Source: Thauera propionica (lineage in GTDB: Bacteria > Pseudomonadota > Gammaproteobacteria > Burkholderiales > Rhodocyclaceae). Taken from it: a stretch of 64,000 bases of DNA. The number at the start of each line of letters is the position of its first letter. Position 1 is the first letter of the stretch. The stretch is from positions 62,001 through 126,000 of the forward strand of contig NZ_NOIH01000008.1 in the NCBI RefSeq assembly GCF_002245655.1, in the 5' to 3' direction. Shown in pieces: positions 1 through 64,000 of the stretch. Under the pieces are notes generated by a model. That model saw only the letters and a program-made list of their open reading frames with translations. It searched no databases and was not told the origin of the DNA. Made by a program: the position numbers and the translations under genes.

Positions 1-26
1 CCCGTTCATCCGCCCGGAGCCCTCCG

Positions 27-1034
27 ATGCCTGTCTCCCAGCACACCGTCACGCAGCTCATTGTCCATCGCCTCGTCAAGGAGGCGGAAAGGCCGGCATC
101 CCTCATCTGCCGACCGGTCAACTGCACGCTGGATGCGGTGGCCGTGCGTCTGGTCGAGCGGCTCTGCGGGCAGTACGAGTCGCGTTCCGCGAAGGGCTTC
201 GGACGCTTCGAGGAGGACGAGGAGGTCTTCCCGCTCGCACGCTGGCTGCGTGCTCTTGTGAGCGAGCAGGGGCTCGACTTTGCGGGCTTCTCGCAGCAGG
301 TCGCGCAGCACCTGCAGGCGATCGCGGACGAGGAGGAACTGGAGCAGGGCGGCCTGGTCGTCGTGGCGCGCATCGACGAGGGCGGTGCCGACTGCCTGTG
401 GATCGCGCTGGTCGCCGAGGAGGCCGGGATCTCGGTCAGCGGCGGGCTCGACGTGAGCGACTGCCTGCATGTCGATTTCGCCGGGCTGCAGGCGGCGGGT
501 CGGATCGATCTCGATGGTTGGCGACGGGGGGACGAGCGCTACATCGGTTTCCTGCGCGGACGCGGTAAGGGCGGAGCCTTCTTCAAGCGTTTCCTCGGCT
601 GCAGCGATGTGGTCGTCGCCTTGCAGGAGACGAAGAAGCTGGTCGCTACGCTGAGTCACTTTGCCGACCAGCAGCAGCTCGAGCCTACACGGCGCGACAG
701 CCTGCTCGAGCGCGCCCACGGCTATCTGGACACGCTGGGCGAGAACGGCGAGCCGGTGAGTTTCGAGGAGTTGGCGCGGGAGGTGTATCCGGAGCAGCCG
801 GCGCGACTCGGTTCGGCCCTCAATGCGCCCGAGGCGCGCCTGGCGAGTGGGTTCGTGCCCAACCGGCGCGCGATCAGGCCGCTGGTGCGCTTCAGTGCCA
901 GCGGCGAGCAATGGAAGGTGGAGTTCGATCGCAGCAGCCTGCATTCGGGCGCGGTGCACTACGATCCGGCGACCGACACGCTGGTCCTGTCGGGCGTGCC
1001 CGACTACCTGAAGCGCATGCTCGAGGAAGGCTGA
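27..1034 (+). CDS. yejK: Nucleoid-associated protein, YejK/NdpA family
   Basis: A 335-residue soluble protein of the 37-kDa nucleoid-associated family, which in enterobacteria binds the chromosome with unknown regulatory effect. The whole length matches the family layout: an N-terminal segment opening with a hydrophobic helix, a central alpha/beta part, a stretch containing ETKKLV near residue 200, and a C-terminal strand-rich part ending near RMLEEG. The ATG is preceded at a good distance by GGAG, and length is normal for the family. It stands alone; the next gene is on the other strand. Family assignment rests on recognition of the overall sequence, as the family has no sharp catalytic motif. 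Confidence 0.85.
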   Translation: MPVSQHTVTQLIVHRLVKEAERPASLICRPVNCTLDAVAVRLVERLCGQYESRSAKGFGRFEEDEEVFPLARWLRALVSEQGLDFAGFSQQVAQHLQAIADEEELEQGGLVVVARIDEGGADCLWIALVAEEAGISVSGGLDVSDCLHVDFAGLQAAGRIDLDGWRRGDERYIGFLRGRGKGGAFFKRFLGCSDVVVALQETKKLVATLSHFADQQQLEPTRRDSLLERAHGYLDTLGENGEPVSFEELAREVYPEQPARLGSALNAPEARLASGFVPNRRAIRPLVRFSASGEQWKVEFDRSSLHSGAVHYDPATDTLVLSGVPDYLKRMLEEG

Positions 1035-1064
1035 TCCTCACGCGGCGGGCCAAAGTGCCCGCAC

Positions 1065-1098
1065 AAAAGAAAAGCCCGAGCGCTTGCGGGCCCGGGCT
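1065..1098 (-). terminator. Intrinsic terminator (small RNA and/or outer-membrane gene)
   Basis: On the minus strand a 9-bp stem (positions 1098-1090 with 1081-1073, one G-T pair, 8-base loop) is followed directly by TTTTCTTTT. The other strand has no T-run, so it works leftward only. It can end both the proposed small RNA and read-through from the minus-strand gene whose stop is about 150 bases upstream. Confidence 0.75.
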
Positions 1099-1131
1099 AA
1101 ATCCACACCAAAGGAGGAAGTGGAGGAGACG
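1065..1131 (-). ncRNA. Putative small RNA with tandem anti-Shine-Dalgarno motifs
   Basis: The minus strand has a complete small transcription unit: a -35 TTGCAA at 1166-1161, exactly 17 bases, a -10 TATGAT at 1143-1138, then about 65 bases ending in a strong hairpin with a T-rich tail. The predicted RNA has two C/U-rich stretches, CTCCTCC (1128-1122) and TTCCTCCTTT (1120-1111), complementary to Shine-Dalgarno sequences. It lies inside what would be the 3' untranslated region of the outer-membrane gene upstream on the same strand, so it may be a 3'-UTR small RNA with its own promoter. No open frame of interest lies on either strand. I do not recognise a named family. Confidence 0.55.
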
Positions 1132-1137
1132 GTTCGA

Positions 1138-1166
1138 ATCATAATGCAGGGATTGCTGCGTTGCAA
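1138..1166 (-). promoter_or_regulatory. Sigma-70 type promoter of the putative small RNA
   Basis: TTGCAA and TATGAT on the minus strand are separated by 17 bases, the optimal spacing, with 4/6 and 5/6 matches to the hexamers. It points toward the hairpin at 1098-1073. The expected start is near 1133-1130. Confidence 0.55.
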
Positions 1167-1244
1167 CAATTCAACCTGCAAAATTTTTCTATCGGGCTAT
1201 TTGCTTGAGCTGGGGCGGATTCGACGGTGTGCGAACCTCTTCGA

Positions 1245-2519
1245 TCAGAACACGAAATCCATGGTGACGCTGAAGACGGTCATGTCGCCGTCCCAGTCTG
1301 GCGTTTCGCCACGATAGGGGAAGATCGACTCGGGCTTGCCGTCGATGCGGTCGATCTGGCCCTTGAGCGCGATTCGCGGTGCGACGTCCCAGCGCACGCC
1401 CAGCGCAACGGTATTCTGGTGCGCGTAGAAATTGCTGGTGATGAGGTCGATCAGCGGACGGGCGCCGGACGGGATCGGCGACCTGATGTCGGGCGCGGAC
1501 GAGCGGATCTGGGAATAGCCGAGGTAGGGTGTGACCGATCCGATACGGTAGGCGCCGATGACGTAGGCCGAGCGGGTGTCACGATAGAACTCGCTGTCAT
1601 GGACGACACGGTTCGCCATGGCCTGGATTTCCAGCGGGCCGTCCTCGTAGGCGATGCCGATCGCGTCATAACGCGTCTTGCGTCCTTTCACCTTCAGTTC
1701 GGGCGCGATGGCGAAGGCATTCGCGCCCACCAGTTCGACGATCGGAATCTCATGCTCGAAGCGGACCTGCGTCGTGCCCAGGCGCAGTTGCCAGGGGCCG
1801 ACCGTGTAGTCGAGATAGCCGCCACGGATGTCCGAACCACGCAGGTCCCAGGTCAGCGAGTCCTTCATCGAGGTCTTCTCGGCCGCCTGGCCGGCGAACA
1901 GCTTGGCTTCGAGCAGGCCGTTTCCGAGCGGGAAGGTGCCGGTGACATCGACGCCGTCGAAGTAGGAGAAGATCAGCTGGCCGTAGAAGTCCTGCGGCGG
2001 GCGCACGGTGAGATTGGCGTAGCCGACGAGGCGGGAGTCGGCATGCATGTAGAAGTCCGTTCCCATCCGGCCGGCACGCGCGGCCCACTGCGACGAGAAC
2101 TCGTGGCGCAGGAAGGCCCATGAGATCTCGGGGCCGTAGCTGCCGTCGTAACGGTAGCGGCTCAGTGCCTGCACCACCGCGTTCGTCTGCGGCGTGAGGC
2201 GCATGTTGGCCTGCACGCCAAGCAGCGAGTCGATCTTGGGGCTCCAGTCGGTCCGCACGCCATAGGCCTGCGAGAGGTCGCGCACGAACTCGGCGTCGTC
2301 GTCGTCGGAGCGCGCAAAGCCGAGCGTGCCGAAACCGAGCAGGCTGATGGATGGGGTGTAGGCGGGAGAGGCGGTGGACGGCTCGGCCTGGCTGGTCTGC
2401 GGGACGCTGCAAAGCACCATCGACAGCACCGCGGGCAGGCATGCGGAAAGCATGCGCAGGGCGGGTGTGCGTCCGCGCCGCGTCACCGGGCGACGCTGGC
2501 GAGTGTTGGCCAAGTCCAT
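1245..2519 (-). CDS. Probable outer-membrane beta-barrel (porin-like) protein
   Basis: A 424-residue exported protein. A basic N-terminus, a hydrophobic core around residues 24-40 and a likely signal-peptidase site near Ala45 (SQA|EP) are visible. The mature part is rich in alternating, aromatic-bounded strands and ends in Phe (MDFVF), the usual C-terminal signature for insertion of a beta-barrel by the Bam complex. I recognise no specific substrate family. A second in-frame ATG at 2453 would give a more typical short signal peptide, so the start is uncertain. A TATACT -10-like box lies at 2558-2553 without a good -35. Function is inferred only as an outer-membrane channel or barrel. Confidence 0.65.
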   Translation of the reverse strand: MDLANTRQRRPVTRRGRTPALRMLSACLPAVLSMVLCSVPQTSQAEPSTASPAYTPSISLLGFGTLGFARSDDDDAEFVRDLSQAYGVRTDWSPKIDSLLGVQANMRLTPQTNAVVQALSRYRYDGSYGPEISWAFLRHEFSSQWAARAGRMGTDFYMHADSRLVGYANLTVRPPQDFYGQLIFSYFDGVDVTGTFPLGNGLLEAKLFAGQAAEKTSMKDSLTWDLRGSDIRGGYLDYTVGPWQLRLGTTQVRFEHEIPIVELVGANAFAIAPELKVKGRKTRYDAIGIAYEDGPLEIQAMANRVVHDSEFYRDTRSAYVIGAYRIGSVTPYLGYSQIRSSAPDIRSPIPSGARPLIDLITSNFYAHQNTVALGVRWDVAPRIALKGQIDRIDGKPESIFPYRGETPDWDGDMTVFSVTMDFVF

Positions 2520-2634
2520 TTCAATTCCGCAAGACCTATGGATATGCAGGGCAGTATAGCGGAATGATCCATGACAACGTCGAGGGCCGAGCCGCGCGCG
2601 CGGGCGGGCGCTCGCGGCTCGATCCGACGGCCGA

Positions 2635-4299
<1,665 letters not shown>

Positions 4300-4336
4300 G
4301 GGGGAGGGGTCCTGCCGAGTCGGAAAAGGCAGGAGT

Positions 4337-4819
4337 CTACAGCATCCCTTCGATGTCCTTCACCAGTTCTTCCGGCGCGGTCGTCGGCGCGTAGCGCTCG
4401 ATCTGCTGGCCGTCGCGGCTGACGAGGAACTTGGTGAAGTTCCACTTGATCGCCTCGGTGCCGAGGATGCCCTTGGCGTGCTGCTTCAGGTGCTTGTACA
4501 GCGGATGGGCGCCGTCGCCATTGACGTCGATCTTGGCGAACATCGGGAAGCTTACGCCGTAGTTCTTCTCGCAGAAGGCGCCGATTTCCTCGGCGCTGCC
4601 GGGTTCCTGCGCGCCGAACTGGTTGCACGGAAAACCGAGCACGACCAGGCCGCGGTCCTTGTAGGTCTGGTAGAGCTTCTCGAGGCCGGCATAGTGCGGG
4701 GTCAGCCCGCACTGGCTGGCGGTGTTGACGATCAGCAATACCTTGCCGGCGTACTCGCCGAGGGTGGTGGTGGCGCCCGAGAGGCGATCGACTTCGATTT
4801 CGTACAGGGTAGAAGACAT
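4337..4819 (-). CDS. Glutathione peroxidase family protein (BtuE/Gpx type)
   Basis: A 160-residue thioredoxin-fold peroxidase that reduces hydrogen peroxide or organic peroxides. The active-site segment is NTASQCG with a cysteine at residue 37, so it is a Cys and not a selenocysteine enzyme. The family's second and third motifs, GFPCNQFG and KWNFTKFLV, supply the Gln and Trp of the catalytic triad. No signal peptide is seen, so it should be cytoplasmic. Bacterial relatives usually use thioredoxin rather than glutathione, which the sequence alone cannot settle. It lies just upstream of ettA on the same strand and may share its transcript; fpr, another redox gene, lies further upstream on that strand. 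Confidence 0.9.
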   Translation of the reverse strand: MSSTLYEIEVDRLSGATTTLGEYAGKVLLIVNTASQCGLTPHYAGLEKLYQTYKDRGLVVLGFPCNQFGAQEPGSAEEIGAFCEKNYGVSFPMFAKIDVNGDGAHPLYKHLKQHAKGILGTEAIKWNFTKFLVSRDGQQIERYAPTTAPEELVKDIEGML

Positions 4820-4936
4820 GCGGGGCTCCTGAGTGAGGAGGGGGTCGGAAGCGCTTCGAGCCCCGCATGCGGAAAAAGTTTGACGCGCCGATGCGGTCGG
4901 GCGGCGGTGCTCGCCGCGTGATATTACTTCTCGAAC

Positions 4937-5713
4937 TTACTTCTCGACGAAGGCGCGTTCGATCACGTAGTCGCCCGGCTGGCCAATACGCGGCGACATT
5001 GCGAAGCCGCGGGCGTCGAGCAGGGCGCAGCAGTCGGCATTCATCGCCTGGCTGCCGCAGATCATCACCCGGTCCTGCGCCGGGTCGAGGTCCGGCAGGC
5101 CGATGTCGGCGAACAGCCGCCCGGATTCGATCACGTGGGTGATGCGGCCGGTGTTGCGGAAGGGCTCGCGCGTCACCGTCGGGTAGTAGATGAGCTGGTC
5201 GCGCACCTGTTCGCCGAAGAATTCGTTCTGCGGCAGCACCCGGGTGATGAAGTCGGTATAGGCCAGCTCGGATACGAAGCGGACGCCATGCACCAGCACG
5301 ACTTTCTCGAAGCGCTCGTAGGTTTCCGGGTCCTGGATCACGCTCAGGAACGGGGCCAGCCCGGTGCCGGTGGCCAGCAGGTAGAGGTGCTTGCCCGGGT
5401 TCAGGTCGTGCAGCACGAGGGTGCCGGTGGGCTTCTTGCTGACGATGATCGGGTCGCCCTCGCGCAGGTGCTGCAGGCGCGAGGTCAGCGGGCCGTTCGG
5501 CACCTTGATGCTGAAGAACTCCAGGTGTTCCTCGTAGTTGGGGCTGGCGATGCTGTAGGCGCGCGTCAGCGGCTTGCCTTCCACGTCGAGCCCGATCATC
5601 ACGAACTGACCGTTCTCGAAACGCAGGCCGGGGTCGCGCGTGGTGCGGAAGCTGAACAGCGAGTCGTTCCAGTGATGGACGCTGAGGACACGTTCGGTAA
5701 GCAGGTTGCTCAT
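4937..5713 (-). CDS. fpr: Ferredoxin/flavodoxin-NADP+ reductase
   Basis: A 258-residue plant-type, bacterial-subclass ferredoxin-NADP+ reductase moving electrons between NADPH and ferredoxin or flavodoxin. The FAD domain shows RAYSIASPN near residue 50; the NADP domain shows LLATGTGLAPFLS; the chain ends in FVEK, resembling the short C-terminal extension of this subclass. Length equals the family norm. It is transcribed divergently from a LysR regulator 101 bases away, the same arrangement as fpr-finR in Pseudomonas putida, where oxidative or iron stress induces fpr. The regulatory relationship here is inferred from that layout and from a dyad in the intergenic region. Confidence 0.93.
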   Translation of the reverse strand: MSNLLTERVLSVHHWNDSLFSFRTTRDPGLRFENGQFVMIGLDVEGKPLTRAYSIASPNYEEHLEFFSIKVPNGPLTSRLQHLREGDPIIVSKKPTGTLVLHDLNPGKHLYLLATGTGLAPFLSVIQDPETYERFEKVVLVHGVRFVSELAYTDFITRVLPQNEFFGEQVRDQLIYYPTVTREPFRNTGRITHVIESGRLFADIGLPDLDPAQDRVMICGSQAMNADCCALLDARGFAMSPRIGQPGDYVIERAFVEK

Positions 5714-5770
5714 GGCGGCGCAGGTGCAGGCGGATTGACGGTGGAGCAGATTCTAGGTGCGCTGAGTTAG

Positions 5771-5803
5771 CGGTTAAGTGGATAATTTGGATATCCGTTA
5801 CCG
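5771..5803. promoter_or_regulatory. Dyad in the fpr/finR divergent region, candidate LysR-type operator
   Basis: An inverted repeat GGATA-N7-TATCC (5780-5784 and 5792-5796) sits within a looser dyad CGGTTA ... TTACCG (5771-5776 and 5798-5803). It lies immediately upstream of the LysR-type gene and in the only gap between two divergent genes, where such regulators normally bind. The exact operator is inferred. Confidence 0.4.
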
Positions 5804-5814
5804 GAAAAATCGAT

Positions 5815-6741
5815 ATGCGATTCACCCTGCGCCAGATCCAGGCCTTCGTCGCCATCGCCAGCTGCGAGAACGTATCGCGCGCGGCCGAGGCGCTCAGTCT
5901 GTCCCAGTCCGCCACCAGCGCGGCACTGGCCGAACTCGAGAACCAGTTCGACCAGCAGTTGTTTGACCGCCACGGCAAGCGCCTGCGCCTCAACGAGCAG
6001 GGCCGGCTGCTGCTGCCGCACGCCGTGGAGCTGCTCGACCGCGCCGAGGAGACGGACGCCTTGCTGCGCGGCGAACGCGGCCTGGGCAGCCTGCGGGTCG
6101 GCGCCACGCTGACGATCGGCAACTATCTGCTGCCGCTGATCGTGTCGGGTTTCCTGCAGCGCCACCCGGAGAGCCGGGTCAGGCTCGAGGTGCGCAACAC
6201 CGCCACCATCGCCGCCATGCTGGCGCGCTACGAGATCGACCTCGGCCTGGTCGAAGGCCAGGTGGTCGATGGCGAACTCGAATCCCAACCCTGGGTGGAG
6301 GACGAGTTGGTCGTGTTCTGCGCACCCGAGCATCCGCTGGCCGGGCGGACGACCGTTGCCCTTGCCGAGATCGCCGCCGAGCCGTGGATCCTGCGCGAGC
6401 GCGGCTCGGGCACGCGCGAGACCTTCGACCAGGCCGTGCGCCACTGGTCGGGCGGCGTGGTGCCGCGGCTGGAACTGGAGCACACCGAGGCCGTCAAGCG
6501 GGCGGTGGAGAGCGGCCTGGGGCTGGGCTGCCTGTCGCGCCTGACGCTGCGCGACGCCTTCCGCCGCGGCAGCCTGGTGCCGCTGGAGACGCCCGAGCTG
6601 GACCTGAAGCGGCACTTCAGTTTCGTCTGGCACCGGGGCAAGTATCACAGTGCGGCGATCCGCCGCTTCCTCGACGATTGCCGTGCCTTCGCTGCCGGCG
6701 CCACCCGCAGCGACCAGATCCCGTTGCCGGCCGTGCGTTGA
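5815..6741 (+). CDS. finR: LysR-family transcriptional regulator, FinR-like
   Basis: A 308-residue LysR-type regulator. The N-terminal winged helix-turn-helix spans about residues 4-62 (FTLRQIQAF ... SLSQSATSAALAELE), followed by a linker helix and two alpha/beta effector subdomains. It reads away from fpr with a candidate operator between them, matching the finR-fpr pair of pseudomonads; that context, rather than a diagnostic residue, supports the FinR name. A co-inducer cannot be read from sequence. GGAAAAA precedes the ATG at an acceptable distance. Alternative: another member of the CysB/CbbR-like LysR group. Confidence 0.8.
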   Translation: MRFTLRQIQAFVAIASCENVSRAAEALSLSQSATSAALAELENQFDQQLFDRHGKRLRLNEQGRLLLPHAVELLDRAEETDALLRGERGLGSLRVGATLTIGNYLLPLIVSGFLQRHPESRVRLEVRNTATIAAMLARYEIDLGLVEGQVVDGELESQPWVEDELVVFCAPEHPLAGRTTVALAEIAAEPWILRERGSGTRETFDQAVRHWSGGVVPRLELEHTEAVKRAVESGLGLGCLSRLTLRDAFRRGSLVPLETPELDLKRHFSFVWHRGKYHSAAIRRFLDDCRAFAAGATRSDQIPLPAVR

Positions 6742-6895
6742 GGCGGGGCGGTGCACTGCGGGAACTTCCGGACGCTGTGCCCTTCACAATGCCGACACGC
6801 GCAGCGCACGCGATCTCCTTTTTCTGGCCGTCGCCGCCGGTGCGGCCTGTAATACACTCGTCACCCCCAACCGAATCCCCTCACACGGTGCAGCC

Positions 6896-8068
6896 ATGAG
6901 CGTCATCGAATCCGTCCGTCCCCTGCACAGCAAACTCACCGCCATCCGCCGCGACATCCACGCCCACCCCGAACTCGCATTCGAGGAACACCGCACGGCC
7001 GAACTCGTCGCCCGCCATCTGGAGGCGCTGGGTATCGAGACGCACCGCGGGATCGGCGGCACCGGCGTGGTCGGCGTCGTGCGCGGTGGTCGCAGCCTGC
7101 GCGCCATAGGCCTGCGTGCCGACATGGATGCGCTGCCGATCACCGAGCGCAACGAGTTCGCGCACCGATCCACCGTGCAGGGTTGCATGCACGCCTGCGG
7201 TCACGACGGCCACACGACGATGCTGCTGGGCGCGGCCGAGGCGCTGGCCGCGCGCAAGGATTTCGACGGCACGGTGTATCTGATCTTCCAGCCCGCCGAG
7301 GAAGGCGAGGGCGGCGCGCCGGCGATGATCGCCGACGGCCTGTTCGACCGTTTCCCGATGGAGGCAGTGTTCGGCATGCACAACTGGCCGGGCATGGAAG
7401 CCGGCAGCTTCGCCATTCATAGCGGCGCGGTGATGGCCAGCGCCGACCGCTTCGACATCCGCTTCACCGGCGTCGGCGCGCACGCCGCCATGCCGCATCT
7501 CGGCGTCGATCCGGTGGTCGCCGGGGCGGCCTTCGTGCAGGCGGCGCAGACCCTCGTCAGCCGCAGCCTCGATCCGATCGACGCCGGTGTGGTGTCGGTG
7601 ACGCAGTTCCATGCCGGCGAGGCCTACAACGTCATTCCCGACCGCGCGGAGCTGTGCGGTACGGTCCGTACCTTCTCGGCGGAGGTGCGCGACCGTCTCG
7701 AGCGCGGCCTGCGCCAGGTTGCCGAAGGCATCGCGCAGAGCCACGGCGTGCAGGTGCTCTTCGAGTACCGCCGCGGCTACCCGCCGACGATCAACACCGC
7801 CGACGAGGCGGCGCTGTGCGCCCAGGCCGCGCGCGCCGTGGTCGGACCGGATCGCGTCTTCACCGACCGTCGCCCGAGCATGGGCGCGGAGGATTTCGCC
7901 TACTTCCTGCAGGAGAAGCCGGGCGCCTACGTGTGGGTCGGCAACGGCCCGGGCGAGGGCGGCTGCATGCTGCACAACCCCAACTACGACTTCAACGACG
8001 AAGTCCTGCCCACCGGCGTTGCCTACTGGTGCGAGCTGGCGCGCACGCTGCTGTCGACCGCGCGCTGA
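6896..8068 (+). CDS. M20-family amidohydrolase (hippurate hydrolase-like)
   Basis: A 390-residue metal-dependent amidohydrolase of the M20D group, which cleaves N-acyl amino acids such as hippurate or N-acetyl amino acids. The metal-binding motif ACGHDGH falls at residues 100-106, GLRADMDALP lies before it, and the catalytic Glu pair lies in PAEEGEGG; the dimerisation domain follows from about residue 180 and the chain closes with MGAEDFAYF and a last metal His in LHNPNYDFN. The open frame extends 246 bases further upstream, but the family start (MSVIESVRPLHSKL) fits this ATG. Substrate is unknown. The permease gene begins nine bases after the stop. Confidence 0.88.
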   Translation: MSVIESVRPLHSKLTAIRRDIHAHPELAFEEHRTAELVARHLEALGIETHRGIGGTGVVGVVRGGRSLRAIGLRADMDALPITERNEFAHRSTVQGCMHACGHDGHTTMLLGAAEALAARKDFDGTVYLIFQPAEEGEGGAPAMIADGLFDRFPMEAVFGMHNWPGMEAGSFAIHSGAVMASADRFDIRFTGVGAHAAMPHLGVDPVVAGAAFVQAAQTLVSRSLDPIDAGVVSVTQFHAGEAYNVIPDRAELCGTVRTFSAEVRDRLERGLRQVAEGIAQSHGVQVLFEYRRGYPPTINTADEAALCAQAARAVVGPDRVFTDRRPSMGAEDFAYFLQEKPGAYVWVGNGPGEGGCMLHNPNYDFNDEVLPTGVAYWCELARTLLSTAR

Positions 8069-8077
8069 ACGGACCGG

Positions 8078-10576
8078 ATGATGAAGACGCTGCGCCTCGC
8101 CTTCCGCATGATGCTGCGCGACCTGCGCGCGGGCGAACTGCACCTGCTCGGGCTGGCGATCGTCATCGCGGTGGCCAGCCTCACCAGCGTCGGCTTCCTG
8201 GCCGACCGGGTCGGTCGCGCGCTGGACCGCGAGGCCAACCAGCTGCTCGGCGGCGACCTGCTGCTGCGCGCCGACCGCCCCTGGCCGGCGGGCTTCGCCG
8301 ATGAGGCGGGCGAGCGCGGCCTGCGCACCGCCGAGACCGTGCTGTTCACCAGCATGGCGAGCACCGAGGAGGCCGCGGTGCTCGCCGGCGTCAAGGTGGT
8401 CGAGGACGGCTACCCGCTGCGCGGCGCGATCCGCATCGCTCCCGGTCCCAACCAGCCGGATGAGGCCGCCGGCCGCGCGCCGGCACCGGGCGAACTGTGG
8501 CTGGACGAGCGCCTGTTCGCCGAGCTGGGCGTCAAGGTCGGCGACAAGGTCGGCCTGGGCGAGATCGAGTTCCGCGTCGGCGCCATGGTCAGCTTCGAGT
8601 CCGACCGCGGTGCCAACTTCTTCAGCCTGCTGCCGCGCGCGATCTTCAACCTCAAGGACCTGGACGCGACCGGCCTCATCGCCGAGGGCAGCCGCGCCAC
8701 CTGGCGCCTGCACGTGGCCGGCGATGCGCAGGCTGTCGAAGCCTACGAGAAATGGGCGCGGGCCAACCTGGGCCGCGGCCAGCGTGTCGAGACGGTAGAG
8801 AACGCCCGGCCGGAGGTGCGCGCCGCGCTCGACCAGGCGCAGCGCTTCCTGCGCCTGGCGGCACTGCTGGCGGTGATCCTCGCCGCGGTGGCGGTCGGCC
8901 TTTCGGCGCGGCGCTTCATGGCGCGTCACCTCGACGGCTGCGCAGTGATGCGCGTGCTCGGTGCGCGCCAGTCGCAGGTGCTGGGCATCGTCGTCGGCGA
9001 ATTCCTGCTGTTCGGCCTGACGGCGGCGGTGGTCGGCACCGCGCTCGGCTGGTCGGTGCAATGGGGGCTGGCAGGCGGACTGCGCGAGATCCTCGCCACC
9101 GAACTGCCCGCGCCCTCGCTGCTGCCGCTGGCGCATGGCGTGGTGGTCGGCATGGCGCTGCTGGCGGGCTTCGTGCTGCCGCAGTTGCTGCGCCTGGGCA
9201 AGGTCAGCACCTTGCGCGTGCTGCGGCGCGAGTTCGAGCTGGCCGAGCCGCTGTCTGGCACCGCCTGGGCCCTGGGCCTGGCCGCGCTGCTCGGGCTGAT
9301 CTTCTGGATCGCCGCGGATGCGCGCCTCGGCGCGATGGTCGCGGCCGGCTTCGCGGTGGCGCTGGGGGTGTTCGCGCTCGCCGCGTGGTGGGTCTTGCAC
9401 CTGGCCGGACGCCTGAAGGGGCAGGGCAGCCTGCGCGGCGGCGGCTGGCGCTACGGCGTGGCGTCGCTTGGCCGGCGCATGGGCGGCAGCGTCATTCAGG
9501 CCGCGGCGCTAGGCCTGGGCATGACGGCGCTGCTGTTGCTGACCCTGGTGCGCGCCGACCTGCTCGACAACTGGCGCGCGATGGCGCCGCCCGACGCGCC
9601 CAACCGCTTCGTCATCAACATCCAGCCCGATCAGCGTGCCGCCGTCGCCGACCTGTTCGTTGCCGAAGGCCTGTCGCGACCCAACATCCAGCCGATGATC
9701 CGCGGCCGCATGGTGGCGATCAACGGCGAGGCGATCGACCCCAGTCGCTACGACGAGGAGCGCACCCGCCGCCTGGCCGAGCGCGAGTTCAACCTGTCCT
9801 ATGCCGCCGAGCTGCCGGGTGGCAACGCGGTCTCCGCCGGGCGCTGGCACGGCGCCGAACGAACGCCGCAGTTCTCGGTGGAGCAGGGGCTGGCGCAGAC
9901 CTTCAATCTCAAGGTGGGCGACCGTGTCGCCTTCGAGATCGCCGGCCAGCGCGTCGAGGCGCCGATCACCAGCGTGCGCAAGCTCGACTGGGATTCGATG
10001 CGGGTGAACTTCTTCTTCATCGCCTCCGAGGGCCTGCTCGAGGCCTACCCCGCCAGCCTCATTACCAGCTTCCACCTGCCGGCCTCCAACCACGACTTCA
10101 CCACTAGGCTGATTGGCGCCTTCCCCAACCTGTCGGTGATCGACATCGCCGCGGTGATCGCCCAGGTGCAGGCCATGACCGACAAGCTCATCCTCATCGT
10201 GCAGTTCGTGTTCGGCTTCGCGGTGCTGGCGGGCCTGGTGGTGCTGTATGCGGCGCTGCAATCGACGCACGACGAGCGCGAGTACGAACTGGCCATGCTG
10301 CGCACGCTGGGTGCGCGCAACCGCCAGGTGCGGCAGGCGCTGCTGGCCGAATTCCTCGTGCTGGGCGGCGTGGCCGGCGTGCTGGCCGGCGTCGGCGCCA
10401 GCGCCATCGGCTGGGTGCTGGCCGAGCAGGTGTTCAGGATGACTTATGTGCCGGCCCTGTTGCCGGTGGTGGTGGCGGTGCTGCTTGGTGCGGGTGGCGT
10501 GGTGGCGGGTGGCTGGCTGGGCACGCGCAAGCTGCTGTCGCGCCCGCCGCTGGCCAGCCTGCGCGCGTTGGCCTGA
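8078..10576 (+). CDS. Large ABC-type permease, FtsX/MacB fold (YbbP-like)
   Basis: An 832-residue inner-membrane protein with an N-terminal transmembrane helix, a large periplasmic region, and two FtsX-type permease domains: one after residue 260 (LAALLAVILAAVAVGLSARRFMARHLDG) shortened here to its core LRLAALLAVILAAVAVGL, and one at about 700-825 containing EYELAMLRTLGAR. This is the YbbP layout. In most genomes YbbP is encoded with the ATPase YbbA and often the thioesterase TesA; neither is adjacent here. The role of YbbAP is poorly defined, with proposed work in lipid or hydrophobic-compound handling. It starts nine bases after the amidohydrolase and is followed by rmuC. Confidence 0.85.
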   Translation: MMKTLRLAFRMMLRDLRAGELHLLGLAIVIAVASLTSVGFLADRVGRALDREANQLLGGDLLLRADRPWPAGFADEAGERGLRTAETVLFTSMASTEEAAVLAGVKVVEDGYPLRGAIRIAPGPNQPDEAAGRAPAPGELWLDERLFAELGVKVGDKVGLGEIEFRVGAMVSFESDRGANFFSLLPRAIFNLKDLDATGLIAEGSRATWRLHVAGDAQAVEAYEKWARANLGRGQRVETVENARPEVRAALDQAQRFLRLAALLAVILAAVAVGLSARRFMARHLDGCAVMRVLGARQSQVLGIVVGEFLLFGLTAAVVGTALGWSVQWGLAGGLREILATELPAPSLLPLAHGVVVGMALLAGFVLPQLLRLGKVSTLRVLRREFELAEPLSGTAWALGLAALLGLIFWIAADARLGAMVAAGFAVALGVFALAAWWVLHLAGRLKGQGSLRGGGWRYGVASLGRRMGGSVIQAAALGLGMTALLLLTLVRADLLDNWRAMAPPDAPNRFVINIQPDQRAAVADLFVAEGLSRPNIQPMIRGRMVAINGEAIDPSRYDEERTRRLAEREFNLSYAAELPGGNAVSAGRWHGAERTPQFSVEQGLAQTFNLKVGDRVAFEIAGQRVEAPITSVRKLDWDSMRVNFFFIASEGLLEAYPASLITSFHLPASNHDFTTRLIGAFPNLSVIDIAAVIAQVQAMTDKLILIVQFVFGFAVLAGLVVLYAALQSTHDEREYELAMLRTLGARNRQVRQALLAEFLVLGGVAGVLAGVGASAIGWVLAEQVFRMTYVPALLPVVVAVLLGAGGVVAGGWLGTRKLLSRPPLASLRALA

Positions 10577-10585
10577 CGGCGCCGC

Positions 10586-11791
10586 ATGCTGCCGATGACC
10601 CCGTCCGAACTGTTGCTGGCCGGCCTGCTCGCCGCCGTGCTGGTGCTGCTGGTGTGGCTGCTGGTGCGCAGCTACACGCGCGAGCGCGCGGTGCGCGACC
10701 AGCTCGTCGATGCGCTGGCCGACCAGATGGAACAACAGCTCGGCGCCCAGCACCGCGAGATCCTGCGCGACCTGCACGAAGGCCTCGCGCGCCAGACCGA
10801 CCGCATCGGCGAGCACGCCCGCGCCGACCGCGACCTGCTACAGCGCGGCCTCACCGCCGCCTCGGTGCAGTTGTCGCGTGGCATGCAGGCGCTGACGCAG
10901 AGCGTCGACGGCCGTCTCGACACCTTGTCGGGGCAGGTCAACCAGCGCCTGGACGAAGGTTTTCGCAAGACCAACGAGACCTTCGCCAGCGTGATGGCAC
11001 GGCTGGCGACCATCGACGAGGCGCAGAAGAAGATCGACGGCCTCACCACCAACGTCGTCAGCCTGCAGGAACTGCTCGGCGACAAGCGCGCGCGTGGCGC
11101 CTTCGGCGAGGTGCAGCTCGAGGCGCTGGTGCAGAACATGCTGCCGCCCGACGCCTTCGCCTTCCAGCACGTGCTGCCCAACGGCACGCGCGTCGACTGC
11201 CTGCTGACACTGCCGGCGCCCACCGGCCTGGTCGCGGTCGATGCCAAGTTCCCGCTCGAGAACTACCACCGCATGTTCGACGCGGCCGCGGGCGAACTGG
11301 AGCGCCGCGCCGCGCAGCAGGCTTTCCGCGCCGACGTCAGGCGCCACGTCGACGCCATTGCCGGCAAGTACATCCTGCCCGGCACCACGTCGGATGGCGC
11401 GGTGATGTTCCTGCCCGCCGAGGCCGTGTTCGCCGAGGTCCACGCCTACCACCCGGAAATCGTCGCCTATGCGCAGCAGAAGCGGGTTTGGATCGTGTCG
11501 CCCACCACGCTGATGGCGGTGCTCAACACGGCCCGCGCGGTGCTGAAGGACGTCGAGACGCGCAAGCAGGTCCACGTCATCCAGGACGCGCTCGGCAAAC
11601 TGGCGAAGGACTTCCAGCGCTTCGACGAACGCATGGCGGCGCTCGCCCGCCACATCGAACAGGCGAGCCGCGACGTGCAGGACGTTCAGACCTCCAGCCG
11701 CAAGATCAGCGCGCATTTCCACAAGATCGAGGCGGCGCGCTTCGACGAGCTGGAGTCGGACGCTGACGAGATCCCGCTGCCGCGGACTTGA
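10586..11791 (+). CDS. rmuC: DNA recombination protein RmuC
   Basis: A 401-residue protein with an N-terminal membrane anchor (residues about 7-26), a long coiled-coil rich in Gln, Arg and Glu to about residue 150, and the conserved C-terminal RmuC nuclease-like domain. Landmarks are KRARGAFGEVQLE, VDAKFPLENY and the helix around ARHIEQASRDVQ. RmuC limits recombination at inverted repeats in E. coli; its PD-(D/E)XK-like fold suggests nuclease activity, unproven. It begins nine bases after the permease gene and is likely co-transcribed. A second Met three codons downstream (MTPSEL) is an alternative start. Confidence 0.92.
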   Translation: MLPMTPSELLLAGLLAAVLVLLVWLLVRSYTRERAVRDQLVDALADQMEQQLGAQHREILRDLHEGLARQTDRIGEHARADRDLLQRGLTAASVQLSRGMQALTQSVDGRLDTLSGQVNQRLDEGFRKTNETFASVMARLATIDEAQKKIDGLTTNVVSLQELLGDKRARGAFGEVQLEALVQNMLPPDAFAFQHVLPNGTRVDCLLTLPAPTGLVAVDAKFPLENYHRMFDAAAGELERRAAQQAFRADVRRHVDAIAGKYILPGTTSDGAVMFLPAEAVFAEVHAYHPEIVAYAQQKRVWIVSPTTLMAVLNTARAVLKDVETRKQVHVIQDALGKLAKDFQRFDERMAALARHIEQASRDVQDVQTSSRKISAHFHKIEAARFDELESDADEIPLPRT

Positions 11792-11859
11792 CCCCGGACA
11801 GGTACAGGGTGCGCCCCGCCACCTAGACTGCGGCTATTCCCGACTTCCTGCCGAGGCGC

Positions 11860-12156
11860 TTGCCCATGTCCAGATTCCTGCCGGTGCTGTTCCTGATCGG
11901 GCTGTTCTTCTTCATGTGGCTGTTTCTGTATGCGCACCAGCGCCGCGAGAAGCAGAAGCGGGCCTTGCCGCTGCGCGAGGACTACCTCGTGGCCCACGGC
12001 CATGACGAGCCGGCCTGCTTTGCGTGCGGCAAGGATCAGCTGAAGGACGAGGGGCTGACTTCGGGGCGGGACACGCGCCGCATCGTGTCGTGCGAGGGCT
12101 GCAACACCCTGCTGTATCGCTATGAGCGTCCGGCCGAAGTGGTGGACGACGAGTGA
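11860..12156 (+). CDS. Small single-pass membrane protein with zinc-ribbon-like Cys pairs
   Basis: A 98-residue protein of unknown function. Residues 5-24 form one hydrophobic helix (FLPVLFLIGLFFFMWLFLY), followed by a basic stop-transfer stretch and a soluble C-terminal part with two cysteine pairs, CFAC and CEGC about 30 residues apart, typical of a small zinc or redox-metal site. The basic segment after the helix predicts a cytoplasmic tail. ATG at 11866 is an equally good start. It is separated from rmuC by 68 bases. The stop codon lies inside a tandem repeat. I do not recognise a named family. Confidence 0.7.
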   Translation: MPMSRFLPVLFLIGLFFFMWLFLYAHQRREKQKRALPLREDYLVAHGHDEPACFACGKDQLKDEGLTSGRDTRRIVSCEGCNTLLYRYERPAEVVDDE

Positions 12157-12203
12157 GGGCCGACGAGTGATGGCCCACGACTGAGGGCCGACGACTGACC
12201 CGC
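12148..12203. repeat. Four head-to-tail copies of a 14-bp unit
   Basis: Copies start at 12148, 12162, 12176 and 12190, with core GACGA(G/C)TGA and, in the first three, a GGCC tail. The first copy contains the stop codon of the small membrane protein, and each copy contains TGA. Period is exactly 14 bases with few changes, the last copy being the most divergent. Confidence 0.75.
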
Positions 12204-12213
12204 GCCGCGGGTC
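12197..12213. repeat. 7-bp perfect inverted repeat
   Basis: GACCCGC and GCGGGTC flank a three-base loop directly after the tandem repeat and 64 bases before purT. There is no T-run, so it is not a standard intrinsic terminator. It may help end the upstream transcript or fold in the purT leader. Confidence 0.4.
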
Positions 12214-12276
12214 GGCTGACGTATTACCATGCGCACTCCGCGGTCTGTCGCGATTCCGACCTTTAGGAGTGATGCC

Positions 12277-13476
12277 ATGAAGCTGGGTACCCCGCTTTCG
12301 TCCAGTGCTGTGCGCGTGATGCTGCTTGGCGCCGGCGAGCTCGGCAAGGAAGTCGTCATTGCGCTGCAGCGCCTGGGTGTCGAGGTGATCGCAGTCGATC
12401 GCTATGCCAACGCGCCGGGCCACCAGGTGGCGCACCGCGCGCACGTGATTCCGATGACCGACGGTGCTGCCCTGCGCGCGCTGGTCGAGGCCGAGCGCCC
12501 GCACCTGATCGTGCCCGAGATCGAGGCCATCGCCACCGACATGCTGGGCGAGATCGAGGCGGCCGGTCTGGCCGAGGTGATCCCCACCGCGCGCGCCACC
12601 CGCCTTACCATGAACCGCGAGGGCATCCGTCGCCTAGCGGCCGAGGAGCTGGGTCTGCCGACCTCGCCCTATCGCTTCGCCGATTCGCTGGAAGAACTGC
12701 AGGCCGCCATCGACGGCGGCATTGGCTACCCGTGCATCGTCAAGCCGGTGATGTCCTCCTCGGGCAAGGGCCAGTCGATGTTGCGCGGGCCGGAGGACGT
12801 GCAGAAGGCCTGGGACTATGCGATGCAGGGCGGGCGCGTCGCGCAGAGCCGGATCATCGTCGAGGGCTTCGTCGATTTCGACTACGAGATCACCTTGCTG
12901 ACCGTGCGGGCGCGCGATGCCGGCGGCGCGGTGCAGACCTATTTCTGCGAGCCGATCGGCCACGTCCAGGTCGCCGGCGATTACGTCGAGTCGTGGCAGC
13001 CGCAGCCGATGAGCCCGGTGGCGCTGGCCGAATCGCGCCGGATCGCCGCGGCGGTCACCGGCAACCTCGGCGGGCGCGGGCTGTTCGGCGTGGAGCTGTT
13101 CGTCAAGGGCGACCAGGTGTGGTTCTCCGAGGTCAGCCCGCGTCCGCACGACACCGGGCTGGTCACGCTGTGCTCGCAGCGCTTTTCCGAGTTCGAGCTG
13201 CACGCGCGCGCCATTCTCGGCCTGCCGGTCGACACCACGCTGCGCGAGCCGGGTGCGTCGGCGGTGATCTACGGCGGCATGGACGAGACCGGCATCGCCT
13301 TCGAGGGTGTGGCCGAGGCGCTCGCCGTGCCGCGCAGCGACCTGCGCCTGTTCGGCAAGCCGGAATCCTTCGTCAAGCGCCGCATGGGCGTGGCGGTGGC
13401 CAACGGCGCCGACATTGCCGAGGCGCGCGAACGGGCGAAGCTGGCGGCGAGCAGGGTGAAGCCGGTCAAGGACTGA
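12277..13476 (+). CDS. purT: Formate-dependent phosphoribosylglycinamide formyltransferase 2
   Basis: A 399-residue ATP-grasp enzyme that makes formyl-GAR from GAR, formate and ATP in purine synthesis. The N-terminal preATP-grasp domain carries [12 protein letters not shown] near residue 15; [22 protein letters not shown] (ATP-grasp loop near residue 155), the acidic [10 protein letters not shown] segment and the C-terminal KRRMGVAVA region are all present. The chosen ATG is preceded by TAGGAGTG at good spacing and gives the family length; an upstream in-frame ATG lacks this. The gene ends in an 11-base convergent overlap with the PAP2 phosphatase gene. Confidence 0.96.
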
Positions 13477-14215
13477 CCGCGGTCGCTCTGCGACCGGGCG
13501 CCAGGTCTGCGCGTACCAGGAGCGCGAGCGTTACGCTGAGCGCCCACGCAAGCCATAGCGTCCACAGGGTATGCGACAGAAAATGTGCGCCTTGCAGCAT
13601 GCGCACGGCGCCGAGCACGCCGCCCGCGAGCAGGGCGGCAAGCAGGCCAAGCCGCGCCACGCGAAGCCCGGCGGGCCTTAACGCCACTGCCCACACGATC
13701 CACAGGAATCCGGTGGATGCATGTCCGGCCGGAAAGCACTGCCCGGCCTTCATGCCCTGGGGGGCGGGGGCGAACAGATTCAGGTAGGGGGCGTAGCCGC
13801 CGAAATCGACGATGTCCCAAGGGCAGTACCGATTTGTCAGGAGCTTGATGGTCGACGTTGCGACGGGGATGGCGACCATGCCAATGGCTGCCAGCAGGGC
13901 GTTGCGCGGTGGCAACCAGTCAACGCGACCTTTCCAGCCCTGCCAGCACAGGTAAAGGCTTGCGGCTACCAGGATGTAGGTGGCCTGCTTGGCGCCCCTG
14001 TGCAGCACGGCCTCGAGGAACCAGTTCCGCCGCAGGGGGAAGATTCCGAGTTCGGAGTCGAAGAGCTGAAGGGCGATCTGGCGGTCGAGATCGGACTGCT
14101 CGAAGATCCACAGCAACAGCAGGGCACTGATGGTCAGCAGGGCGTATTGCCAGCGGACCCAGGGCTGCCGGAGCGTGAGGACGGGGGCGGAAGGAGCGAG
14201 GTCTGTCGCGGGCAT
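13466..14215 (-). CDS. PAP2-superfamily membrane phosphatase
   Basis: A 249-residue multi-pass membrane protein with the PAP2 phosphatase motifs: a [11 protein letters not shown] segment, PAGHAS (Ser/His of motif 2) and [11 protein letters not shown] (Arg and His of motif 3). This family includes lipid A 1- and 4'-phosphatases (LpxE/LpxF), the lipid A kinase LpxT and undecaprenyl-pyrophosphate phosphatases. The start lies four bases after the EptA-type gene's stop, suggesting coupled translation and shared function in lipid A or other envelope phosphate chemistry; substrate is inferred from context only. An upstream in-frame start inside the eptA end is less likely. Confidence 0.85.
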
Positions 14216-14219
14216 CTGA

Positions 14220-15941
14220 TCAGTTCCGGCAGGCGGCGGTGAGGTCCAGCGCGTCTTCGCGCACCGACGTCGTGACGTCGAGCAGGGCAAGAACGGTGTG
14301 GAACAGGTTGTCGTGCGAGGCGGGTTTGTCCGCTTGCGCGCGCAGGCAGGCCTGGTCGAGCCGGTTGCGCGCGGCGAAGCCGGAGGACAGCCACATCACC
14401 ATCGGAACGCGGGTCTGCTCCTGCGGGGCGATCGAGTAGGGTATGCCGTGAAGATAGAGGCCGTTCTCGCCGAGTGACTCGCCGTGGTCCGATACGTAGA
14501 GCATCGCGGTGTCGTATTCGGATTCCAGCGCCTGCAGCAGGTCGATGGTGCGCCCGAGCACATGGTCGGTATAGAGCAGGGCGTTGTCGTAGCTGTTGGC
14601 GACTTGCTCCCGGCTGCACTTCGATAGATCCTCATCGTCGCAGGTCGGCGTGAAGCGGCGGAAGGCATCAGGATGGCGCCTGTAGTAGGCCGGGCCGTGG
14701 TTGCCGAGTTGATGCAGCACCAGCACCAGGTTGCCCTTCGCGTCGCGCAGCAGTTCTCGACTGTTCTCGAGCAGGGCCTCGTCAAGGCAGCGATCGCCCG
14801 CGCACAGCTCGGGCAGCTTGGCCGGATCGGGGCGCAGGGTTTCCACATCGGTGCATACGCCCTTGCAGCCGGACTGGTTGTCGTTCCACACCACGCGCAG
14901 ACCGGCATGTTGCAGCGTGTTAAGCAAGGATTCGCTGTAGCGGATTTCGTCTTCGTCGTAGTGGCGCCGGCCCTGAACCGAGAACATGCAGGGCACGGAG
15001 ACTTCCGTGTTGGTGCCACAGCTCGTCACATCGGGAAAGTTGATTACGTCGCGGCGACGCAGCTCGGGTGTGGTGTCGCGGATCGCAGTGCCTTCGCCCT
15101 GGGCGTTCAGGCCCCAGTTCGCCGCCCGCGCCGTTTCGCCGACGACGATCACGAACAGCGCAGGCTTGCTGGCCGACTGCCAGCTCGCGCCGAGCCGGGC
15201 ATCCGTGCCGATCGGGCGGCGCGGTACATCCTGGGCGCGCGCATCGCTCGTCAGCACGCGGCCGAGCGACCAGATCGCCGCCGCAGGCGTGATGAGGTAA
15301 CGGACTTCCTTCTGATTGCGCATCTGCCCGGAAAAGTCCTTGAACACGCTGCCCAGTGCGCACACGGCAACGACGAGCACGAGCAGGAGCGAGCCAGTGC
15401 GGATCGCCAGGGCGCGGCCTGCGGGGCGGCGGCGCAGTTGCACGCGCTGAAGCACGAGCAGGGGCGGAAGGGCAAGCGCGAGGACGTGCAGCAAGAGGCC
15501 GGGCGTGAGCAGTTCCCGCGCCTCTGCCACATCGGTTCGCAGCACGTTGCGCAGCATGCTCGGATCGAAGTACACGCCGAACTGTCCCGCGTAGTAGCTC
15601 GTGCTGGCGGCAACCAGGACGAGTGCGCCAAGCAGCGGCTTTGCCGTCCAGCGATTGAGCAGGGGCGCGAGCAGAACGAAATGCAGTGCCGTCAGTGCGG
15701 TGCCGACGGCAAGCACATAGGACAGGCCGCCCTCGCTGCTGCGACCACTCGTCAGCGCATGCCAGAACGGCGTATTGCAGGCGGCGGTGAAGTAGAGGCT
15801 GAAGCCGAGCAGCAGGGTCTCGACCGATACCACCGGGCGCCAGCGCATTGGCCGCAGCCGCGCGGACGGGGCCAGCCCGCCGGCGTCGGGGGAGGTCGGG
15901 GCGAAGGCTCTGGATGCGAGGGACAGACTCTGGTCGGACAT
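14220..15941 (-). CDS. eptA: Phosphoethanolamine transferase, EptA/PmrC type
   Basis: A 573-residue inner-membrane enzyme that transfers phosphoethanolamine from phosphatidylethanolamine to lipid A or another envelope acceptor, lowering affinity for cationic peptides such as polymyxin. About five transmembrane helices fill the first 190 residues. The periplasmic alkaline-phosphatase-type domain shows the metal Glu in VVGETARAANW, the catalytic Thr in SCGTNTEVSVPCMFS, HQLGNHGPAYY, and YVSDHGESLGENG with metal Asp/His. Paired cysteines match the disulfide-rich EptA pattern. The start MSDQSLSL is preferred over a GC-rich extension. It follows a two-component system on the same strand, 84 bases downstream of the kinase. 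Confidence 0.92.
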   Translation of the reverse strand: MSDQSLSLASRAFAPTSPDAGGLAPSARLRPMRWRPVVSVETLLLGFSLYFTAACNTPFWHALTSGRSSEGGLSYVLAVGTALTALHFVLLAPLLNRWTAKPLLGALVLVAASTSYYAGQFGVYFDPSMLRNVLRTDVAEARELLTPGLLLHVLALALPPLLVLQRVQLRRRPAGRALAIRTGSLLLVLVVAVCALGSVFKDFSGQMRNQKEVRYLITPAAAIWSLGRVLTSDARAQDVPRRPIGTDARLGASWQSASKPALFVIVVGETARAANWGLNAQGEGTAIRDTTPELRRRDVINFPDVTSCGTNTEVSVPCMFSVQGRRHYDEDEIRYSESLLNTLQHAGLRVVWNDNQSGCKGVCTDVETLRPDPAKLPELCAGDRCLDEALLENSRELLRDAKGNLVLVLHQLGNHGPAYYRRHPDAFRRFTPTCDDEDLSKCSREQVANSYDNALLYTDHVLGRTIDLLQALESEYDTAMLYVSDHGESLGENGLYLHGIPYSIAPQEQTRVPMVMWLSSGFAARNRLDQACLRAQADKPASHDNLFHTVLALLDVTTSVREDALDLTAACRN

Positions 15942-16025
15942 GGTCGCGCGGGTCGGGGACGATCCGCGCAATCTACGAGGCTGTCTGTTGGGGAAGCGTG
16001 ATGCGGGTGTGAGGAAAGTGTGAGT

Positions 16026-17360
16026 TCAGCCTGCGCCTGGGCGTATCGACGCTTCACCGAAGTCGATCGACAGGCAGGCGCCGCCATCGGGACGGTTCGC
16101 AGCACGTGCCGTCCACCCGCAGGTGGTGCAGATGTGCCTGACGAGGGCGAGGCCGAGTCCATGCCCGGGCTTGCGGCCGCCGCGCTGGAAGCGCTCGAAG
16201 CATTGCATCGGATCGTCGGCATCGAACCCGGGACCCCGGTCGCACACGCTCAGTCTGTGACCCTCCAGGGTCACCTCGATCGCGCGCCCTTCGCCATGCT
16301 TGAGCGCGTTCTCGAGCAGGTTGTGCAGCACGAGTTGGAGCAGGGTGGTGTCGGTGACCACCTGGAGCGCCGGGGGGATATGAACGGTCAAGGCTGCGGG
16401 CTGGCTGTCCGCCGCCTGCAGGCGGCTCCAGGCATTGCGCACGGCGTCTGCGAGGTTGACCGGCTCGATCGCCTGGGGCCGTGCTTCGCGCGCTAGCAAA
16501 AGCAGGCTGTGCGCCAGCGCCGTGGTTCGATCGGTCGTCGCGATGATGCGCTCGGCGCGCCGGCGTGCCCGATCGGACAGCGCAGGGTCGGTGAGCAGCA
16601 TTTCCGCGTCGCTGCGGATGGCGGCGAGCGGCGTGCGCAGCTCGTGCGACAGGTTCGCGTTGAAGTCACGCTCGCGTGCGAGCAGGCTGGCCTGGCGCGC
16701 CTCCGCGCGGTCCAGCGCGCGTGCTACGGCCAGCAGCTCGTCGTCGAGTCCGGCTTGCGCAAATGGGGCGCCGTCGCGCTCGCGCTCGACCCGTGCTGCC
16801 AGGGTCTCGAGCCCGCGTGTCAGCCTGCCGGCAATCGCGTAGACGAGCAGGAATGACAGCGCAGTCAGGATCGCCGCGCCGATGACGATCGCGGTGAAAA
16901 CGGCTGTCTCGCGGGCGAGGTGCTCGGACTCGTCATACACCAGCACGTAGCGCAGGCCCTCGATCTCGCGTACCGCGACGTGCAGTTCGCCGCCGGACGA
17001 GCTGTCTTCATGGTTGCCGATGGGCAGTTCGGCCAGCGCGGGGGAAAGGCCTGCGGGCAGCGCTGCGCCGGGCGACAGTCTGTACAGGCGCATGTTGGGG
17101 GTTTGCGGTTGCACCAGGGTGCCGAGCTGGCGGCTGTTCTCGATGCTGTAGTGCAGTTGCTCGTCGAGGATGGCCTCGATGAACTCCTCTTCCATGTCCT
17201 CGAACAGCGTCACGAGGGCCATCGACTGCGCAAGGATCAGGCCGAGCAACACCACCGTGACCGAGATGGCGATACGTGCCCGCATCCCGCCCGGCAGCCA
17301 ACGCCGCCCGCCGTGGCGCCTGGTTCCCTCAACGGCTGACGAGCTTGTAGCCGAGGCCAT
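16026..17360 (-). CDS. Sensor histidine kinase, PmrB/QseC-like
   Basis: A 444-residue membrane kinase. A first transmembrane helix (about residues 28-50) and a second (about 150-175) bracket a periplasmic sensor of roughly 95 residues; then a HAMP-like linker, HisKA domain with NLSHELRTPLA holding the phospho-accepting His, N box HNLLENALKHGEG, G1 CDRGPGFD and G2 GHGLGLALV follow. It acts with the adjacent response regulator, whose 3' end it overlaps by 32 bases with this ATG; an ATG at 17285 avoids the overlap and is an alternative start. Location directly before an EptA gene suggests control of lipid A modification, with signals such as cationic peptides or metals unproven. Confidence 0.9.
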   Translation of the reverse strand: MASATSSSAVEGTRRHGGRRWLPGGMRARIAISVTVVLLGLILAQSMALVTLFEDMEEEFIEAILDEQLHYSIENSRQLGTLVQPQTPNMRLYRLSPGAALPAGLSPALAELPIGNHEDSSSGGELHVAVREIEGLRYVLVYDESEHLARETAVFTAIVIGAAILTALSFLLVYAIAGRLTRGLETLAARVERERDGAPFAQAGLDDELLAVARALDRAEARQASLLARERDFNANLSHELRTPLAAIRSDAEMLLTDPALSDRARRRAERIIATTDRTTALAHSLLLLAREARPQAIEPVNLADAVRNAWSRLQAADSQPAALTVHIPPALQVVTDTTLLQLVLHNLLENALKHGEGRAIEVTLEGHRLSVCDRGPGFDADDPMQCFERFQRGGRKPGHGLGLALVRHICTTCGWTARAANRPDGGACLSIDFGEASIRPGAG

Positions 17361-17997
17361 GGACGTTCACCACCTGAGTCGGGGCATCTTCGCCCAATGC
17401 ACGGCGCAGCGTATGAAGAACGCTGCGCAGGTTGTCGCTGCTGTCCTGTTCGTGGCCCCACACGGCAATCTCCAGCTCGCGCCGGGAGAACACCCGGTTG
17501 GGCTGGGAGAGCAGTTCGCCGAGCAGCCTCAGGGCTTTGGGTGGCAGGCTGAGCTGGCGCCCCTGCAGCCGTGCCTCCTGCGTTGCGCTGTTGAGTTCCA
17601 GTTCGCCGTGGCGCAGCACGGGGTTCGCCTGCCGGGCCTCGCTGCGCCGTCCCAGTGCGAGCAGGCGGACTTCGAGTTCCTGTAGCGCAAAGGGCTTCAC
17701 GAGATAGTCGTCGCAGCCGGACTCGAAGCCGAGCAGCTTGTCCTCCAGCGTTTCACGCGCGGTCAGGATCAGGATGGGCATTGCGTTGCCCTCGGCCCGT
17801 AGCCGGCGTGCAAGTGCAAGCCCGTCGCCGTCGGGCAGGTTGCGATCGAGGACGGCCGCGTCGAAGCGGCTGCGGGTCAACAGCGTGCTCGCCGTGGCGA
17901 GACAGTCGGCGTAGTCGCACTGGTGGCCACGGGACTCGAGGTACTCGTAGATGTTCTCGGCGATCGTGCGATCGTCTTCGATGATCAGCAAATGCAT
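17329..17997 (-). CDS. OmpR/PhoB-family response regulator, PmrA/QseB-like
   Basis: A 222-residue response regulator: receiver domain with acidic pair EDD near residue 7, phospho-accepting Asp in VLDRNLPDGDG near residue 51 and Lys in LVKPFALQELE near residue 103, followed by a winged-helix DNA-binding domain (residues about 125-220) ending in VHGLGYKLVSR. Its kinase partner is encoded immediately downstream. The array continues to eptA and a PAP2 phosphatase, so these are its likely targets. The upstream alkaline-phosphatase-like gene ends 48 bases before its start on the same strand, so co-transcription is possible. Confidence 0.92.
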   Translation of the reverse strand: MHLLIIEDDRTIAENIYEYLESRGHQCDYADCLATASTLLTRSRFDAAVLDRNLPDGDGLALARRLRAEGNAMPILILTARETLEDKLLGFESGCDDYLVKPFALQELEVRLLALGRRSEARQANPVLRHGELELNSATQEARLQGRQLSLPPKALRLLGELLSQPNRVFSRRELEIAVWGHEQDSSDNLRSVLHTLRRALGEDAPTQVVNVHGLGYKLVSR

Positions 17998-18045
17998 GAA
18001 GGCAAGATACTCCAGGCCGTTGGCTTGTGGAATGTGGCGAAGGGC

Positions 18046-19647
18046 TCAGTCCTGGCCGAATGCATCGAGCAGTTGGAGCGTCAGTGTGCGCATCGGGCCG
18101 AGGGCGGGAGGCTCGGGTGCGAGCCCGGGGCGAAAACCGCGGTTCAGTAGATGCGCCAGTACCGCTTCATTGCGCGTGATCACGTGCATCGGCACGTCCC
18201 AGTCCGCACCGGGGCCGGTCACGGTGCCCATGGGCTGATGGTCGCCGACCACGATCACGACGGCGTCGGCTGGTGCGTGTGAGGAAAGCCAGCCCGCCAG
18301 CCAGTCGAACTGGTAGCGCATGGCCGCGAGGTAGGCGGGGACCGGGTCGTCCCATGACACCGCTGCCTCGCGTGCGGCGACCGCATCGGGGCTGTCGTAG
18401 GCATCGGTGCCGAGCACGGCGGACCAGTCCGCCACATAGGGCGCCAGCGGGCGGAAAGGCGCGTGCGTGCTGACCGTCGGAAAAACCACCAGGCGCGGAC
18501 GATGATCTTCGCCCCGCGCCGGGCCGAGTTCCTGCGCCTGCAGCTGCGCCATCGAAGCCTGGTCGGGGATGCGCCAGTAGCCGAAGGGCGGGCCGCGGTA
18601 GCCGATGCCTTCGGCGTCGGCGATGCGGTCGAAGCCGTAGAAGCGGCCCTCGGGCCAGGGGCGCTGGATGCCCGGCATCCAGCCGACGGTGCGATAGCCG
18701 TGCGCGGCGAAGTGGCTGACCAGCGTAGGGCGCTGCGTCGTCAGCAGCAGGCGGTAGTCGTTGGGGGCGCGCATGTCGAGGCCGGACAGCAGCTCCGCGT
18801 GCGCCAGCCACGAGCCGCCGCCGAAGGTCGGGGAGGTGAGGCGGGCGGAGACGACGCTGCGCCCGCCGGCGGCAATGGCGTCAGCAAGCCGCTGGCGCGA
18901 GGCCGCAAGGCTGGCGGCGAAGTCGGGCTTGTCGAGCGTGATCGCGCCGTAGGCTTCGGCGAACACGATGACCACGTCGGCGCCCTCGAGCGCGCCGAGC
19001 GTGCCGGCGAACGCGGGACTGGTGCCCAGCAGGCGCTCGTCCTCGTCCGCGAAGACTGCCCGGTGCAGCATGCGCGCCTGGTCGGCGACGAGGCTGCCGA
19101 CGGCAGGGGCGAAGGCGCGCTGCAGGGCGGGTGCGAGCTGCAGCGCCAGCACCCCGGCGCCCAGCACGGCAACGGCGCCTGCCAGCACGCCGGCCCGGAG
19201 CGCCCGGTGCTGCAGACTTTCGGCGAGCACGACGACGCAGCGCCGGATCAGGCGGTAGAGCGCGGCGATGGCCAGCGCGACGATCACCGCCACGCCGGCG
19301 AACTTCATCGCCGACGGGCTGGCAGCGCCCATCTTCAGCACTTCCCAGGCGTGCTGCCCGTCCCAGTAGAGGTCGAGCCGTCGCCCGAGCACGGCCGGCA
19401 CGGTGACATTGATGTAGTGCAGCAGGACACCGGCCGAGATCACGGCCGAGGCCACGACGACGGCTGTACGGCGCAAGGGGCCGCGCAGGCTCAGCAGCGC
19501 CAAGGCCAGCACGATTGCGGCCAGGTCGATCGACAAACGCGCTTCCGGGCGCGGCCAGAGCGTCGGCCAGGCGTTGCCGAAGCTGAGCAGCAGGTTCAGC
19601 AGCACGAGGGCGACGAGGGCCTGGAGTACGGCGCGAGGGCTGTTCAT
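18046..19647 (-). CDS. Membrane-anchored alkaline-phosphatase-superfamily protein (LtaS/sulfatase-like)
   Basis: A 533-residue protein with about five N-terminal transmembrane helices (residues 5-170) and a periplasmic sulfatase/LTA-synthase-type domain. Metal and catalytic candidates are Glu231 in FAEAYG, Thr274 in SPTFGGGSW, and VVGDHQPMG near the end. Related proteins transfer phosphoglycerol or phosphoethanolamine to envelope glycans or lipids. It reads toward the response regulator-kinase-eptA-PAP2 genes on the same strand, and divergently from the creatininase-family gene 98 bases away, so it could belong to either neighbouring module. Substrate is unknown. Confidence 0.8.
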   Translation of the reverse strand: MNSPRAVLQALVALVLLNLLLSFGNAWPTLWPRPEARLSIDLAAIVLALALLSLRGPLRRTAVVVASAVISAGVLLHYINVTVPAVLGRRLDLYWDGQHAWEVLKMGAASPSAMKFAGVAVIVALAIAALYRLIRRCVVVLAESLQHRALRAGVLAGAVAVLGAGVLALQLAPALQRAFAPAVGSLVADQARMLHRAVFADEDERLLGTSPAFAGTLGALEGADVVIVFAEAYGAITLDKPDFAASLAASRQRLADAIAAGGRSVVSARLTSPTFGGGSWLAHAELLSGLDMRAPNDYRLLLTTQRPTLVSHFAAHGYRTVGWMPGIQRPWPEGRFYGFDRIADAEGIGYRGPPFGYWRIPDQASMAQLQAQELGPARGEDHRPRLVVFPTVSTHAPFRPLAPYVADWSAVLGTDAYDSPDAVAAREAAVSWDDPVPAYLAAMRYQFDWLAGWLSSHAPADAVVIVVGDHQPMGTVTGPGADWDVPMHVITRNEAVLAHLLNRGFRPGLAPEPPALGPMRTLTLQLLDAFGQD

Positions 19648-19745
19648 GAGGGGGCGCCGCTGGTGTCTGCGGTCCGCGGGGCTGGTCCGTCCGCGGCGGG
19701 CCGGCTAGCATGCGCCTCATCCCCAGGCACGATGGAGTGCGCCTC

Positions 19746-20582
19746 ATGTCCGACCAAACCGAGCGAAGCACCGCAAGTCCGTGGTGGCAGGAGTGCACGC
19801 CGCAGGAGATCGCCGCACGCGCTGCGGCCGATGGCGTCGCGCTGCTGCCGCTGGCCGCGATCGAGCAGCATGGCGAGCACCTGCCGTTGTCCACCGATCT
19901 CGACATCGCGCTCGGTCTCATCGACGCCGCCTTGCCGCGCGTGCGCGAGGGGCTGCCGGTGTGCGTGCTGCCGCCGCTGGCGGTAGGCCTGAGCCTCGAG
20001 CACTGCGGGTTTGCCGGCACGCTGAGCCTGAGCCCGGAGACGGCGCTGGCGGTCATCGTGGAGCTGGGCGAGCGCGTGGCCGCCGCGGGTTTCCGTCGCC
20101 TGGTGCTGTTCAACAGCCACGGCGGCAACAAGGCGCTGGTCGATCTGGCTGCGCTCAAGCTGCGCGCCACACGGCGGATGCTGGTCGTGCGCGCCAACTA
20201 TTTCCGCTTCGCGCCGCCGCCGGACGCGCTGCCCGCCGACGAACTGCGGCATGGCCTGCATGGCGGCGCGCTGGAGACGGCGATGATGCTGCACCTGGCG
20301 CCGGCCAAGGTGCGCATGGACCGCATCGCGCACTTCGACTCGCTCGGGCGGGAGATGGCGCGTGAGGGGTGGCTGTTGGGCCCGGAAGGCGAGGCCGGCT
20401 TCGCCTGGATGGCGCAGGACCTGAATGCGGGGGGCGTGACGGGCGATGCGCGCCTGGCCACGCCGGCCTTGGGTGCGCGCTTGGTCGAGCACTATTCCAG
20501 GCAGCTCGCGCGACTGATCGAGGACGCGCATGCGTTCGATCTCGCGCGCCTTGCCGACGGGCCGCTCGACGGCGCGGGCTGA
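19746..20582 (+). CDS. Creatininase-family amidohydrolase
   Basis: A 278-residue metal-dependent hydrolase of the creatininase/MftE/ArfB family. Metal and substrate residues are visible in EQHGEHLPLSTD near residue 40, FNSHGGN near 120 and LHGGALETAM near 170. Known members hydrolyse creatinine, trim the mycofactocin peptide, or remove formyl from a pyrimidine intermediate in archaeal flavin/F420 synthesis. Sitting beside GTP cyclohydrolase II and RibD-type reductase genes makes action on a pyrimidine or pterin amide plausible, but this is inference. The start MSDQTERS gives family length; a longer frame begins 36 bases upstream. Convergent with the cyclohydrolase gene, 32 bases apart. Confidence 0.85.
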   Translation: MSDQTERSTASPWWQECTPQEIAARAAADGVALLPLAAIEQHGEHLPLSTDLDIALGLIDAALPRVREGLPVCVLPPLAVGLSLEHCGFAGTLSLSPETALAVIVELGERVAAAGFRRLVLFNSHGGNKALVDLAALKLRATRRMLVVRANYFRFAPPPDALPADELRHGLHGGALETAMMLHLAPAKVRMDRIAHFDSLGREMAREGWLLGPEGEAGFAWMAQDLNAGGVTGDARLATPALGARLVEHYSRQLARLIEDAHAFDLARLADGPLDGAG

Positions 20583-20614
20583 GCTGCGGCCGCGCGCCAT
20601 CGTCGCTGTGCAGC

Positions 20615-21772
20615 TCAGCCGCGTGTGGCGGCCTCGGGGGCCGGCAGGCTTTCGGGTGTGGGCGAGGCAGGCTCGCCCTGTTCGTTGAGCAGCTCGTGCA
20701 GCCAGTGACCGTGACGGCTGGCCTTGGTCTTGAGGTAGCGCTGGTTCTGCTGCGTGACTTCGCCGTAGATGGCCTGGCGTGCGGTGACGTTGATGCCCGC
20801 GCGCTGTAGCGCCTCGACCTTGCTCGGGTTGTTGGTGAGCAGCAGGATGCGCGACACGCCCAGTTGCTCGAGCATCTCGTGGGCGACGCGGAAGTCGCGT
20901 TCGTCCTTCGAGAAACCGATCGTCTGGTCGGCGTCGATGGTGTCCAGGCCTTCGTCCTGCAGGCCGTAGGCACGCAGCTTGTTTGCCAGGCCGATGCCAC
21001 GTCCTTCCTGCGACAGGTAGAGCAGGATGCCGCCGCCTTGGGCGTTGATCGCCGCGACGCCGCGGCGCAACTGCTCGCCACAGTCGCAGCGCAGGCTGCC
21101 GAAGAGGTCGCCGGTGAGGCAGGACGAATGCAGGCGCACCGGCACGTCCTGCGGCCACTCGGCCGGGTTGCCGATGACGATGGCGACGTGTTCGTGGATG
21201 CCGTCGGCCTCGCGGAACAGTACGAAGCGGCTGTTCTCGGCCTCGGCCAGCGGCACGCGTGCCTCGCTGATGCGGGTCAGCGCGCCCGGGCCGCTGGCGC
21301 ACAGTTCGAGCGCGGTGTCGGCGTCGACCGACAGCAGGTTGCCGCGCGCCACTTCCGCCGCGATGTGCTCGGCTTGCGTCGGCGCCACCGGGCAGGCGAT
21401 GGCGGCGGGAACGAGCTGGGCGCGCGCCAGCAAGCGGATCGCCGCCTGGCTTGCCTTGTCGGCAACGGACTGGCGGGCGTTCGCCGGCAAGTGTGCGCCG
21501 CGCATGCAGGCGAACTCCCGCAGCTGCAGGCTGTCTGGGAGGGGCGACAGTGTGATCGCGACGGGCGCGGAGGCATCGGCGAAGCCCAGCGCGGCCATGC
21601 GGTGACTGGAGAGCACCAGGCGGGGCGCGGAGCCGCTAAGCGTCCGGAGTTCGGCCAGCGCCTTGTCGTCGAGGCCCTCGACGGCCTGGACGAGGGTGGT
21701 GCTGCCGTTGTCGCGCACGAGGATGGGAAGGCCGCGTCGCAGGTCGAAAATGGCACGTTCGGCTTGGCGCAT
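20615..21772 (-). CDS. GTP cyclohydrolase II, RibBA-like with a degenerate N-terminal domain
   Basis: A 385-residue protein. Residues from about 195 form a complete GTP cyclohydrolase II: zinc cysteines in HSSCLTGD and RCDCGEQL, SQEGRGIGL, and LRAYGLQD with the Tyr that in E. coli RibA is needed for the normal diaminopyrimidine product. The first 190 residues start like the DHBP synthase half of RibBA (FDLRRGLPILV) but the acidic DDEDRENEGD-type metal motif is absent, so that half is probably inactive. The likely product from GTP is the 2,5-diaminopyrimidine nucleotide plus formate. It is divergent from a RibD-type reductase and may serve a specialised pathway rather than riboflavin; housekeeping RibA cannot be excluded. 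Confidence 0.85.
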   Translation of the reverse strand: MRQAERAIFDLRRGLPILVRDNGSTTLVQAVEGLDDKALAELRTLSGSAPRLVLSSHRMAALGFADASAPVAITLSPLPDSLQLREFACMRGAHLPANARQSVADKASQAAIRLLARAQLVPAAIACPVAPTQAEHIAAEVARGNLLSVDADTALELCASGPGALTRISEARVPLAEAENSRFVLFREADGIHEHVAIVIGNPAEWPQDVPVRLHSSCLTGDLFGSLRCDCGEQLRRGVAAINAQGGGILLYLSQEGRGIGLANKLRAYGLQDEGLDTIDADQTIGFSKDERDFRVAHEMLEQLGVSRILLLTNNPSKVEALQRAGINVTARQAIYGEVTQQNQRYLKTKASRHGHWLHELLNEQGEPASPTPESLPAPEAATRG

Positions 21773-21870
21773 CGGGTGTTCTCCGTGGGAGTGTTCGGGT
21801 TTGTTTTTGGCGCGTGGGTTCCGCCGGGGCGGTGTGGGCAGGCGCAAACCGAATCAGTCGAGGTTGTCGG

Positions 21871-22719
21871 ATGTCAGGTACAAAACTAGGTCTAGATTGG
21901 GGCTGGCGCTGTATTTTGCAAGCCCGCGAGCACGATTGGTCCTTACATCCCGTCACAAGGTTCCGTGAGGGCGATCACTCGCTCGAGGTCCGTGTCGGCG
22001 GGGACTGGCGCTGCGAACATGCCTTGGCGGCCGAAGCCGTTGATCTGCTGTCGCTTTTTCTTCCGCTCGTGGCGCGCACCGGACCGCTTGCCATCGCCCA
22101 GCTTGGGCAAAGCCTGGACGGGCGCATCGCAACCGAAAGCGGGGCTTCGCACTATATCAACGGGTTGGAGGCACGCACACACCTGCACCGGCTGCGCGCG
22201 GTGGTGGATGCGGTGCTGGTGGGTGTGGACACGGTCAATGACGACGATCCGCAACTGACGGTGCGCCATGTGGCGGGGCGTAACCCGGTGCGCGTGGTGC
22301 TGGACCCGCGCGGGCGGGTGCGCCGGGGCAGCCAGCTTCTGCACGACGGGGCTGCGCTCACCGTGCATGTCGTTTCCGGCGCCGCGGGGGGCGATGACCT
22401 TGCCCCCGGGGTGGAGCGGGTCGTCTTGCCGGTGTCGGCGGAGGGCCGGTTTGACCCGGGCGCAGTGCTGGGTTGGCTGCAGACGCAGGGCTTGCGCAGC
22501 GTGCTGGTCGAGGGCGGAGGCCGCACGGTGTCGGCCTTCATGCACGCCCGTGGGCTCGACCGTCTGCACTTGCTGGTGGCGCCGTTGCTGATCGGCTCCG
22601 GCCGGCCGGGCCTGCAACTGCCGCCGGTCTTGACGCTCGACGAGGCCTTGCGTCCGCGCTGCCACAGCTACCGCTGCGGCGAGGACACCATCTTCGACCT
22701 GGAACTGCGCCGCAGCTAG
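21871..22719 (+). CDS. Stand-alone RibD C-terminal-type pyrimidine reductase
   Basis: A 282-residue protein whose residues from about 65 match the RibD reductase domain (DHFR-like fold) that reduces a ribosylaminopyrimidine using NADPH: AQLGQSLDGRIAT, LRAVVDAVLVGVDTVNDDDPQLTVR and VLVEGGGRTVSAF. The RibD deaminase domain with its HAE and PCxxC zinc motif is absent; instead there is a Trp-rich N-terminal stretch of about 65 residues without a recognised fold. The chosen ATG has GAGG seven bases upstream. It is divergent from the GTP cyclohydrolase II gene, and its stop codon overlaps, tail to tail, the stop of the membrane protein downstream. Confidence 0.83.
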   Translation: MSGTKLGLDWGWRCILQAREHDWSLHPVTRFREGDHSLEVRVGGDWRCEHALAAEAVDLLSLFLPLVARTGPLAIAQLGQSLDGRIATESGASHYINGLEARTHLHRLRAVVDAVLVGVDTVNDDDPQLTVRHVAGRNPVRVVLDPRGRVRRGSQLLHDGAALTVHVVSGAAGGDDLAPGVERVVLPVSAEGRFDPGAVLGWLQTQGLRSVLVEGGGRTVSAFMHARGLDRLHLLVAPLLIGSGRPGLQLPPVLTLDEALRPRCHSYRCGEDTIFDLELRRS

Positions 22720-23657
22720 GGCGTGCGCCGCGCCAGCACCCAGGCGCCGGGCAGGGTAGACAGCAGCACGACGAGGCCGTAGCTGATCGAGATCGCCACG
22801 CCCTGCGCCACGTCCAGTCCGGCGGCGGCCCACAGCAGCGCGGCGGCGCCTTCGCGCAGGCCCCAGCCGGCCATCGACAGCGGCAGCGCCATCGCCAGCA
22901 GCACCCAGGGAATCAGTGCCAGCAGGGTCGTGGCCGGCGTGTTGATGCCCAGCATGCGGGCACAACAGAAGTAGACGGCGATGTAGCTCGCGGTAATCGC
23001 CAGCGAGGCGAGCAGTTGCCGCCACAGCGCGTCGTGGGCGAGCAGCGCACGCTGGCCGGCATTCGCGAGGTGGCGCAGGAGTCCGCTTCGGCGCAGCACG
23101 AACAGCAGCAGCACGAGCGCCGCGCCGATCAGTGCGAGCCGTACCGGGAGCGAGGCCGCGCTGCTGTCCTGGTCGATGCCGGCGAATGCCCGGCCGAGGA
23201 TCTGCCCGATCACGGGCGAGAACAACAGGGTCGTGAGCGCGATCAGCAGCAGGGCGAACTGGCCGGAAGCGCGCTCCAGCACCACAGCCAGCCAGGCCGC
23301 GCGCGGACCGGGCGAGTCGGTGGCCTGCGTACGCGCGTGGCGCCAGGCGCGGCTGGCGTCGCCGAGCACGCCGCCCGGCAGCACCTGGTTGAGGAAACTG
23401 CCAAGGTAGTACTCGGCCAGGGCGCGGCCGAAAGGCAGGGGCGCATCGAGCCGGTGCGCGGTGAGCTGCCAGCGCCAGGCTGACAGGGCCATCTGCGGCA
23501 CGCCCAGCAGCAGCGCCGCCGCGAGCCAGCCGGGGGACGGCGCGACGAGGGCGGCGCGCAGGGCGTCGCGATCCAGCCAGGCGAACACGGCGGCCAGCAG
23601 GATGAGGCTGCCCAGGGCAGGCAGCAGGCGGGCGGCGAGGCGTCGGCTAGTGGCCAT
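22716..23657 (-). CDS. LPG-synthase-type membrane protein (UPF0104 family)
   Basis: A 313-residue polytopic protein with about seven or eight hydrophobic helices and the family hallmark segment FLNQVLPGGVLGDASRAWR near residues 90-110. It is the membrane part of lysylphosphatidylglycerol synthase without the aminoacyl-transfer domain. Relatives often accompany glycosyltransferases and are thought to flip or position lipid-linked substrates. Here it is the last gene of a minus-strand operon with a glycosyltransferase-methyltransferase, a PTPS-like protein and a dehydrogenase, 42 bases after the former. Role in exporting or holding a lipid-linked intermediate is inferred. Confidence 0.82.
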   Translation of the reverse strand: MATSRRLAARLLPALGSLILLAAVFAWLDRDALRAALVAPSPGWLAAALLLGVPQMALSAWRWQLTAHRLDAPLPFGRALAEYYLGSFLNQVLPGGVLGDASRAWRHARTQATDSPGPRAAWLAVVLERASGQFALLLIALTTLLFSPVIGQILGRAFAGIDQDSSAASLPVRLALIGAALVLLLFVLRRSGLLRHLANAGQRALLAHDALWRQLLASLAITASYIAVYFCCARMLGINTPATTLLALIPWVLLAMALPLSMAGWGLREGAAALLWAAAGLDVAQGVAISISYGLVVLLSTLPGAWVLARRTP

Positions 23658-23699
23658 TGCTATCCGGGCCAGCGGGCTGTGGCAAGGCGATCATCGGGC

Positions 23700-25658
23700 T
23701 CAGCGGCCTGGTGGCAGCGCCAGCAGGTCGAGGTGGCCGACCTCGATCCGCAATGCACCGCGCGCCAGTTCAGACAGGCGCCGACGGTGCCACGCGGCGA
23801 TGCGCTGGTGGGCCTCGGGGCACTGCTCGGCGGCAGCCTCTCGCCAGCCGTCCATCAGCGCACGGGCAAGGGCGGCTTGTGCAGGGGCGGTTGAGGACAG
23901 CCGCCACGGGCTGGGCGCCAGCGCCACCGCGAATCCCCGTGCCTGCAGCAGCGCGGCGAGGCGGGGGGCGGCGTCGGGGCCCAGCGCCCGGCCCGCGCCC
24001 TTGTCGCGACGCTGGTGGGCATTGAAGGCGGCGCGCACGAAGGCGTCCTCGGTCGCGTCGGCCTGACGAGCGCTGTCGGTGTTGTCGAGCGCCTCGATCC
24101 GCCAGTTCCCATCCACGCTCAGCGCGATCAGCAATGCGCAGCCGGCTTCGCGGCAGGCTTCGGCCAGACGCTGCAGCCAGCGCTCGTCGACCAGGTCGAG
24201 CAGGGCCGAGGCGGTGACGAGGTCGAAGCCGGCCAACAGGGACGGATCGAGTGTCTGGAGGTCGGCCACGCGCGCTTCGACCGCCAGTGCGTGGCCGTCG
24301 CGGTCGTTGAGGTGGTGGCAGCTCTCGACTGCACGCGCCAGCAGCGCGGGGTCGTGGTCGAGCAAGGTCCAGCGCTGCGGGCCGGGCAGGCGTGGGGCAA
24401 GGTAGTGCGGATTCGAGCCGCTGCCGGTGCCGAGATCGAGGATGCGCAGCGGACGCTGGCCGAGCGGCGCGAGCCAGTCGGCAGCGAGCGCATTCAGCCG
24501 CGGGTCGCGTGCCGCATGGTCGGCCGCGCGGCGCAGCGCGAGCCAGTCGGCATCGAACACGGTGTCGGGGTGGAGGCTTGAGGAGCAAGCGGGCGGAAGA
24601 CCGGACAGGCGCTCGAGCGCGGTCGCGAACGTGGCGCCGGCCTGCGTCCAGTCCGCCAGCCGCACGCGCGCCACGCGGGCGCCGTCGCGCAGCACGAGGC
24701 GTTCGACCGGGTTCGCCAGCAGCCGGCGCAGGGCCTGCGCCAGCGCGTCGATGTCGCCCGGCGGCACGGCGAGGCCGGTGCCGGGCGGCAGGGTGTCGGC
24801 GAGCGCGCCGCCCGTCGTGGTCAGCACCGGCAGGCCGGCGGCCAGCGCCTCGCTGATGACCATGCCATAGCCCTCGTAGTGCGAGGGCAGCACGAACAGG
24901 TCCGCGGCCGCATAGGCGGCGTGCAGCTCGGCTTCGGCGCATTCGCCGCGCAGGCGGATGCGATCCTCGAGGCCGTGGCCGAGGATGAGCGCGGCGACGC
25001 GGTCGGCGTGGCGAGGGTCGCGGGTCGCGCTGCCGACGAAATCGCCCTGCCAGTGGAGATCCGCGACGCGGGCCAGAGCCTCGACCAGTACGTCATGCCC
25101 CTTGCGCGGGGTCAGCGTGGCGACGCACAGCAGGCGCGGCGGGGTGCGATCGGCTGCGGCGAGCGGCTGCGGGGCGACGCCCGGTTCGACGACCGTAATA
25201 CGGGCCGCGGCGACGCCCATGCCAGTGACCCGTCTCGCGGTGAAGCGGCTGGTGGTGATCACGCCGCGCATGGATTGCAGGGCCGCGGTTTCCTGGCGTT
25301 CGAAGCGGCGGGCCTGGTCCGCGTCCAGCCCGCGCTCGTCCGCCAGCGGGTGGTGCACCAGGGCGATCAGTCGCAGCCGCTGCGCGTGGGGCGCGACGGT
25401 CTCGGGCAGGCCGCCAAGCGCGAGTCCGTCGATCACGACGAGGCTGTCGTCCGGCAGCGAGGACAGCGCGGCGCGCAGGGCGTCGCGTGCGACCTCGTCC
25501 GCATCGGGGAAACGTCCGGCAAGCCCGATCACCTCGACCTGCCAGCCGCCGTGCCGCAGCTGCGCGACGATGTGCGCGTCGTACAGATAGCCGCCGGTGC
25601 GCTGCGCGGGATCGCCGGCGACGATGAAGGTGAGCCGCTGCATGCGCTCTGCGCTCAT
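23700..25658 (-). CDS. Fusion of GT4 glycosyltransferase and SAM-dependent methyltransferase
   Basis: A two-domain protein of about 652 residues. The first 350 residues are a GT-B glycosyltransferase of family 4 type: N-terminal GGYLYD region, CVATLTPRKGHDVLVEA, and HYEGYGMVISEALAAG with the two Glu of the E-x7-E nucleotide-sugar motif. From about residue 370 a class I methyltransferase follows, with the SAM loop ILDLGTGSGSN and an acidic second motif LLDHDPALL. Acceptor, sugar and methyl target are unknown. ATG codons at 25679 and 25643 are alternative starts. It follows the PTPS-like gene closely, so glycosylation and methylation of that pathway's product is inferred. Confidence 0.85.
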   Translation of the reverse strand: MSAERMQRLTFIVAGDPAQRTGGYLYDAHIVAQLRHGGWQVEVIGLAGRFPDADEVARDALRAALSSLPDDSLVVIDGLALGGLPETVAPHAQRLRLIALVHHPLADERGLDADQARRFERQETAALQSMRGVITTSRFTARRVTGMGVAAARITVVEPGVAPQPLAAADRTPPRLLCVATLTPRKGHDVLVEALARVADLHWQGDFVGSATRDPRHADRVAALILGHGLEDRIRLRGECAEAELHAAYAAADLFVLPSHYEGYGMVISEALAAGLPVLTTTGGALADTLPPGTGLAVPPGDIDALAQALRRLLANPVERLVLRDGARVARVRLADWTQAGATFATALERLSGLPPACSSSLHPDTVFDADWLALRRAADHAARDPRLNALAADWLAPLGQRPLRILDLGTGSGSNPHYLAPRLPGPQRWTLLDHDPALLARAVESCHHLNDRDGHALAVEARVADLQTLDPSLLAGFDLVTASALLDLVDERWLQRLAEACREAGCALLIALSVDGNWRIEALDNTDSARQADATEDAFVRAAFNAHQRRDKGAGRALGPDAAPRLAALLQARGFAVALAPSPWRLSSTAPAQAALARALMDGWREAAAEQCPEAHQRIAAWHRRRLSELARGALRIEVGHLDLLALPPGR

Positions 25659-25689
25659 CGACCGTCCCGATGCCGGCATTCGCGCAGCC

Positions 25690-26088
25690 TCACAGCGCGC
25701 CTTCGTAGCTCGCCCAGGCGATGTGCGATTCGTGCAGCGTCACCTTCAGCCGTTCCAGGCCGCGGCCGCCTTCGCCCAGACGGCCGTCGCGAATCGCAGC
25801 TGCAAGCCGGTCGAAAACCACGCGCGCCATGAACTCGGTGGTGGTGTTCCTGCCCGTGAAGGCCGGCTCATCGTCGAGGTTGCGGAAGTTGAACTCGGCC
25901 AGCACGGACCGCAGCGTGTCGCTCGCCAGGCCGATGTCGACCACCAGCCCGTCCGCGTCCAGTTCGGTGCGCTGGAAGGTGGCGTCGATCAGGTAGGTGG
26001 CGCCGTGGACGCGTTGCGCCGGGCCGAAGATCTCGCCGCGGAAGCTGTGGGCAATCATGATGTGGTCGCGAACGGTCAGAGCGTACAT
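25690..26088 (-). CDS. 6-pyruvoyltetrahydropterin synthase/QueD-like protein lacking canonical catalytic residues
   Basis: A 132-residue T-fold protein. Alignment by eye to E. coli QueD is clear along the chain: the first zinc His is in MIAHSF (residue 14), and the last pterin-anchoring Glu in TLHESH is kept. But the CGRLHGH segment reads AQRVHGA, so the catalytic Cys and one zinc His are Ala, and LDHHYLND reads FNFRNLDD, so the Asp-His relay is gone. Canonical PTPS or QueD chemistry is therefore unlikely; the fold probably does another job on a related compound. It is the second gene in a four-gene minus-strand operon. No queuosine genes are nearby. Confidence 0.82.
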
Positions 26089-26115
26089 GGGTGTGTCTCG
26101 TGAAAGTGGGGAGAG

Positions 26116-27123
26116 TCAGCGCTGCGGATAGCGGATGCGGTGACACAGCGCGCCGGCGGGCGAATACGCCAGCCGGTGCATCGTGGCCGGCAGGTCGGCG
26201 AAATCGCTCTCGCCGCTGATCAGCACGTCCGGCACGCTATCGACGAGCAGGGCCAGCGCGAGTTCCATGCGCCGGCGATAGTTCCAGCGCGGCAGGCGCT
26301 GCGGCGGCAGGTGGCCGACCTGGCTCGAGCGCAGGCTGAGGCGGCGGGCGTGGAAAGCCTCGCCCAGCGCAAGCGGCACGGCGCGCTGGCCGTACCAGCT
26401 CATCTCGATCACGCTGGCTTCCTGGCCGGCGAGGGTAAGCGCCGTCGACAGGCCTGCCGGCGCGCCGCTGGCGTGGAAGACGAAGTCGCAGTCGCCCGTG
26501 GCCGCGCCTGGCTCGGCGAAGCGGGCCCCGAGGGACTTTGCCAACTCGGCCCGGCCGGGATCGACGTCGATCAGCTGCACCTCGGTCCCGGGAATGCGCG
26601 CGCACAGCCAGGCCACCAGCGCCCCGACCACGCCGGCGCCGACCACCGCGATGCGGTCGCCGACGGAGGGTGCGCCGTCCCACACGGCGTTGATCGCGGT
26701 CTCCAGGTTGGCTGCCAGCACGGCGCGTTCGCTCGGCACGGCGTCGGGCACCACCACCACGGCGCTTGCGGGCACGACGTAGGCCTGCTGGTGCGGATGG
26801 AGGCAGAACACGCGGCGACCGACGAGCGCTTCGGCCTGCGCGCCGCAGCCGGCTTCGACCACGCCGACGTTGATGTAGCCGTACTTCAGCGGGCCGTCGA
26901 ATTCGCCTTCCTGGAAGGGCGCGCGCATGCGCTGGTGTTCGCTCGGCGGCACTTCGCCGCGGTAGACCAGGCCCTCGGTGCCGCGACTGATCGCGCCGAA
27001 GAGGCTGCGCACGCGCACCTCGCCGGGCGAGAGCGGCGGCAGTGCCACCGGGCGCAGTTCGCCATGGCCGGGCGGCAGGGTCCAGAATGCGAGCGGATGG
27101 TCAGCAGAGGGGGCGGAAGGCAT
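26116..27123 (-). CDS. Medium-chain dehydrogenase/reductase without the catalytic zinc site
   Basis: A 335-residue two-domain oxidoreductase. The N-terminal GroES-like domain has FGAISRGTEG where zinc alcohol dehydrogenases have a Cys-containing GICGSD motif, so the catalytic zinc ligand is missing; this ISRGTE version resembles BchC-type dehydrogenases. The NAD(P)-binding Rossmann motif is VVGAGVVGALVA near residue 155, with the acidic LIDVD strand after it favouring NAD. Substrate is unknown. It is the first gene of the operon continuing into the PTPS-like, glycosyltransferase-methyltransferase and membrane genes, 27 bases before the next. An upstream in-frame ATG at 27192 is less likely. 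Confidence 0.82.
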   Translation of the reverse strand: MPSAPSADHPLAFWTLPPGHGELRPVALPPLSPGEVRVRSLFGAISRGTEGLVYRGEVPPSEHQRMRAPFQEGEFDGPLKYGYINVGVVEAGCGAQAEALVGRRVFCLHPHQQAYVVPASAVVVVPDAVPSERAVLAANLETAINAVWDGAPSVGDRIAVVGAGVVGALVAWLCARIPGTEVQLIDVDPGRAELAKSLGARFAEPGAATGDCDFVFHASGAPAGLSTALTLAGQEASVIEMSWYGQRAVPLALGEAFHARRLSLRSSQVGHLPPQRLPRWNYRRRMELALALLVDSVPDVLISGESDFADLPATMHRLAYSPAGALCHRIRYPQR

Positions 27124-27239
27124 GCGGTCGGTCCGGATGGGCGGGAGGAATGCAGGCACGCCGAGCGTCGCGGCAGGCAGCGATCGGCGCATGTCGGGTT
27201 GCAGCGAACCACCGCCACGGGCGGTGGGTCTGAACGCGC

Positions 27240-27992
27240 ATGAACAAGCATAGCCCGACTCCCGATGCCGGCGCAGCGGCGCGCGCTGTGGGCGTGCCGC
27301 CCGCGTGGGCGGAGCTCGCGGCCGGCGCCGTCGTGCTGGTGCTCATGCTGGGGGCCTTGCATGGCGCATTGGCCTGGCCGCTGGGCGCCGCAGGGTTGGC
27401 GCTCGCCGTCTATGCTGCAATGGCGGGGCTGGTCTGGCGCTACTGGCCGGATGCGCGCCGCGGACTGGGGCCAGCGAACCGCGTGACCCTGTTGCGCGGC
27501 ACGCTGGTGGCGATCCTGGCAGGGGCGCTCGCGGGCTTCCCGGTCCTGGCGGGACAGGCGGGATGGCTGGCCGCACTGGCGTTGGCGGCGCTGGCGCTGG
27601 ACGGCGTGGATGGCTGGGCGGCGCGGCGCTGGCGGTGCGCCAGCGCATTTGGCGCGCGCTTCGACATGGAGCTGGACGCCTTCCTGATCCTGGTGCTGTG
27701 CGGCCTGCTGCTGGCGCTGGGCAAGGCGGGCGCTTGGGTGCTGGCGATTGGGGCGATGCGCTACGTGTTCGTCGCCGCGATGGCCGCGTGGCCCTGGCTG
27801 GATGCGCCCTTGCCGGAGCGCTGGCGGCGCAAGGCGGTGTGCGTGTGGCAGGTGGCGAGCCTGCTGCTGTGCCTGTTGCCGCAGGTCGGGGCCAGTCTGG
27901 CCGGCGGCCTGCTGGGTCTTGCGCTGGTGCTGCTGGGGTGGTCGTTTGCGGTCGATGTGCGCTGGCTGTATCGCCACAGGCCGCGGCCTTGA
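27240..27992 (+). CDS. CDP-alcohol phosphatidyltransferase family membrane protein
   Basis: A 250-residue polytopic membrane enzyme. The diagnostic DG-x2-AR-x8-G-x3-D-x3-D motif is complete, starting at DGWAAR near residue 125 and ending in GARFDMELD. Members condense a CDP-activated lipid or polyol with an alcohol, releasing CMP, as in phosphatidylglycerol-phosphate or phosphatidylinositol-phosphate synthesis. It is divergent from the dehydrogenase gene, 116 bases away, and could supply or consume a lipid head group in the same pathway; that link is inferred from position. The yceI gene follows 26 bases downstream. Confidence 0.85.
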   Translation: MNKHSPTPDAGAAARAVGVPPAWAELAAGAVVLVLMLGALHGALAWPLGAAGLALAVYAAMAGLVWRYWPDARRGLGPANRVTLLRGTLVAILAGALAGFPVLAGQAGWLAALALAALALDGVDGWAARRWRCASAFGARFDMELDAFLILVLCGLLLALGKAGAWVLAIGAMRYVFVAAMAAWPWLDAPLPERWRRKAVCVWQVASLLLCLLPQVGASLAGGLLGLALVLLGWSFAVDVRWLYRHRPRP

Positions 27993-28018
27993 TGGATTCT
28001 TATGGAGGAGGAGTCGAG

Positions 28019-28627
28019 ATGAAGCTTTCACGTCCAGTCCAAAGTGCGCGCGCAGCCCTGGTCGGACTGGTTGTCGCCGCGGCGATGGTCGGTCCGGCCC
28101 GCGCCGAGCCGCGCACCTACCAGATCGACCCCGATCATTTCTCGATCGCCTTCAGTGTGCGTCACCTTGGCTTTGCCGACACCATCGGCCTGTTCCTGAA
28201 AGGTAGTGGCAGCTTCGTGTATGACGAACAGACGCGCGCGCTGAGTTCGGCCCGCGTGGTGGTGAAGGCCGACAGCGTATTCACCAACCACGGTGCGCGC
28301 GACAAGCACGTGCGCGACAGCGATTTTCTCGATGCGAAGGCGCATCCGGAGATCGTGTTCGAGGCCACCGGTTTCGAGCCGGGCGCAGATGGCAGCGGCA
28401 CACTTTCGGGCAGGTTGACCCTGCTCGGCCAGACGCACCCGGTCGCGCTGGATGTGCGCCTGAACAAGTCGGGCGCCTATCCCTTTGGTCACCGCAAGCA
28501 CACGCTGGGCATCTCGGCGAGCACGACGATCAAGCGCAGCCAGTGGGGCATGGACTACGGCGTCGACCGCGGCATGGTGGGTGACGAGGTGAAGCTCAAC
28601 TTCGAGATCGAGGCGCTGCGCGACTGA
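28019..28627 (+). CDS. YceI-family periplasmic lipid-binding-like protein
   Basis: A 202-residue secreted protein: signal peptide residues 1-26 (cleavage near ARA|EPRTYQ) and a lipocalin-like YceI barrel with YQIDPDHFSIAFSVRHLGF at its start, split here as YQIDPDHFSI and the following strands, and SQWGMDYG near the end. YceI proteins bind polyisoprenoid or other amphipathic ligands and are often base- or stress-induced. GGAGGAG lies at the right distance before this ATG, fixing the start. It is close behind the phosphatidyltransferase gene on the same strand, so an isoprenoid or lipid ligand from that pathway is conceivable. Confidence 0.9.
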   Translation: MKLSRPVQSARAALVGLVVAAAMVGPARAEPRTYQIDPDHFSIAFSVRHLGFADTIGLFLKGSGSFVYDEQTRALSSARVVVKADSVFTNHGARDKHVRDSDFLDAKAHPEIVFEATGFEPGADGSGTLSGRLTLLGQTHPVALDVRLNKSGAYPFGHRKHTLGISASTTIKRSQWGMDYGVDRGMVGDEVKLNFEIEALRD

Positions 28628-28642
28628 TACTGCCCCGCAGCC

Positions 28643-29722
28643 TCAGCCGCCGATGTAGGACATCTCGATCTTGCGTAGCGCGGCGGTCTCGGCGGTACGG
28701 ATCTCCGAGTAGCGATCCTCGCGGCCTTGCCACACGTGGGCGATCGCCGCGTCCAGCGCCGCGTCGTCGGCCCCGGCGCGCAACAGGCTGCGCAGATCGT
28801 GGCCGGTCTGCGCGAACAGGCAGGTGTAGAGCTTGCCTTCGGTCGACAGGCGGATGCGGGTACAGGTGGAGCAGAAGGCCTGCGTGACCGAGGAGATCAC
28901 GCCGATCTCGCCCGCTCCGTCCTTGTAGCGCCAGCGCTCGGCGACCTCGCCAGTGTAGTTCGGGTCGACCGGCTCCAGCGGGTACAGGCGGTCGATGCGG
29001 GCGACGACGGCCTGCGAGGGCAGCACCTCGTCCATCTTCCAGCCGTTGGAGGCGCCCACGTCCATGAATTCGATGAAGCGCAGGATGTGGCCGCTGTGGC
29101 GGAAATGCGCCGCCATCGGCTCGATGTCGCTGTCGTTGGTACCGCGCTTGACCACCATGTTGACCTTGATCGGTCCGAGGCCCACCGCCTGCGCGGCGGC
29201 GATGCCTTCCAGCACCTTCCCGACCGGGTAGTCGGCGTCGTTCATGCGGCGGAACAGGGCGTCGTCCAGCGCATCCAGGCTGACGGTGACGCGGTGCAGA
29301 CCGGCGTCCTTCAGCGAGCGCGCCATCTTCGGCAGCAGCACGCCGTTGGTCGTCAGCGTCACCTCCACGCCGTCGAGTCGGGCCAGCATCTCGATCAGCC
29401 GTTCCACGTTCTTGCGCAGCAGCGGTTCGCCGCCGGTGATGCGGATCTTCTTCACGCCGCGCGCGACGAACAGCTTCGCCACCCGCAGGATCTCCTCGAA
29501 GCTCAGCAGATCACGCCGTGGCAGGAAGGCATAGTCGTCGTCGAACACCTCGCGCGGCATGCAGTAGATGCAGCGGAAGTTGCAGCGGTCAGTGACCGAG
29601 ATGCGCAGGTCGCGCACGCTGCGTCCGCGGCGGTCGAACAAGGCCTCGCCCGCTGCGGGCACGTTCTCCCGTGCGTCGACCGGGATGGCGGCGGGGGCGT
29701 CGTGGATGGGGATGACTTTCAT
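28643..29722 (-). CDS. moaA: GTP 3',8-cyclase MoaA (molybdenum cofactor synthesis)
   Basis: A 359-residue radical-SAM enzyme starting molybdopterin synthesis from GTP. The N-terminal cluster cysteines are Cys47, Cys51 and Cys54 in CNFRCIYC; the C-terminal second cluster is in [19 protein letters not shown] with the spacing typical of MoaA; the chain ends in the functionally important Gly-Gly. Length is slightly above the family norm because of about 30 extra N-terminal residues. No other molybdopterin genes are adjacent. It converges with yceI, 15 bases apart, and diverges from the Lon-like protease gene. Confidence 0.96.
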
Positions 29723-29888
29723 GTTCTTGTGGCTGCTGGGGTGTGCGGATTATGGGTAGCGGCGTGGCGCGGTGCAATGATGCCGGTCAATCTTCGACTG
29801 CGACCGCGGCCCCGGGTGCCCGGGGGCGCTGGAGCGGCGGTGTATCATTCGCCACCGGATCGAATCCGGCTTCTGGAGAACAACGACG

Positions 29889-32318
29889 ATGGCCGAACCT
29901 GTGGCCCTGCCGGCATCGGCACTGCGCACCTACTGCGACCCCGCCTGTTTCACTTTCGACACCACCGAATCCCTTGCCGATCACGCCGGTGACCTCGGCC
30001 AGGCCCGCGCCGTCGAGGCCATCCAGTTCGGGCTGGCCATGGGCCACAGCGGCTACCACGTGTTCGTACTGGGCGAGCCGGGCAGCGGCAAGCATGCCAC
30101 TACCTTCCGCCTGCTGCGCGAGCGCGCGGCGAGCGAGCCGGTGCCGCCCGACCTGTGCTACCTGCACAACTTCGACGAGGCGCTGAAGCCAAAGTTGCTG
30201 ACCTTGCCGGCAGGTCGGGGCGCGGCGCTGCGTGCCCACATGCAGACCTTCATCCGCGAGCTGGGGCCGGCGCTGGGGGCAGCCCTGGACAGCGACGCCC
30301 ATACCGAGCGCGTCGAGGCCCTGCAGACCGCGCACAAGGCGCGCGAGGAAGGCGCGTTGAAGGAACTGAGCGAGGGCTGCGCGGCCGAGTCGATCTCGCT
30401 GCTGCAGACGCCGGAAGGCTTTGTCTTCGCGCCCACGCGCGAGGGCGAGGTGATGTCGCCCGAAGCGTTCGAGGCGCTGCCCGAGGCGGAGCGCAACGCC
30501 ATCGAGGCCCGCGTCACCGCCTGGAGCGAGAAGCTCGAGGATCTGCTCAACGATTTCCCCGGCTGGCGCAAGGCCGTGCGCGAGTCGATCGAACGCGCCG
30601 AAACCGAGGTGCTCGGCCCCGCGGTTTCGCACCTGCTGCGCGAAGTCCGCGAGGCGCATGCCGACCTGCCCGAGGTGCTCGCCTTCCTCGACGCCGTGCA
30701 CAAGAACGTGCTCGACAGTGCGATCAAGGGCACGATGCTCGAGGAGGAGGACGAGGACATCGCCGAACCCGAGGAGGCGAGCCGCTACCAGCGCTACCAG
30801 GTGAAACTGCTGGTCGATCACTCGGCCTCGCAGGGGGCGCCGGTGGTGTTCGAGAACAACCCCGGCTACGGCAACCTGATTGGTCGCATCGAGCATGTGG
30901 TGCAGCAGGGCAACCAGGTCACCCACTTCAACCTGATCCGCGCCGGCGCGCTGCACCGCGCCAACGGCGGCTACCTGGTGGTCGACGCCGAACGCCTGCT
31001 GACCCAGCCCTACGCATGGGAGGGGCTGAAGCGCTGCCTGCGCGCGGGCGAGATCCGTATCGAGCCGCCGGCCGAGGCGCAGGGCTGGAGCGGCACGCTG
31101 ACGCTGGAGCCCGAGGCGGTGCCGAGCGCGCTGAAGGTGGTGCTGATCGGCGACCGCGACATCTACTACCTGTTGATGGACAACGACCCGGAGTTCGCCG
31201 ACCTGTTCAAGGTGGCGGCCGACTTCGACGACGACCTGCCGCGCACACCCGCGAACGAGTGCGAATACGCGCGCCTGATGGCGCTGCTGGTGCGCAGCGC
31301 GAAGTTGCTGCCGATTGACCGCAGCGGCGTGGCGCGGCTGGTAGAAGAGGGCGCGCGCCTGGCCGAGGACGCCGGGCGCCTGTCGCTGAACACGCGGGCG
31401 CTGTCCGACCTGATGCGCGAGGCCGACCACCAGGCCCGCCTGAAGGGTCTGGCCGCGACCGGGCGGGCCGAGGTTGAGGCCGCCTTGGCCGCGCGTGCCC
31501 GGCGCTGCAACCGCTATCCGACGCGGGTGCGCGAATCCATCCTCGACGGCACCACGCTGATCTCCACCGACGGTGAGCGTGCCGGCCAGATCAACGGACT
31601 GGTGGTGGTCGAACTCGCCGGCGAGCGCTTCGGCCACCCGGTGCGCATCACCGCGACGGTGCGCATGGGTGAGGGCGACGTCGTCGACATCGAACGCGAG
31701 ACCGAGCTGGGCGGCGCGATCCACTCCAAGGGCGTGCTGATCCTGTCGGCCTTCCTGGCGGCGCGCTACGCCCGCCACCAGCCGATGTCGCTGTCTGCCA
31801 GCCTGGTGTTCGAGCAGTCCTACGCGCCGGTCGAAGGCGACTCGGCCTCGCTGGCCGAGCTGTGCGCGCTGCTGTCGGCGCTGACGCAGATCCCGATCCA
31901 GCAGCGCTTCGCCATCACCGGTTCGGTGAACCAGTTCGGCGAGGTGCAGGTGATCGGCGGCGTCAACGAGAAGATCGAGGGCTTCTACGACCTGTGCATG
32001 GCGCGCGGGCTGGACGGCGGCCACGGCGTCGTCATTCCGGCCGCAAGCGTGCGACACCTAATGCTGCGTGAGGACGTCGTGCAGGCAGCGGCCGCGGGCC
32101 GGTTCCACATCTATGCGGTGAAGACGGTCGATGAAGCGATGAGCGTCCTGACCGGCGTGGCCGCGGGCGAGCCCGATTCGAAGGGCGTGATCCCGAAGGG
32201 CACGCTGAACCACAAGGTTGCCACCGTGCTGGCCGAGATGACGGCGGCGCGCCACGCGCATTCCGACGCCGAGGGTTCGGCCGGCTCGCGCCAGCACCGC
32301 CGCCGGCACGGGGTCTGA
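29889..32318 (+). CDS. Lon-like ATP-dependent protease (AAA plus S16 domain)
   Basis: An 809-residue protein with an N-terminal AAA module (Walker A GEPGSGKHA near residue 62), a long helical insertion around residues 130-290, a second AAA-like part (residues about 330-560) and a C-terminal S16 protease domain. The catalytic Ser lies in EGDSASLAEL and the Lys in GGVNEKIEGF, forming the Lon Ser-Lys dyad. It lacks the N-terminal LAN domain of LonA and corresponds to the Lon-related family annotated as ATP-dependent protease La-like. Substrates are unknown; it is cytoplasmic. It stands alone between moaA and a convergent gene. Confidence 0.88.
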   Translation: MAEPVALPASALRTYCDPACFTFDTTESLADHAGDLGQARAVEAIQFGLAMGHSGYHVFVLGEPGSGKHATTFRLLRERAASEPVPPDLCYLHNFDEALKPKLLTLPAGRGAALRAHMQTFIRELGPALGAALDSDAHTERVEALQTAHKAREEGALKELSEGCAAESISLLQTPEGFVFAPTREGEVMSPEAFEALPEAERNAIEARVTAWSEKLEDLLNDFPGWRKAVRESIERAETEVLGPAVSHLLREVREAHADLPEVLAFLDAVHKNVLDSAIKGTMLEEEDEDIAEPEEASRYQRYQVKLLVDHSASQGAPVVFENNPGYGNLIGRIEHVVQQGNQVTHFNLIRAGALHRANGGYLVVDAERLLTQPYAWEGLKRCLRAGEIRIEPPAEAQGWSGTLTLEPEAVPSALKVVLIGDRDIYYLLMDNDPEFADLFKVAADFDDDLPRTPANECEYARLMALLVRSAKLLPIDRSGVARLVEEGARLAEDAGRLSLNTRALSDLMREADHQARLKGLAATGRAEVEAALAARARRCNRYPTRVRESILDGTTLISTDGERAGQINGLVVVELAGERFGHPVRITATVRMGEGDVVDIERETELGGAIHSKGVLILSAFLAARYARHQPMSLSASLVFEQSYAPVEGDSASLAELCALLSALTQIPIQQRFAITGSVNQFGEVQVIGGVNEKIEGFYDLCMARGLDGGHGVVIPAASVRHLMLREDVVQAAAAGRFHIYAVKTVDEAMSVLTGVAAGEPDSKGVIPKGTLNHKVATVLAEMTAARHAHSDAEGSAGSRQHRRRHGV

Positions 32319-32332
32319 TCCAGTCCTTGGCG

Positions 32333-32372
32333 GACGGCGGGCAGAGCGGCTACACGCGCCGGGCCCGCCGTC
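32333..32372. repeat. 10-bp perfect inverted repeat between convergent genes
   Basis: GACGGCGGGC (32333-32342) and its exact complement GCCCGCCGTC (32363-32372) flank a 20-base loop between two convergent genes, reaching the stop of the minus-strand one. Its place suggests transcript-end protection or termination, but there is no T-run. Confidence 0.4.
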
Positions 32373-32997
32373 AGGCGTGCTTGCGCGCGAGTCGCGCCAG
32401 TTGCCGATCGTGCCAGCGCCCGAGCAGCGCCAGGGCCGTCACCGCGCCGAGCAGGGCCATCAGCATGTCGGCCTGGGCGTCCCACGGGTCGCCCTGCATG
32501 CCGATGAACTCCACAGAGCCGCCGCCCCAGAACACCGCCGCGGCCCACTCCACCAGCTCGTAGGTGGCGCTGATGCCGAGGCAGCTGGCGACGACGAGGA
32601 AGGACAGCCATTTCCCGGGGCGCAGCGGCGAGGTGCGCAGCAGCAGCTCGCGCCCGAGGATGGCCGGCGTGACGCCCTGGAAAAAGTGGCCGAAGCGGTC
32701 GTAGGGGTTGCGCGCGAGTTCGAACATCTCCTGCACGACGTTGCCGATCGGTACCCGCGAATAGGTGTAGGCCCCGCCCAGGATCAGGATCAGCGAGAAG
32801 AAGGCGATCAGCCCGTAGGTCAGTGGCGTGAGCGGGAAGCGCCGCGCGGTGGCGACCAGGATGGGCAGGGCGATGAGCACCGGCATGACCTCGGCCCACC
32901 ACACGTTGCGGTCGTGAGGCGCGATGCCCGACAGTGCAAGGGCAGTGAGGACGAGGACCAGCAGGGCGGCGCGCAGGCTCATCGGACGATTGGTCAC
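32371..32997 (-). CDS. DUF2238 (YjdF-like) inner-membrane protein
   Basis: A 208-residue polytopic membrane protein with about six helices. It matches the DUF2238 family by YDRFGHFFQGVTPA, ATYELVEW and QGDPWDAQADM, a group of conserved polar residues (Asp, His, Glu) inside membrane helices that look like an active or ion-binding site. No biochemical function is established. The GTG start overlaps the stop of the upstream 2H-phosphoesterase gene (GTGA), indicating translational coupling; an ATG five codons downstream is possible. Confidence 0.87.
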   Translation of the reverse strand: MTNRPMSLRAALLVLVLTALALSGIAPHDRNVWWAEVMPVLIALPILVATARRFPLTPLTYGLIAFFSLILILGGAYTYSRVPIGNVVQEMFELARNPYDRFGHFFQGVTPAILGRELLLRTSPLRPGKWLSFLVVASCLGISATYELVEWAAAVFWGGGSVEFIGMQGDPWDAQADMLMALLGAVTALALLGRWHDRQLARLARKHA

Positions 32998-33686
32998 GGC
33001 AGAGGGAAGGGCAGTATGCCTGTCTCGTGCCCGTTCAGCGTCTGGGTGGTGAAGTCGTAATCGGCGATGCGGGTCAGCCTGCCGCCGATCACGGGTGCCG
33101 CGTAGCCGAACAGGCTGAGGCGCGAGATCTGCAGGCGCAGCGGGGCGCCGGGGTTGAATTCGGCCAGCCGCGCGCGCACCGCATCCAGTGGCCAGCTGCC
33201 GTCGTAAAGGCCTGTTGTGACGTGGGGTGTGTAGTTGTCGCGTGCCAGCGGATGAGCGGGGGGCTGCAGGCAGGTGCGCAGGGTGGCGATCCGCGCCTCG
33301 GGGTCATGCACCGTCAGGTAGGGCGCGGAGGTGAAGCCGTCGAGTGCGCCAATCTCGATCGTGAAGGGCTCGGGTGCCAGGCGGCGAAGCGCGTCGATCT
33401 GTCCCTTCAACAGGGTGACACCGAAGTCGTCGTCGTGGAGTGGGGACGCGCTCGGGAAACCGCACAGGCTCAGCGTGACGTGGGGTTCGCGCACATAATC
33501 GTCCAGCAGCAGGCCCGACAGGTGGTATTGCGCCAGTGCCATGCGCTCGCGCACCGGCGCGACATCCACGTCGAGCGCCCACAGCACGTAGTGGGGCCGG
33601 CCGAGATGCCACTCGGGAAAATCGCGGCGCACGTTGCGTACCGTGGTGTCAGTGTGCGGCGGCATGACGTGAATCCAGGCGCTCAT
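32994..33686 (-). CDS. 2H phosphoesterase (2'-5' RNA ligase-like)
   Basis: A 230-residue protein of the 2H phosphoesterase superfamily, shown by two separated His-x-Thr motifs, EPHVTLSL and TPHVTTGLY, which form the catalytic pair in LigT/ThpR-type enzymes acting on cyclic phosphates or 2'-5' links in RNA or nucleotides. The protein is longer than ThpR and I cannot name the substrate. The start MSAWIHV lies 11 bases after the lysE-like stop; a Met eight codons later is an alternative. Operon order is lysE-like, this gene, then DUF2238 with overlapping stop and start. Confidence 0.8.
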   Translation of the reverse strand: MSAWIHVMPPHTDTTVRNVRRDFPEWHLGRPHYVLWALDVDVAPVRERMALAQYHLSGLLLDDYVREPHVTLSLCGFPSASPLHDDDFGVTLLKGQIDALRRLAPEPFTIEIGALDGFTSAPYLTVHDPEARIATLRTCLQPPAHPLARDNYTPHVTTGLYDGSWPLDAVRARLAEFNPGAPLRLQISRLSLFGYAAPVIGGRLTRIADYDFTTQTLNGHETGILPFPLP

Positions 33687-33697
33687 GGTGGTGCTTT

Positions 33698-34324
33698 TCA
33701 GGTCGACACGACGAGGCGGATGCCCAGCCCGACGAAGATTGCGCCGGCAAAGCGGTCGAGCCAGCGACCCGCGCTTGGCCTGCGGTTGATCCACTGGCCG
33801 ATCGTGCCGGCGAAGAAACCCAGCAGGCCGAAGATCAGGACCGACTGCGCGGTGAAGGTGAGGCCGAGCGCCGCCATCTGCATGTCGACGCTGCCGTTGC
33901 CCGCGAAAACGAACTGGGGCAGGAAGGAAATGAAGAACAGGCCGACCTTGGGGTTGATCGCGTTCGCCAGCATGCCGCGCCAGAACAGTCCCGCCAGCGA
34001 AGGCTCACCGGCGACCTTGCCGTCGACCCGCACGCGAGCGGTGCTGCGCAGGGCCTGGACGCCGAGCCACAGCAGGTAGAGCCCGCCGACGATCTTGAGC
34101 ATCGCGAACGCGGTCGGGGACGCGGCGATCAGGGCGCTGACGCCCAGCACGGCGAGCGCCGTGTGTGTCAGGCAGCCGAGCGCGCAGCCCAGGCCGAAAG
34201 CCACCCCATGCCAGCGCCCCTTGGCGATGCCGATGCCCAGCACCATCAGGTTGTCCGGCCCGGGTGCGACGGTGATGGCCATCGCGGCCAGCAGGAATCC
34301 GGAGAACTGTTCGGGCGTCAACAT
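33698..34324 (-). CDS. LysE-family amino-acid exporter
   Basis: A 208-residue inner-membrane protein with six hydrophobic helices, of the LysE/RhtB family that exports amino acids or derivatives. Family hallmarks are the N-terminal VAPGPDNLMVLGIGIAKG segment (here within residues 19-37) and LANAINPKVGLFFISFLPQF at mid-length, each conserved around Pro and Asn. The start MLTPEQFSG fixes the family length, though the frame is open 153 bases further upstream. Substrate cannot be predicted. It is first in a three-gene minus-strand operon. Confidence 0.9.
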   Translation of the reverse strand: MLTPEQFSGFLLAAMAITVAPGPDNLMVLGIGIAKGRWHGVAFGLGCALGCLTHTALAVLGVSALIAASPTAFAMLKIVGGLYLLWLGVQALRSTARVRVDGKVAGEPSLAGLFWRGMLANAINPKVGLFFISFLPQFVFAGNGSVDMQMAALGLTFTAQSVLIFGLLGFFAGTIGQWINRRPSAGRWLDRFAGAIFVGLGIRLVVST

Positions 34325-34577
34325 GCGGCGATGATAAGGGGAAGGGCGCTGCTGCGACCAGTTGCAGGGAGCTCGCAGGAGGTGGGAGGAAACACGAAAG
34401 CCAACCTCGAAGGATCGGCTTATCTGATTTTTGGCTCCCTGAGTCGCCCCCCAAGCTCGAAACAATCGCGCGTCCATCCGGTCTCAGCCAGGTCTCGCAG
34501 CCTCCCACGCTGCGCGGCCCCAGGCCCATACAATCCATCCTCCTCATTCACCCTTTTCAACCGAGGACCGTTCTCTC

Positions 34578-35654
34578 ATGACCGATCTGTTCACCCCGCT
34601 CCAAGCCGGCGACCTCGTCCTGCCCAACCGCATTCTGATGGCGCCGCTGACCCGCTGCCGCGCCGAGGACGGCCACGTGCCCGGTGAGCTGATGGCCACC
34701 CACTACGCCCAGCGCGCCAGCGCCGGCCTGCTCATCGCCGAGGCGACGATGGCGATGGAAGGCAACTCCGCCTTCTGGCACGAGCCCGGCATCCATTCGG
34801 AGGCACAGGTCGCCGGCTGGAAGAAGGTGACCGACGCGGTGCATGCCGCCGGTGGGCGAATCGTGCTTCAGATCTGGCACGGCGGCCGCGCCTGCCATCC
34901 GCTGCTCAACGAAGGCCGCCAGCCGGTGGCGCCCAGCGCGCTCGCGATCACCGGCGACGAGGTCCATACGCCCGAGGGCAAGCAGCCTTACGTGGTGCCG
35001 CGTGAGCTGCGCGACGACGAGCTCCCAGGCATCGTCGCCGGCTTCGCACGCGCGGCCGAGAACGCGCGCGTCGCCGGCTTCGACGGCGTCGAGGTGCACG
35101 GCGCCAACGGCTACCTGCTTGACGAATTCCTGCGCGACGGCAGCAACAAGCGCAGCGGCCCCTATGGCGGCCCGCGCGAGAACCGCGCCCGCCTGCTGTT
35201 CGAGGTGCTCGAGGCGGTGTGCAAGGTGTGGGGCAGCGGCCGCGTCGGCGTGCGCCTGTCGCCGCTCAACAGCTATAACGACATGGTCGACAGTGACGCC
35301 GTGGGCCTCATCGAGTGGCTCGCCGGCTGCCTCAACGACTACCACCTCGCCTACCTGCACCTGATGCGCGGCGACTTCTTCGGCAAGCAGCACGGCGACG
35401 TGATGACGCCGGCGCGGGCGATGTTCCGTGGCGTGCTGATCGGCAACATGGGCTACAGCGCCGACGAAGCCGAGGCCGCGATCGCCGCCGGCAAGCTCGA
35501 CGCAGTCGCCTTCGGCACCGCCTTTCTCGCCAACCCCGACCTGCCCGAGCGCACTCGTCGCAAGGCCGCGCTCAACGCACCCGACCCCGCGACCTTCTAC
35601 ACACCGGGACCGCAGGGCTACACCGACTATCCGACCCTGGCTGCAGGCGCGTAA
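34578..35654 (+). CDS. nemA: Old Yellow Enzyme-type alkene reductase (NemA-like)
   Basis: A 358-residue FMN-dependent TIM-barrel reductase of the NemA/OYE family, which reduces activated alkenes, N-ethylmaleimide or nitrate esters using NADPH. Visible are the N-terminal NRILMAPLTRCRA, QIWHGGRACHP, EVHGANGYLLDEFLRDGSN with the substrate-binding residues, and GVRLSPLN. Length fits the family. It follows a 253-base gap and has CGAGGA upstream of the ATG. A strong hairpin follows its stop. Physiological substrate is unknown. Confidence 0.94.
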   Translation: MTDLFTPLQAGDLVLPNRILMAPLTRCRAEDGHVPGELMATHYAQRASAGLLIAEATMAMEGNSAFWHEPGIHSEAQVAGWKKVTDAVHAAGGRIVLQIWHGGRACHPLLNEGRQPVAPSALAITGDEVHTPEGKQPYVVPRELRDDELPGIVAGFARAAENARVAGFDGVEVHGANGYLLDEFLRDGSNKRSGPYGGPRENRARLLFEVLEAVCKVWGSGRVGVRLSPLNSYNDMVDSDAVGLIEWLAGCLNDYHLAYLHLMRGDFFGKQHGDVMTPARAMFRGVLIGNMGYSADEAEAAIAAGKLDAVAFGTAFLANPDLPERTRRKAALNAPDPATFYTPGPQGYTDYPTLAAGA

Positions 35655-35670
35655 GGCCCCGCCACACTGC

Positions 35671-35698
35671 GCCGGCATGCCGTCCGCGGCGTGCCGGC
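35671..35698. repeat. 12-bp inverted repeat (hairpin) after nemA
   Basis: Positions 35671-35682 and 35687-35698 are complementary at 11 of 12 pairs with a TCCG loop. No T-run follows. It lies just past the nemA stop and just before the histidine-kinase remnant, so it may be a transcript-end structure or a mark of a rearrangement joint. Confidence 0.5.
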
Positions 35699-35713
35699 CG
35701 CCGCGCTCGTCCC

Positions 35714-35929
35714 CAGGCGGCAGTGATCAAGGACGTCGCCATGGAGCTGGCGCCGCCCGCGCTCAAGCGCAACATCGATCTCACTTGGGAAGGCATCGGC
35801 CACGCGCTGATGATCGAGGGCAACACACCCATGCTGCGCGAGATGTTCAGTAAGCTGATCGACAACGCCATCCGCTACGGCCCGACTGCGACCGTCTGGA
35901 TTCGACTGGTTGAGCCGCCGTTCGATTGA
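35714..35929 (+). pseudogene. Remnant of a sensor histidine kinase ATP-binding domain
   Basis: About 70 codons in one frame resemble the start of a HATPase domain of a QseC/TctE-type kinase: a DVAMELAPPALKRNIDL stretch, EGNTPMLREMFSKL and the N-box LIDNAIRYGP. There is no HisKA domain before it, no plausible start codon with a ribosome site, and the frame ends soon after the N box, before any G1 or G2 ATP-binding motif. It is therefore a truncated, non-functional fragment of a once complete gene, in the sense direction of the plus strand. Confidence 0.75.
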
Positions 35930-36045
35930 CAGTTCCACGGCCGGGCCGAGTGACGGGTTGTGGTCGAGGTTGTGTAAAGAGGTGAATAGTCGGCAAGTCG
36001 GTTGAGAGTTTTCCCGACTGGCAGAAGGGTACAGGAAGCGCGAAG

Positions 36046-36630
36046 TCACACCTTCAGCGCTTCCGGCCACAGGAAATACGGCCCGAATTTCTTGCTCATC
36101 CGAAACTCGCCGCCCGCTTCTTTGCCCTTCGGGGTGATGTATGGCTTGCCTTCACGCAGTTCCAGTAGGCCGAGGGTGACTAAGCGCTCGACGAGGTCGG
36201 CTGTCTTGAGCCCAATCTTCTGGGCGAGCTTCGACGTCGTGAGCTTCCCGGTGGAATCCTCGGTAACGCTGGCCGGTCCCTCAACGGGTTCCGCTACGAC
36301 CGTGCGTGGTGCTGCCGGTGCCGCGACAACCTCAGTCTTCGTTTCGAGCACATAGACTTCCAGCAGTCGGTTCAGCACCAGATGGTCGATCTGCGCGACG
36401 CGCCCGTTGAGTTCGAGGCGGAGATCGTGGATCACGATCCGATTCTTGCTGGCGCCACTGTAGAAGTCGATGTCGTAGGCAGAGTCGCGCTCACCCTTGA
36501 TTCCGGCTCGGAGGATTTTCAGTTCCCGCTCGATTTGCAGCTTCTTCTCCGGGGGTACGCCCAGCGCAGCCATCAAGGCTTCGAGCTCGGCAAGCTGGCC
36601 TGCCTTGGAGTCCGTCTCTTTCAGGATCAT
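36046..36630 (-). CDS. Shortened NERD-domain protein
   Basis: A 194-residue protein. Residues about 25-95 match the first half of a nuclease-related NERD domain (AGIKGERDSAYDIDF, VIHDLRLEL, VAQIDHLVLNRLLEVYVLETK). Directly after the ETK strand, where full proteins continue for some 200 residues, it switches to a Pro/Ala/Val-rich linker and then a small winged-helix-like C-terminus (LTTSKLAQKIGLKTADLVERL). The missing half suggests an internal deletion or recombination, so nuclease function is doubtful. Many NERD proteins sit in defence or mobile regions. Upstream in-frame Met codons extend the frame without recognisable sequence. Confidence 0.6.
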   Translation of the reverse strand: MILKETDSKAGQLAELEALMAALGVPPEKKLQIERELKILRAGIKGERDSAYDIDFYSGASKNRIVIHDLRLELNGRVAQIDHLVLNRLLEVYVLETKTEVVAAPAAPRTVVAEPVEGPASVTEDSTGKLTTSKLAQKIGLKTADLVERLVTLGLLELREGKPYITPKGKEAGGEFRMSKKFGPYFLWPEALKV

Positions 36631-37027
36631 TCGTTGCGGTGCGCGCCAAACCCTAGGCCAAAGGCATGGATGGCACGTCATATGACGTTGGAGATGCTGA
36701 ATGTTAGCCGACCAGATCCCGACAGGTAGTGACATGTGCCTCGTATGGGTGCAATTCGGGAGGAGGGGCAGTCTCGCAGCGTCGGCCATTTGAGCGCGGG
36801 TGAGGACAGATGGGGCAGGGCTGATCGTCTGCGGTCGCCGTAGGGCTGCCGTCAGTTCGGTTGGGCGCAAGGCAAGGTCGATGGGCTGCAGGGGCGGGTT
36901 CGGCGTGTGAGAAGCCCACAGGCGCCACCAGAACGGCCCAGTTCGGCCAGCCGACCATCAGGAGGAGGGTATGGGGATGCAGTGCGCAAGAAACGGCGCA
37001 GATGTCCGCTCTGATACCCGGTGAACG
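36631..37027. other. Intergenic stretch without a recognisable gene
   Basis: Nearly 400 bases between the shortened NERD gene and the tRNA-Asn terminator. Short open frames occur on both strands but none has a ribosome site, composition or similarity that supports a gene. With the kinase remnant and shortened gene beside it, it looks like decayed sequence. Confidence 0.5.
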
Positions 37028-37053
37028 AAAAATGCCATCCGGAAGGATGGCAT
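37028..37053 (-). terminator. Intrinsic terminator of the tRNA-Asn transcript
   Basis: On the minus strand ATGCCATCC and GGATGGCAT form a perfect 9-bp stem with a 4-base loop, followed by a run of T. It lies 13 bases beyond the CCA end of the last tRNA gene. Confidence 0.85.
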
Positions 37054-37066
37054 TCTCGTTTGAAGC

Positions 37067-37142
37067 TGGCTCCCCGACCTGGGCTCGAACCAGGGACCTA
37101 CGGATTAACAGTCCGGCGCTCTACCGACTGAGCTATCGGGGA
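37067..37142 (-). tRNA. tRNA-Asn (GTT)
   Basis: A 76-base tRNA on the minus strand with encoded CCA. The 7-bp acceptor stem TCCCCGA/TCGGGGA, a D arm, anticodon loop CTGTTAA with GTT, a TTCGAGC-containing T arm and discriminator G are all present. It is identical to the second copy and lies downstream of it in the same orientation, followed by a strong terminator. Confidence 0.97.
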
Positions 37143-37206
37143 ATTACCTTTTTGCAGCGTTGGCTGCGACTCGCTGTTCCTTTGGGAAACACCAAGTTCT
37201 GAAACT

Positions 37207-37282
37207 TGGCTCCCCGACCTGGGCTCGAACCAGGGACCTACGGATTAACAGTCCGGCGCTCTACCGACTGAGCTATCGGGGA
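37207..37282 (-). tRNA. tRNA-Asn (GTT), second identical copy
   Basis: The same 76-base tRNA-Asn with encoded CCA, separated from the first copy by 64 bases that are not repeated. As the promoter-proximal copy, its 3' CCA can pair with the following spacer in a hairpin (37209-37203 with 37198-37192), which may affect 3' processing of the precursor. Confidence 0.97.
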
Positions 37283-37374
37283 ACAGAGGCGCGCATTGTA
37301 GGTAGGGTGCGCCTTTGCGTCAAGGCGGGGTGAGGATTTTTTTGTGTCCTCGCCCCGCCCGGATCAAGCGAAGA

Positions 37375-38583
37375 TCAGCCCTTGACGACCTGGGCGATCG
37401 CCTTGGCGACGTAGCCGATGTTCTTCGAGTTCAGCGCGGCCAGGCAGATGCGGCCGGTGGACACGGCGTAGATGCCGAAGTCGGACTTCAGCTTCTCGAC
37501 CTGGTCGACGGTGAGGCCGGTGTAGGAGAACATGCCGCGCTGCTTGATGACGAAGGAGAAGTCCTGCGCCACACCTTCGGCCTTGAGCTGCTCGACGAGG
37601 CTGGTGCGCATGCTGCGGATGCGGTCGCGCATGCCGGCCAGCTCGTCTTCCCACATCTGGCGCAGTTCGGGCGAGTTCAGCACTGCGGCGACGATGGCGC
37701 CACCGTGGATCGGCGGGTTGGAGTAGTTGGTGCGGATCACGCGCTTGACCTGCGACAGCACGCGGCCGGCTTCTTCCTTGCTGGCGGTGACGATCGACAG
37801 TGCGCCGACGCGTTCGCCGTAGAGCGAGAAGCTCTTGGAGAAGGAGCTGGAGACGAAGAACTGCAGGCCGCTGGCCGAGAACGCGCGCACGGCCACGGCG
37901 TCGGCGTCGATGCCGTCGGCGAAGCCCTGGTAGGCCATGTCGAGGAAGGGGACCAGACCGCGGCTGCGGCACACGGCGACCACTTCATCCCACTGGGCGT
38001 CCGACAGGTCGGCGCCGGTCGGGTTGTGGCAGCAGGCGTGCAGCACGATGATCGAGCCGGCGGGCGCGGCTTCGAGGCTGGCCTTCATGCCGGCGAAGTT
38101 CACGCCACGAGTGGCGGCGTCGTAGTAGGCGTAGTTCTGGACCGGGAAGCCGGCGGATTCGAACAGCGCGCGGTGGTTCTCCCAGCTCGGGTTGGAGATG
38201 TAGACGCTGGCGTTCGGCAGCAGGCGCTTGAGGTAATCCGCGCCGACCTTCAGCGCGCCGGTGCCGCCCAGGGCTTCGACGGTAACGACCTGGCCGCTGG
38301 TGGCCAGTGCCGAGTCCTTGCCGAACAGCAGGTTCTGCACCGCGCTGTTGTAGGCGACGGGGCCTTCGATCGGCTGGTAGCCGCGCGGCGGCATGGCTTC
38401 GAGGCGGGCCTTCTCGGCGGCACGCACGGCAGCCAGCAGCGGGATCTTGCCGTTGTCGTCGTAGTAGACGCCGACGCCGAGGTTGACCTTCTCGGCACGG
38501 GTGTCGGCGGCGAAGGCCTCGTTCAGGCCAAGGATCGGGTCACGGGGCGCCATCTCGACGGCGGCGAAGATCGAAGCGGACAT
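37375..38583 (-). CDS. tyrB: Aspartate/aromatic amino acid aminotransferase (class I)
   Basis: A 402-residue PLP-dependent aminotransferase of the AspC/TyrB group, interconverting aspartate or aromatic amino acids with their 2-oxo acids. Seen are NLGVGVYYDDNGKIP, HACCHNPTGADL near residue 190, LDMAYQGFADG with the PLP Asp-Tyr pair, SSSFSKSFSLYGERVG with the PLP Lys, and the substrate Arg region TGRICLAALN. Whether aspartate or aromatic acids are preferred cannot be decided from sequence. The start MSASIFAAVEMAPRDP gives family length; a longer frame upstream has no family match. Divergent from uvrB. Confidence 0.92.
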   Translation of the reverse strand: MSASIFAAVEMAPRDPILGLNEAFAADTRAEKVNLGVGVYYDDNGKIPLLAAVRAAEKARLEAMPPRGYQPIEGPVAYNSAVQNLLFGKDSALATSGQVVTVEALGGTGALKVGADYLKRLLPNASVYISNPSWENHRALFESAGFPVQNYAYYDAATRGVNFAGMKASLEAAPAGSIIVLHACCHNPTGADLSDAQWDEVVAVCRSRGLVPFLDMAYQGFADGIDADAVAVRAFSASGLQFFVSSSFSKSFSLYGERVGALSIVTASKEEAGRVLSQVKRVIRTNYSNPPIHGGAIVAAVLNSPELRQMWEDELAGMRDRIRSMRTSLVEQLKAEGVAQDFSFVIKQRGMFSYTGLTVDQVEKLKSDFGIYAVSTGRICLAALNSKNIGYVAKAIAQVVKG

Positions 38584-38734
38584 GAGGACTCCAGTCGTTC
38601 CAGTGGGGCAGCAATGGTCTCGTGCGGCAGGATCGGCAATGTGCCGTGCCTTGCGGCGCGATTTGGGAAATAATCGGCGTTTTCGTCCGGTGCTGCCGTG
38701 CGGCGATGCACCGGAATAGAGCGGGAATTTTAGC

Positions 38735-40831
38735 ATGACGAGTCAAGGCAATAGCGCCGGAAACGATGCGCCGCAGCAAGGTGCGCAGGGTGGGCAGGTG
38801 GTCACCTTCGAGGGCAGCCCCTTCCGCCTGCACCAGCCGTTTCCGCCTGCCGGCGACCAGCCCGAGGCGATCCGCCTGCTGTGCGAGGGCGTGGAAGATG
38901 GCCTGATGTACCAGACCCTGCTCGGCGTGACCGGCTCGGGCAAGACCTACACCATGGCCAACGTCATCGCCCGGATGGGCCGCCCGGCACTGGTGCTGGC
39001 GCCGAACAAGACGCTGGCGGCGCAGTTGTACGCCGAGTTCAAGGAGTTCCTGCCCGAGAACGCGGTCGAGTACTTCGTCAGCTACTACGACTACTATCAG
39101 CCCGAGGCCTACGTGCCCTCGCGCGACCTTTTCATCGAGAAGGACTCTTCGATCAACGAGCACATCGAGCAGATGCGGCTCTCCGCCACCAAGAGCCTGA
39201 TGGAGCGGCGCGACGTGGTCATCGTGGCCACGGTGTCGTGCATCTACGGCATCGGCGACCCGGTCGATTACCACGCGATGATCCTGCACCTGCGCGAAGG
39301 TGAGCGCATGGCGCACCGCGACCTCATCCAGCGCCTGGTGGCGATGCAGTACACCCGCGCCGACATCGACTTTCGGCGCGGCACTTTCCGCGTGCGCGGC
39401 GACGTGATCGACGTCTTTCCGGCGGAAAACGCCGAGCTCGCGGTGCGCATCGAGATGTTCGACGACGAGATCGAGCACCTGACCCTGTTCGACCCGCTCA
39501 CCGGCCACCTGAAGCACAAGCTGGCGCGTTTCACCGTGTATCCGTCCAGCCACTATGTGACGCCGCGCGCCACGGTGCTGCAGGCGATCGAGGCGATCAA
39601 GGAGGAGCTGAAGGAGCGCATCGCGCTGTTCCAGCGCGAGGGCAAGCTGGTGGAGGCGCAGCGCATCGAGCAGCGCACCCGCTTCGACCTCGAGATGTTG
39701 AACGAGATGGGTTTCTGCAAGGGCATCGAGAATTACTCGCGTCATCTGTCTGGCCGCGGGCCGGGCGAGCCGCCGCCGACCTTGATCGACTATCTGCCGC
39801 AGGACGCACTGCTGTTCATCGACGAGTCGCACGTCGCCATCGGCCAGGTGGGCGGCATGTACAAGGGCGACCGCTCGCGCAAGGAGAACCTCGTCGGTTA
39901 CGGCTTCCGCCTCCCATCCGCGCTGGACAACCGGCCGCTGAAGTTCGACGAGTTCGAGCGCCTGATGCCGCAGACCGTTTTCGTGTCGGCGACGCCGGCG
40001 AAGTACGAGGAGGAACACCAGGGGCAGGTGGTGGAGCAGGTGGTGCGCCCGACCGGCCTGATTGATCCGGTGGTCGAGGTGCGCCCGGCAATGACGCAGG
40101 TGGATGACCTGCTCACCGAGATCAAGAAGCGGCTCGAGGTGAACGAGCGCGTGCTGGTCACCGTGCTGACCAAGCGCATGGCCGAGGACCTCACCGACTA
40201 CCTCGCCGACAATGGCATCCGTGTGCGCTACCTGCACTCGGATATCGACACGGTGGAGCGGGTCGAGATCATCCGTGACCTGCGCCTGGGCGAGTTCGAC
40301 GTGCTGGTCGGGATCAACCTGCTGCGCGAGGGCTTGGACATCCCCGAAGTGTCGCTGGTGACAATCCTGGATGCGGACAAGGAGGGCTTCCTGCGCTCCG
40401 AGCGTTCGCTGATCCAGACCATCGGTCGCGCTGCGCGCCACCTGCATGGCACCGCCATCCTCTACGCCGACCGCATGACCGACTCGATGAAGGCCGCCAT
40501 CGGCGAGACCGAGCGCCGCCGGCAGAAGCAGATCGCCTTCAATGAGGCCAACGGCATCGTGCCCAAGTCGGTGACGAAACGCATCAAGGACATCATCGAC
40601 GGGGTCTATGATTCGGATGGAGCCAAGCGCGATGCCGCACGCGTGGCCGAGAAGGATGCCGATTATGCGGTGATGGACGAGAAGGCACTGGCGCGGGCGA
40701 TCAAGCGCCTGGAAAAAGAGATGCAGGAACACGCCCGCAACCTGGAGTTCGAGAAGGCCGCTGCAGCGCGCGACGAGCTGTTCAAGCTCCGCCAGCGCGC
40801 ATTTGGCGCAGACCAGCACGGCAGCGTCTGA
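38735..40831 (+). CDS. uvrB: UvrABC system protein B
   Basis: A 698-residue helicase-like subunit of nucleotide excision repair that verifies damage after UvrA and recruits UvrC. Walker A is [10 protein letters not shown] near residue 70; the Tyr-rich DNA-clamping hairpin [16 protein letters not shown] follows; helicase motifs continue to QTIGRAARH; and the C-terminal UVR coiled coil ([22 protein letters not shown]) that docks UvrC is shown in part by [19 protein letters not shown]. Length is normal apart from about 25 extra N-terminal residues. I see no obvious CTG-N10-CAG LexA site in the gap before it. Confidence 0.98.
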
Positions 40832-40848
40832 CGAGGAGGAGACGAAGA

Positions 40849-41319
40849 ATGACGAAGATCCTGTTCGTATGCACGGGCAACATCTGCCGCTCGCCGACGG
40901 CCGAGGCGGTGGCGCGGCATTTCATCAGCACGGGCGGGCTGGACGGGCTGATCGAGGTCGACTCGGCCGGGACGCACGGTTACCACGTGGGCGAGGCGCC
41001 CGATCCGCGCACGCGCAAGGCGGCGCAGCTGCGTGGCTACGATCTGTCGGCCTTGCGTGCGCGCAAGCTGGATCCCTTCGATTTTCAGCGCTTCGACCTG
41101 CTGCTGGCGATGGATCGCGGGCATCTGGAGACGATGCGCCGCCTGTGTCCCGAGGTCTATCGTCCGCGTCTCGGACTGTTCATGGAGTACGCGAGGGGGA
41201 GTGAGTACGATGAAGTGCCCGATCCCTACTATGGCGGGCCGCGGGGGTTCGACGTGGTGCTCGACATGTGCGAGGACGGCGTGAAGGGGTTGCTGGACAC
41301 CGTGACAGCGCGCGCCTGA
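40849..41319 (+). CDS. Low-molecular-weight protein-tyrosine phosphatase
   Basis: A 156-residue phosphatase with the P-loop FVCTGNICRSP (Cys nucleophile and Arg) at residues 5-15 and the general acid Asp in VPDPYYGG near residue 125. Bacterial members act on tyrosine kinases of capsule synthesis, other phosphoproteins or arsenate; none of those systems is adjacent. GAGGAGACGAAG lies before the ATG, and the gene starts 17 bases after uvrB, so co-transcription is likely. A terminator shared with rne follows. Confidence 0.93.
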   Translation: MTKILFVCTGNICRSPTAEAVARHFISTGGLDGLIEVDSAGTHGYHVGEAPDPRTRKAAQLRGYDLSALRARKLDPFDFQRFDLLLAMDRGHLETMRRLCPEVYRPRLGLFMEYARGSEYDEVPDPYYGGPRGFDVVLDMCEDGVKGLLDTVTARA

Positions 41320-41365
41320 GCGCAAGTGCCGCCGTGGGTGCCTGGCTCGTCGGGCACCGAGAATG

Positions 41366-41397
41366 AAAAAAGGCCATCCTTGCGGATGGCCTTTGTG
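41366..41397. terminator. Bidirectional terminator between the phosphatase gene and rne
   Basis: GGCCATCC (41372-41379) and GGATGGCC (41384-41391), extended by A-T pairs, form a stem with a 4-base loop. A six-base A run on the left gives a strong T tail for the minus-strand rne; the right side has TTTGTGTTT for the plus-strand phosphatase gene. Confidence 0.85.
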
Positions 41398-41418
41398 TTT
41401 CGGCAGTGCGATTGACGC

Positions 41419-44415
41419 TTACTTGTTCGTCTCGACCTGCTGCAGGGGCTCTTCGACGACCACAGGCGCCGGGCGTGGCTTGCGGCCCAGGCGCACGGCC
41501 TGCTCCGGTGCGCCCGTGCCGAAATCGGCGCGCTTGGAAGGATCGGTCTCGATCATGATCAGACCGCTTTCCGTCGGCGTCGACGGCAGCTCGATCGGTG
41601 CGCTCGGCGCCAGCGCGGGCTTGGCTTCCGCCACGCTCGCTGCGGCTGCAGGAGCCGCTTCGGTCGTTTGCGCTGCAACTGCACGCTCGATCAGCGAAGG
41701 CGCTTCGGCCGGGGCGGCCGGCTCGGTCTCGACGCTCGGCGCTTCGATTGCCGCCGGGGCTTCCGCCGGGGTCTCGGTCGGGACGAATTCGGGCTCGAGC
41801 TTCACAGGCGCGGGTGCTTCCTCAGCCGCCTCTTCCGCAGCAGCCTCGACGGTGACAGCTTCGGCAACCGGCAGCGGCATCGGCGCAGCCTCTTCGGCCA
41901 CGAGGACAGGCTCGAGCTTGGCGGGTTCGGTAGCGGCTTCCGTCGCGGCGGGTTCCTCGGCTGTTTCAACCGGCGTAGCTTCGGCCGTGGCGGCCTGGAA
42001 GGGCGCCGCAGCGGGCGCTTCGACGGCCACCTGCTCGCCGGCCGGAGCAGGCGTCTCGACCGGTTCGGCCGCGACAGCGGGCGCCTCGACCTTAGCGGGT
42101 GCCGCTTCAACGGCAGCAGCTTCACCCTCGGTTGCCAGGTCCGCTGCTTCGCCCGTCACGGTCTCATCCGCTCCGGCAATGGCGGCTGCGCCCTGGGCCT
42201 CGCCGGAGCGACGACCGCGACCACGGCCACGGCGGCGACGCTTTTCGCTGGGGGTGCCGTCCTCGCCAACCGTCGGTTCGACGACGAGCCCTTCGGTAGC
42301 ATCGGCTGCGACCGCCGGCACGGCGGCCTTCAGCAGGGCCTCGCTGGCCTCGGGCGCGACGGTTTCGCCGGCGCGTTCGGTGTCCTCGGTGCGCTGGCTG
42401 CGCTGGCCGCGACCGCGACGGCCTTCGCCGCGTTCCTGGCGCTCACCACGTTCCTGGCGGTCGCCGCGCTCGGCCTTTTCGGCCTGTGCCGCGCGCTGCG
42501 GCTTCTCGCCACCCTCGGTGCGTTCCTGGCGTTCGCCGCGCTGGCCACGTCCGCCCTGGGTCTCGCCATCGCGTTCGCCACGGCGGCCACGATTGCCATT
42601 GCCACGACGGCCTTCGCCGTTGCGCTCGTTGCGACCGCGGCCTTCACGCTTCGGTGCGGCCTCGACCACCGGCTCGGCGACCGGCTCGGCAGCCTGCGGC
42701 TTGCCGCCGGTAAACCACCCCATGATGCGCGCGAGCAGGCCTTTCTGCGCCGGAGCGGCGGGCACTTCCGCCGCAGCCGGGATCGCAGCGGCGGCCATTG
42801 GTGCCGGCTGCGCAGGTTCGATGCCCTTGACGGCCGCTTCCTGGCGGGCGGGGCGCTCGTTGGCCTTGGTCGGCAGGCGCTGCTCTTCCTCGGCGGGCTT
42901 CTGCACCATCTGGTAGCTGGCCAGCGCGATGTCCTCGGCGTTCAGCTGGTCGTGGCGCAGGCGGATGATCTCGTGCGCCGGCGTTTCCAGATGACGATTC
43001 GGCACGATGATCAGCTGCACCTTGTGACGCATCTCGATGCGGGCGATGTCGACGCGTTTCTCGTTGAGCAGGAAGGTGGCGACGTCGACCGGCACCTGCA
43101 GGTGCACCGCGCCGGTGTTTTCCTTCATCGCCTCCTCTTCGAGGATGCGCACGATGTGCAGCGCGGACGACTCCGTGCTGCGGATGTGGCCGGTGCCGTT
43201 GCAGCGCGGGCAGGTGATGTAGCTGGTTTCGGCCAGAGCCGGACGCAGGCGCTGGCGCGACAGCTCGAGCAGGCCGAAGCGACTGATCTTGCCGGTCTGC
43301 ACGCGGGCGCGGTCGTGGCGCAGCGCGTCGCGCAAGCGGTTCTCGACCTCGCGCTGGTTCTTCTGCGACTCCATGTCGATGAAGTCGATGACGATCAGGC
43401 CACCCAGGTCACGCAGGCGCAGCTGGCGGGCGATCTCGTCGGCCGCCTCGCAGTTGGTGCGGAAGGCGGTTTCCTCGATGTCCGAGCCCTTGGTGGCACG
43501 GCCGGAGTTCACGTCGATCGACACCAGCGCTTCGGTGTGGTCGATGACGACGGCGCCGCCCGAGGGCAGGCCGACCTGGCGCGAGTAGGCGGACTCGATC
43601 TGGTGTTCGATCTGGAAGCGTGAGAACAGCGGCACGTCGTCGCTGTAGCGCTTCACGCGGTTGACGTTGCCCGGCATGACGTGGGCCATGAACTGGCGCG
43701 CCTGCTCATAGACGTCATCGGTGTCGATGAGGATCTCGCCGATGTCGGGCTGGAAGTAGTCGCGGATCGCGCGGATCACGAGGCTACCTTCCTGGTAGAT
43801 CAGGAATGCGCCGGTCTGGCCCTGAGCTGCGCCTTCGATGGCGCGCCACAGCTGCATCAGGTAGTTGAGGTCCCACTCCAGCTCTTCGGCGTTGCGGCCA
43901 ATGGCGGCGGTGCGGGCGATCAGGCTCATGCCCTGCGGCACGTCGAGCTGATCCATGACCTCGCGCAGTTCCGCACGCTCGTCACCCTCGACGCGGCGCG
44001 AAACACCGCCGCCGCGCGGGTTGTTGGGCATCAGCACCAGATAGCGGCCGGCCAGCGAGATGTAGGTGGTGAGCGCCGCGCCCTTGTTGCCGCGCTCGTC
44101 CTTCTCGACCTGGACGATCAGCTCCTGGCCTTCCTTCAGGGCTTCCTTGATGGAGGCCTTGCCGGCGTCAACGCCAGGCTGGAAGTAGGAGCGGGAGATT
44201 TCCTTGAACGGCAGGAAGCCATGGCGCTCGGCGCCATAGTCGACGAACGCCGCTTCGAGGCTGGGCTCGATGCGGGTGATGACCGCCTTGTAGATGTTGC
44301 TCTTTCGTTCTTCTTTTGCGGCCGATTCGATATCGAGGTCGATCAGTTTCTGACCATCCACGATCGCGACGCGCAGTTCTTCGGCCTGCGTCGCATTGAA
44401 AAGCATGCGCTTCAT
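41419..44415 (-). CDS. rne: Ribonuclease E
   Basis: A 998-residue endoribonuclease that leads mRNA decay and processes rRNA and tRNA. The N-terminal catalytic half (to about residue 520) has the S1 domain after [18 protein letters not shown], a DNase I-like subdomain with the metal Asp in [15 protein letters not shown], and the zinc-link CPRCNGTGH. The C-terminal half is low-complexity: an Arg/Gly/Glu-rich RNA-binding stretch at about 600-700, then long Ala/Glu/Pro/Val repeats to an end with conserved [12 protein letters not shown]. Such tails scaffold the RNA degradosome. It is divergent from rluC, as in many proteobacteria, with a long leader that may allow self-regulation. Confidence 0.96.
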
Positions 44416-44860
44416 TTGGATCGTTCTCCCGCGTCAGAAGCACGGGCAGGACGAACGGCGCGCACCATCGCGCTTTCCGGGTTCAGGAGCGATTGGGTAG
44501 GGCTTCTGCTTTCATCCGGTGGGTTTGTCGGGCTGTGATGGGTCGGCTGGTCGATATTCTCTTGCTCCCGCCGGCGCGCCGGGTAGGGCTGCCGGGCCGG
44601 AACATTTGATCCTGCAAGTGCGAGTAACGCGTCAATATCCAACCCGGGGGCTGGATGGGTGTATCGAAGTTGGCGATTGCGTTACCATCGGCGCCTTTTT
44701 CGGCTTTGGATGGCACGCAGCGGTGACGCCGGGAGCGCTCTTCAGGGCTCATCGCCAGCAGTCTGCCGTCGTCTGTCGGCTTCGTCGTTCTGACGCACGA
44801 AACCTCGACGTGATGCACTTGGCTGGCAGCGACCGGGTCAACCGCCCGAAAGTATATTTC
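44416..44860. other. Divergent leader region between rne and rluC
   Basis: A 445-base gap with no supported gene; the frame before rluC is open but has no conserved-looking sequence. It must hold both promoters. RNase E genes commonly have long structured leaders that RNase E itself cuts. A perfect 12-bp palindrome CCGGCGCGCCGG lies at 44571-44582 within the expected rne leader. I found no convincing -35/-10 pair on either strand. Confidence 0.5.
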
Positions 44861-45820
44861 ATGACGACTATCGAAGGCAAAAGCATTGCGGTAAGACACG
44901 AGCGTATCGACGAGGCTTCGGCCGGTCAGCGCATCGACAATTACCTGTTGCGCGTCGCCAAGGGCGTGCCCAAGAGCCACATCTACCGCATCCTGCGCAG
45001 CGGCGAGGTGCGTGTGAACGGCGGCCGGGTGCAGCAGACCTACCGCCTGGCGGAAGGCGACGAGGTGCGCATTCCGCCGATCCGCGTCGCCGAGCCGACC
45101 CGCAGCGCGCCTGCGCCCGCGGGCAAGCCGTTGCCCGTGGTATTCGAGGATGAGGCACTGATCGTCATCGACAAGCCGGCGGGCAAAGCCGTGCATGGCG
45201 GCAGCGGCGTGAGCTATGGCGTGATCGAACAGTTGCGCGTGCAGCGCCCCGACGTGCGCATGCTCGAGCTTGCGCACCGCCTAGACCGCGAGACTTCCGG
45301 TCTGCTCATCGTGGCGAAGAAGCGCTCGGCGCTGACCGCGCTGCACGACATGATGCGCGAGGGGCGTATCGAGAAGCGCTACCTGACGCTGGTTCCCGGG
45401 CGCTGGAACAATCCGCTGCAGCACGTGAAGGTGGCGCTGCACAAGTACCTGACTGCGGACGGCGAGCGCCGCGTGCGTGTCAGCGACGAAGGCAAGCCGG
45501 CGCACAGCATCGTCCGCCTGGTCAGGCGCTGGCGCGACTACAGCCTGCTGGAGGTGGAACTCAAGACCGGCCGCACCCACCAGATCCGCGTGCATCTGGC
45601 GCACCTGGGCTTCCCGCTGTGCGGCGACGACAAGTACGGCGACTTCGCGCTCAACAAGCGGCTCGAAGGCGAGGGGCTGAAGCGCATGTTCCTGCATGCG
45701 GCGAAGCTGAAGTTCGCTCATCCGCTGACGGGTGAGGCCTTGTCCTTCGAGGCGCCGCTGCCCGACGAGCTGCAGGGTTTCGTTGATGCGCTGGGCGCAC
45801 CGGAGAAGATCCATGGCTGA
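44861..45820 (+). CDS. rluC: Ribosomal large-subunit pseudouridine synthase RluC
   Basis: A 319-residue RluA-family enzyme that makes pseudouridines in 23S rRNA (955, 2504 and 2580 in E. coli). An S4 RNA-binding domain covers about residues 17-75 (QRIDNYLLRV ... RVNGGRV), then the catalytic domain with Asp in LELAHRLDRETSGLL and the KTGRTHQIRVHLAHLG motif. The ATG chosen opens MTTIEGKSIAV, the usual family start, but has no Shine-Dalgarno sequence. Its end overlaps the HAD phosphatase start by eight bases, so the two are coupled. Back-to-back placement with rne supports RluC over RluD or RluA. Confidence 0.93.
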   Translation: MTTIEGKSIAVRHERIDEASAGQRIDNYLLRVAKGVPKSHIYRILRSGEVRVNGGRVQQTYRLAEGDEVRIPPIRVAEPTRSAPAPAGKPLPVVFEDEALIVIDKPAGKAVHGGSGVSYGVIEQLRVQRPDVRMLELAHRLDRETSGLLIVAKKRSALTALHDMMREGRIEKRYLTLVPGRWNNPLQHVKVALHKYLTADGERRVRVSDEGKPAHSIVRLVRRWRDYSLLEVELKTGRTHQIRVHLAHLGFPLCGDDKYGDFALNKRLEGEGLKRMFLHAAKLKFAHPLTGEALSFEAPLPDELQGFVDALGAPEKIHG

Positions 45821-46469
45821 GCGTTTCGACCTGATCGTGTTCGACTGGGACGGCACGCTGATGGATTCGGCCGCGGCCATCGTGCATGCGATCCAGGCTT
45901 CGTGCCGTGATCTCGGTCTGCCCGAGCCGCCGGACGAGCGTGCGCGCTACGTGATCGGGCTGGGGCTTGGCGATGCCCTGCGCCACGCCGTGCCCGAGCT
46001 GCGCGAGCCCGACTATCCGCGCATGATCGAGCGTTATCGTCATCATTTCCTTTCGCGCGACCACGAGCTGACGCTGTTCGAAGGCGTCGAGGCCTTGGTC
46101 GGCGAACTGGCCGGGCGCGGCAAGATGCTCGGTGTGGCGACCGGCAAGAGCCGGGCGGGGCTGAATCGCGTGTTGGGCAGCACCGGGCTGGGTGTGCATT
46201 TTCACGCCACCCGCTGCGCCGACGAGTGCTTCTCCAAGCCGCATCCGGCGATGCTTGATGAGTTGATGGACGAACTCGGTGTGATGCCGGAGCGCACCCT
46301 CATGGTGGGCGACACGACGCACGACCTGCAGATGGCGAAGAATGCGGGTGTCGCTGCGCTGGGGGTCAGCTTCGGGGCGCACCCACGGTCCGCACTCGAG
46401 GCGGAGTCGCCGCTGGCCTGTGTGCAGACGCCCGGCGACATGGTGCGCTGGCTGCTCGAGCGCGCCTGA
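45813..46469 (+). CDS. HAD-family phosphatase, phosphoglycolate phosphatase-like
   Basis: A 218-residue HAD hydrolase with motif I VFDWDGTLMDS (nucleophile Asp near residue 9), motif II Thr in GVATGKSRAG, and motifs III and IV around KPHPAMLDEL and VGDTTHDLQMAKNAG. A helical cap lies between residues 15 and 85. This is the Gph/YieH layout; substrates of such proteins are usually small sugar or nucleotide phosphates. The start overlaps the rluC stop, so translation is coupled; the same pair occurs in other Betaproteobacteria. It converges with the next gene, 15 bases apart. Confidence 0.88.
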   Translation: MAERFDLIVFDWDGTLMDSAAAIVHAIQASCRDLGLPEPPDERARYVIGLGLGDALRHAVPELREPDYPRMIERYRHHFLSRDHELTLFEGVEALVGELAGRGKMLGVATGKSRAGLNRVLGSTGLGVHFHATRCADECFSKPHPAMLDELMDELGVMPERTLMVGDTTHDLQMAKNAGVAALGVSFGAHPRSALEAESPLACVQTPGDMVRWLLERA

Positions 46470-46484
46470 TCTGCGCGGCGGTCT

Positions 46485-47231
46485 TCAGGCGAGCAGCAGG
46501 AACAGGCTGGGGCGTTTTGCGAGCGCGGGGCGCTCCGCCTTCTTCCAGTCGCGCACGCTGCGGGTCTGCAGCAGTTCGTTGGCCGTGCTGAGGTCGCAGG
46601 CGACGCAAAGGCGTGTTACGGGCTTCAACGTTTTCAGCAGGGCGTCGAACATGCGCTCGTTGCGGTACGGCGTTTCGATGAAGATCTGCGTGCGTCCGAG
46701 CTTGCGTGATTCGTCCTCGAGGGCGCGCAGCGCGGTGTCGCGCTCGGCTTCGTTCACCGGCAGGTAGCCGTGGAAGGCGAAGCTCTGGCCGTTGAGCCCG
46801 GAGCCCATCAGGCCGAGCAGGATCGACGACGGGCCGACCAGCGGCGCAACACGGATGCCGAGCGCGTGGGCGCGGGCGACGAGACGGGCGCCGGGGTCGG
46901 CGACGGCCGGGCAGCCGGCGTCGGACATCAGGCCGATGTCGCGGCCCTCGAGTGCGGGGGCGAGCAGGGCGTCGAACTCGGTGTCCCTGGCCTTTGCAGG
47001 GTCGGCAGGTAGTTCGCGGATGTCGGTGTCGCGCAGCGGGTGCGGGTAGTCGAGCTGCTTCAGGTGGGCGCGTGCGGCGCGCGCCGTTTCTACGACGAAG
47101 TGGTGCAGCCTGGTCGTGATCGCCTGGGCCTGGGTGGGCAGGAAGCCGGGCCAGGGGGTATCGCCAAGTGCGACAGGAACGAGGAACAGCGTGCCTTGCT
47201 CGCCGGGGCCGCGTTGGGGGAGGGCGCTCAT
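46485..47231 (-). CDS. RsmI-related SAM-dependent methyltransferase (tetrapyrrole methylase family)
   Basis: A 248-residue member of the tetrapyrrole-methylase fold, close to RsmI (16S rRNA cytidine-1402 2'-O-methyltransferase) but with a different N-terminus (TLFLVPVALGDTPW). It retains LMSDAGCPAVADPGARLV, the SDAG-x-P-x-x-DPG motif, and PLVGPSSILLGLMGSGLNGQSFAFHGYLP, shown in part by GPSSILLGLMGSGL. It is best described as an RsmI paralogue of the small group next to maf; its target is not established. Its start overlaps the upstream Maf-family stop by four bases (ATGA), indicating coupled translation. Confidence 0.85.
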   Translation of the reverse strand: MSALPQRGPGEQGTLFLVPVALGDTPWPGFLPTQAQAITTRLHHFVVETARAARAHLKQLDYPHPLRDTDIRELPADPAKARDTEFDALLAPALEGRDIGLMSDAGCPAVADPGARLVARAHALGIRVAPLVGPSSILLGLMGSGLNGQSFAFHGYLPVNEAERDTALRALEDESRKLGRTQIFIETPYRNERMFDALLKTLKPVTRLCVACDLSTANELLQTRSVRDWKKAERPALAKRPSLFLLLA

Positions 47232-47803
47232 GGCAGTTCGACGCCTTCGGCGCGCAGCATGCGGGACAGTGCGATCAATGGCAGGCCAATCAGTGCGGTC
47301 GGGTCGTCGCCCGACAGCGCGTCGAGCAGGGCGATGCCGAGACCTTCGGACTTTGCGCTGCCGGCGCAGTCGAGCGGGCGTTCCTTGGCGACATAGCGCC
47401 GGATCTCGTCGTCGCTCAGTGTGCGGAATCGCACCGAGGTCGGTACGCCCTCGATCTGCACGTTACCGCTGCGGGTGTTGAGCAGGGCGAGTGCGGTATG
47501 AAAGACCACCGTCTGGCCGCTCATCCGCTGCAGCTGCTCGATCGCGCGGGATTCCGTGCCGGGCTTGCCGAAGATTTCGTTGCCCATGTGGGCCACCTGA
47601 TCGCTGCCGATGATCAGCGCGTCGGGCCAGTCCCGGGCGACGGCGCGCGCTTTCTCGGCGGCGAGCCGTTCTGCGGTGGCTGCGGGCGATTCGCCGCTGA
47701 GCGGGGATTCGTCGATGTCCGGGCGGGCGACCGTGAAAGGAATGGACAGGCGTTCGAGCAGCATCCGCCGGTAGGTGGAAGTGGAGGCGAGGACGAGTTT
47801 CAT
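47228..47803 (-). CDS. yceF: Maf-family nucleotide pyrophosphatase, YceF type
   Basis: A 191-residue Maf protein, hydrolysing non-canonical or modified nucleoside triphosphates; YceF prefers 7-methyl-GTP. Seen are LASTSTYRRMLLERL at the N-terminus, DIDESPL, and IIGSDQVAHM with the conserved Asp, and a C-terminal region with DCAGSAKSEGLG typical of the YceF branch. The start MKLVLAST fits; the frame runs upstream across the yceD promoter region. Placement back to back with yceD-rpmF-plsX is the same as in E. coli. Confidence 0.92.
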   Translation of the reverse strand: MKLVLASTSTYRRMLLERLSIPFTVARPDIDESPLSGESPAATAERLAAEKARAVARDWPDALIIGSDQVAHMGNEIFGKPGTESRAIEQLQRMSGQTVVFHTALALLNTRSGNVQIEGVPTSVRFRTLSDDEIRRYVAKERPLDCAGSAKSEGLGIALLDALSGDDPTALIGLPLIALSRMLRAEGVELP

Positions 47804-47907
47804 CGGAGGCAAGGGCGGGTGGTGCGGCGGAGCGGACGCCCGCGAGGGCGTCACGATGCATGACGGCTTTGACACAAAGCCAGAAAAAATAATATCATGC
47901 ACGGCTT

Positions 47908-48438
47908 ATGTCGCAACAAAGCGCATCGTCCGGCAAGATTGCCGATCCGTTTCGTTTCGCTGCCGATGCACGAACCCTGCGGGGCGAGGTGGCGGTGGCG
48001 AAGCTGTCGCGTCTGGCAGATTCGCTCGTCAGCACCGACGGGGCGATCAGCTGGTCGGTTGAGGGCTCGATGTTCGAAGGCGTGGTGTCCGGTCAGTCCG
48101 ACCCCCGCCTGAAGCTCCGGCTCGATGGCACGCTGAATCTGCGCTGCCAGCGCTGCCTCGGTGGTCTCGACTGGGTGCTGGCGGTAGAGACCGTGCTCCA
48201 GCCTGTGCGGGTCGGTCAGCCGATTCCGGATGAGGAACTCGAGGACGACGAGGTCGATGCAATCGAGATCGACGGCGAACTCGATCTGCTCGGGCTCATC
48301 GAGGACGAGATCCTGCTGGCGTTGCCGATTGCGCCGCGACACGAACAATGTGAAGCGCCCCGGGGTGGTAATGGGGCGAATGAAGAATCGCCTTTCGCTG
48401 CGCTGGCGTCGCTGCGAGGCAGTCATCGCGCAGACTAG
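47908..48438 (+). CDS. yceD: YceD/DUF177 family protein (23S rRNA accumulation protein)
   Basis: A 176-residue small protein. The family markers are [12 protein letters not shown] with a CxxC pair near residue 78, and the acidic [29 protein letters not shown] region, in part [19 protein letters not shown]. coli YceD is linked to 23S rRNA accumulation. It precedes rpmF by 29 bases, the common arrangement for this family, and likely shares its promoter with the ribosomal gene. Confidence 0.9.
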
Positions 48439-48467
48439 GCGCATTAATTTGTATCAGGAGCATTTTC

Positions 48468-48647
48468 ATGGCCGTCCAACAGAACAAGAAGTCCCCGTCG
48501 AAGCGTGGCATGCACCGCGCCCACGATTTCCTTACCGCCCCGGCGCTGGCCATCGAGCCGACCACGGGTGAAGTGCACCTGCGTCACCACGTCAGCCCGA
48601 GCGGGGTGTACCGTGGCAAGAAGGTCATGAAGGCCAAGGGCGAGTAA
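48468..48647 (+). CDS. rpmF: 50S ribosomal protein L32
   Basis: A 59-residue basic protein ([20 protein letters not shown] at the start, KVMKAKGE at the end) identical in layout to bacterial L32. The zinc-binding cysteines of the C-plus form are absent, as in other proteobacteria. A CAGGAG ribosome site precedes the ATG. It is in the conserved yceD-rpmF-plsX-fab order, with a terminator-like hairpin immediately after it. Confidence 0.97.
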
Positions 48648-48668
48648 TTCCGCCTCTCGAGCGCGAGG

Positions 48669-48705
48669 GCGGCGCATGGCGCAATGCGCCTGCGCCGCTT
48701 TTTTT
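48669..48705 (+). terminator. Intrinsic terminator-like hairpin between rpmF and plsX
   Basis: GCGGCGCA and TGCGCCGC (48669-48676, 48691-48698) enclose a second stem GGCGC/GCGCC with an AAT loop, followed by seven T. It is a complete intrinsic terminator within the otherwise continuous rpmF-plsX-fab cluster, so it may limit read-through from ribosomal-protein expression into lipid synthesis. Confidence 0.75.
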
Positions 48706-48749
48706 CCGCGTTTCTTTTCCAATCACTGTCTGAATCACGCGAGATGCCG

Positions 48750-49766
48750 ATGGGTGTCACCATTGCGATCGACTGCATGGGTGGCGATCACGGCCCGGTC
48801 GTGACCGTGCCTGCTGCGCTCTCCTTTCTGCGCAGTCATCCTGATGCAAATGTAATTCTCGTCGGTCGGGAAGAGGCGATCGAGCCCCATCTCGGCTCGG
48901 CGGTTTCCGAATTCGGTGCCCGGATCCGCATCTATCCGGCGTCCGAGGTCGTCACCATGGACGACCCGCCCGCCATCGCCATGCGCAACAAGAAGGATTC
49001 TTCGATGCGCGTCGCGATGGACCTGGTCAAGGCCGGCGAGGCCTGTGCTGCCGTCTCGGCCGGAAATACCGGTGCGCTGATGGCGATTTCGCGTTTCGTC
49101 CTCAAGACGCTGCCGGGCATCGACCGCCCGGCGATCGCCACCGTCCTGCCCTCGATGAAGGGGCACACCTACGTGCTCGATCTCGGTGCCAACGTCGACT
49201 GCACGGCCGAACATCTGCTCCAGTTCGGGGTCATGGGCTCGTCGCTGGTCGCGGCCATCGAACACAAGGAGCGACCCAGCGTCGGTCTGCTGAACATTGG
49301 CGAAGAGGCCATCAAGGGCAACGACGTCGTCAAGGAGGCCGGCGAGTTGCTGCGTGCCAGCGGCCTCAACTTCTTCGGCAACGTCGAGGGGGACGACATT
49401 TACGAAGGCACGGTCGATGTGGTCGTCTGCGACGGCTTCGTCGGTAACGTTGCGCTGAAGACCTCCGAAGGCCTGGCGCAGATGCTGGGCGCCTTCCTGA
49501 AGCAGGAGTTCAGTCGCTCGCTGCTGACCAAGCTGATGGCGGTCGTGGCGCTGCCGGTGCTCAAGCGTTTCAAGAAGCGTGTCGATCACCGGCTGTACAA
49601 CGGCGCGCCCCTGCTGGGCTTGCGCGGGGTGGTGCTCAAGAGCCACGGTTCGGCCGACGCGGTTGCCTTCGGCAATGCGCTGTCGCGCGCGGCCGATGCG
49701 GCGTCCAATCGACTCATCGAACGCATTTCCGAAAGGATGGCGAGCATGAACGAGGTAAAAGCATGA
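48750..49766 (+). CDS. plsX: Phosphate acyltransferase PlsX
   Basis: A 338-residue peripheral-membrane enzyme that makes acyl-phosphate from acyl-ACP for phospholipid synthesis. Characteristic are [12 protein letters not shown] at the N-terminus, [12 protein letters not shown] near residue 105, [10 protein letters not shown] near 145 and the C-terminal [14 protein letters not shown]. Two in-frame ATG codons six bases apart (48744 and 48750) are possible; the second has GAGAT at a better distance. The stop overlaps the fabH start (ATGA). Confidence 0.96.
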
Positions 49767-50728
49767 TCTACGCAAGGATCGCGGGCACCGGGAGCTATCT
49801 GCCCGGCAATCCGGTGAGTAACGATGATCTCGTTGCGCGCGGCATCGATACATCGGACGAGTGGATCGTCACTCGCTCGGGCATCCGCAGTCGCCACCTG
49901 GCGGCCGCCGATGTCGGTGCCAGCGATCTGGCGCGCATCGCGGCGGAGCGGGCGATCGAAGCCGCAGGCTGCGAGGCCGAGGACATCGATCTGATCATTG
50001 TCGCGACCTCGACCCCCGACTACATCTTCCCGAGTACGGCGGCACTGGTGCAGGCCAAGCTCGGCATCCGCAATGGCGGCGCGGCGTTCGATGTGCAGGC
50101 GGTGTGCAGCGGCTTCGTCTATGCGCTGACCGTCGCCGAGAAGTTCATTCGCTCGGGCAGTCACAAGCGTGCGCTGGTGATCGGTGCCGAGGTGTTTTCG
50201 CGCATCCTTGACTGGTCGGACCGCGCGACCTGCGTGCTGTTCGGCGATGGTGCCGGCGCGGTGGTGCTGGAGGCGTCCGAGCAGCCTGGCATTCGCGCCT
50301 CGGCACTGCATGCGGACGGCAGTCATCACCCGATCCTGTGCGTGCCCGGCGGCGTGGCTTCCGGTCAGGTCATCGGCGACCCCTTCCTGCGCATGGACGG
50401 TCAGGCGGTGTTCAAGTTCGCGGTCAAGGTGCTCGGCGACGTCGCCCACGAAGTCCTGGAAGTGGCGGGCGAGAGCGCCGACAGCGTCGACTGGCTCATT
50501 CCACACCAGGCCAACATCCGCATCATCCAGGCCACGGCCAAGCGCCTGGGGCTGTCGATGGACAAGGTCATCACCACGCTCGATCATCACGGCAATACTT
50601 CGGCCGCGTCGATTCCGCTGGCGCTTGACGAGGCAGTGCGCAGCGGCAAGCTGCGCCCGGGCCAACGCGTCATCATCGAGGGCGTCGGCGGCGGTTTCAC
50701 CTGGGGCGCAGCCCTGATCGATTTCTGA
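49763..50728 (+). CDS. fabH: 3-oxoacyl-ACP synthase III (FabH)
   Basis: A 321-residue condensing enzyme that starts fatty-acid synthesis from acetyl-CoA and malonyl-ACP. The nucleophile Cys lies in [11 protein letters not shown] near residue 114; the His and Asn of the catalytic triad are in [10 protein letters not shown] and [11 protein letters not shown]; the C-terminus is [14 protein letters not shown]. Length is normal. It overlaps plsX by four bases and precedes fabD by 36 bases. Confidence 0.97.
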
Positions 50729-50764
50729 TTCTTCATCTTCATTTCTGACAACCGGAGAGCAGGC

Positions 50765-51694
50765 ATGGCATTTGCGCTGGTTTTTCCCGGGCAGGGTTCG
50801 CAATCGGTCGGCATGATGGCCGCCTATGGCGAGTCTGCAGTGATTCGTGAAACCTTCGCTGAAGCGTCCGATGCGCTGGGCGAAGACCTGTGGGCCATGG
50901 TGTGCGATGGGCCGGCCGAGCGCCTTGCGCTGACGGTCAACACCCAGCCGCTGATGCTGACCGCAGGTGTTGCCGCCTATCGTGCATGGCTGGCGGCGGG
51001 TGGCGCCAAGCCGGCGCTGGTGGCGGGTCACAGCCTCGGTGAATATTCGGCGCTGGTTGCGGCAGGCGCCATGGCGTTCAAGGATGCCGTGCCGCTGGTG
51101 CGCTTCCGCGCACAGGCGATGCAGGAAGCCGTGCCTGCCGGTGAGGGTGCGATGGCCGCGGTGATGGGGCTCGAAGCCGACGCGGTGCGCGAGGCTTGCG
51201 CAGAGGCTGCGCAAGGGCAGGTGGTCGAGGCTGCCAACCTGAATGCGCCGGGACAGATCGTGATCGCTGGCGCGAAGGCAGCGGTCGAGCGTGCGGGCGA
51301 GATCGCCAAGGCCAAGGGCGCCAAGCGCGCGGTGCTGCTGCCGGTGTCGGCGCCGTTCCACTGTGCGCTGATGCGCCCGGCCGCCGAGCGCCTGGCGGAA
51401 CGCCTCGCGGGCGTTGCCATCGTCAAGCCGCAGATCGACGTCATCAACAACGTCGATGTCGCCGTCTATGATGATCCGGAGAAGATCCGCGATGCGCTGG
51501 TGCGCCAGGCCTATTCGCCGGTGCGCTGGATCGAGCTGGTGCAGGCAATGGCGGCGCGTGGCATGACTCATGTCATCGAGTGTGGGCCGGGCAAGGTGCT
51601 GGCCGGCATGACCAAGCGCATTGCGAAGGAAGTGGAAGGCGGTTCGGCGCACGATGCGGCGAGCCTCGAGCAGTCGATTGCGGCGGTGGGGTAA
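50765..51694 (+). CDS. fabD: Malonyl-CoA:ACP transacylase
   Basis: A 309-residue enzyme that loads malonyl groups onto acyl carrier protein. The N-terminal FVFPGQGSQSVGM is represented by LVFPGQGSQSVG; the catalytic Ser is in GHSLGEYSALV near residue 90, with the substrate Arg shortly after (LVRFRAQAMQ), and the second catalytic residue His in SAPFHCALM near residue 200. An ACCGGAGAGC ribosome site precedes the ATG. The fabG gene begins three bases after its stop. Confidence 0.97.
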   Translation: MAFALVFPGQGSQSVGMMAAYGESAVIRETFAEASDALGEDLWAMVCDGPAERLALTVNTQPLMLTAGVAAYRAWLAAGGAKPALVAGHSLGEYSALVAAGAMAFKDAVPLVRFRAQAMQEAVPAGEGAMAAVMGLEADAVREACAEAAQGQVVEAANLNAPGQIVIAGAKAAVERAGEIAKAKGAKRAVLLPVSAPFHCALMRPAAERLAERLAGVAIVKPQIDVINNVDVAVYDDPEKIRDALVRQAYSPVRWIELVQAMAARGMTHVIECGPGKVLAGMTKRIAKEVEGGSAHDAASLEQSIAAVG

Positions 51695-51697
51695 GGA

Positions 51698-52447
51698 ATG
51701 AGTTTTTCGCTTGAAGGACAGGTGGCGCTGGTCACCGGCGCGTCGCGCGGCATTGGTCGCGCAGTGGCGCTTGAACTGGGGCGCCTCGGTGCGACCGTGG
51801 TCGGCACCGCCACCTCGGAGTCCGGCGCCGCCGATATCGAGAAGGCGCTGCTCGAGGCTGGCTGCAAGGGCGCGGGCATGGCGCTGAACGTGACCGACGC
51901 CGATGCCTGCGATGCGCTGGTCGGCGATATCGAGAAGCGGTTCGGGGCGATCGGCATCCTGGTGAACAACGCCGGCATCACGCGCGACAACCTCGCGATG
52001 CGCATGAAGGATGAGGAGTGGGATGCGGTGATCGACACCAATCTGCGTGCCGTCTTCCGCATGAGCAAGCTGGTGATGCGCGGCATGATGAAGGCGCGCA
52101 CCGGTCGCATCATCAACATCACTTCAGTGGTCGCAAGCGCTGGCAATCCGGGTCAGGCCAACTATGCGGCTGCGAAGGCCGGCGTGGCCGGCATGACGCG
52201 TGCGCTGGCGCGCGAACTGGGCAGCCGCAACATTACGGTGAATTGCGTGGCGCCCGGTTTCATCGATACCGACATGACCCGTGCGCTGCCCGAGGCGGCG
52301 CGCGACGCACTGCTCGGCAACATCGCACTTGGGCGCCTGGGGCGTCCGGAAGAGATTGCGGGCGCGGTCGCGTTCCTTGCATCGCCTGCCGCTGCCTACG
52401 TGACGGGGACCACCCTGCACGTGAATGGCGGCATGTACATGTCCTGA
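51698..52447 (+). CDS. fabG: 3-oxoacyl-ACP reductase FabG
   Basis: A 249-residue short-chain dehydrogenase, NADPH-dependent, acting in fatty-acid elongation. The cofactor motif is VTGASRGIGRAVA at residues 12-24, with NNAGITRDN near residue 90 and the catalytic Ser, Tyr-x3-Lys in ITSVVASAGNPGQANYAAAK at about 140-160, shown here in two parts, TSVVASAG and YAAAK. The C-terminus ends in the conserved NGGMYM. It starts three bases after fabD. Its stop lies in a small inverted repeat. Confidence 0.97.
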   Translation: MSFSLEGQVALVTGASRGIGRAVALELGRLGATVVGTATSESGAADIEKALLEAGCKGAGMALNVTDADACDALVGDIEKRFGAIGILVNNAGITRDNLAMRMKDEEWDAVIDTNLRAVFRMSKLVMRGMMKARTGRIINITSVVASAGNPGQANYAAAKAGVAGMTRALARELGSRNITVNCVAPGFIDTDMTRALPEAARDALLGNIALGRLGRPEEIAGAVAFLASPAAAYVTGTTLHVNGGMYMS

Positions 52448-52459
52448 CCAACGGTCAGG
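52443..52459. repeat. 7-bp inverted repeat over the fabG stop
   Basis: CCTGACC and GGTCAGG with an AAC loop include the fabG stop codon and lie 24 bases before the acpP -10. It may lessen read-through or slow 3' decay of the fabG message, or be an operator for acpP. Confidence 0.4.
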
Positions 52460-52479
52460 ATAGCGGTTCAGCCGGGTTT

Positions 52480-52488
52480 TGGTAGAAT
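52480..52488 (+). promoter_or_regulatory. Extended -10 promoter for acpP
   Basis: TGG-TAGAAT is an extended -10 (TGn plus a 5/6 TATAAT match) 50 bases before the acpP ATG, without an obvious -35. A separate strong acpP promoter inside the fab cluster is known in E. coli, so one is expected here. Confidence 0.5.
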
Positions 52489-52537
52489 ACGCCGGCTTTT
52501 TCAATACACCCGTTACCCTCTGGGAAGGAGTTAGTTC

Positions 52538-52777
52538 ATGGAGAACATCGAACAGCGCGTCAAGAAGATCGTCGCTGAGCAACTTGGCGTGAACGAATCG
52601 GAGATCAAGATCGAGTCTTCGTTCGTCGATGATCTTGGCGCGGATTCGCTGGACACCGTGGAGCTGGTCATGGCCCTCGAAGAAGAATTCGAGTGCGAAA
52701 TCCCGGACGAAGAGGCCGAGAAGATCACCACCGTCCAGCAGGCGATTGACTACGTCAACGCCCATCTCAAGAAGTAA
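52538..52777 (+). CDS. acpP: Acyl carrier protein
   Basis: A 79-residue acidic carrier protein holding growing acyl chains on a phosphopantetheine arm. The attachment Ser is residue 37 in [14 protein letters not shown]. Four-helix composition and length are standard. GGGAAGGAG before the ATG is a very strong ribosome site, fitting the high expression of this protein. It sits between fabG and fabF with its own likely promoter. Confidence 0.98.
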
Positions 52778-52867
52778 TTCGCTTCCTTGAGTTCCTGCGG
52801 TCCGGACGCCGCGTGAGCGGTATCCGGACTTCTCGTATTTTCTTCATTGATTTCAACGGAGTTGCCC

Positions 52868-54103
52868 GTGTCGCGTCGTAGAGTCGTCGTCACCGGTCTG
52901 GGTCTGATTTCGCCGGTCGGCAATACTGTTCCCGAGGCCTGGGAAAATCTGATTGCCGGCAAGAGCGGCATTGGTCCGATCACCCGATTCGACGCAAGTG
53001 CCTTCGCCGCCCGTATTGCGGGCGAGGTGAAGAACTTCGACGTCACCGAATACCTGTCCGCCAAGGACGCGCGCCGCATGGATGTCTTCATCCACTACGG
53101 CATGGCTGCGGGCATCCAGGCGATCCGCGACTCCGGCATTGAGGTCAATGAGTCCAACGCCGATCGGATCGGCGTCAATATCGGTTCCGGCATCGGCGGC
53201 CTGCCGATGATCGAGGACACGCACGACGACTTCCTCGGCGGCGGTCCGCGCAAGATTTCGCCCTTCTTCATTCCGGGCACCATCATCAACATGATCTCCG
53301 GCAACCTGTCGATCATGTTCGGAATGAAGGGGCCCAACATCTCGGTGGTGACCGCGTGCACCACCGGCCTGCATGCGATCGGCCTGAGTGCGCGCATGAT
53401 CGAATACGGCGATGCTGACGTCATGGTGTGCGGAGGTGCCGAGTCCACCGTCACGAACCTCGCGATCGGCGGCTTCGCTTCGGCCAAGGCGCTGTCGACC
53501 CGCAACGACGATCCGGCCACCGCGAGCCGCCCGTGGGACAAGGACCGCGACGGCTTCGTGCTGGGCGAAGGTGCGGGCGTGATGGTGATCGAGGAGTACG
53601 AACACGCTGTCCGCCGTGGCGCGAAGATCTATGCCGAGCTCGCCGGTTTCGGCATGAGCGGCGATGCGTACCACATGACGGCACCTGATACCGACGGTCC
53701 GCGTCGCAGCATGGTCAACGCCATGAAGAACGCTGGCGTGAATCCGGACCAGATCCATTACCTGAACGCGCACGGCACCTCGACGCCGCTGGGCGACAAG
53801 AACGAGACCGAGGCCATCAAGCTGGCCTTCGGCGTCGATGCGGCGAAGAAGCTTGTCATTAACTCGACCAAGTCGATGACCGGCCATCTGCTCGGTGGTG
53901 CCGGCGGGGTGGAATCGGTGTTCACGGTGCTGGCGGTCCACAACCAGATCTCGCCGCCGACGATCAACATCTTCGAGCAGGATCCGGAGTGTGACCTGGA
54001 CTACTGCGCTAATGTGGCCCGTCCGATGAAGATCGACGTGGCGCTGAAGAATAACTTCGGCTTTGGCGGCACCAACGGCACGCTGGTCTTCCGGCGCATC
54101 TGA
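52868..54103 (+). CDS. fabF: 3-oxoacyl-ACP synthase II (FabF)
   Basis: A 411-residue elongation condensing enzyme, able to extend C16:1 to C18:1. The nucleophile Cys lies in [12 protein letters not shown] near residue 163; His residues of the triad are in [15 protein letters not shown] and [23 protein letters not shown] is near the end. I place the start at a GTG ([12 protein letters not shown]), six bases after a GGAG ribosome site, because an upstream TTG in the frame would include non-homologous residues. It follows acpP by 90 bases. Confidence 0.96.
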
Positions 54104-54127
54104 TCGCGGGCGGGGCATGGCCGCTCC

Positions 54128-54610
54128 ATGCACTTCCCGCTGACAATCGCGCTGCGTCCTTCGCGGCGCGTCATGGCGTCAATCCTGGCCCTGCACGTCG
54201 GGGCCGGATTGGCGCTTTTTCATGTTCCGGCGCTGTCGCTCGCGCGGGGTGCGTTGCTCTCGATGTCGACCTTGGCGCCTCTCGCGGCGTGGGGCGCGGT
54301 GCTTTTGTCCCTCGTTCTCGCGCTGCGGGCCGAGCTGGCCAAGCGCGGCGTGGTGCTGACGCTGCACGGCAACGGCCTGCTCAGTCACGGGGAGGGGGCG
54401 ATCTCGCGTTCATTCGCGCTCGCCGACGGCCATGTCGATCTCGGTTGGGCCGTGTGGCTCCCGCTCGCAGAGGAGCAAATCGGCGTACGGAGGGGCAGCA
54501 GTTGGTTTGGCTCGCGCCTGATGCTGACGCGGGCGAATCTCCCTGAGTCGCAGTGGCGGCCGTTGCGGATATGGATCCGCCACAAGGCCGCCCCGGTCGA
54601 CGAGGGCTGA
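54128..54610 (+). CDS. YgfX/CptA-like membrane protein
   Basis: A 160-residue protein with two transmembrane helices at about residues 15-35 and 45-68, a basic N-terminus (LRPSRRVMA), and a soluble strand-rich C-terminal part with WLPLAEEQI and GSRLMLTRANLPESQWRPLRIWI, shown in part by SRLMLTRANLP. Layout and the LxPSRR opening resemble the YgfX family, in E. coli linked to cell division or membrane protein regulation and paired with SdhE. SdhE is not here; in many Betaproteobacteria the family member sits between fabF and nadB or rpoE. Family assignment is moderate. Confidence 0.65.
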   Translation: MHFPLTIALRPSRRVMASILALHVGAGLALFHVPALSLARGALLSMSTLAPLAAWGAVLLSLVLALRAELAKRGVVLTLHGNGLLSHGEGAISRSFALADGHVDLGWAVWLPLAEEQIGVRRGSSWFGSRLMLTRANLPESQWRPLRIWIRHKAAPVDEG

Positions 54611-54614
54611 GGGC

Positions 54615-56210
54615 TCAGCGACGTTCGCGTTTGCGCCGCGGGCGCAGAATCGTTTCGCGGGCGCGCGGGAGCAGGTCGGGAAAGTCGCGCGAGTGGTGCA
54701 GGCCGCGGCTTTCCTTGCGCTTGAGTGCGCAGGCGACGATGAGGTCGGCTGTGACGACGAGGTTGCGCAACTCGATCAGGTCGTTGCTGACACGGAAGTT
54801 CGAGTAGAACTCGTGGATCTCGCGCGCCAGGAGCCGGATGCGATGCTGGGCGCGCTTGAGGCGCTTGGTGGTGCGTACGATGCCGACGTAGTCCCACATG
54901 GCGCGTCGCAGCTCGGCCCAGTTGTGCGAAATGACGACTTCCTCGTCGGCATCGGTCACGCGGCTTTCATCCCAGTCGGGCAGCGCGGGCGGCGATTGTC
55001 GCGGCTTGGCGAGGATGTCCTGTGCCGCGGCCTCACCGAACACGAGGCATTCGAGAAGCGAATTGCTGGCGAGGCGGTTGGCGCCGTGCAGGCCGGTAAA
55101 GGCGGATTCACCGACGGAGTACAAGCCGGGCACGTCGGTGCGGGCCGCAAGGTCGGTGACGATGCCCCCGCAGGAATAGTGCGCCGCCGGCACGACAGGG
55201 ATTGGTTCCTTGGTGATGTCGATCCCCAGTTCCAGGCAGCGTGCGTGGATGTTCGGGAAATGCGAGCGCAGCCAGTCGGCCGGCTTGTGACTGATGTCGA
55301 GATACACGCAGTCGATGCCGCGCTTCTTCATCTCGAAGTCGATCGCGCGCGCGACGATGTCGCGTGGGGCGAGTTCCTCGCGCGGGTCGTGCTCGGGCAT
55401 GAAGCGGGTGCCGTCCGGGAGCTTCAGCAGTCCGCCTTCACCACGCACGGCTTCGGAGATCAGGAAGGACTTCGCCTGCGGGTGATACAGGCAGGTGGGG
55501 TGGAACTGGATGAACTCCATGTTCGCGACCCGGCAGCCAGCGCGCCAGGCCATTGCCACGCCATCCCCGGTGGCGACGTCCGGATTCGTCGTGTACAGGT
55601 AGACCTTGCCGGTGCCGCCGGTGGCGAGTACCGTGTTGCGGGCCGCGAAAGTCACGACCTTGTCGGTCTTGATGTCGAGCACGTACGCGCCGAGGCATCC
55701 CGCCCCCGCTTGTCCGACCTTGTCGCCGAGCACCAGGTCGATGGCGATGTGGTGCTCGTAGATGTCGATGTTCGGATGCGCACGCACCTGTGCCGAGAGG
55801 GTGGTCTGTACCGCGGCCCCGGTCGCGTCGGCGGCATGAATGATGCGCCGGTGCGAGTGGCCGCCCTCGCGGGTGAGGTGGTAGCCGAGTTGGGAGTCGG
55901 CCTCGCGCGTGAAGGGTACGCCGCGGTCGATCAGCCATTCGATGGCGCGCTTGCCGTTCTCGACGACGAAGCGCGTGGCAACCGGGTCACACAAGCCCGC
56001 GCCGGCGGTGAAGGTGTCCTGGATGTGCGCCTCGACGCTGTCGGTGGTGTCGAGGACCGCGGCGATGCCCCCCTGCGCCCAGTTGCTTGCGCTGTCGGAG
56101 AGCTCGCGCTTGGTGACGAGGGCGACCTTGAGGCATTCCGCAAGCCGCAGAGCCATCGATTGCCCCGCGGCGCCGCTGCCAAGAATGAGTACGTCGTACT
56201 GTTTCAGCAA
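54615..56210 (-). CDS. nadB: L-aspartate oxidase NadB
   Basis: A 531-residue FAD flavoprotein oxidising aspartate to iminoaspartate, first step of de novo NAD synthesis. The FAD motif [14 protein letters not shown] lies at residues 7-20, with [29 protein letters not shown] and [11 protein letters not shown] as catalytic and FAD-binding parts and a helical C-terminal domain. I place the start at TTG (reading [13 protein letters not shown]), preceded by AGGG at seven bases, since a TATATT -10 lies only 32 bases further upstream and the longer frame with ATG at 56312 would begin before that promoter. It converges with the YgfX-like gene, four bases apart. Confidence 0.93.
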
Positions 56211-56241
56211 GATGTCGCCCTGGCTCGTGAGAAAGGGCAAA

Positions 56242-56247
56242 AATATA
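56242..56247 (-). promoter_or_regulatory. Candidate -10 of nadB
   Basis: TATATT on the minus strand lies 32 bases before the proposed nadB TTG start. No clear -35 is visible at the correct spacing. If used, the message starts near 56235 and the leader is about 25 bases. Confidence 0.35.
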
Positions 56248-56396
56248 GCACGCACGCACGCGCTTACGGGACTGTGGCCGGGGCCGGGAGGATTGTTGAC
56301 TTTGAGGCACAAGACCTTGCCGGCGTATGAACTAATCGCACAGGGTCGTGTCTGTGCCTGTGTCTTCCGCTTCTGGTGAGTGCAGGGGTGCTCGCA

Positions 56397-56402
56397 TATA
56401 AT
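56397..56402 (+). promoter_or_regulatory. Candidate -10 of rpoE
   Basis: A perfect TATAAT lies 46 bases before the rpoE ATG, in the gap between divergent nadB and rpoE. The -35 is weak, so it may depend on an activator. I saw no GAACTT-type sigma-E box. Confidence 0.45.
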
Positions 56403-56447
56403 CCGGACGCTTTGTCATTTTGAATTTCCGGAAAGTACGAACACTCC

Positions 56448-57047
56448 ATGACCGATCGTGAAATCGATCAGCAACTCGTCGAGCGCGTGCAGCGCGGCGA
56501 CAAGCAGGCTTTCGGCTTGCTGGTATCCAAGTACCAGCGCAAGCTGAATCGCCTGCTGTCCAGACTGATCCGCGATTCAGCCGAGGTCGAAGACGTGGCG
56601 CAGGAAACCTTCATCAAGGCTTACCGTGCGCTGGGTTCGTTCCGTGGGGACAGTGCGTTCTACACGTGGTTGTACCGGATCGGTATCAACACCGCGAAGA
56701 ACTACCTCGTCTCCCAGGGAAGAAGGGCGCCGACTTCGACGAGTTTCGACTCGGAAGAAGCGGAAACCTTCGAAGACGGTGACCAGTTGCGCGACATCAA
56801 CACGCCCGAGCGGCTTCTGATGACGCGACAGATTGGTGAAACCGTCGACGATGCGATGGCAGCTCTACCCGAGGAGCTGCGGACTGCCATCATGTTGCGC
56901 GAGCTGGAAGGCCTCAGTTACGAGGAGATCGCCAACATCATGGAGTGCCCGATCGGTACGGTGCGCTCGCGGATCTTCCGCGCGCGTGAAGCGATTGCAG
57001 AGCGCCTGCGGCCGTTGCTGGATACGGCGCCGGACAAACGTTGGTAG
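56448..57047 (+). CDS. rpoE: RNA polymerase sigma factor RpoE/AlgU
   Basis: A 199-residue ECF sigma factor for envelope stress. Region 2 (about residues 20-95) has YQRKLNRLLSRLIRDSAEVEDVAQETFIKAYRAL in part as VAQETFIKAYRALGSFRG and FYTWLYRIGINTAKNYL; region 4 (about 130-190) has LPEELRTAIMLRELEGLSYEEIAN and PIGTVRSRIFRAREAIAE. It heads an operon with its anti-sigma RseA/MucA, RseB/MucB, RseC/MucC and protease MucD, eight bases before rseA. A perfect TATAAT lies in its leader. Confidence 0.97.
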   Translation: MTDREIDQQLVERVQRGDKQAFGLLVSKYQRKLNRLLSRLIRDSAEVEDVAQETFIKAYRALGSFRGDSAFYTWLYRIGINTAKNYLVSQGRRAPTSTSFDSEEAETFEDGDQLRDINTPERLLMTRQIGETVDDAMAALPEELRTAIMLRELEGLSYEEIANIMECPIGTVRSRIFRAREAIAERLRPLLDTAPDKRW

Positions 57048-57055
57048 GTGTAGGC

Positions 57056-57613
57056 ATGAAGGACAAACTCTCGGCCCTGATCGATGGCGATCTCGACGAA
57101 CAGGCGATGCGACCGATTTTCGAAGGCTTGCGCCGGGACGAGGCGCTGCGTCGCGACTGGGATGCGTACTGCCTGATTGGCGATGTCATTCGGGGTGAGC
57201 GAACCGGCTCCGTCAGCTTTGTCGATCGCGTCATGTCGGGGCTGGAAGACGAGCCCACGGTGTTTGCACCGGTCGCTCTCGCCAGCAGCGCGGCACGCAG
57301 CGGCCTCTGGCACAAGCTGATGCCGATTGCGGCTTCGGTGATGGGTGTTGCAGCTGTCGGACTGGTGGCCGCCACCCTTTATTCGCAGGACGATCCGGTG
57401 CCTGCGACGATTGCCGTGCAACGGGTTGCCGCGCCCCCGATTGTCGCCAACAGCGCCCAATCCGCCGTTGTGGTTTCGCGCGTTCAGGCGCTGGTCGACG
57501 ATCCGCTGCGCGAGTACGTGTTCGCCCATCAGGGCGTCAGCGGTGGCCCGATGCCGACCGCGGTACAGTATGTCAGAACCGTTTCGGCGCAGCCCGAGGG
57601 CACGGGTCGATGA
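57056..57613 (+). CDS. rseA: Anti-sigma-E factor RseA/MucA
   Basis: A 185-residue single-pass membrane anti-sigma factor. The N-terminal cytoplasmic domain (MKDKLSALIDGDLDEQAM; DWDAYCLIGDVIRGE) binds sigma-E; a transmembrane helix lies at about residues 90-112 (LMPIAASVMGVAAVGLVAA); the remainder is periplasmic, bound by RseB and cleaved by DegS-type protease on stress. The ATG chosen follows a TAGGTGTAGG ribosome site; an upstream in-frame Met adds only five residues. Its stop overlaps the rseB start. Confidence 0.9.
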   Translation: MKDKLSALIDGDLDEQAMRPIFEGLRRDEALRRDWDAYCLIGDVIRGERTGSVSFVDRVMSGLEDEPTVFAPVALASSAARSGLWHKLMPIAASVMGVAAVGLVAATLYSQDDPVPATIAVQRVAAPPIVANSAQSAVVVSRVQALVDDPLREYVFAHQGVSGGPMPTAVQYVRTVSAQPEGTGR

Positions 57614-58578
57614 GGGGTTTCGCGGCAGTTCTGGGAGTATGCGCGGCCCTGTTGCACGGGGCCGCGATCGCCGAGGCGCCGGCCGACCCCCTGGCCTGGA
57701 TGGGGCGGATCGCAACGGCCGGGCAACGGCTCAATTACGTTGGGACGTTCATGTATCAGTCGGGCGGCCACGTCGAGACCTCCCGCATTGCGCATCGTGT
57801 CGATGCCAGTGGTGAGTATGAGCGGCTTGAGGTGCTGGACGGTAGTCCGCGAGAAGTCATCCGCACGGGCAGCGAGGTCCGCTGCGTGCTGCCCGATCAG
57901 CGCACCGTGATCATCGATGAATCCGCCGGCCGCAGGGCTTTTCCCGCTCGTTTGCCGCTGTCGCCGGTCGGGCTGGCCGAGAGCTACCGCATCCGCAAGG
58001 GAGAGGTCAGTCGTGTCGCCGGGCTCGAGGCCCAGGCGTTGATTCTCGAGCCGCGCGACGACCTGCGCTACGGTCATACGCTGTGGGCCGAGTTGCAGTC
58101 GGGATTGTTGTTGAAGGCGCGTACGGTCAACGAGGCGGGGCAGGTCATCGAGCAGTTCGCCTTCAGCGATGTGCGCATCGGTGGCGATGTGGACGCCCAG
58201 TTGCTGAAGCCGCGCTTCGACGATGTTGACGGCTGGCGTGTCGTCAATGCCCGGGGCAGCGAACTCTCCAAGGCCGATAGCGGCTGGACGGTGGCGTCGG
58301 CGCCACAAGGCTACGCGCTGACTTCGGTGATGCGCAGGCCGCTGGGCCCCGAGCGCGGGCAGGCCGTTCATATGGTTTTCAGCGATGGGTTGGCCTCGGT
58401 GTCGGTGTTCATCGAGCCGCTCAACGATGGCGTGCAGGTCGGACTCGGTCCCCTGGCCAGTGGTGCCATCAATATCTACAAACGTTCGGTCAATGGTCAT
58501 CTGGTCACGGCGCTTGGTGAGGTGCCCGAGCGTGCGGTCAAGCTCATCGGCGACGCGATCCTGCCCGCGGGTCAGTGA
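57610..58578 (+). CDS. rseB: Sigma-E regulatory protein RseB/MucB
   Basis: A 322-residue periplasmic protein with a signal peptide (residues 1-21, cleavage near AIA|EAPAD). It senses mislocalised lipoproteins or LPS and shields RseA from cleavage. The N-terminal LolA-like domain (PLAWMGRIATAGQRLNYVGTFMYQSGG, in part LNYVGTFMYQSGGHVETSRI) and a smaller C-terminal domain from about residue 215 match the family. It overlaps both neighbours: ATGA with rseA and TGATG with rseC, so the operon is translationally coupled. Confidence 0.93.
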   Translation: MRGFAAVLGVCAALLHGAAIAEAPADPLAWMGRIATAGQRLNYVGTFMYQSGGHVETSRIAHRVDASGEYERLEVLDGSPREVIRTGSEVRCVLPDQRTVIIDESAGRRAFPARLPLSPVGLAESYRIRKGEVSRVAGLEAQALILEPRDDLRYGHTLWAELQSGLLLKARTVNEAGQVIEQFAFSDVRIGGDVDAQLLKPRFDDVDGWRVVNARGSELSKADSGWTVASAPQGYALTSVMRRPLGPERGQAVHMVFSDGLASVSVFIEPLNDGVQVGLGPLASGAINIYKRSVNGHLVTALGEVPERAVKLIGDAILPAGQ

Positions 58579-59045
58579 TGCAGGCACATGCACAAGTGCT
58601 GCAGGTGGAGCCCGGGCGCGTGCGCCTGCGCGTTGCCGAAGCGGGCGGCGGCTGCGGTCGCTGTGATGAGCCCGGTGGGTGCCGTTCGGTCCAGATCACG
58701 CAGGCTTTCGGACCCGCCAAGGCGGAGTTCTGGCTGCCGAGTGAGTTGATGCTGGTGCCCGGCGATCGGGTGCTGGTCGACATTCCTGATGGTGGGCCCC
58801 TCAAGGCCGCCATGGCGAGCTACGGCCTGGGTGCCGTGCTGCTTCTGCTTGGGGCAGGCGCAGGTGCGGCGCTCGGCGGTGAAGCTGCGGTCGACGCTGC
58901 GGCGGCAATCGGCGGCGCACTGGGGCTTGCGCTTGCGTACGGCCTGAATCGTCTGCTGTTTCGCAGCCGCAACTGGCGCGCCCAGCTCACGATGAAGCTC
59001 GCGCCCGAGGCAACCTGCCTCCACTCGTTCGAGGAAACGCGATGA
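58578..59045 (+). CDS. rseC: SoxR-reducing/sigma-E regulatory protein RseC/MucC
   Basis: A 155-residue inner-membrane protein. The N-terminal part contains CGRCDEPGGC, a cysteine-rich segment of the RseC family, followed by two transmembrane helices at about residues 75-95 and 100-120 and a short C-terminal tail. E. coli RseC has a small positive effect on sigma-E and is tied to SoxR reduction. The ATG overlaps the rseB stop (TGATG) and the stop overlaps the mucD start. Confidence 0.87.
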   Translation: MQAHAQVLQVEPGRVRLRVAEAGGGCGRCDEPGGCRSVQITQAFGPAKAEFWLPSELMLVPGDRVLVDIPDGGPLKAAMASYGLGAVLLLLGAGAGAALGGEAAVDAAAAIGGALGLALAYGLNRLLFRSRNWRAQLTMKLAPEATCLHSFEETR

Positions 59046-60457
59046 CTCTTCCCTTCATGCGACGGCTGTGGGTCGTCGTCGCGCTCCTGCTTTGGATTCC
59101 GGCCGCGATCGCCGCGTCGTTGCCCGATTTCACCGCGCTGGTGGAGCGGCAGGGTGCAGCCGTGGTAAACATCAGCACCACGCAGGAGCGCAACGAGAAG
59201 ACGCAGCTGCCCTTTCCGAACTTCGACGAGTCGGACCCGATGTTCGACTTCTTTCGCAAGTTCATTCCCAAACACCCGGAGTTTCCCGGCTCCGATCCGG
59301 ACAATCAGTCGCTGGGCTCGGGTTTCATCATCAGCGATGATGGCTACATCCTGACCAATGCGCATGTGGTGGAGGAGGCCGAGGAGATTCTCGTGCGGCT
59401 CGCCGACAAGCGCGAATTCAGCGCGCGTGTCATCGGTGCGGATGTGCGCAGCGACGTCGCGCTGATCAAGATCGAGGCCGCAGGACTGCCGCGTGTGACG
59501 CTGGGCGATCCGGAACGGCTGAAGGTCGGCGAATGGGTCGTCGCGATCGGTTCGCCGTTCGGCTTCGATCAGTCGGTGACGGCGGGGATCGTCAGTGCGA
59601 AGGGGCGCTCGTTGCCGGACGAGAACTTCGTGCCATTCATTCAGACCGACGTGGCGATCAATCCGGGCAACTCGGGTGGTCCGCTCTTCAACCTGAAGGG
59701 CGAGGTGGTCGGCATCAACTCGCAGATCTACAGCCGCACCGGTGGCTTCATGGGCCTGTCGTTCGCGATTCCGATTGACGTGGCAATGGATGTGCAGCAG
59801 CAATTGCGGACGAAGGGACGCGTGCAGCGTGGCCGTATCGGCGTTGCGATTCAGGAGGTTACGCGCGATCTGGCCGACGGCTTCGGCTTGCCGCGGGCGG
59901 CTGGCGCGCTGGTCAGTTCGGTCGAGCCTGACAGTCCCGCAGCCAAGGGCGGGATCGAGCAGGGCGACGTGATCGTGCGCTTCGCTGGCCGCGAGGTCGG
60001 CGCATCGAACGACCTGCCGCGCATCGTCGCGGCAGTGCAGCCCGGCACGACCGTTCCGGTCGAGGTCTATCGTGGTGGGGCAGCGCTTGGTCTCAAGCTT
60101 ACGGTGGGCGAGTGGCAGGATCCGAAGCAGCCTGCAGTGGCGGGCAATGGTTCGCGCTCGGCGATGCCGCCGAACCGGCTAGGCCTGGTGCTTGCGCCGC
60201 CGACGGCTGCGCAGCGGCGCGATCAGGGCCTGTCCGAAGGGCTCGTGGTGCAGCGTTCGCAAGGGGCGGCTGCGCGCGCCGAGATTCGCCAGGGCGACGT
60301 GGTGCTGGCAGCGGTGGTTGGTGGGCGACAGGTGCGCCTGAACTCGGTGGGCGACTTCGACCGCTTTGTTGGTGGGCTTGAGGGCGGACAGCAGGTGACG
60401 CTGCTGGTTCGGCGTGGCGAGGCGACTTCCTACGTCAGCCTGAGGGCGGGCAAGTGA
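59042..60457 (+). CDS. mucD: Periplasmic serine protease MucD/DegP
   Basis: A 471-residue HtrA-family protease-chaperone with signal peptide (residues 1-22), trypsin-like domain with catalytic His in TNAHVVEEA, Asp in RSDVALIK and Ser in NPGNSGGPLFN, and two PDZ domains (about residues 265-350 and 380-465; RGRIGVAIQEV marks the first). It degrades misfolded envelope proteins and is the terminal gene of the sigma-E operon, as mucD is in pseudomonads. It overlaps rseC by four bases and the next gene by four bases. Confidence 0.95.
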   Translation: MTLPFMRRLWVVVALLLWIPAAIAASLPDFTALVERQGAAVVNISTTQERNEKTQLPFPNFDESDPMFDFFRKFIPKHPEFPGSDPDNQSLGSGFIISDDGYILTNAHVVEEAEEILVRLADKREFSARVIGADVRSDVALIKIEAAGLPRVTLGDPERLKVGEWVVAIGSPFGFDQSVTAGIVSAKGRSLPDENFVPFIQTDVAINPGNSGGPLFNLKGEVVGINSQIYSRTGGFMGLSFAIPIDVAMDVQQQLRTKGRVQRGRIGVAIQEVTRDLADGFGLPRAAGALVSSVEPDSPAAKGGIEQGDVIVRFAGREVGASNDLPRIVAAVQPGTTVPVEVYRGGAALGLKLTVGEWQDPKQPAVAGNGSRSAMPPNRLGLVLAPPTAAQRRDQGLSEGLVVQRSQGAAARAEIRQGDVVLAAVVGGRQVRLNSVGDFDRFVGGLEGGQQVTLLVRRGEATSYVSLRAGK

Positions 60458-60729
60458 TCGCGGTTGCGGGCGCGCGCAGATTCACGGTGCTGAGTCGCGA
60501 GTGGTGCCACCTTTGTCATGACCTGGTCGCCGCGCTCGAGCCGGTCGCAGCCGAGTATGGCTGGGAGATCGAGGTCGTCGATGTTGATCTGCATCCGGAG
60601 CTCGAGGCGCGCTGGGACGAACTGGTGCCGGTGCTGATGCACGGTGACCGCGAGCTGTGCCACTACCACCTCGACGAAGCCGCAGTGCGCGCTTATTGCA
60701 GCGGTTTTCCGCTAGAATCGCGGGCTTGA
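60454..60729 (+). CDS. Glutaredoxin-like thioredoxin-fold protein
   Basis: A 91-residue protein with thioredoxin fold. The redox motif is WCHLCHD (Cys-His-Leu-Cys) near residues 17-23, and the cis-Pro is in ELVPVLMHGD near residue 60. No signal peptide is present, so it acts in the cytoplasm. It matches the DUF836/glutaredoxin-like family; the target is unknown. The start GTG overlaps the mucD stop, implying coupled synthesis. Position between mucD and lepA is seen in other Betaproteobacteria to my knowledge. Confidence 0.85.
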   Translation: MIAVAGARRFTVLSREWCHLCHDLVAALEPVAAEYGWEIEVVDVDLHPELEARWDELVPVLMHGDRELCHYHLDEAAVRAYCSGFPLESRA

Positions 60730-60762
60730 CGAGCCTATCCAGGCGCTTTCCCGAACTCATTC

Positions 60763-60797
60763 CGAAACGGGTGCTGCGAGGCACCCTTTTCGTTTCG
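60763..60797 (+). terminator. Attenuator-like hairpin in the lepA leader
   Basis: GGGTGC and GCACCC (60769-60774, 60781-60786) form a stem with loop TGCGAG followed by TTTTCGTTT, a weak intrinsic terminator. An outer pairing CGAAAC/GTTTCG (60763-60768 with 60792-60797) extends the structure to the base next to the lepA ATG. Confidence 0.55.
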
Positions 60798-60798
60798 C

Positions 60799-62595
<1,797 letters not shown>

Positions 62596-62605
62596 CGGAC
62601 AACGC

Positions 62606-63394
62606 ATGAACTTTGCCCTGATCCTTTTCCTGCTGCTCGTCGCTACCGGCGTGCTGTGGTTCTTCGACCGCTTTCACGCGCGCAAGCGACGCCCGTCCCA
62701 CGCGCCGGCGCCGTGGTGGGTGGAGTACGGTGCGAGCTTCTTCCCGGTCATCGTGATCGTGTTCGGCCTGCGCTCCTTCGTGGTCGAGCCGTTCAAGATT
62801 CCTTCGGGCTCGATGATCCCGACCCTGCTGGTGGGCGACTTCATCCTCGTCAACAAGTGGACCTACGGCATCCGGCTGCCGGTGATCAACAGGAAGGTCA
62901 TCGAGGTGAACCTGCCCAGGCGCGGCGACGTGATGGTGTTCCGCTATCCTGCCGATCCGTCGCTCGATTACATCAAGCGGGTGGTGGGGCTGCCGGGCGA
63001 CCGTGTCGAGTATCGCAACAAGCGCCTTACGATCAACGGCGAGGCCGTCGCCATCGCCGAGGCCGGCACTTACCTGCACCCCGATCGCCTCTACTATTCG
63101 CCGCAGTACACCGAGAAGCTCGGCGAGGTCGAGCACGCGGTGCTGATCGAACGCGATGCGCCGGCCTTCGTGCCGCAGGTGATGAACTTCCCGTTCCGTG
63201 AAAACTGCACTTACACCAGCGCCGGCGTTGCGTGTACCGTTCCGGATGGGCATTACTTTGTCATGGGTGACAATCGTGATGCCAGCAGCGACAGCCGGGT
63301 GTGGGGTTTCGTGCCGGAAGAGAACATCGTCGGCAAGGCCTTCTTCATCTGGTTCAATTTCAACGACATGAAGCGCATCGGCAGCTTTCACTGA
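62606..63394 (+). CDS. lepB: Signal peptidase I
   Basis: A 262-residue membrane protease removing signal peptides. Two transmembrane segments lie at residues 2-22 and 48-65; the catalytic Ser is in EPFKIPSGSMIPTLL near residue 73 and the Lys in LDYIKRVVGLPGDRVE near residue 128; the C-terminal GDNRDASSDSRVWGFV motif is intact. It follows lepA, the classic lepA-lepB operon, and precedes a DUF4845 gene by 17 bases. Confidence 0.96.
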   Translation: MNFALILFLLLVATGVLWFFDRFHARKRRPSHAPAPWWVEYGASFFPVIVIVFGLRSFVVEPFKIPSGSMIPTLLVGDFILVNKWTYGIRLPVINRKVIEVNLPRRGDVMVFRYPADPSLDYIKRVVGLPGDRVEYRNKRLTINGEAVAIAEAGTYLHPDRLYYSPQYTEKLGEVEHAVLIERDAPAFVPQVMNFPFRENCTYTSAGVACTVPDGHYFVMGDNRDASSDSRVWGFVPEENIVGKAFFIWFNFNDMKRIGSFH

Positions 63395-63411
63395 CGTTCG
63401 GGGGAAGATAG

Positions 63412-63774
63412 ATGAACCACAGGCAACAAAAGGGCGTGACCCTCATCAGCGTGCTCATCGTGGGCGCGTTCGCGGCAATGGCGATACTTGTGGGCTTCCG
63501 CAGCGTACCCGCGGTCACCGAGTACATGGCGTTGGAGCGCATCGTCAGTGCGCTGGCGAAGGAAGGTGATGACGGCGCGTCGGTCAGCCAGATTCGCAGC
63601 AGCTTCAGCCGCCGCGCCGATGTCGACAACGTGACTTCGGTGCAGGGTGCGGACCTCTTCATCGAGAAGGTGAGCGGTCGTACGCTGGTCGAGGTCGAGT
63701 ACGAGCGTCGCGTGCCTCTTTTCGCCAACGTCAGCCTGGTGATCGATTTCCACGCCACCAGCGAGGGGCGTTGA
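63412..63774 (+). CDS. DUF4845 membrane protein
   Basis: A 120-residue protein with one N-terminal transmembrane helix (residues 9-28, after [12 protein letters not shown]) resembling a pilin-type leader, and a soluble remainder with [15 protein letters not shown] and [22 protein letters not shown], in part [16 protein letters not shown]. It matches the DUF4845 family, widely found between lepB and rnc in Betaproteobacteria and Gammaproteobacteria. Function is unknown; the leader suggests insertion in the inner membrane. Confidence 0.87.
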
Positions 63775-63778
63775 GCCG

Positions 63779-64000
63779 ATGTCGCTTGACCGCCTGCAGG
63801 ACAGGCTCGGGCATCGGTTCCGTGATGCCGGCCTGCTCAACGAGGCGCTGACGCACCGCAGTTTCGGTCAGCCGAACAACGAACGCTTCGAGTTTCTCGG
63901 CGACAGCATCCTCAACTGCGTGATGTCGATCGCGCTGTTCGGCCGCTTCGGTCAGCTGCGTGAAGGTGAGCTGTCGCGCGTGCGGGCCTCGCTGGTCCGC
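63779..64000 (+). CDS. rnc: Ribonuclease III, N-terminal part (cut by the window edge)
   Basis: The first 74 codons of RNase III, which cuts double-stranded RNA in rRNA maturation. Seen are [20 protein letters not shown], in particular the nuclease signature [11 protein letters not shown] with the catalytic Glu and Asp. The gene continues beyond the window. It starts four bases after the DUF4845 stop and follows lepB, the typical lepB-rnc order. Confidence 0.95.

Follow-up and report, generated by a model that had tools for sequence, protein, structure and literature searches.

A conserved bacterial gene cluster with a putative role in the synthesis of a GTP-derived, glycosylated and methylated pterin-like compound

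Most biological pterins begin at GTP cyclohydrolase I (review PMC13259868), and the text of this review mentions neither 'GTP cyclohydrolase II' nor 'gene cluster'. Glycosylated and methylated pterins occur in bacteria, i.e. the pterin glycosides of cyanobacteria and the 2'-O-methylmonapterin proposed in Agrobacterium (PMC13259868). In Photorhabdus, the pepteridine cluster directs the synthesis of a pterin natural product and includes a homologue of 6-pyruvoyltetrahydropterin synthase; unlike the locus described here, it relies on a homologue of GTP cyclohydrolase I together with NRPS-like acylation, and its description makes no mention of RibD (PMC5384830). The T-fold proteins of COG0720 comprise QueD and PTPS-I, and also the subfamily PTPS-V, whose function was called unclear (PMC5041015).

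The riboflavin pathway shares with our locus a GTP cyclohydrolase II (PF00925, with three Cys and a Tyr), but the RibD of the locus consists of the reductase domain without the deaminase domain (Pfam), and neither RibH nor RibE was recognised by eye in the gene set. In the SCO6650/SCO6655 locus of Streptomyces coelicolor, SCO6655 is reportedly a GTP cyclohydrolase II that keeps the formyl group in its product, and SCO6650 is said to lack the zinc and the triad. Among the loci sampled from other Streptomyces, most show the arrangement CDP-DH-PTPS-GT-MT-LPGTM-CRN-RibA (CDP, CDP-alcohol phosphatidyltransferase; DH, dehydrogenase; GT, glycosyltransferase; MT, methyltransferase; LPGTM, LPG-type membrane protein; CRN, creatininase), akin to the locus studied here; they mostly have no RibD and a RibA in which Met replaces the catalytic Tyr, whereas our locus has RibD and a Tyr-type RibA. 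In the archaeal ArfA/ArfB system, too, a formamide-giving cyclohydrolase and a deformylase of the creatininase family go together with a stand-alone pyrimidine reductase; its cyclohydrolase belongs to another family, and our locus adds DH, PTPS, GT and MT, with the creatininase being optional. A search covering mostly the open-access literature, with few subscription journals, returned no paper on this cluster, nor on the genes of the SCO6650 locus as a pathway.

Here we describe this locus in Thauera propionica (GCF_002245655.1, NZ_NOIH01000008.1) from a stretch of 64,000 nt, hereafter the window, to which all coordinates refer.

Organization and conservation of the locus

The eight families that a preliminary description had placed at 19.7-28.0 kb were all found there by Pfam and NCBIfam (Table 1), and the tight spacing and overlapping ends it reported were confirmed: the genes for DH, PTPS, GT-MT and LPGTM run in the same direction, separated by 27, 31 and 42 bases in turn, and the RibD and LPGTM genes share 4 bases at their ends. 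The cluster is nevertheless wider than these eight genes, since the flanking genes for a sulfatase-superfamily membrane protein and a YceI-like protein recur in other genomes. The ATG at 21871 is likelier to be the start of RibD than that at 21814; an alternative ATG for DH lies at about 27123. The promoter scan gave 0 promoter-like sites, and 5 terminator-like sites were detected, against 3.0 (sd 1.9) in shuffled sequences. A search of Rfam with window positions 14000-34000 (E 1) gave no match, and flavin, folate and preQ1 riboswitch classes were absent from this stretch and from 14 other loci, where the only matches were two TPP riboswitches (L055) and three tRNAs (L049).

Table 1. Genes of the T. 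propionica locus, in window coordinates
Gene product (role in the cluster)	Position	Strand	Domain match
Membrane protein, sulfatase superfamily (accessory)	18046-19647	-	PF00884 1.1e-5, just above cut-off
Creatininase-family amidohydrolase (optional module)	19746-20582	+	PF02633 3.7e-65
GTP cyclohydrolase II RibA	20615-21772	-	PF00925 1.5e-55
Stand-alone RibD reductase (core, most lineages)	21814 (or 21871)-22719	+	PF01872 4.3e-37
LPG_synthase_TM / flippase-like membrane protein (optional membrane module)	22716-23657	-	PF03706 6.8e-36
GT4-MT fusion (core)	23700-25658	-	PF13692 1.3e-30 at 174-316; PF13649 1.5e-8 at 406-503
PTPS-like T-fold protein, SCO6650 type (core)	25690-26088	-	PF01242 1.8e-23
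Zinc-less MDR DH (core)	26116-27192	-	weak ADH_zinc_N 1.6e-4, below cut-off
CDP-alcohol phosphatidyltransferase (optional membrane module)	27240-27992	+	PF01066 4.9e-16
YceI-like protein (accessory)	28019-28627	+	PF04264 1.9e-41

The conservation of the gene set was analyzed in 64 long loci anchored on PTPS, in 15 other loci of the same class anchored on DH, and in evenly drawn genomes that contributed 26 further loci of Pseudomonadota and 22 of Actinomycetota. Going by record titles, the families lie together in Pseudomonadota, Actinomycetota, Acidobacteria and Gemmatimonadota, and the order CDP-DH-PTPS-GT-MT-LPGTM-RibD-RibA-CRN recurs in these four phyla with members missing here and there. 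DH, GT and MT are each present in 64/64 long loci, accompanied by CDP in 60, LPGTM in 55, creatininase in 46, YceI in 17 and the sulfatase-superfamily gene in 14; PTPS was found in 13 of the 15 loci anchored on DH. In the even draw of Pseudomonadota, DH is present in all 26 loci, GT in 25, MT in 24 and RibD in 22, along with CDP in 12, LPGTM in 11, RibA in 11 and creatininase in 6; the corresponding figures for the 22 loci of Actinomycetota are GT 22, DH 21, RibD 16, RibA 8, LPGTM 7, CDP 6 and creatininase 5. The core of the cluster is RibD-DH-PTPS-GT-MT, and RibA, creatininase, CDP and LPGTM are optional; the eight genes of the preliminary description do not form an obligatory unit. Pairwise distances of DH and PTPS are correlated (Spearman 0.83), and the lowest of the eight correlations with DH distances is that of RibA (0.37). 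Two genomes of roughly 1 Mb also retain the cluster.

The preliminary description had proposed that the cluster would be accidental if the families were not co-located elsewhere; co-location was seen in at least four phyla. A chance neighbourhood of unrelated genes would agree with the housekeeping character of RibA in the window (see below) and with the close relative G290, in which PTPS lies about 45 kb from the RibD-RibA-CRN group, but it is extremely improbable in view of the recurrent order in four phyla and the co-location in two even draws.

A divergent form, RibD-DH-PTPS-GT, accounts for 14 of the 22 actinobacterial loci, with RibD, DH and PTPS adjacent in all of them. Its PTPS has the HxH of the zinc site (by eye), its MT belongs to another family in 13/14 loci, and all 14 have genes for the dihydroneopterin aldolase FolB and for a PlsC-like acyltransferase. 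The presence of FolB and PlsC may reflect the inherited synteny of a single clade.

Features of the encoded enzymes

The catalytic or ligand positions that were tested are conserved in each enzyme. The PTPS of the window is related to QueD and PTPS-I, with which it shares the T-fold family, two of the three zinc His and the Glu anchor, but it differs from them in the loss of the third zinc His and the catalytic Cys, and it scores 40.9 bits against the NCBIfam model of QueD, whose cut-off is 89.25. Across the family, the third His is replaced by Ala in 99/103 sequences and the Cys position is Ala in 100/103, while the Glu is invariant (103/103). Because the Glu anchor was kept and the third zinc His and the Cys were lost, this protein is neither a QueD nor the product of a decayed gene. 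Its sole match in the PDB is 3d7j (SCO6650, 'uncharacterized'), with 1e-56 over 132/132 residues and 66% identity; full-length similarity and the same residue pattern place it in the SCO6650 type. A second PTPS is encoded elsewhere in this genome. In most of the annotated plasmid records examined the protein carries the label 6-carboxytetrahydropterin synthase.

DH had been described as zinc-less, in agreement with which the presumed zinc ligands typical of its family, Cys and His, are by eye Ser and Tyr, each in 104/104 sequences. Its best NCBIfam match is BchC (3e-15), followed by threonine and polyol dehydrogenases, all below cut-off. In the GT, both Glu of the E-x7-E motif are kept in 97/100 sequences; the GT4 and the class I MT, fused in the window, are two genes in annotated relatives.

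For RibD, the best PDB matches are the stand-alone reductases 6p8c and 2azn, and the NCBIfam model of bacterial RibD (111) scores slightly above that of archaeal reductases (101). RibA and RibD_C are fused in a single ORF in L031 and L032; the fusion lies beside DH, and the locus also contains PTPS. Of the 64 long loci, 23 have no RibD, 21 of them actinobacterial, which means that the chemistry must differ between lineages. In nine genomes with such loci, just 2 weak RibD matches were found elsewhere (best E 3e-13), and neither the recurrent neighbours nor the genome search yielded a recognisable substitute in the actinobacterial ones.

The cyclohydrolase had been called RibBA-like, a designation that its domains contradict, since Pfam detects just GTP_cyclohydro2 (residues 167-332); the best NCBIfam match is NF006456, 'GTP cyclohydrolase II RibA', with 342.6 bits and below the cut-off of 464. 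RibA of this type is present in 19/19 genomes of the genus, whether or not they have the cluster. A different contig of the T. propionica genome carries the genes for riboflavin synthase, RibH and the RibBA type, and the other GTP cyclohydrolase II match in this genome has no Cys motif (by eye). In this genus RibA is the housekeeping GTP cyclohydrolase II; in many other lineages it sits within the cluster.

We take Met at the position of the catalytic Tyr, the mark of SCO6655, to denote formamide-releasing activity; the window RibA retains Tyr. The non-Tyr variants carry Met (22, in actinobacterial loci), His (3) or Ile (1), and all 26 are accompanied by a creatininase, as against 26 of the 36 Tyr-type loci (Fisher p 0.0035, uncorrected for kinship). 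RibD is present in all 36 Tyr-type loci and in 11/11 of a second set. The creatininase keeps five putative metal positions in 55/55 sequences and scores below cut-off with both MftE (121 of 172 bits) and the creatininase model (82.5 of 235); it belongs to the Pfam family in the broad sense and, by these scores, is not a creatininase or MftE proper. An obligatory role of the creatininase as deformylase for the window-type RibA was rejected, given that 4 cluster-free genomes of the genus have this RibA and no creatininase match. Likewise discarded was the idea that a small residue within the YLxQEG motif region marks a formamide-releasing RibA: S or T is found there in the same 4 genomes, and L216 and L218 have A with no creatininase in the locus.

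A putative route from GTP and its alternatives

From the conserved co-location and order, the conserved catalytic residues, the fusions and the lineage-dependent modules, we consider it somewhat probable that the locus encodes a pathway that makes a pterin-like compound from GTP and furnishes it with a sugar and a methyl group. A nucleus derived from GTP had been suggested before, and it remains the best reading owing to the RibA-RibD fusions, the FolB gene beside the divergent form and the Glu anchor of PTPS. Several observations weigh against the pathway as a whole: the housekeeping nature of RibA in the window, the limited occurrence of RibA in the even draws and its low distance correlation with DH, the loci that lack RibD, the slightly higher score of the window RibD with the bacterial model, and the absence of the riboswitch classes named above. 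The sugar and methyl steps proposed at the same time agree with the nearly constant presence of GT and MT, and the set is indeed distinct from the riboflavin, queuosine, folate and molybdopterin pathways, and from that of biopterin too. In the route that we envisage, RibA, acting in cis or in trans, would open GTP to give ribosylamino-diaminopyrimidine phosphate, and the creatininase relative would strip the formyl group where RibA has no catalytic Tyr. The stand-alone RibD, considering its family and its fusions with RibA, could then reduce the ribosyl part without prior deamination, and the zinc-less DH may convert a side-chain alcohol to a ketone. The SCO6650-type T-fold protein would bind the pterin through its invariant Glu and might help to close the ring or promote a side-chain reaction different from that of PTPS/QueD. 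Finally, by their families, GT4 and MT would attach a sugar and a methyl group, respectively, and CDP and LPGTM, which many beta/gammaproteobacteria and actinobacteria have in addition, would put the product onto the membrane or through it.

A more specific proposal, which we regard as doubtful, is a pterin route independent of GTP cyclohydrolase I in which RibD reduces C1' and DH oxidises C2' to a ketone that leads to a dihydropterin, the two enzymes being the redox equivalent of the Amadori step and the T-fold protein aiding closure. The RibA-RibD fusions are consistent with it, as are the adjacency of RibD, DH and PTPS in every divergent locus, the proximity (at low scores) of DH to BchC and polyol-type dehydrogenases, and a PTPS that has no lyase residues and keeps the Glu anchor; however, Streptomyces-type loci have DH and no RibD, and the chemistry is of our own devising. 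The full version, with cyclohydrolase II, deaminase-free RibD, DH and the T-fold protein forming a dihydropterin that would acquire a sugar, a methyl group and, in long-form loci, a link to a membrane phospholipid, would represent a new class of pterins and is slightly more doubtful still. A ribityl-pyrimidine or lumazine/flavin-like product, with the locus on the riboflavin side and PTPS merely a binding protein, seems less probable than either: RibA and RibD do belong to riboflavin enzyme families, and in the genus riboflavin synthesis uses this RibA as well, but RibD has no deaminase domain, inspection by eye of the neighbour families that recur showed no RibH or RibE, and both the frequency of PTPS in DH-anchored loci and the FolB of the divergent form speak against it.

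The preliminary description also linked the product to a lipid. The lipid-type genes, CDP and LPGTM, are present in the window, but the link is not general to the cluster; given that both genes are optional, it is lineage-dependent. That the product itself is a phospho- or glycolipid whose head group comes from GTP, with the CDP enzyme as its synthase and LPGTM as its transporter, is rather unlikely, although more plausible than the alternatives of the preceding paragraph. Both genes are frequent in the long loci, and the signature of CDP-alcohol phosphatidyltransferases, which we take to be DGx2ARx8Gx3Dx3D, is present in the window protein, with seven tested positions invariant in 91/91 sequences. 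Moreover, all 11 LPGTM loci of the even Pseudomonadota draw carry CDP, and both the PlsC-like acyltransferase of the divergent form and the sulfatase-superfamily membrane protein of some long loci fit a lipid. In contrast, CDP and LPGTM are absent from 14/26 and 15/26 core-bearing loci of Pseudomonadota and from 16/22 and 15/22 actinobacterial loci, two of the latter being shorter than 7 kb, and their coupling is not strict, since LPGTM occurs without CDP in L063 and L071 and CDP without LPGTM in several loci, e.g. L080 and L101. It follows from these absences that the core works without CDP and LPGTM; in some lineages the product of the preferred pterin-like route may be tied to the membrane.

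Implications

The wide and tight conservation of the cluster, even in genomes of about 1 Mb, indicates that its product should be useful to the cell. Our best reading is that the route to a glycosylated and methylated pterin-like compound is an undescribed one. Knowing what the cluster makes would extend GTP-derived metabolism by one branch, mend a common misannotation (6-carboxytetrahydropterin synthase) and explain the SCO6650-type proteins. If the GTP cyclohydrolase I-independent origin of a pterin were true, the compound would be a new bacterial cofactor, redox carrier or signal present in at least four phyla.

The locus in Thauera and its genus

All eight families that the preliminary description claimed for one stretch of the window were found there with Pfam: a GTP cyclohydrolase II (RibA), a stand-alone RibD reductase, a zinc-less MDR dehydrogenase (DH), a SCO6650-type PTPS-like T-fold protein (PTPS), a GT4 glycosyltransferase fused to a class I methyltransferase (GT and MT), an LPG_synthase_TM membrane protein (LPGTM), a CDP-alcohol phosphatidyltransferase (CDP) and a creatininase-family protein (CRN). 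RibA had been called RibBA-like; it is a cyclohydrolase, and its N-terminal extension has no RibB domain in Pfam. An NCBIfam scan of ten proteins gave scores above cut-off only for RibA, with two general models of that enzyme. DH, PTPS, GT-MT and LPGTM follow one another on the same strand, 27, 31 and 42 bases apart, RibA/RibD and DH/CDP are divergent pairs, and the G+C content of the window is 67%.

Genus searches for RibA and for the cluster PTPS (31 genomes examined in each) located a window-type RibA in 19/19 genomes, with 72-96% identity in the 18 others, and the cluster PTPS in 11/19. RibA, at the cluster edge, is the sole intact-looking GTP cyclohydrolase II of its genome; in a second match, next to the genes for RibH and riboflavin synthase, no zinc Cys motif could be recognized by eye. 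In three of the eight genomes without the cluster PTPS, RibA lies at most 1.5 kb from MoaA, whereas in the window a 7 kb block from RibD to YceI separates them; this block was therefore probably gained or lost beside ribA. One of these eight, G289, carries beside RibA a GT 63% identical to that of the window, either a remnant or an assembly gap, and in the genus genome G290 about 45 kb separate PTPS from a RibD-RibA-CRN group. CRN is present in 11/11 genomes with the cluster PTPS versus 4/8 without it (Fisher p 0.018).

Coordinates of the features, each in its own sequence
Sequence	Feature	Position
Window	Eight-family stretch	19746-27992
Window	RibA	20615-21772
L046, alphaproteobacterial plasmid	PfkB/ribokinase-type kinase	6834-7754
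L047, alphaproteobacterial plasmid	PfkB/ribokinase-type kinase	10997-11887
H14, Agrobacterium tumefaciens plasmid CP048471.1	Cluster-type PTPS	11733-12128
L043, Streptomyces anthocyanicus plasmid	SCO6650-type PTPS	9001-9426
L055, Halomonas	TPP riboswitches	6274-6385, 7213-7336
L042	Gene annotated cytochrome b	12055-12582
L040	Gene annotated cytochrome b	12528-13085

Co-location across genomes

A DH-anchored search in the class matched 16/274 genomes, including the window's own; a profile search found PTPS in 13 of the 15 other loci and did not find it in L020 and L029, the latter a contig of 7.9 kb. A PTPS-anchored search of a one-genome-per-species collection gave at least 584 relatives, of which the best 80 were used (44 Pseudomonadota, 32 Actinomycetota, 2 Acidobacteria and 2 Gemmatimonadota, as named in database records); the closest named relative among these 80 is a Thauera MAG (L048, PTPS 84% identical). 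Of these 80 loci, 64 are at least 20 kb long, and DH, PTPS, GT and MT each occur in all 64. The usual order is CDP, DH, PTPS, GT, MT, LPGTM, RibD, RibA, CRN, with CDP, RibD and CRN reversed.

Since the best 80 are the most similar ones, genomes were also drawn evenly; because the profile threshold was set at E 1e-20, the resulting prevalences are lower bounds: 27/398 in Pseudomonadota (window included) and 23/296 in Actinomycetota (centre genome included). From these counts, the core is RibD-DH-PTPS-GT-MT.

Loci with each family: long loci (64 of the best 80 of at least 584) and the other loci of the even draws
Family	Long loci (64)	Pseudomonadota (26)	Actinomycetota (22)
DH	64	26	21 (miss L257, a 3.8 kb contig)
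PTPS	64	26	22
GT	64	25	22
MT	64	24	6 (window's family)
RibD	41	22	16
CDP	60	12	6
LPGTM	55	11	7
RibA	47	11	8
CRN	46	6	5
FkbM-type methyltransferase	18	8
YceI	17	4
Sulfatase-like	14	5	1

CDP accompanies LPGTM in 11/11 LPGTM loci of the even Pseudomonadota draw; outside that draw, LPGTM stands without CDP in L063 and L071, and CDP without LPGTM in some loci. The lipid link first suggested for the product is possible in the long form only, that is, the core plus this membrane module. On two plasmids the short form, without the module, is joined by a kinase, and L047 also has an inositol monophosphatase-family gene; these genes could possibly serve phosphate handling of a side chain.

In 14/22 actinobacterial loci (L258-L271) the order is RibD, DH, PTPS, GT. 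Their PTPS scores lower and keeps, by eye, the HxH of the zinc site; in 13/14 GT is followed by a methyltransferase of a different sequence family (L269, the exception, is a contig of 6 kb), and 14/14 carry FolB and a PlsC-like acyltransferase next to RibD (Pfam, single examples: FolB 7.7e-35, acyltransferase 1.8e-8, methyltransferase 2e-10). Neither this FolB nor this methyltransferase was matched in any of the remaining loci that were searched. The 14 loci may be one clade, and are therefore counted as perhaps one event.

Conserved residues and proposed chemistry

The first and second zinc His and the Glu anchor are kept in all 103 PTPS sequences; the third zinc His is Ala in 99, Thr in 1 and kept in 3, and the Cys position is Ala in 100 and Glu in 3. 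Among 104 DH sequences the three Gly of the nucleotide site, and Ser and Tyr at the presumed missing zinc-ligand positions, are invariant, as are seven CDP signature positions (n=91) and five CRN positions (n=55). Both GT Glu occur in 97 of 100, and in RibD (n=69) the Asp of SLDG in 68, Pro in 69 and Arg in 68. Given the roles that we take these positions to have in the six families, the proteins look like working enzymes, with PTPS apparently turned to another task.

RibA and the RibD reductase share one open frame adjoining DH in L031 and L032. At the E. coli Tyr105 position, 36 loci have a RibA with Tyr, 22 one with Met, 3 with His and 1 with Ile. CRN accompanies 26/26 non-Tyr loci, mostly Streptomyces, versus 26/36 Tyr loci (Fisher p 0.0035), and RibD 4/26 versus 36/36 (p 4e-13), kinship being uncorrected in both tests; in a second set RibA is Tyr-type in 11/11 and RibD present in 11/11, with CRN in 4 and absent in 7. 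Met-form RibA, studied by Spoonamore et al. in 2006, is reportedly formamide-releasing; PMC3509567 cites their paper. The sequence pattern is consistent with a pairing of formamide-releasing RibA and a deformylase of the creatininase family, in the non-Tyr lineages only.

In the proposed pathway RibA would open GTP. The window RibD has no deaminase and its best PDB matches are stand-alone pyrimidine reductases; NCBIfam slightly prefers bacterial RibD. DH is closest, with low scores, to BchC and polyol dehydrogenases, which suggests that it probably oxidizes an alcohol. PTPS would bind a pterin-like ring that GT and MT would decorate. In a bolder form, RibD reduction followed by DH oxidation might replace the Amadori step; the Streptomyces-type loci without RibD argue against this as a general scheme. 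A gene annotated cytochrome b adjoins RibD in L042 and L040; together with YceI elsewhere, it may point to a redox connection at the membrane. The two L055 riboswitches lie close together near YceI and CDP.

Relation to known pterins

Passages of the review PMC13259868 state that the synthesis of most biological pterins begins with GTP cyclohydrolase I, and mention pterin glycosides in cyanobacteria and 2'-O-methylmonapterin as proposed in Agrobacterium tumefaciens. The H14 PTPS is 53% identical to that of the cluster, with a GT4 gene under the match. Pepteridines, according to passages of PMC5384830, involve a homologue of GTP cyclohydrolase I, and passages of PMC5041015 list COG0720 subfamilies, one with unclear function. 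Searches of an open-access library turned up no paper on the cluster. The L043 PTPS (58% identity) has no DH, GT or RibD with it and is perhaps a reuse in another cluster; a very long gene for a hypothetical protein lies some 5 kb away.

The cluster is real and widespread, and most likely represents an undescribed pterin-type pathway. Two genomes of about 1 Mb (L027 and L028, completeness 96 and 99) retain RibD-LPGTM-MT-GT-PTPS-DH-CDP-YceI; if the metabolite were dispensable, this would be unusual.
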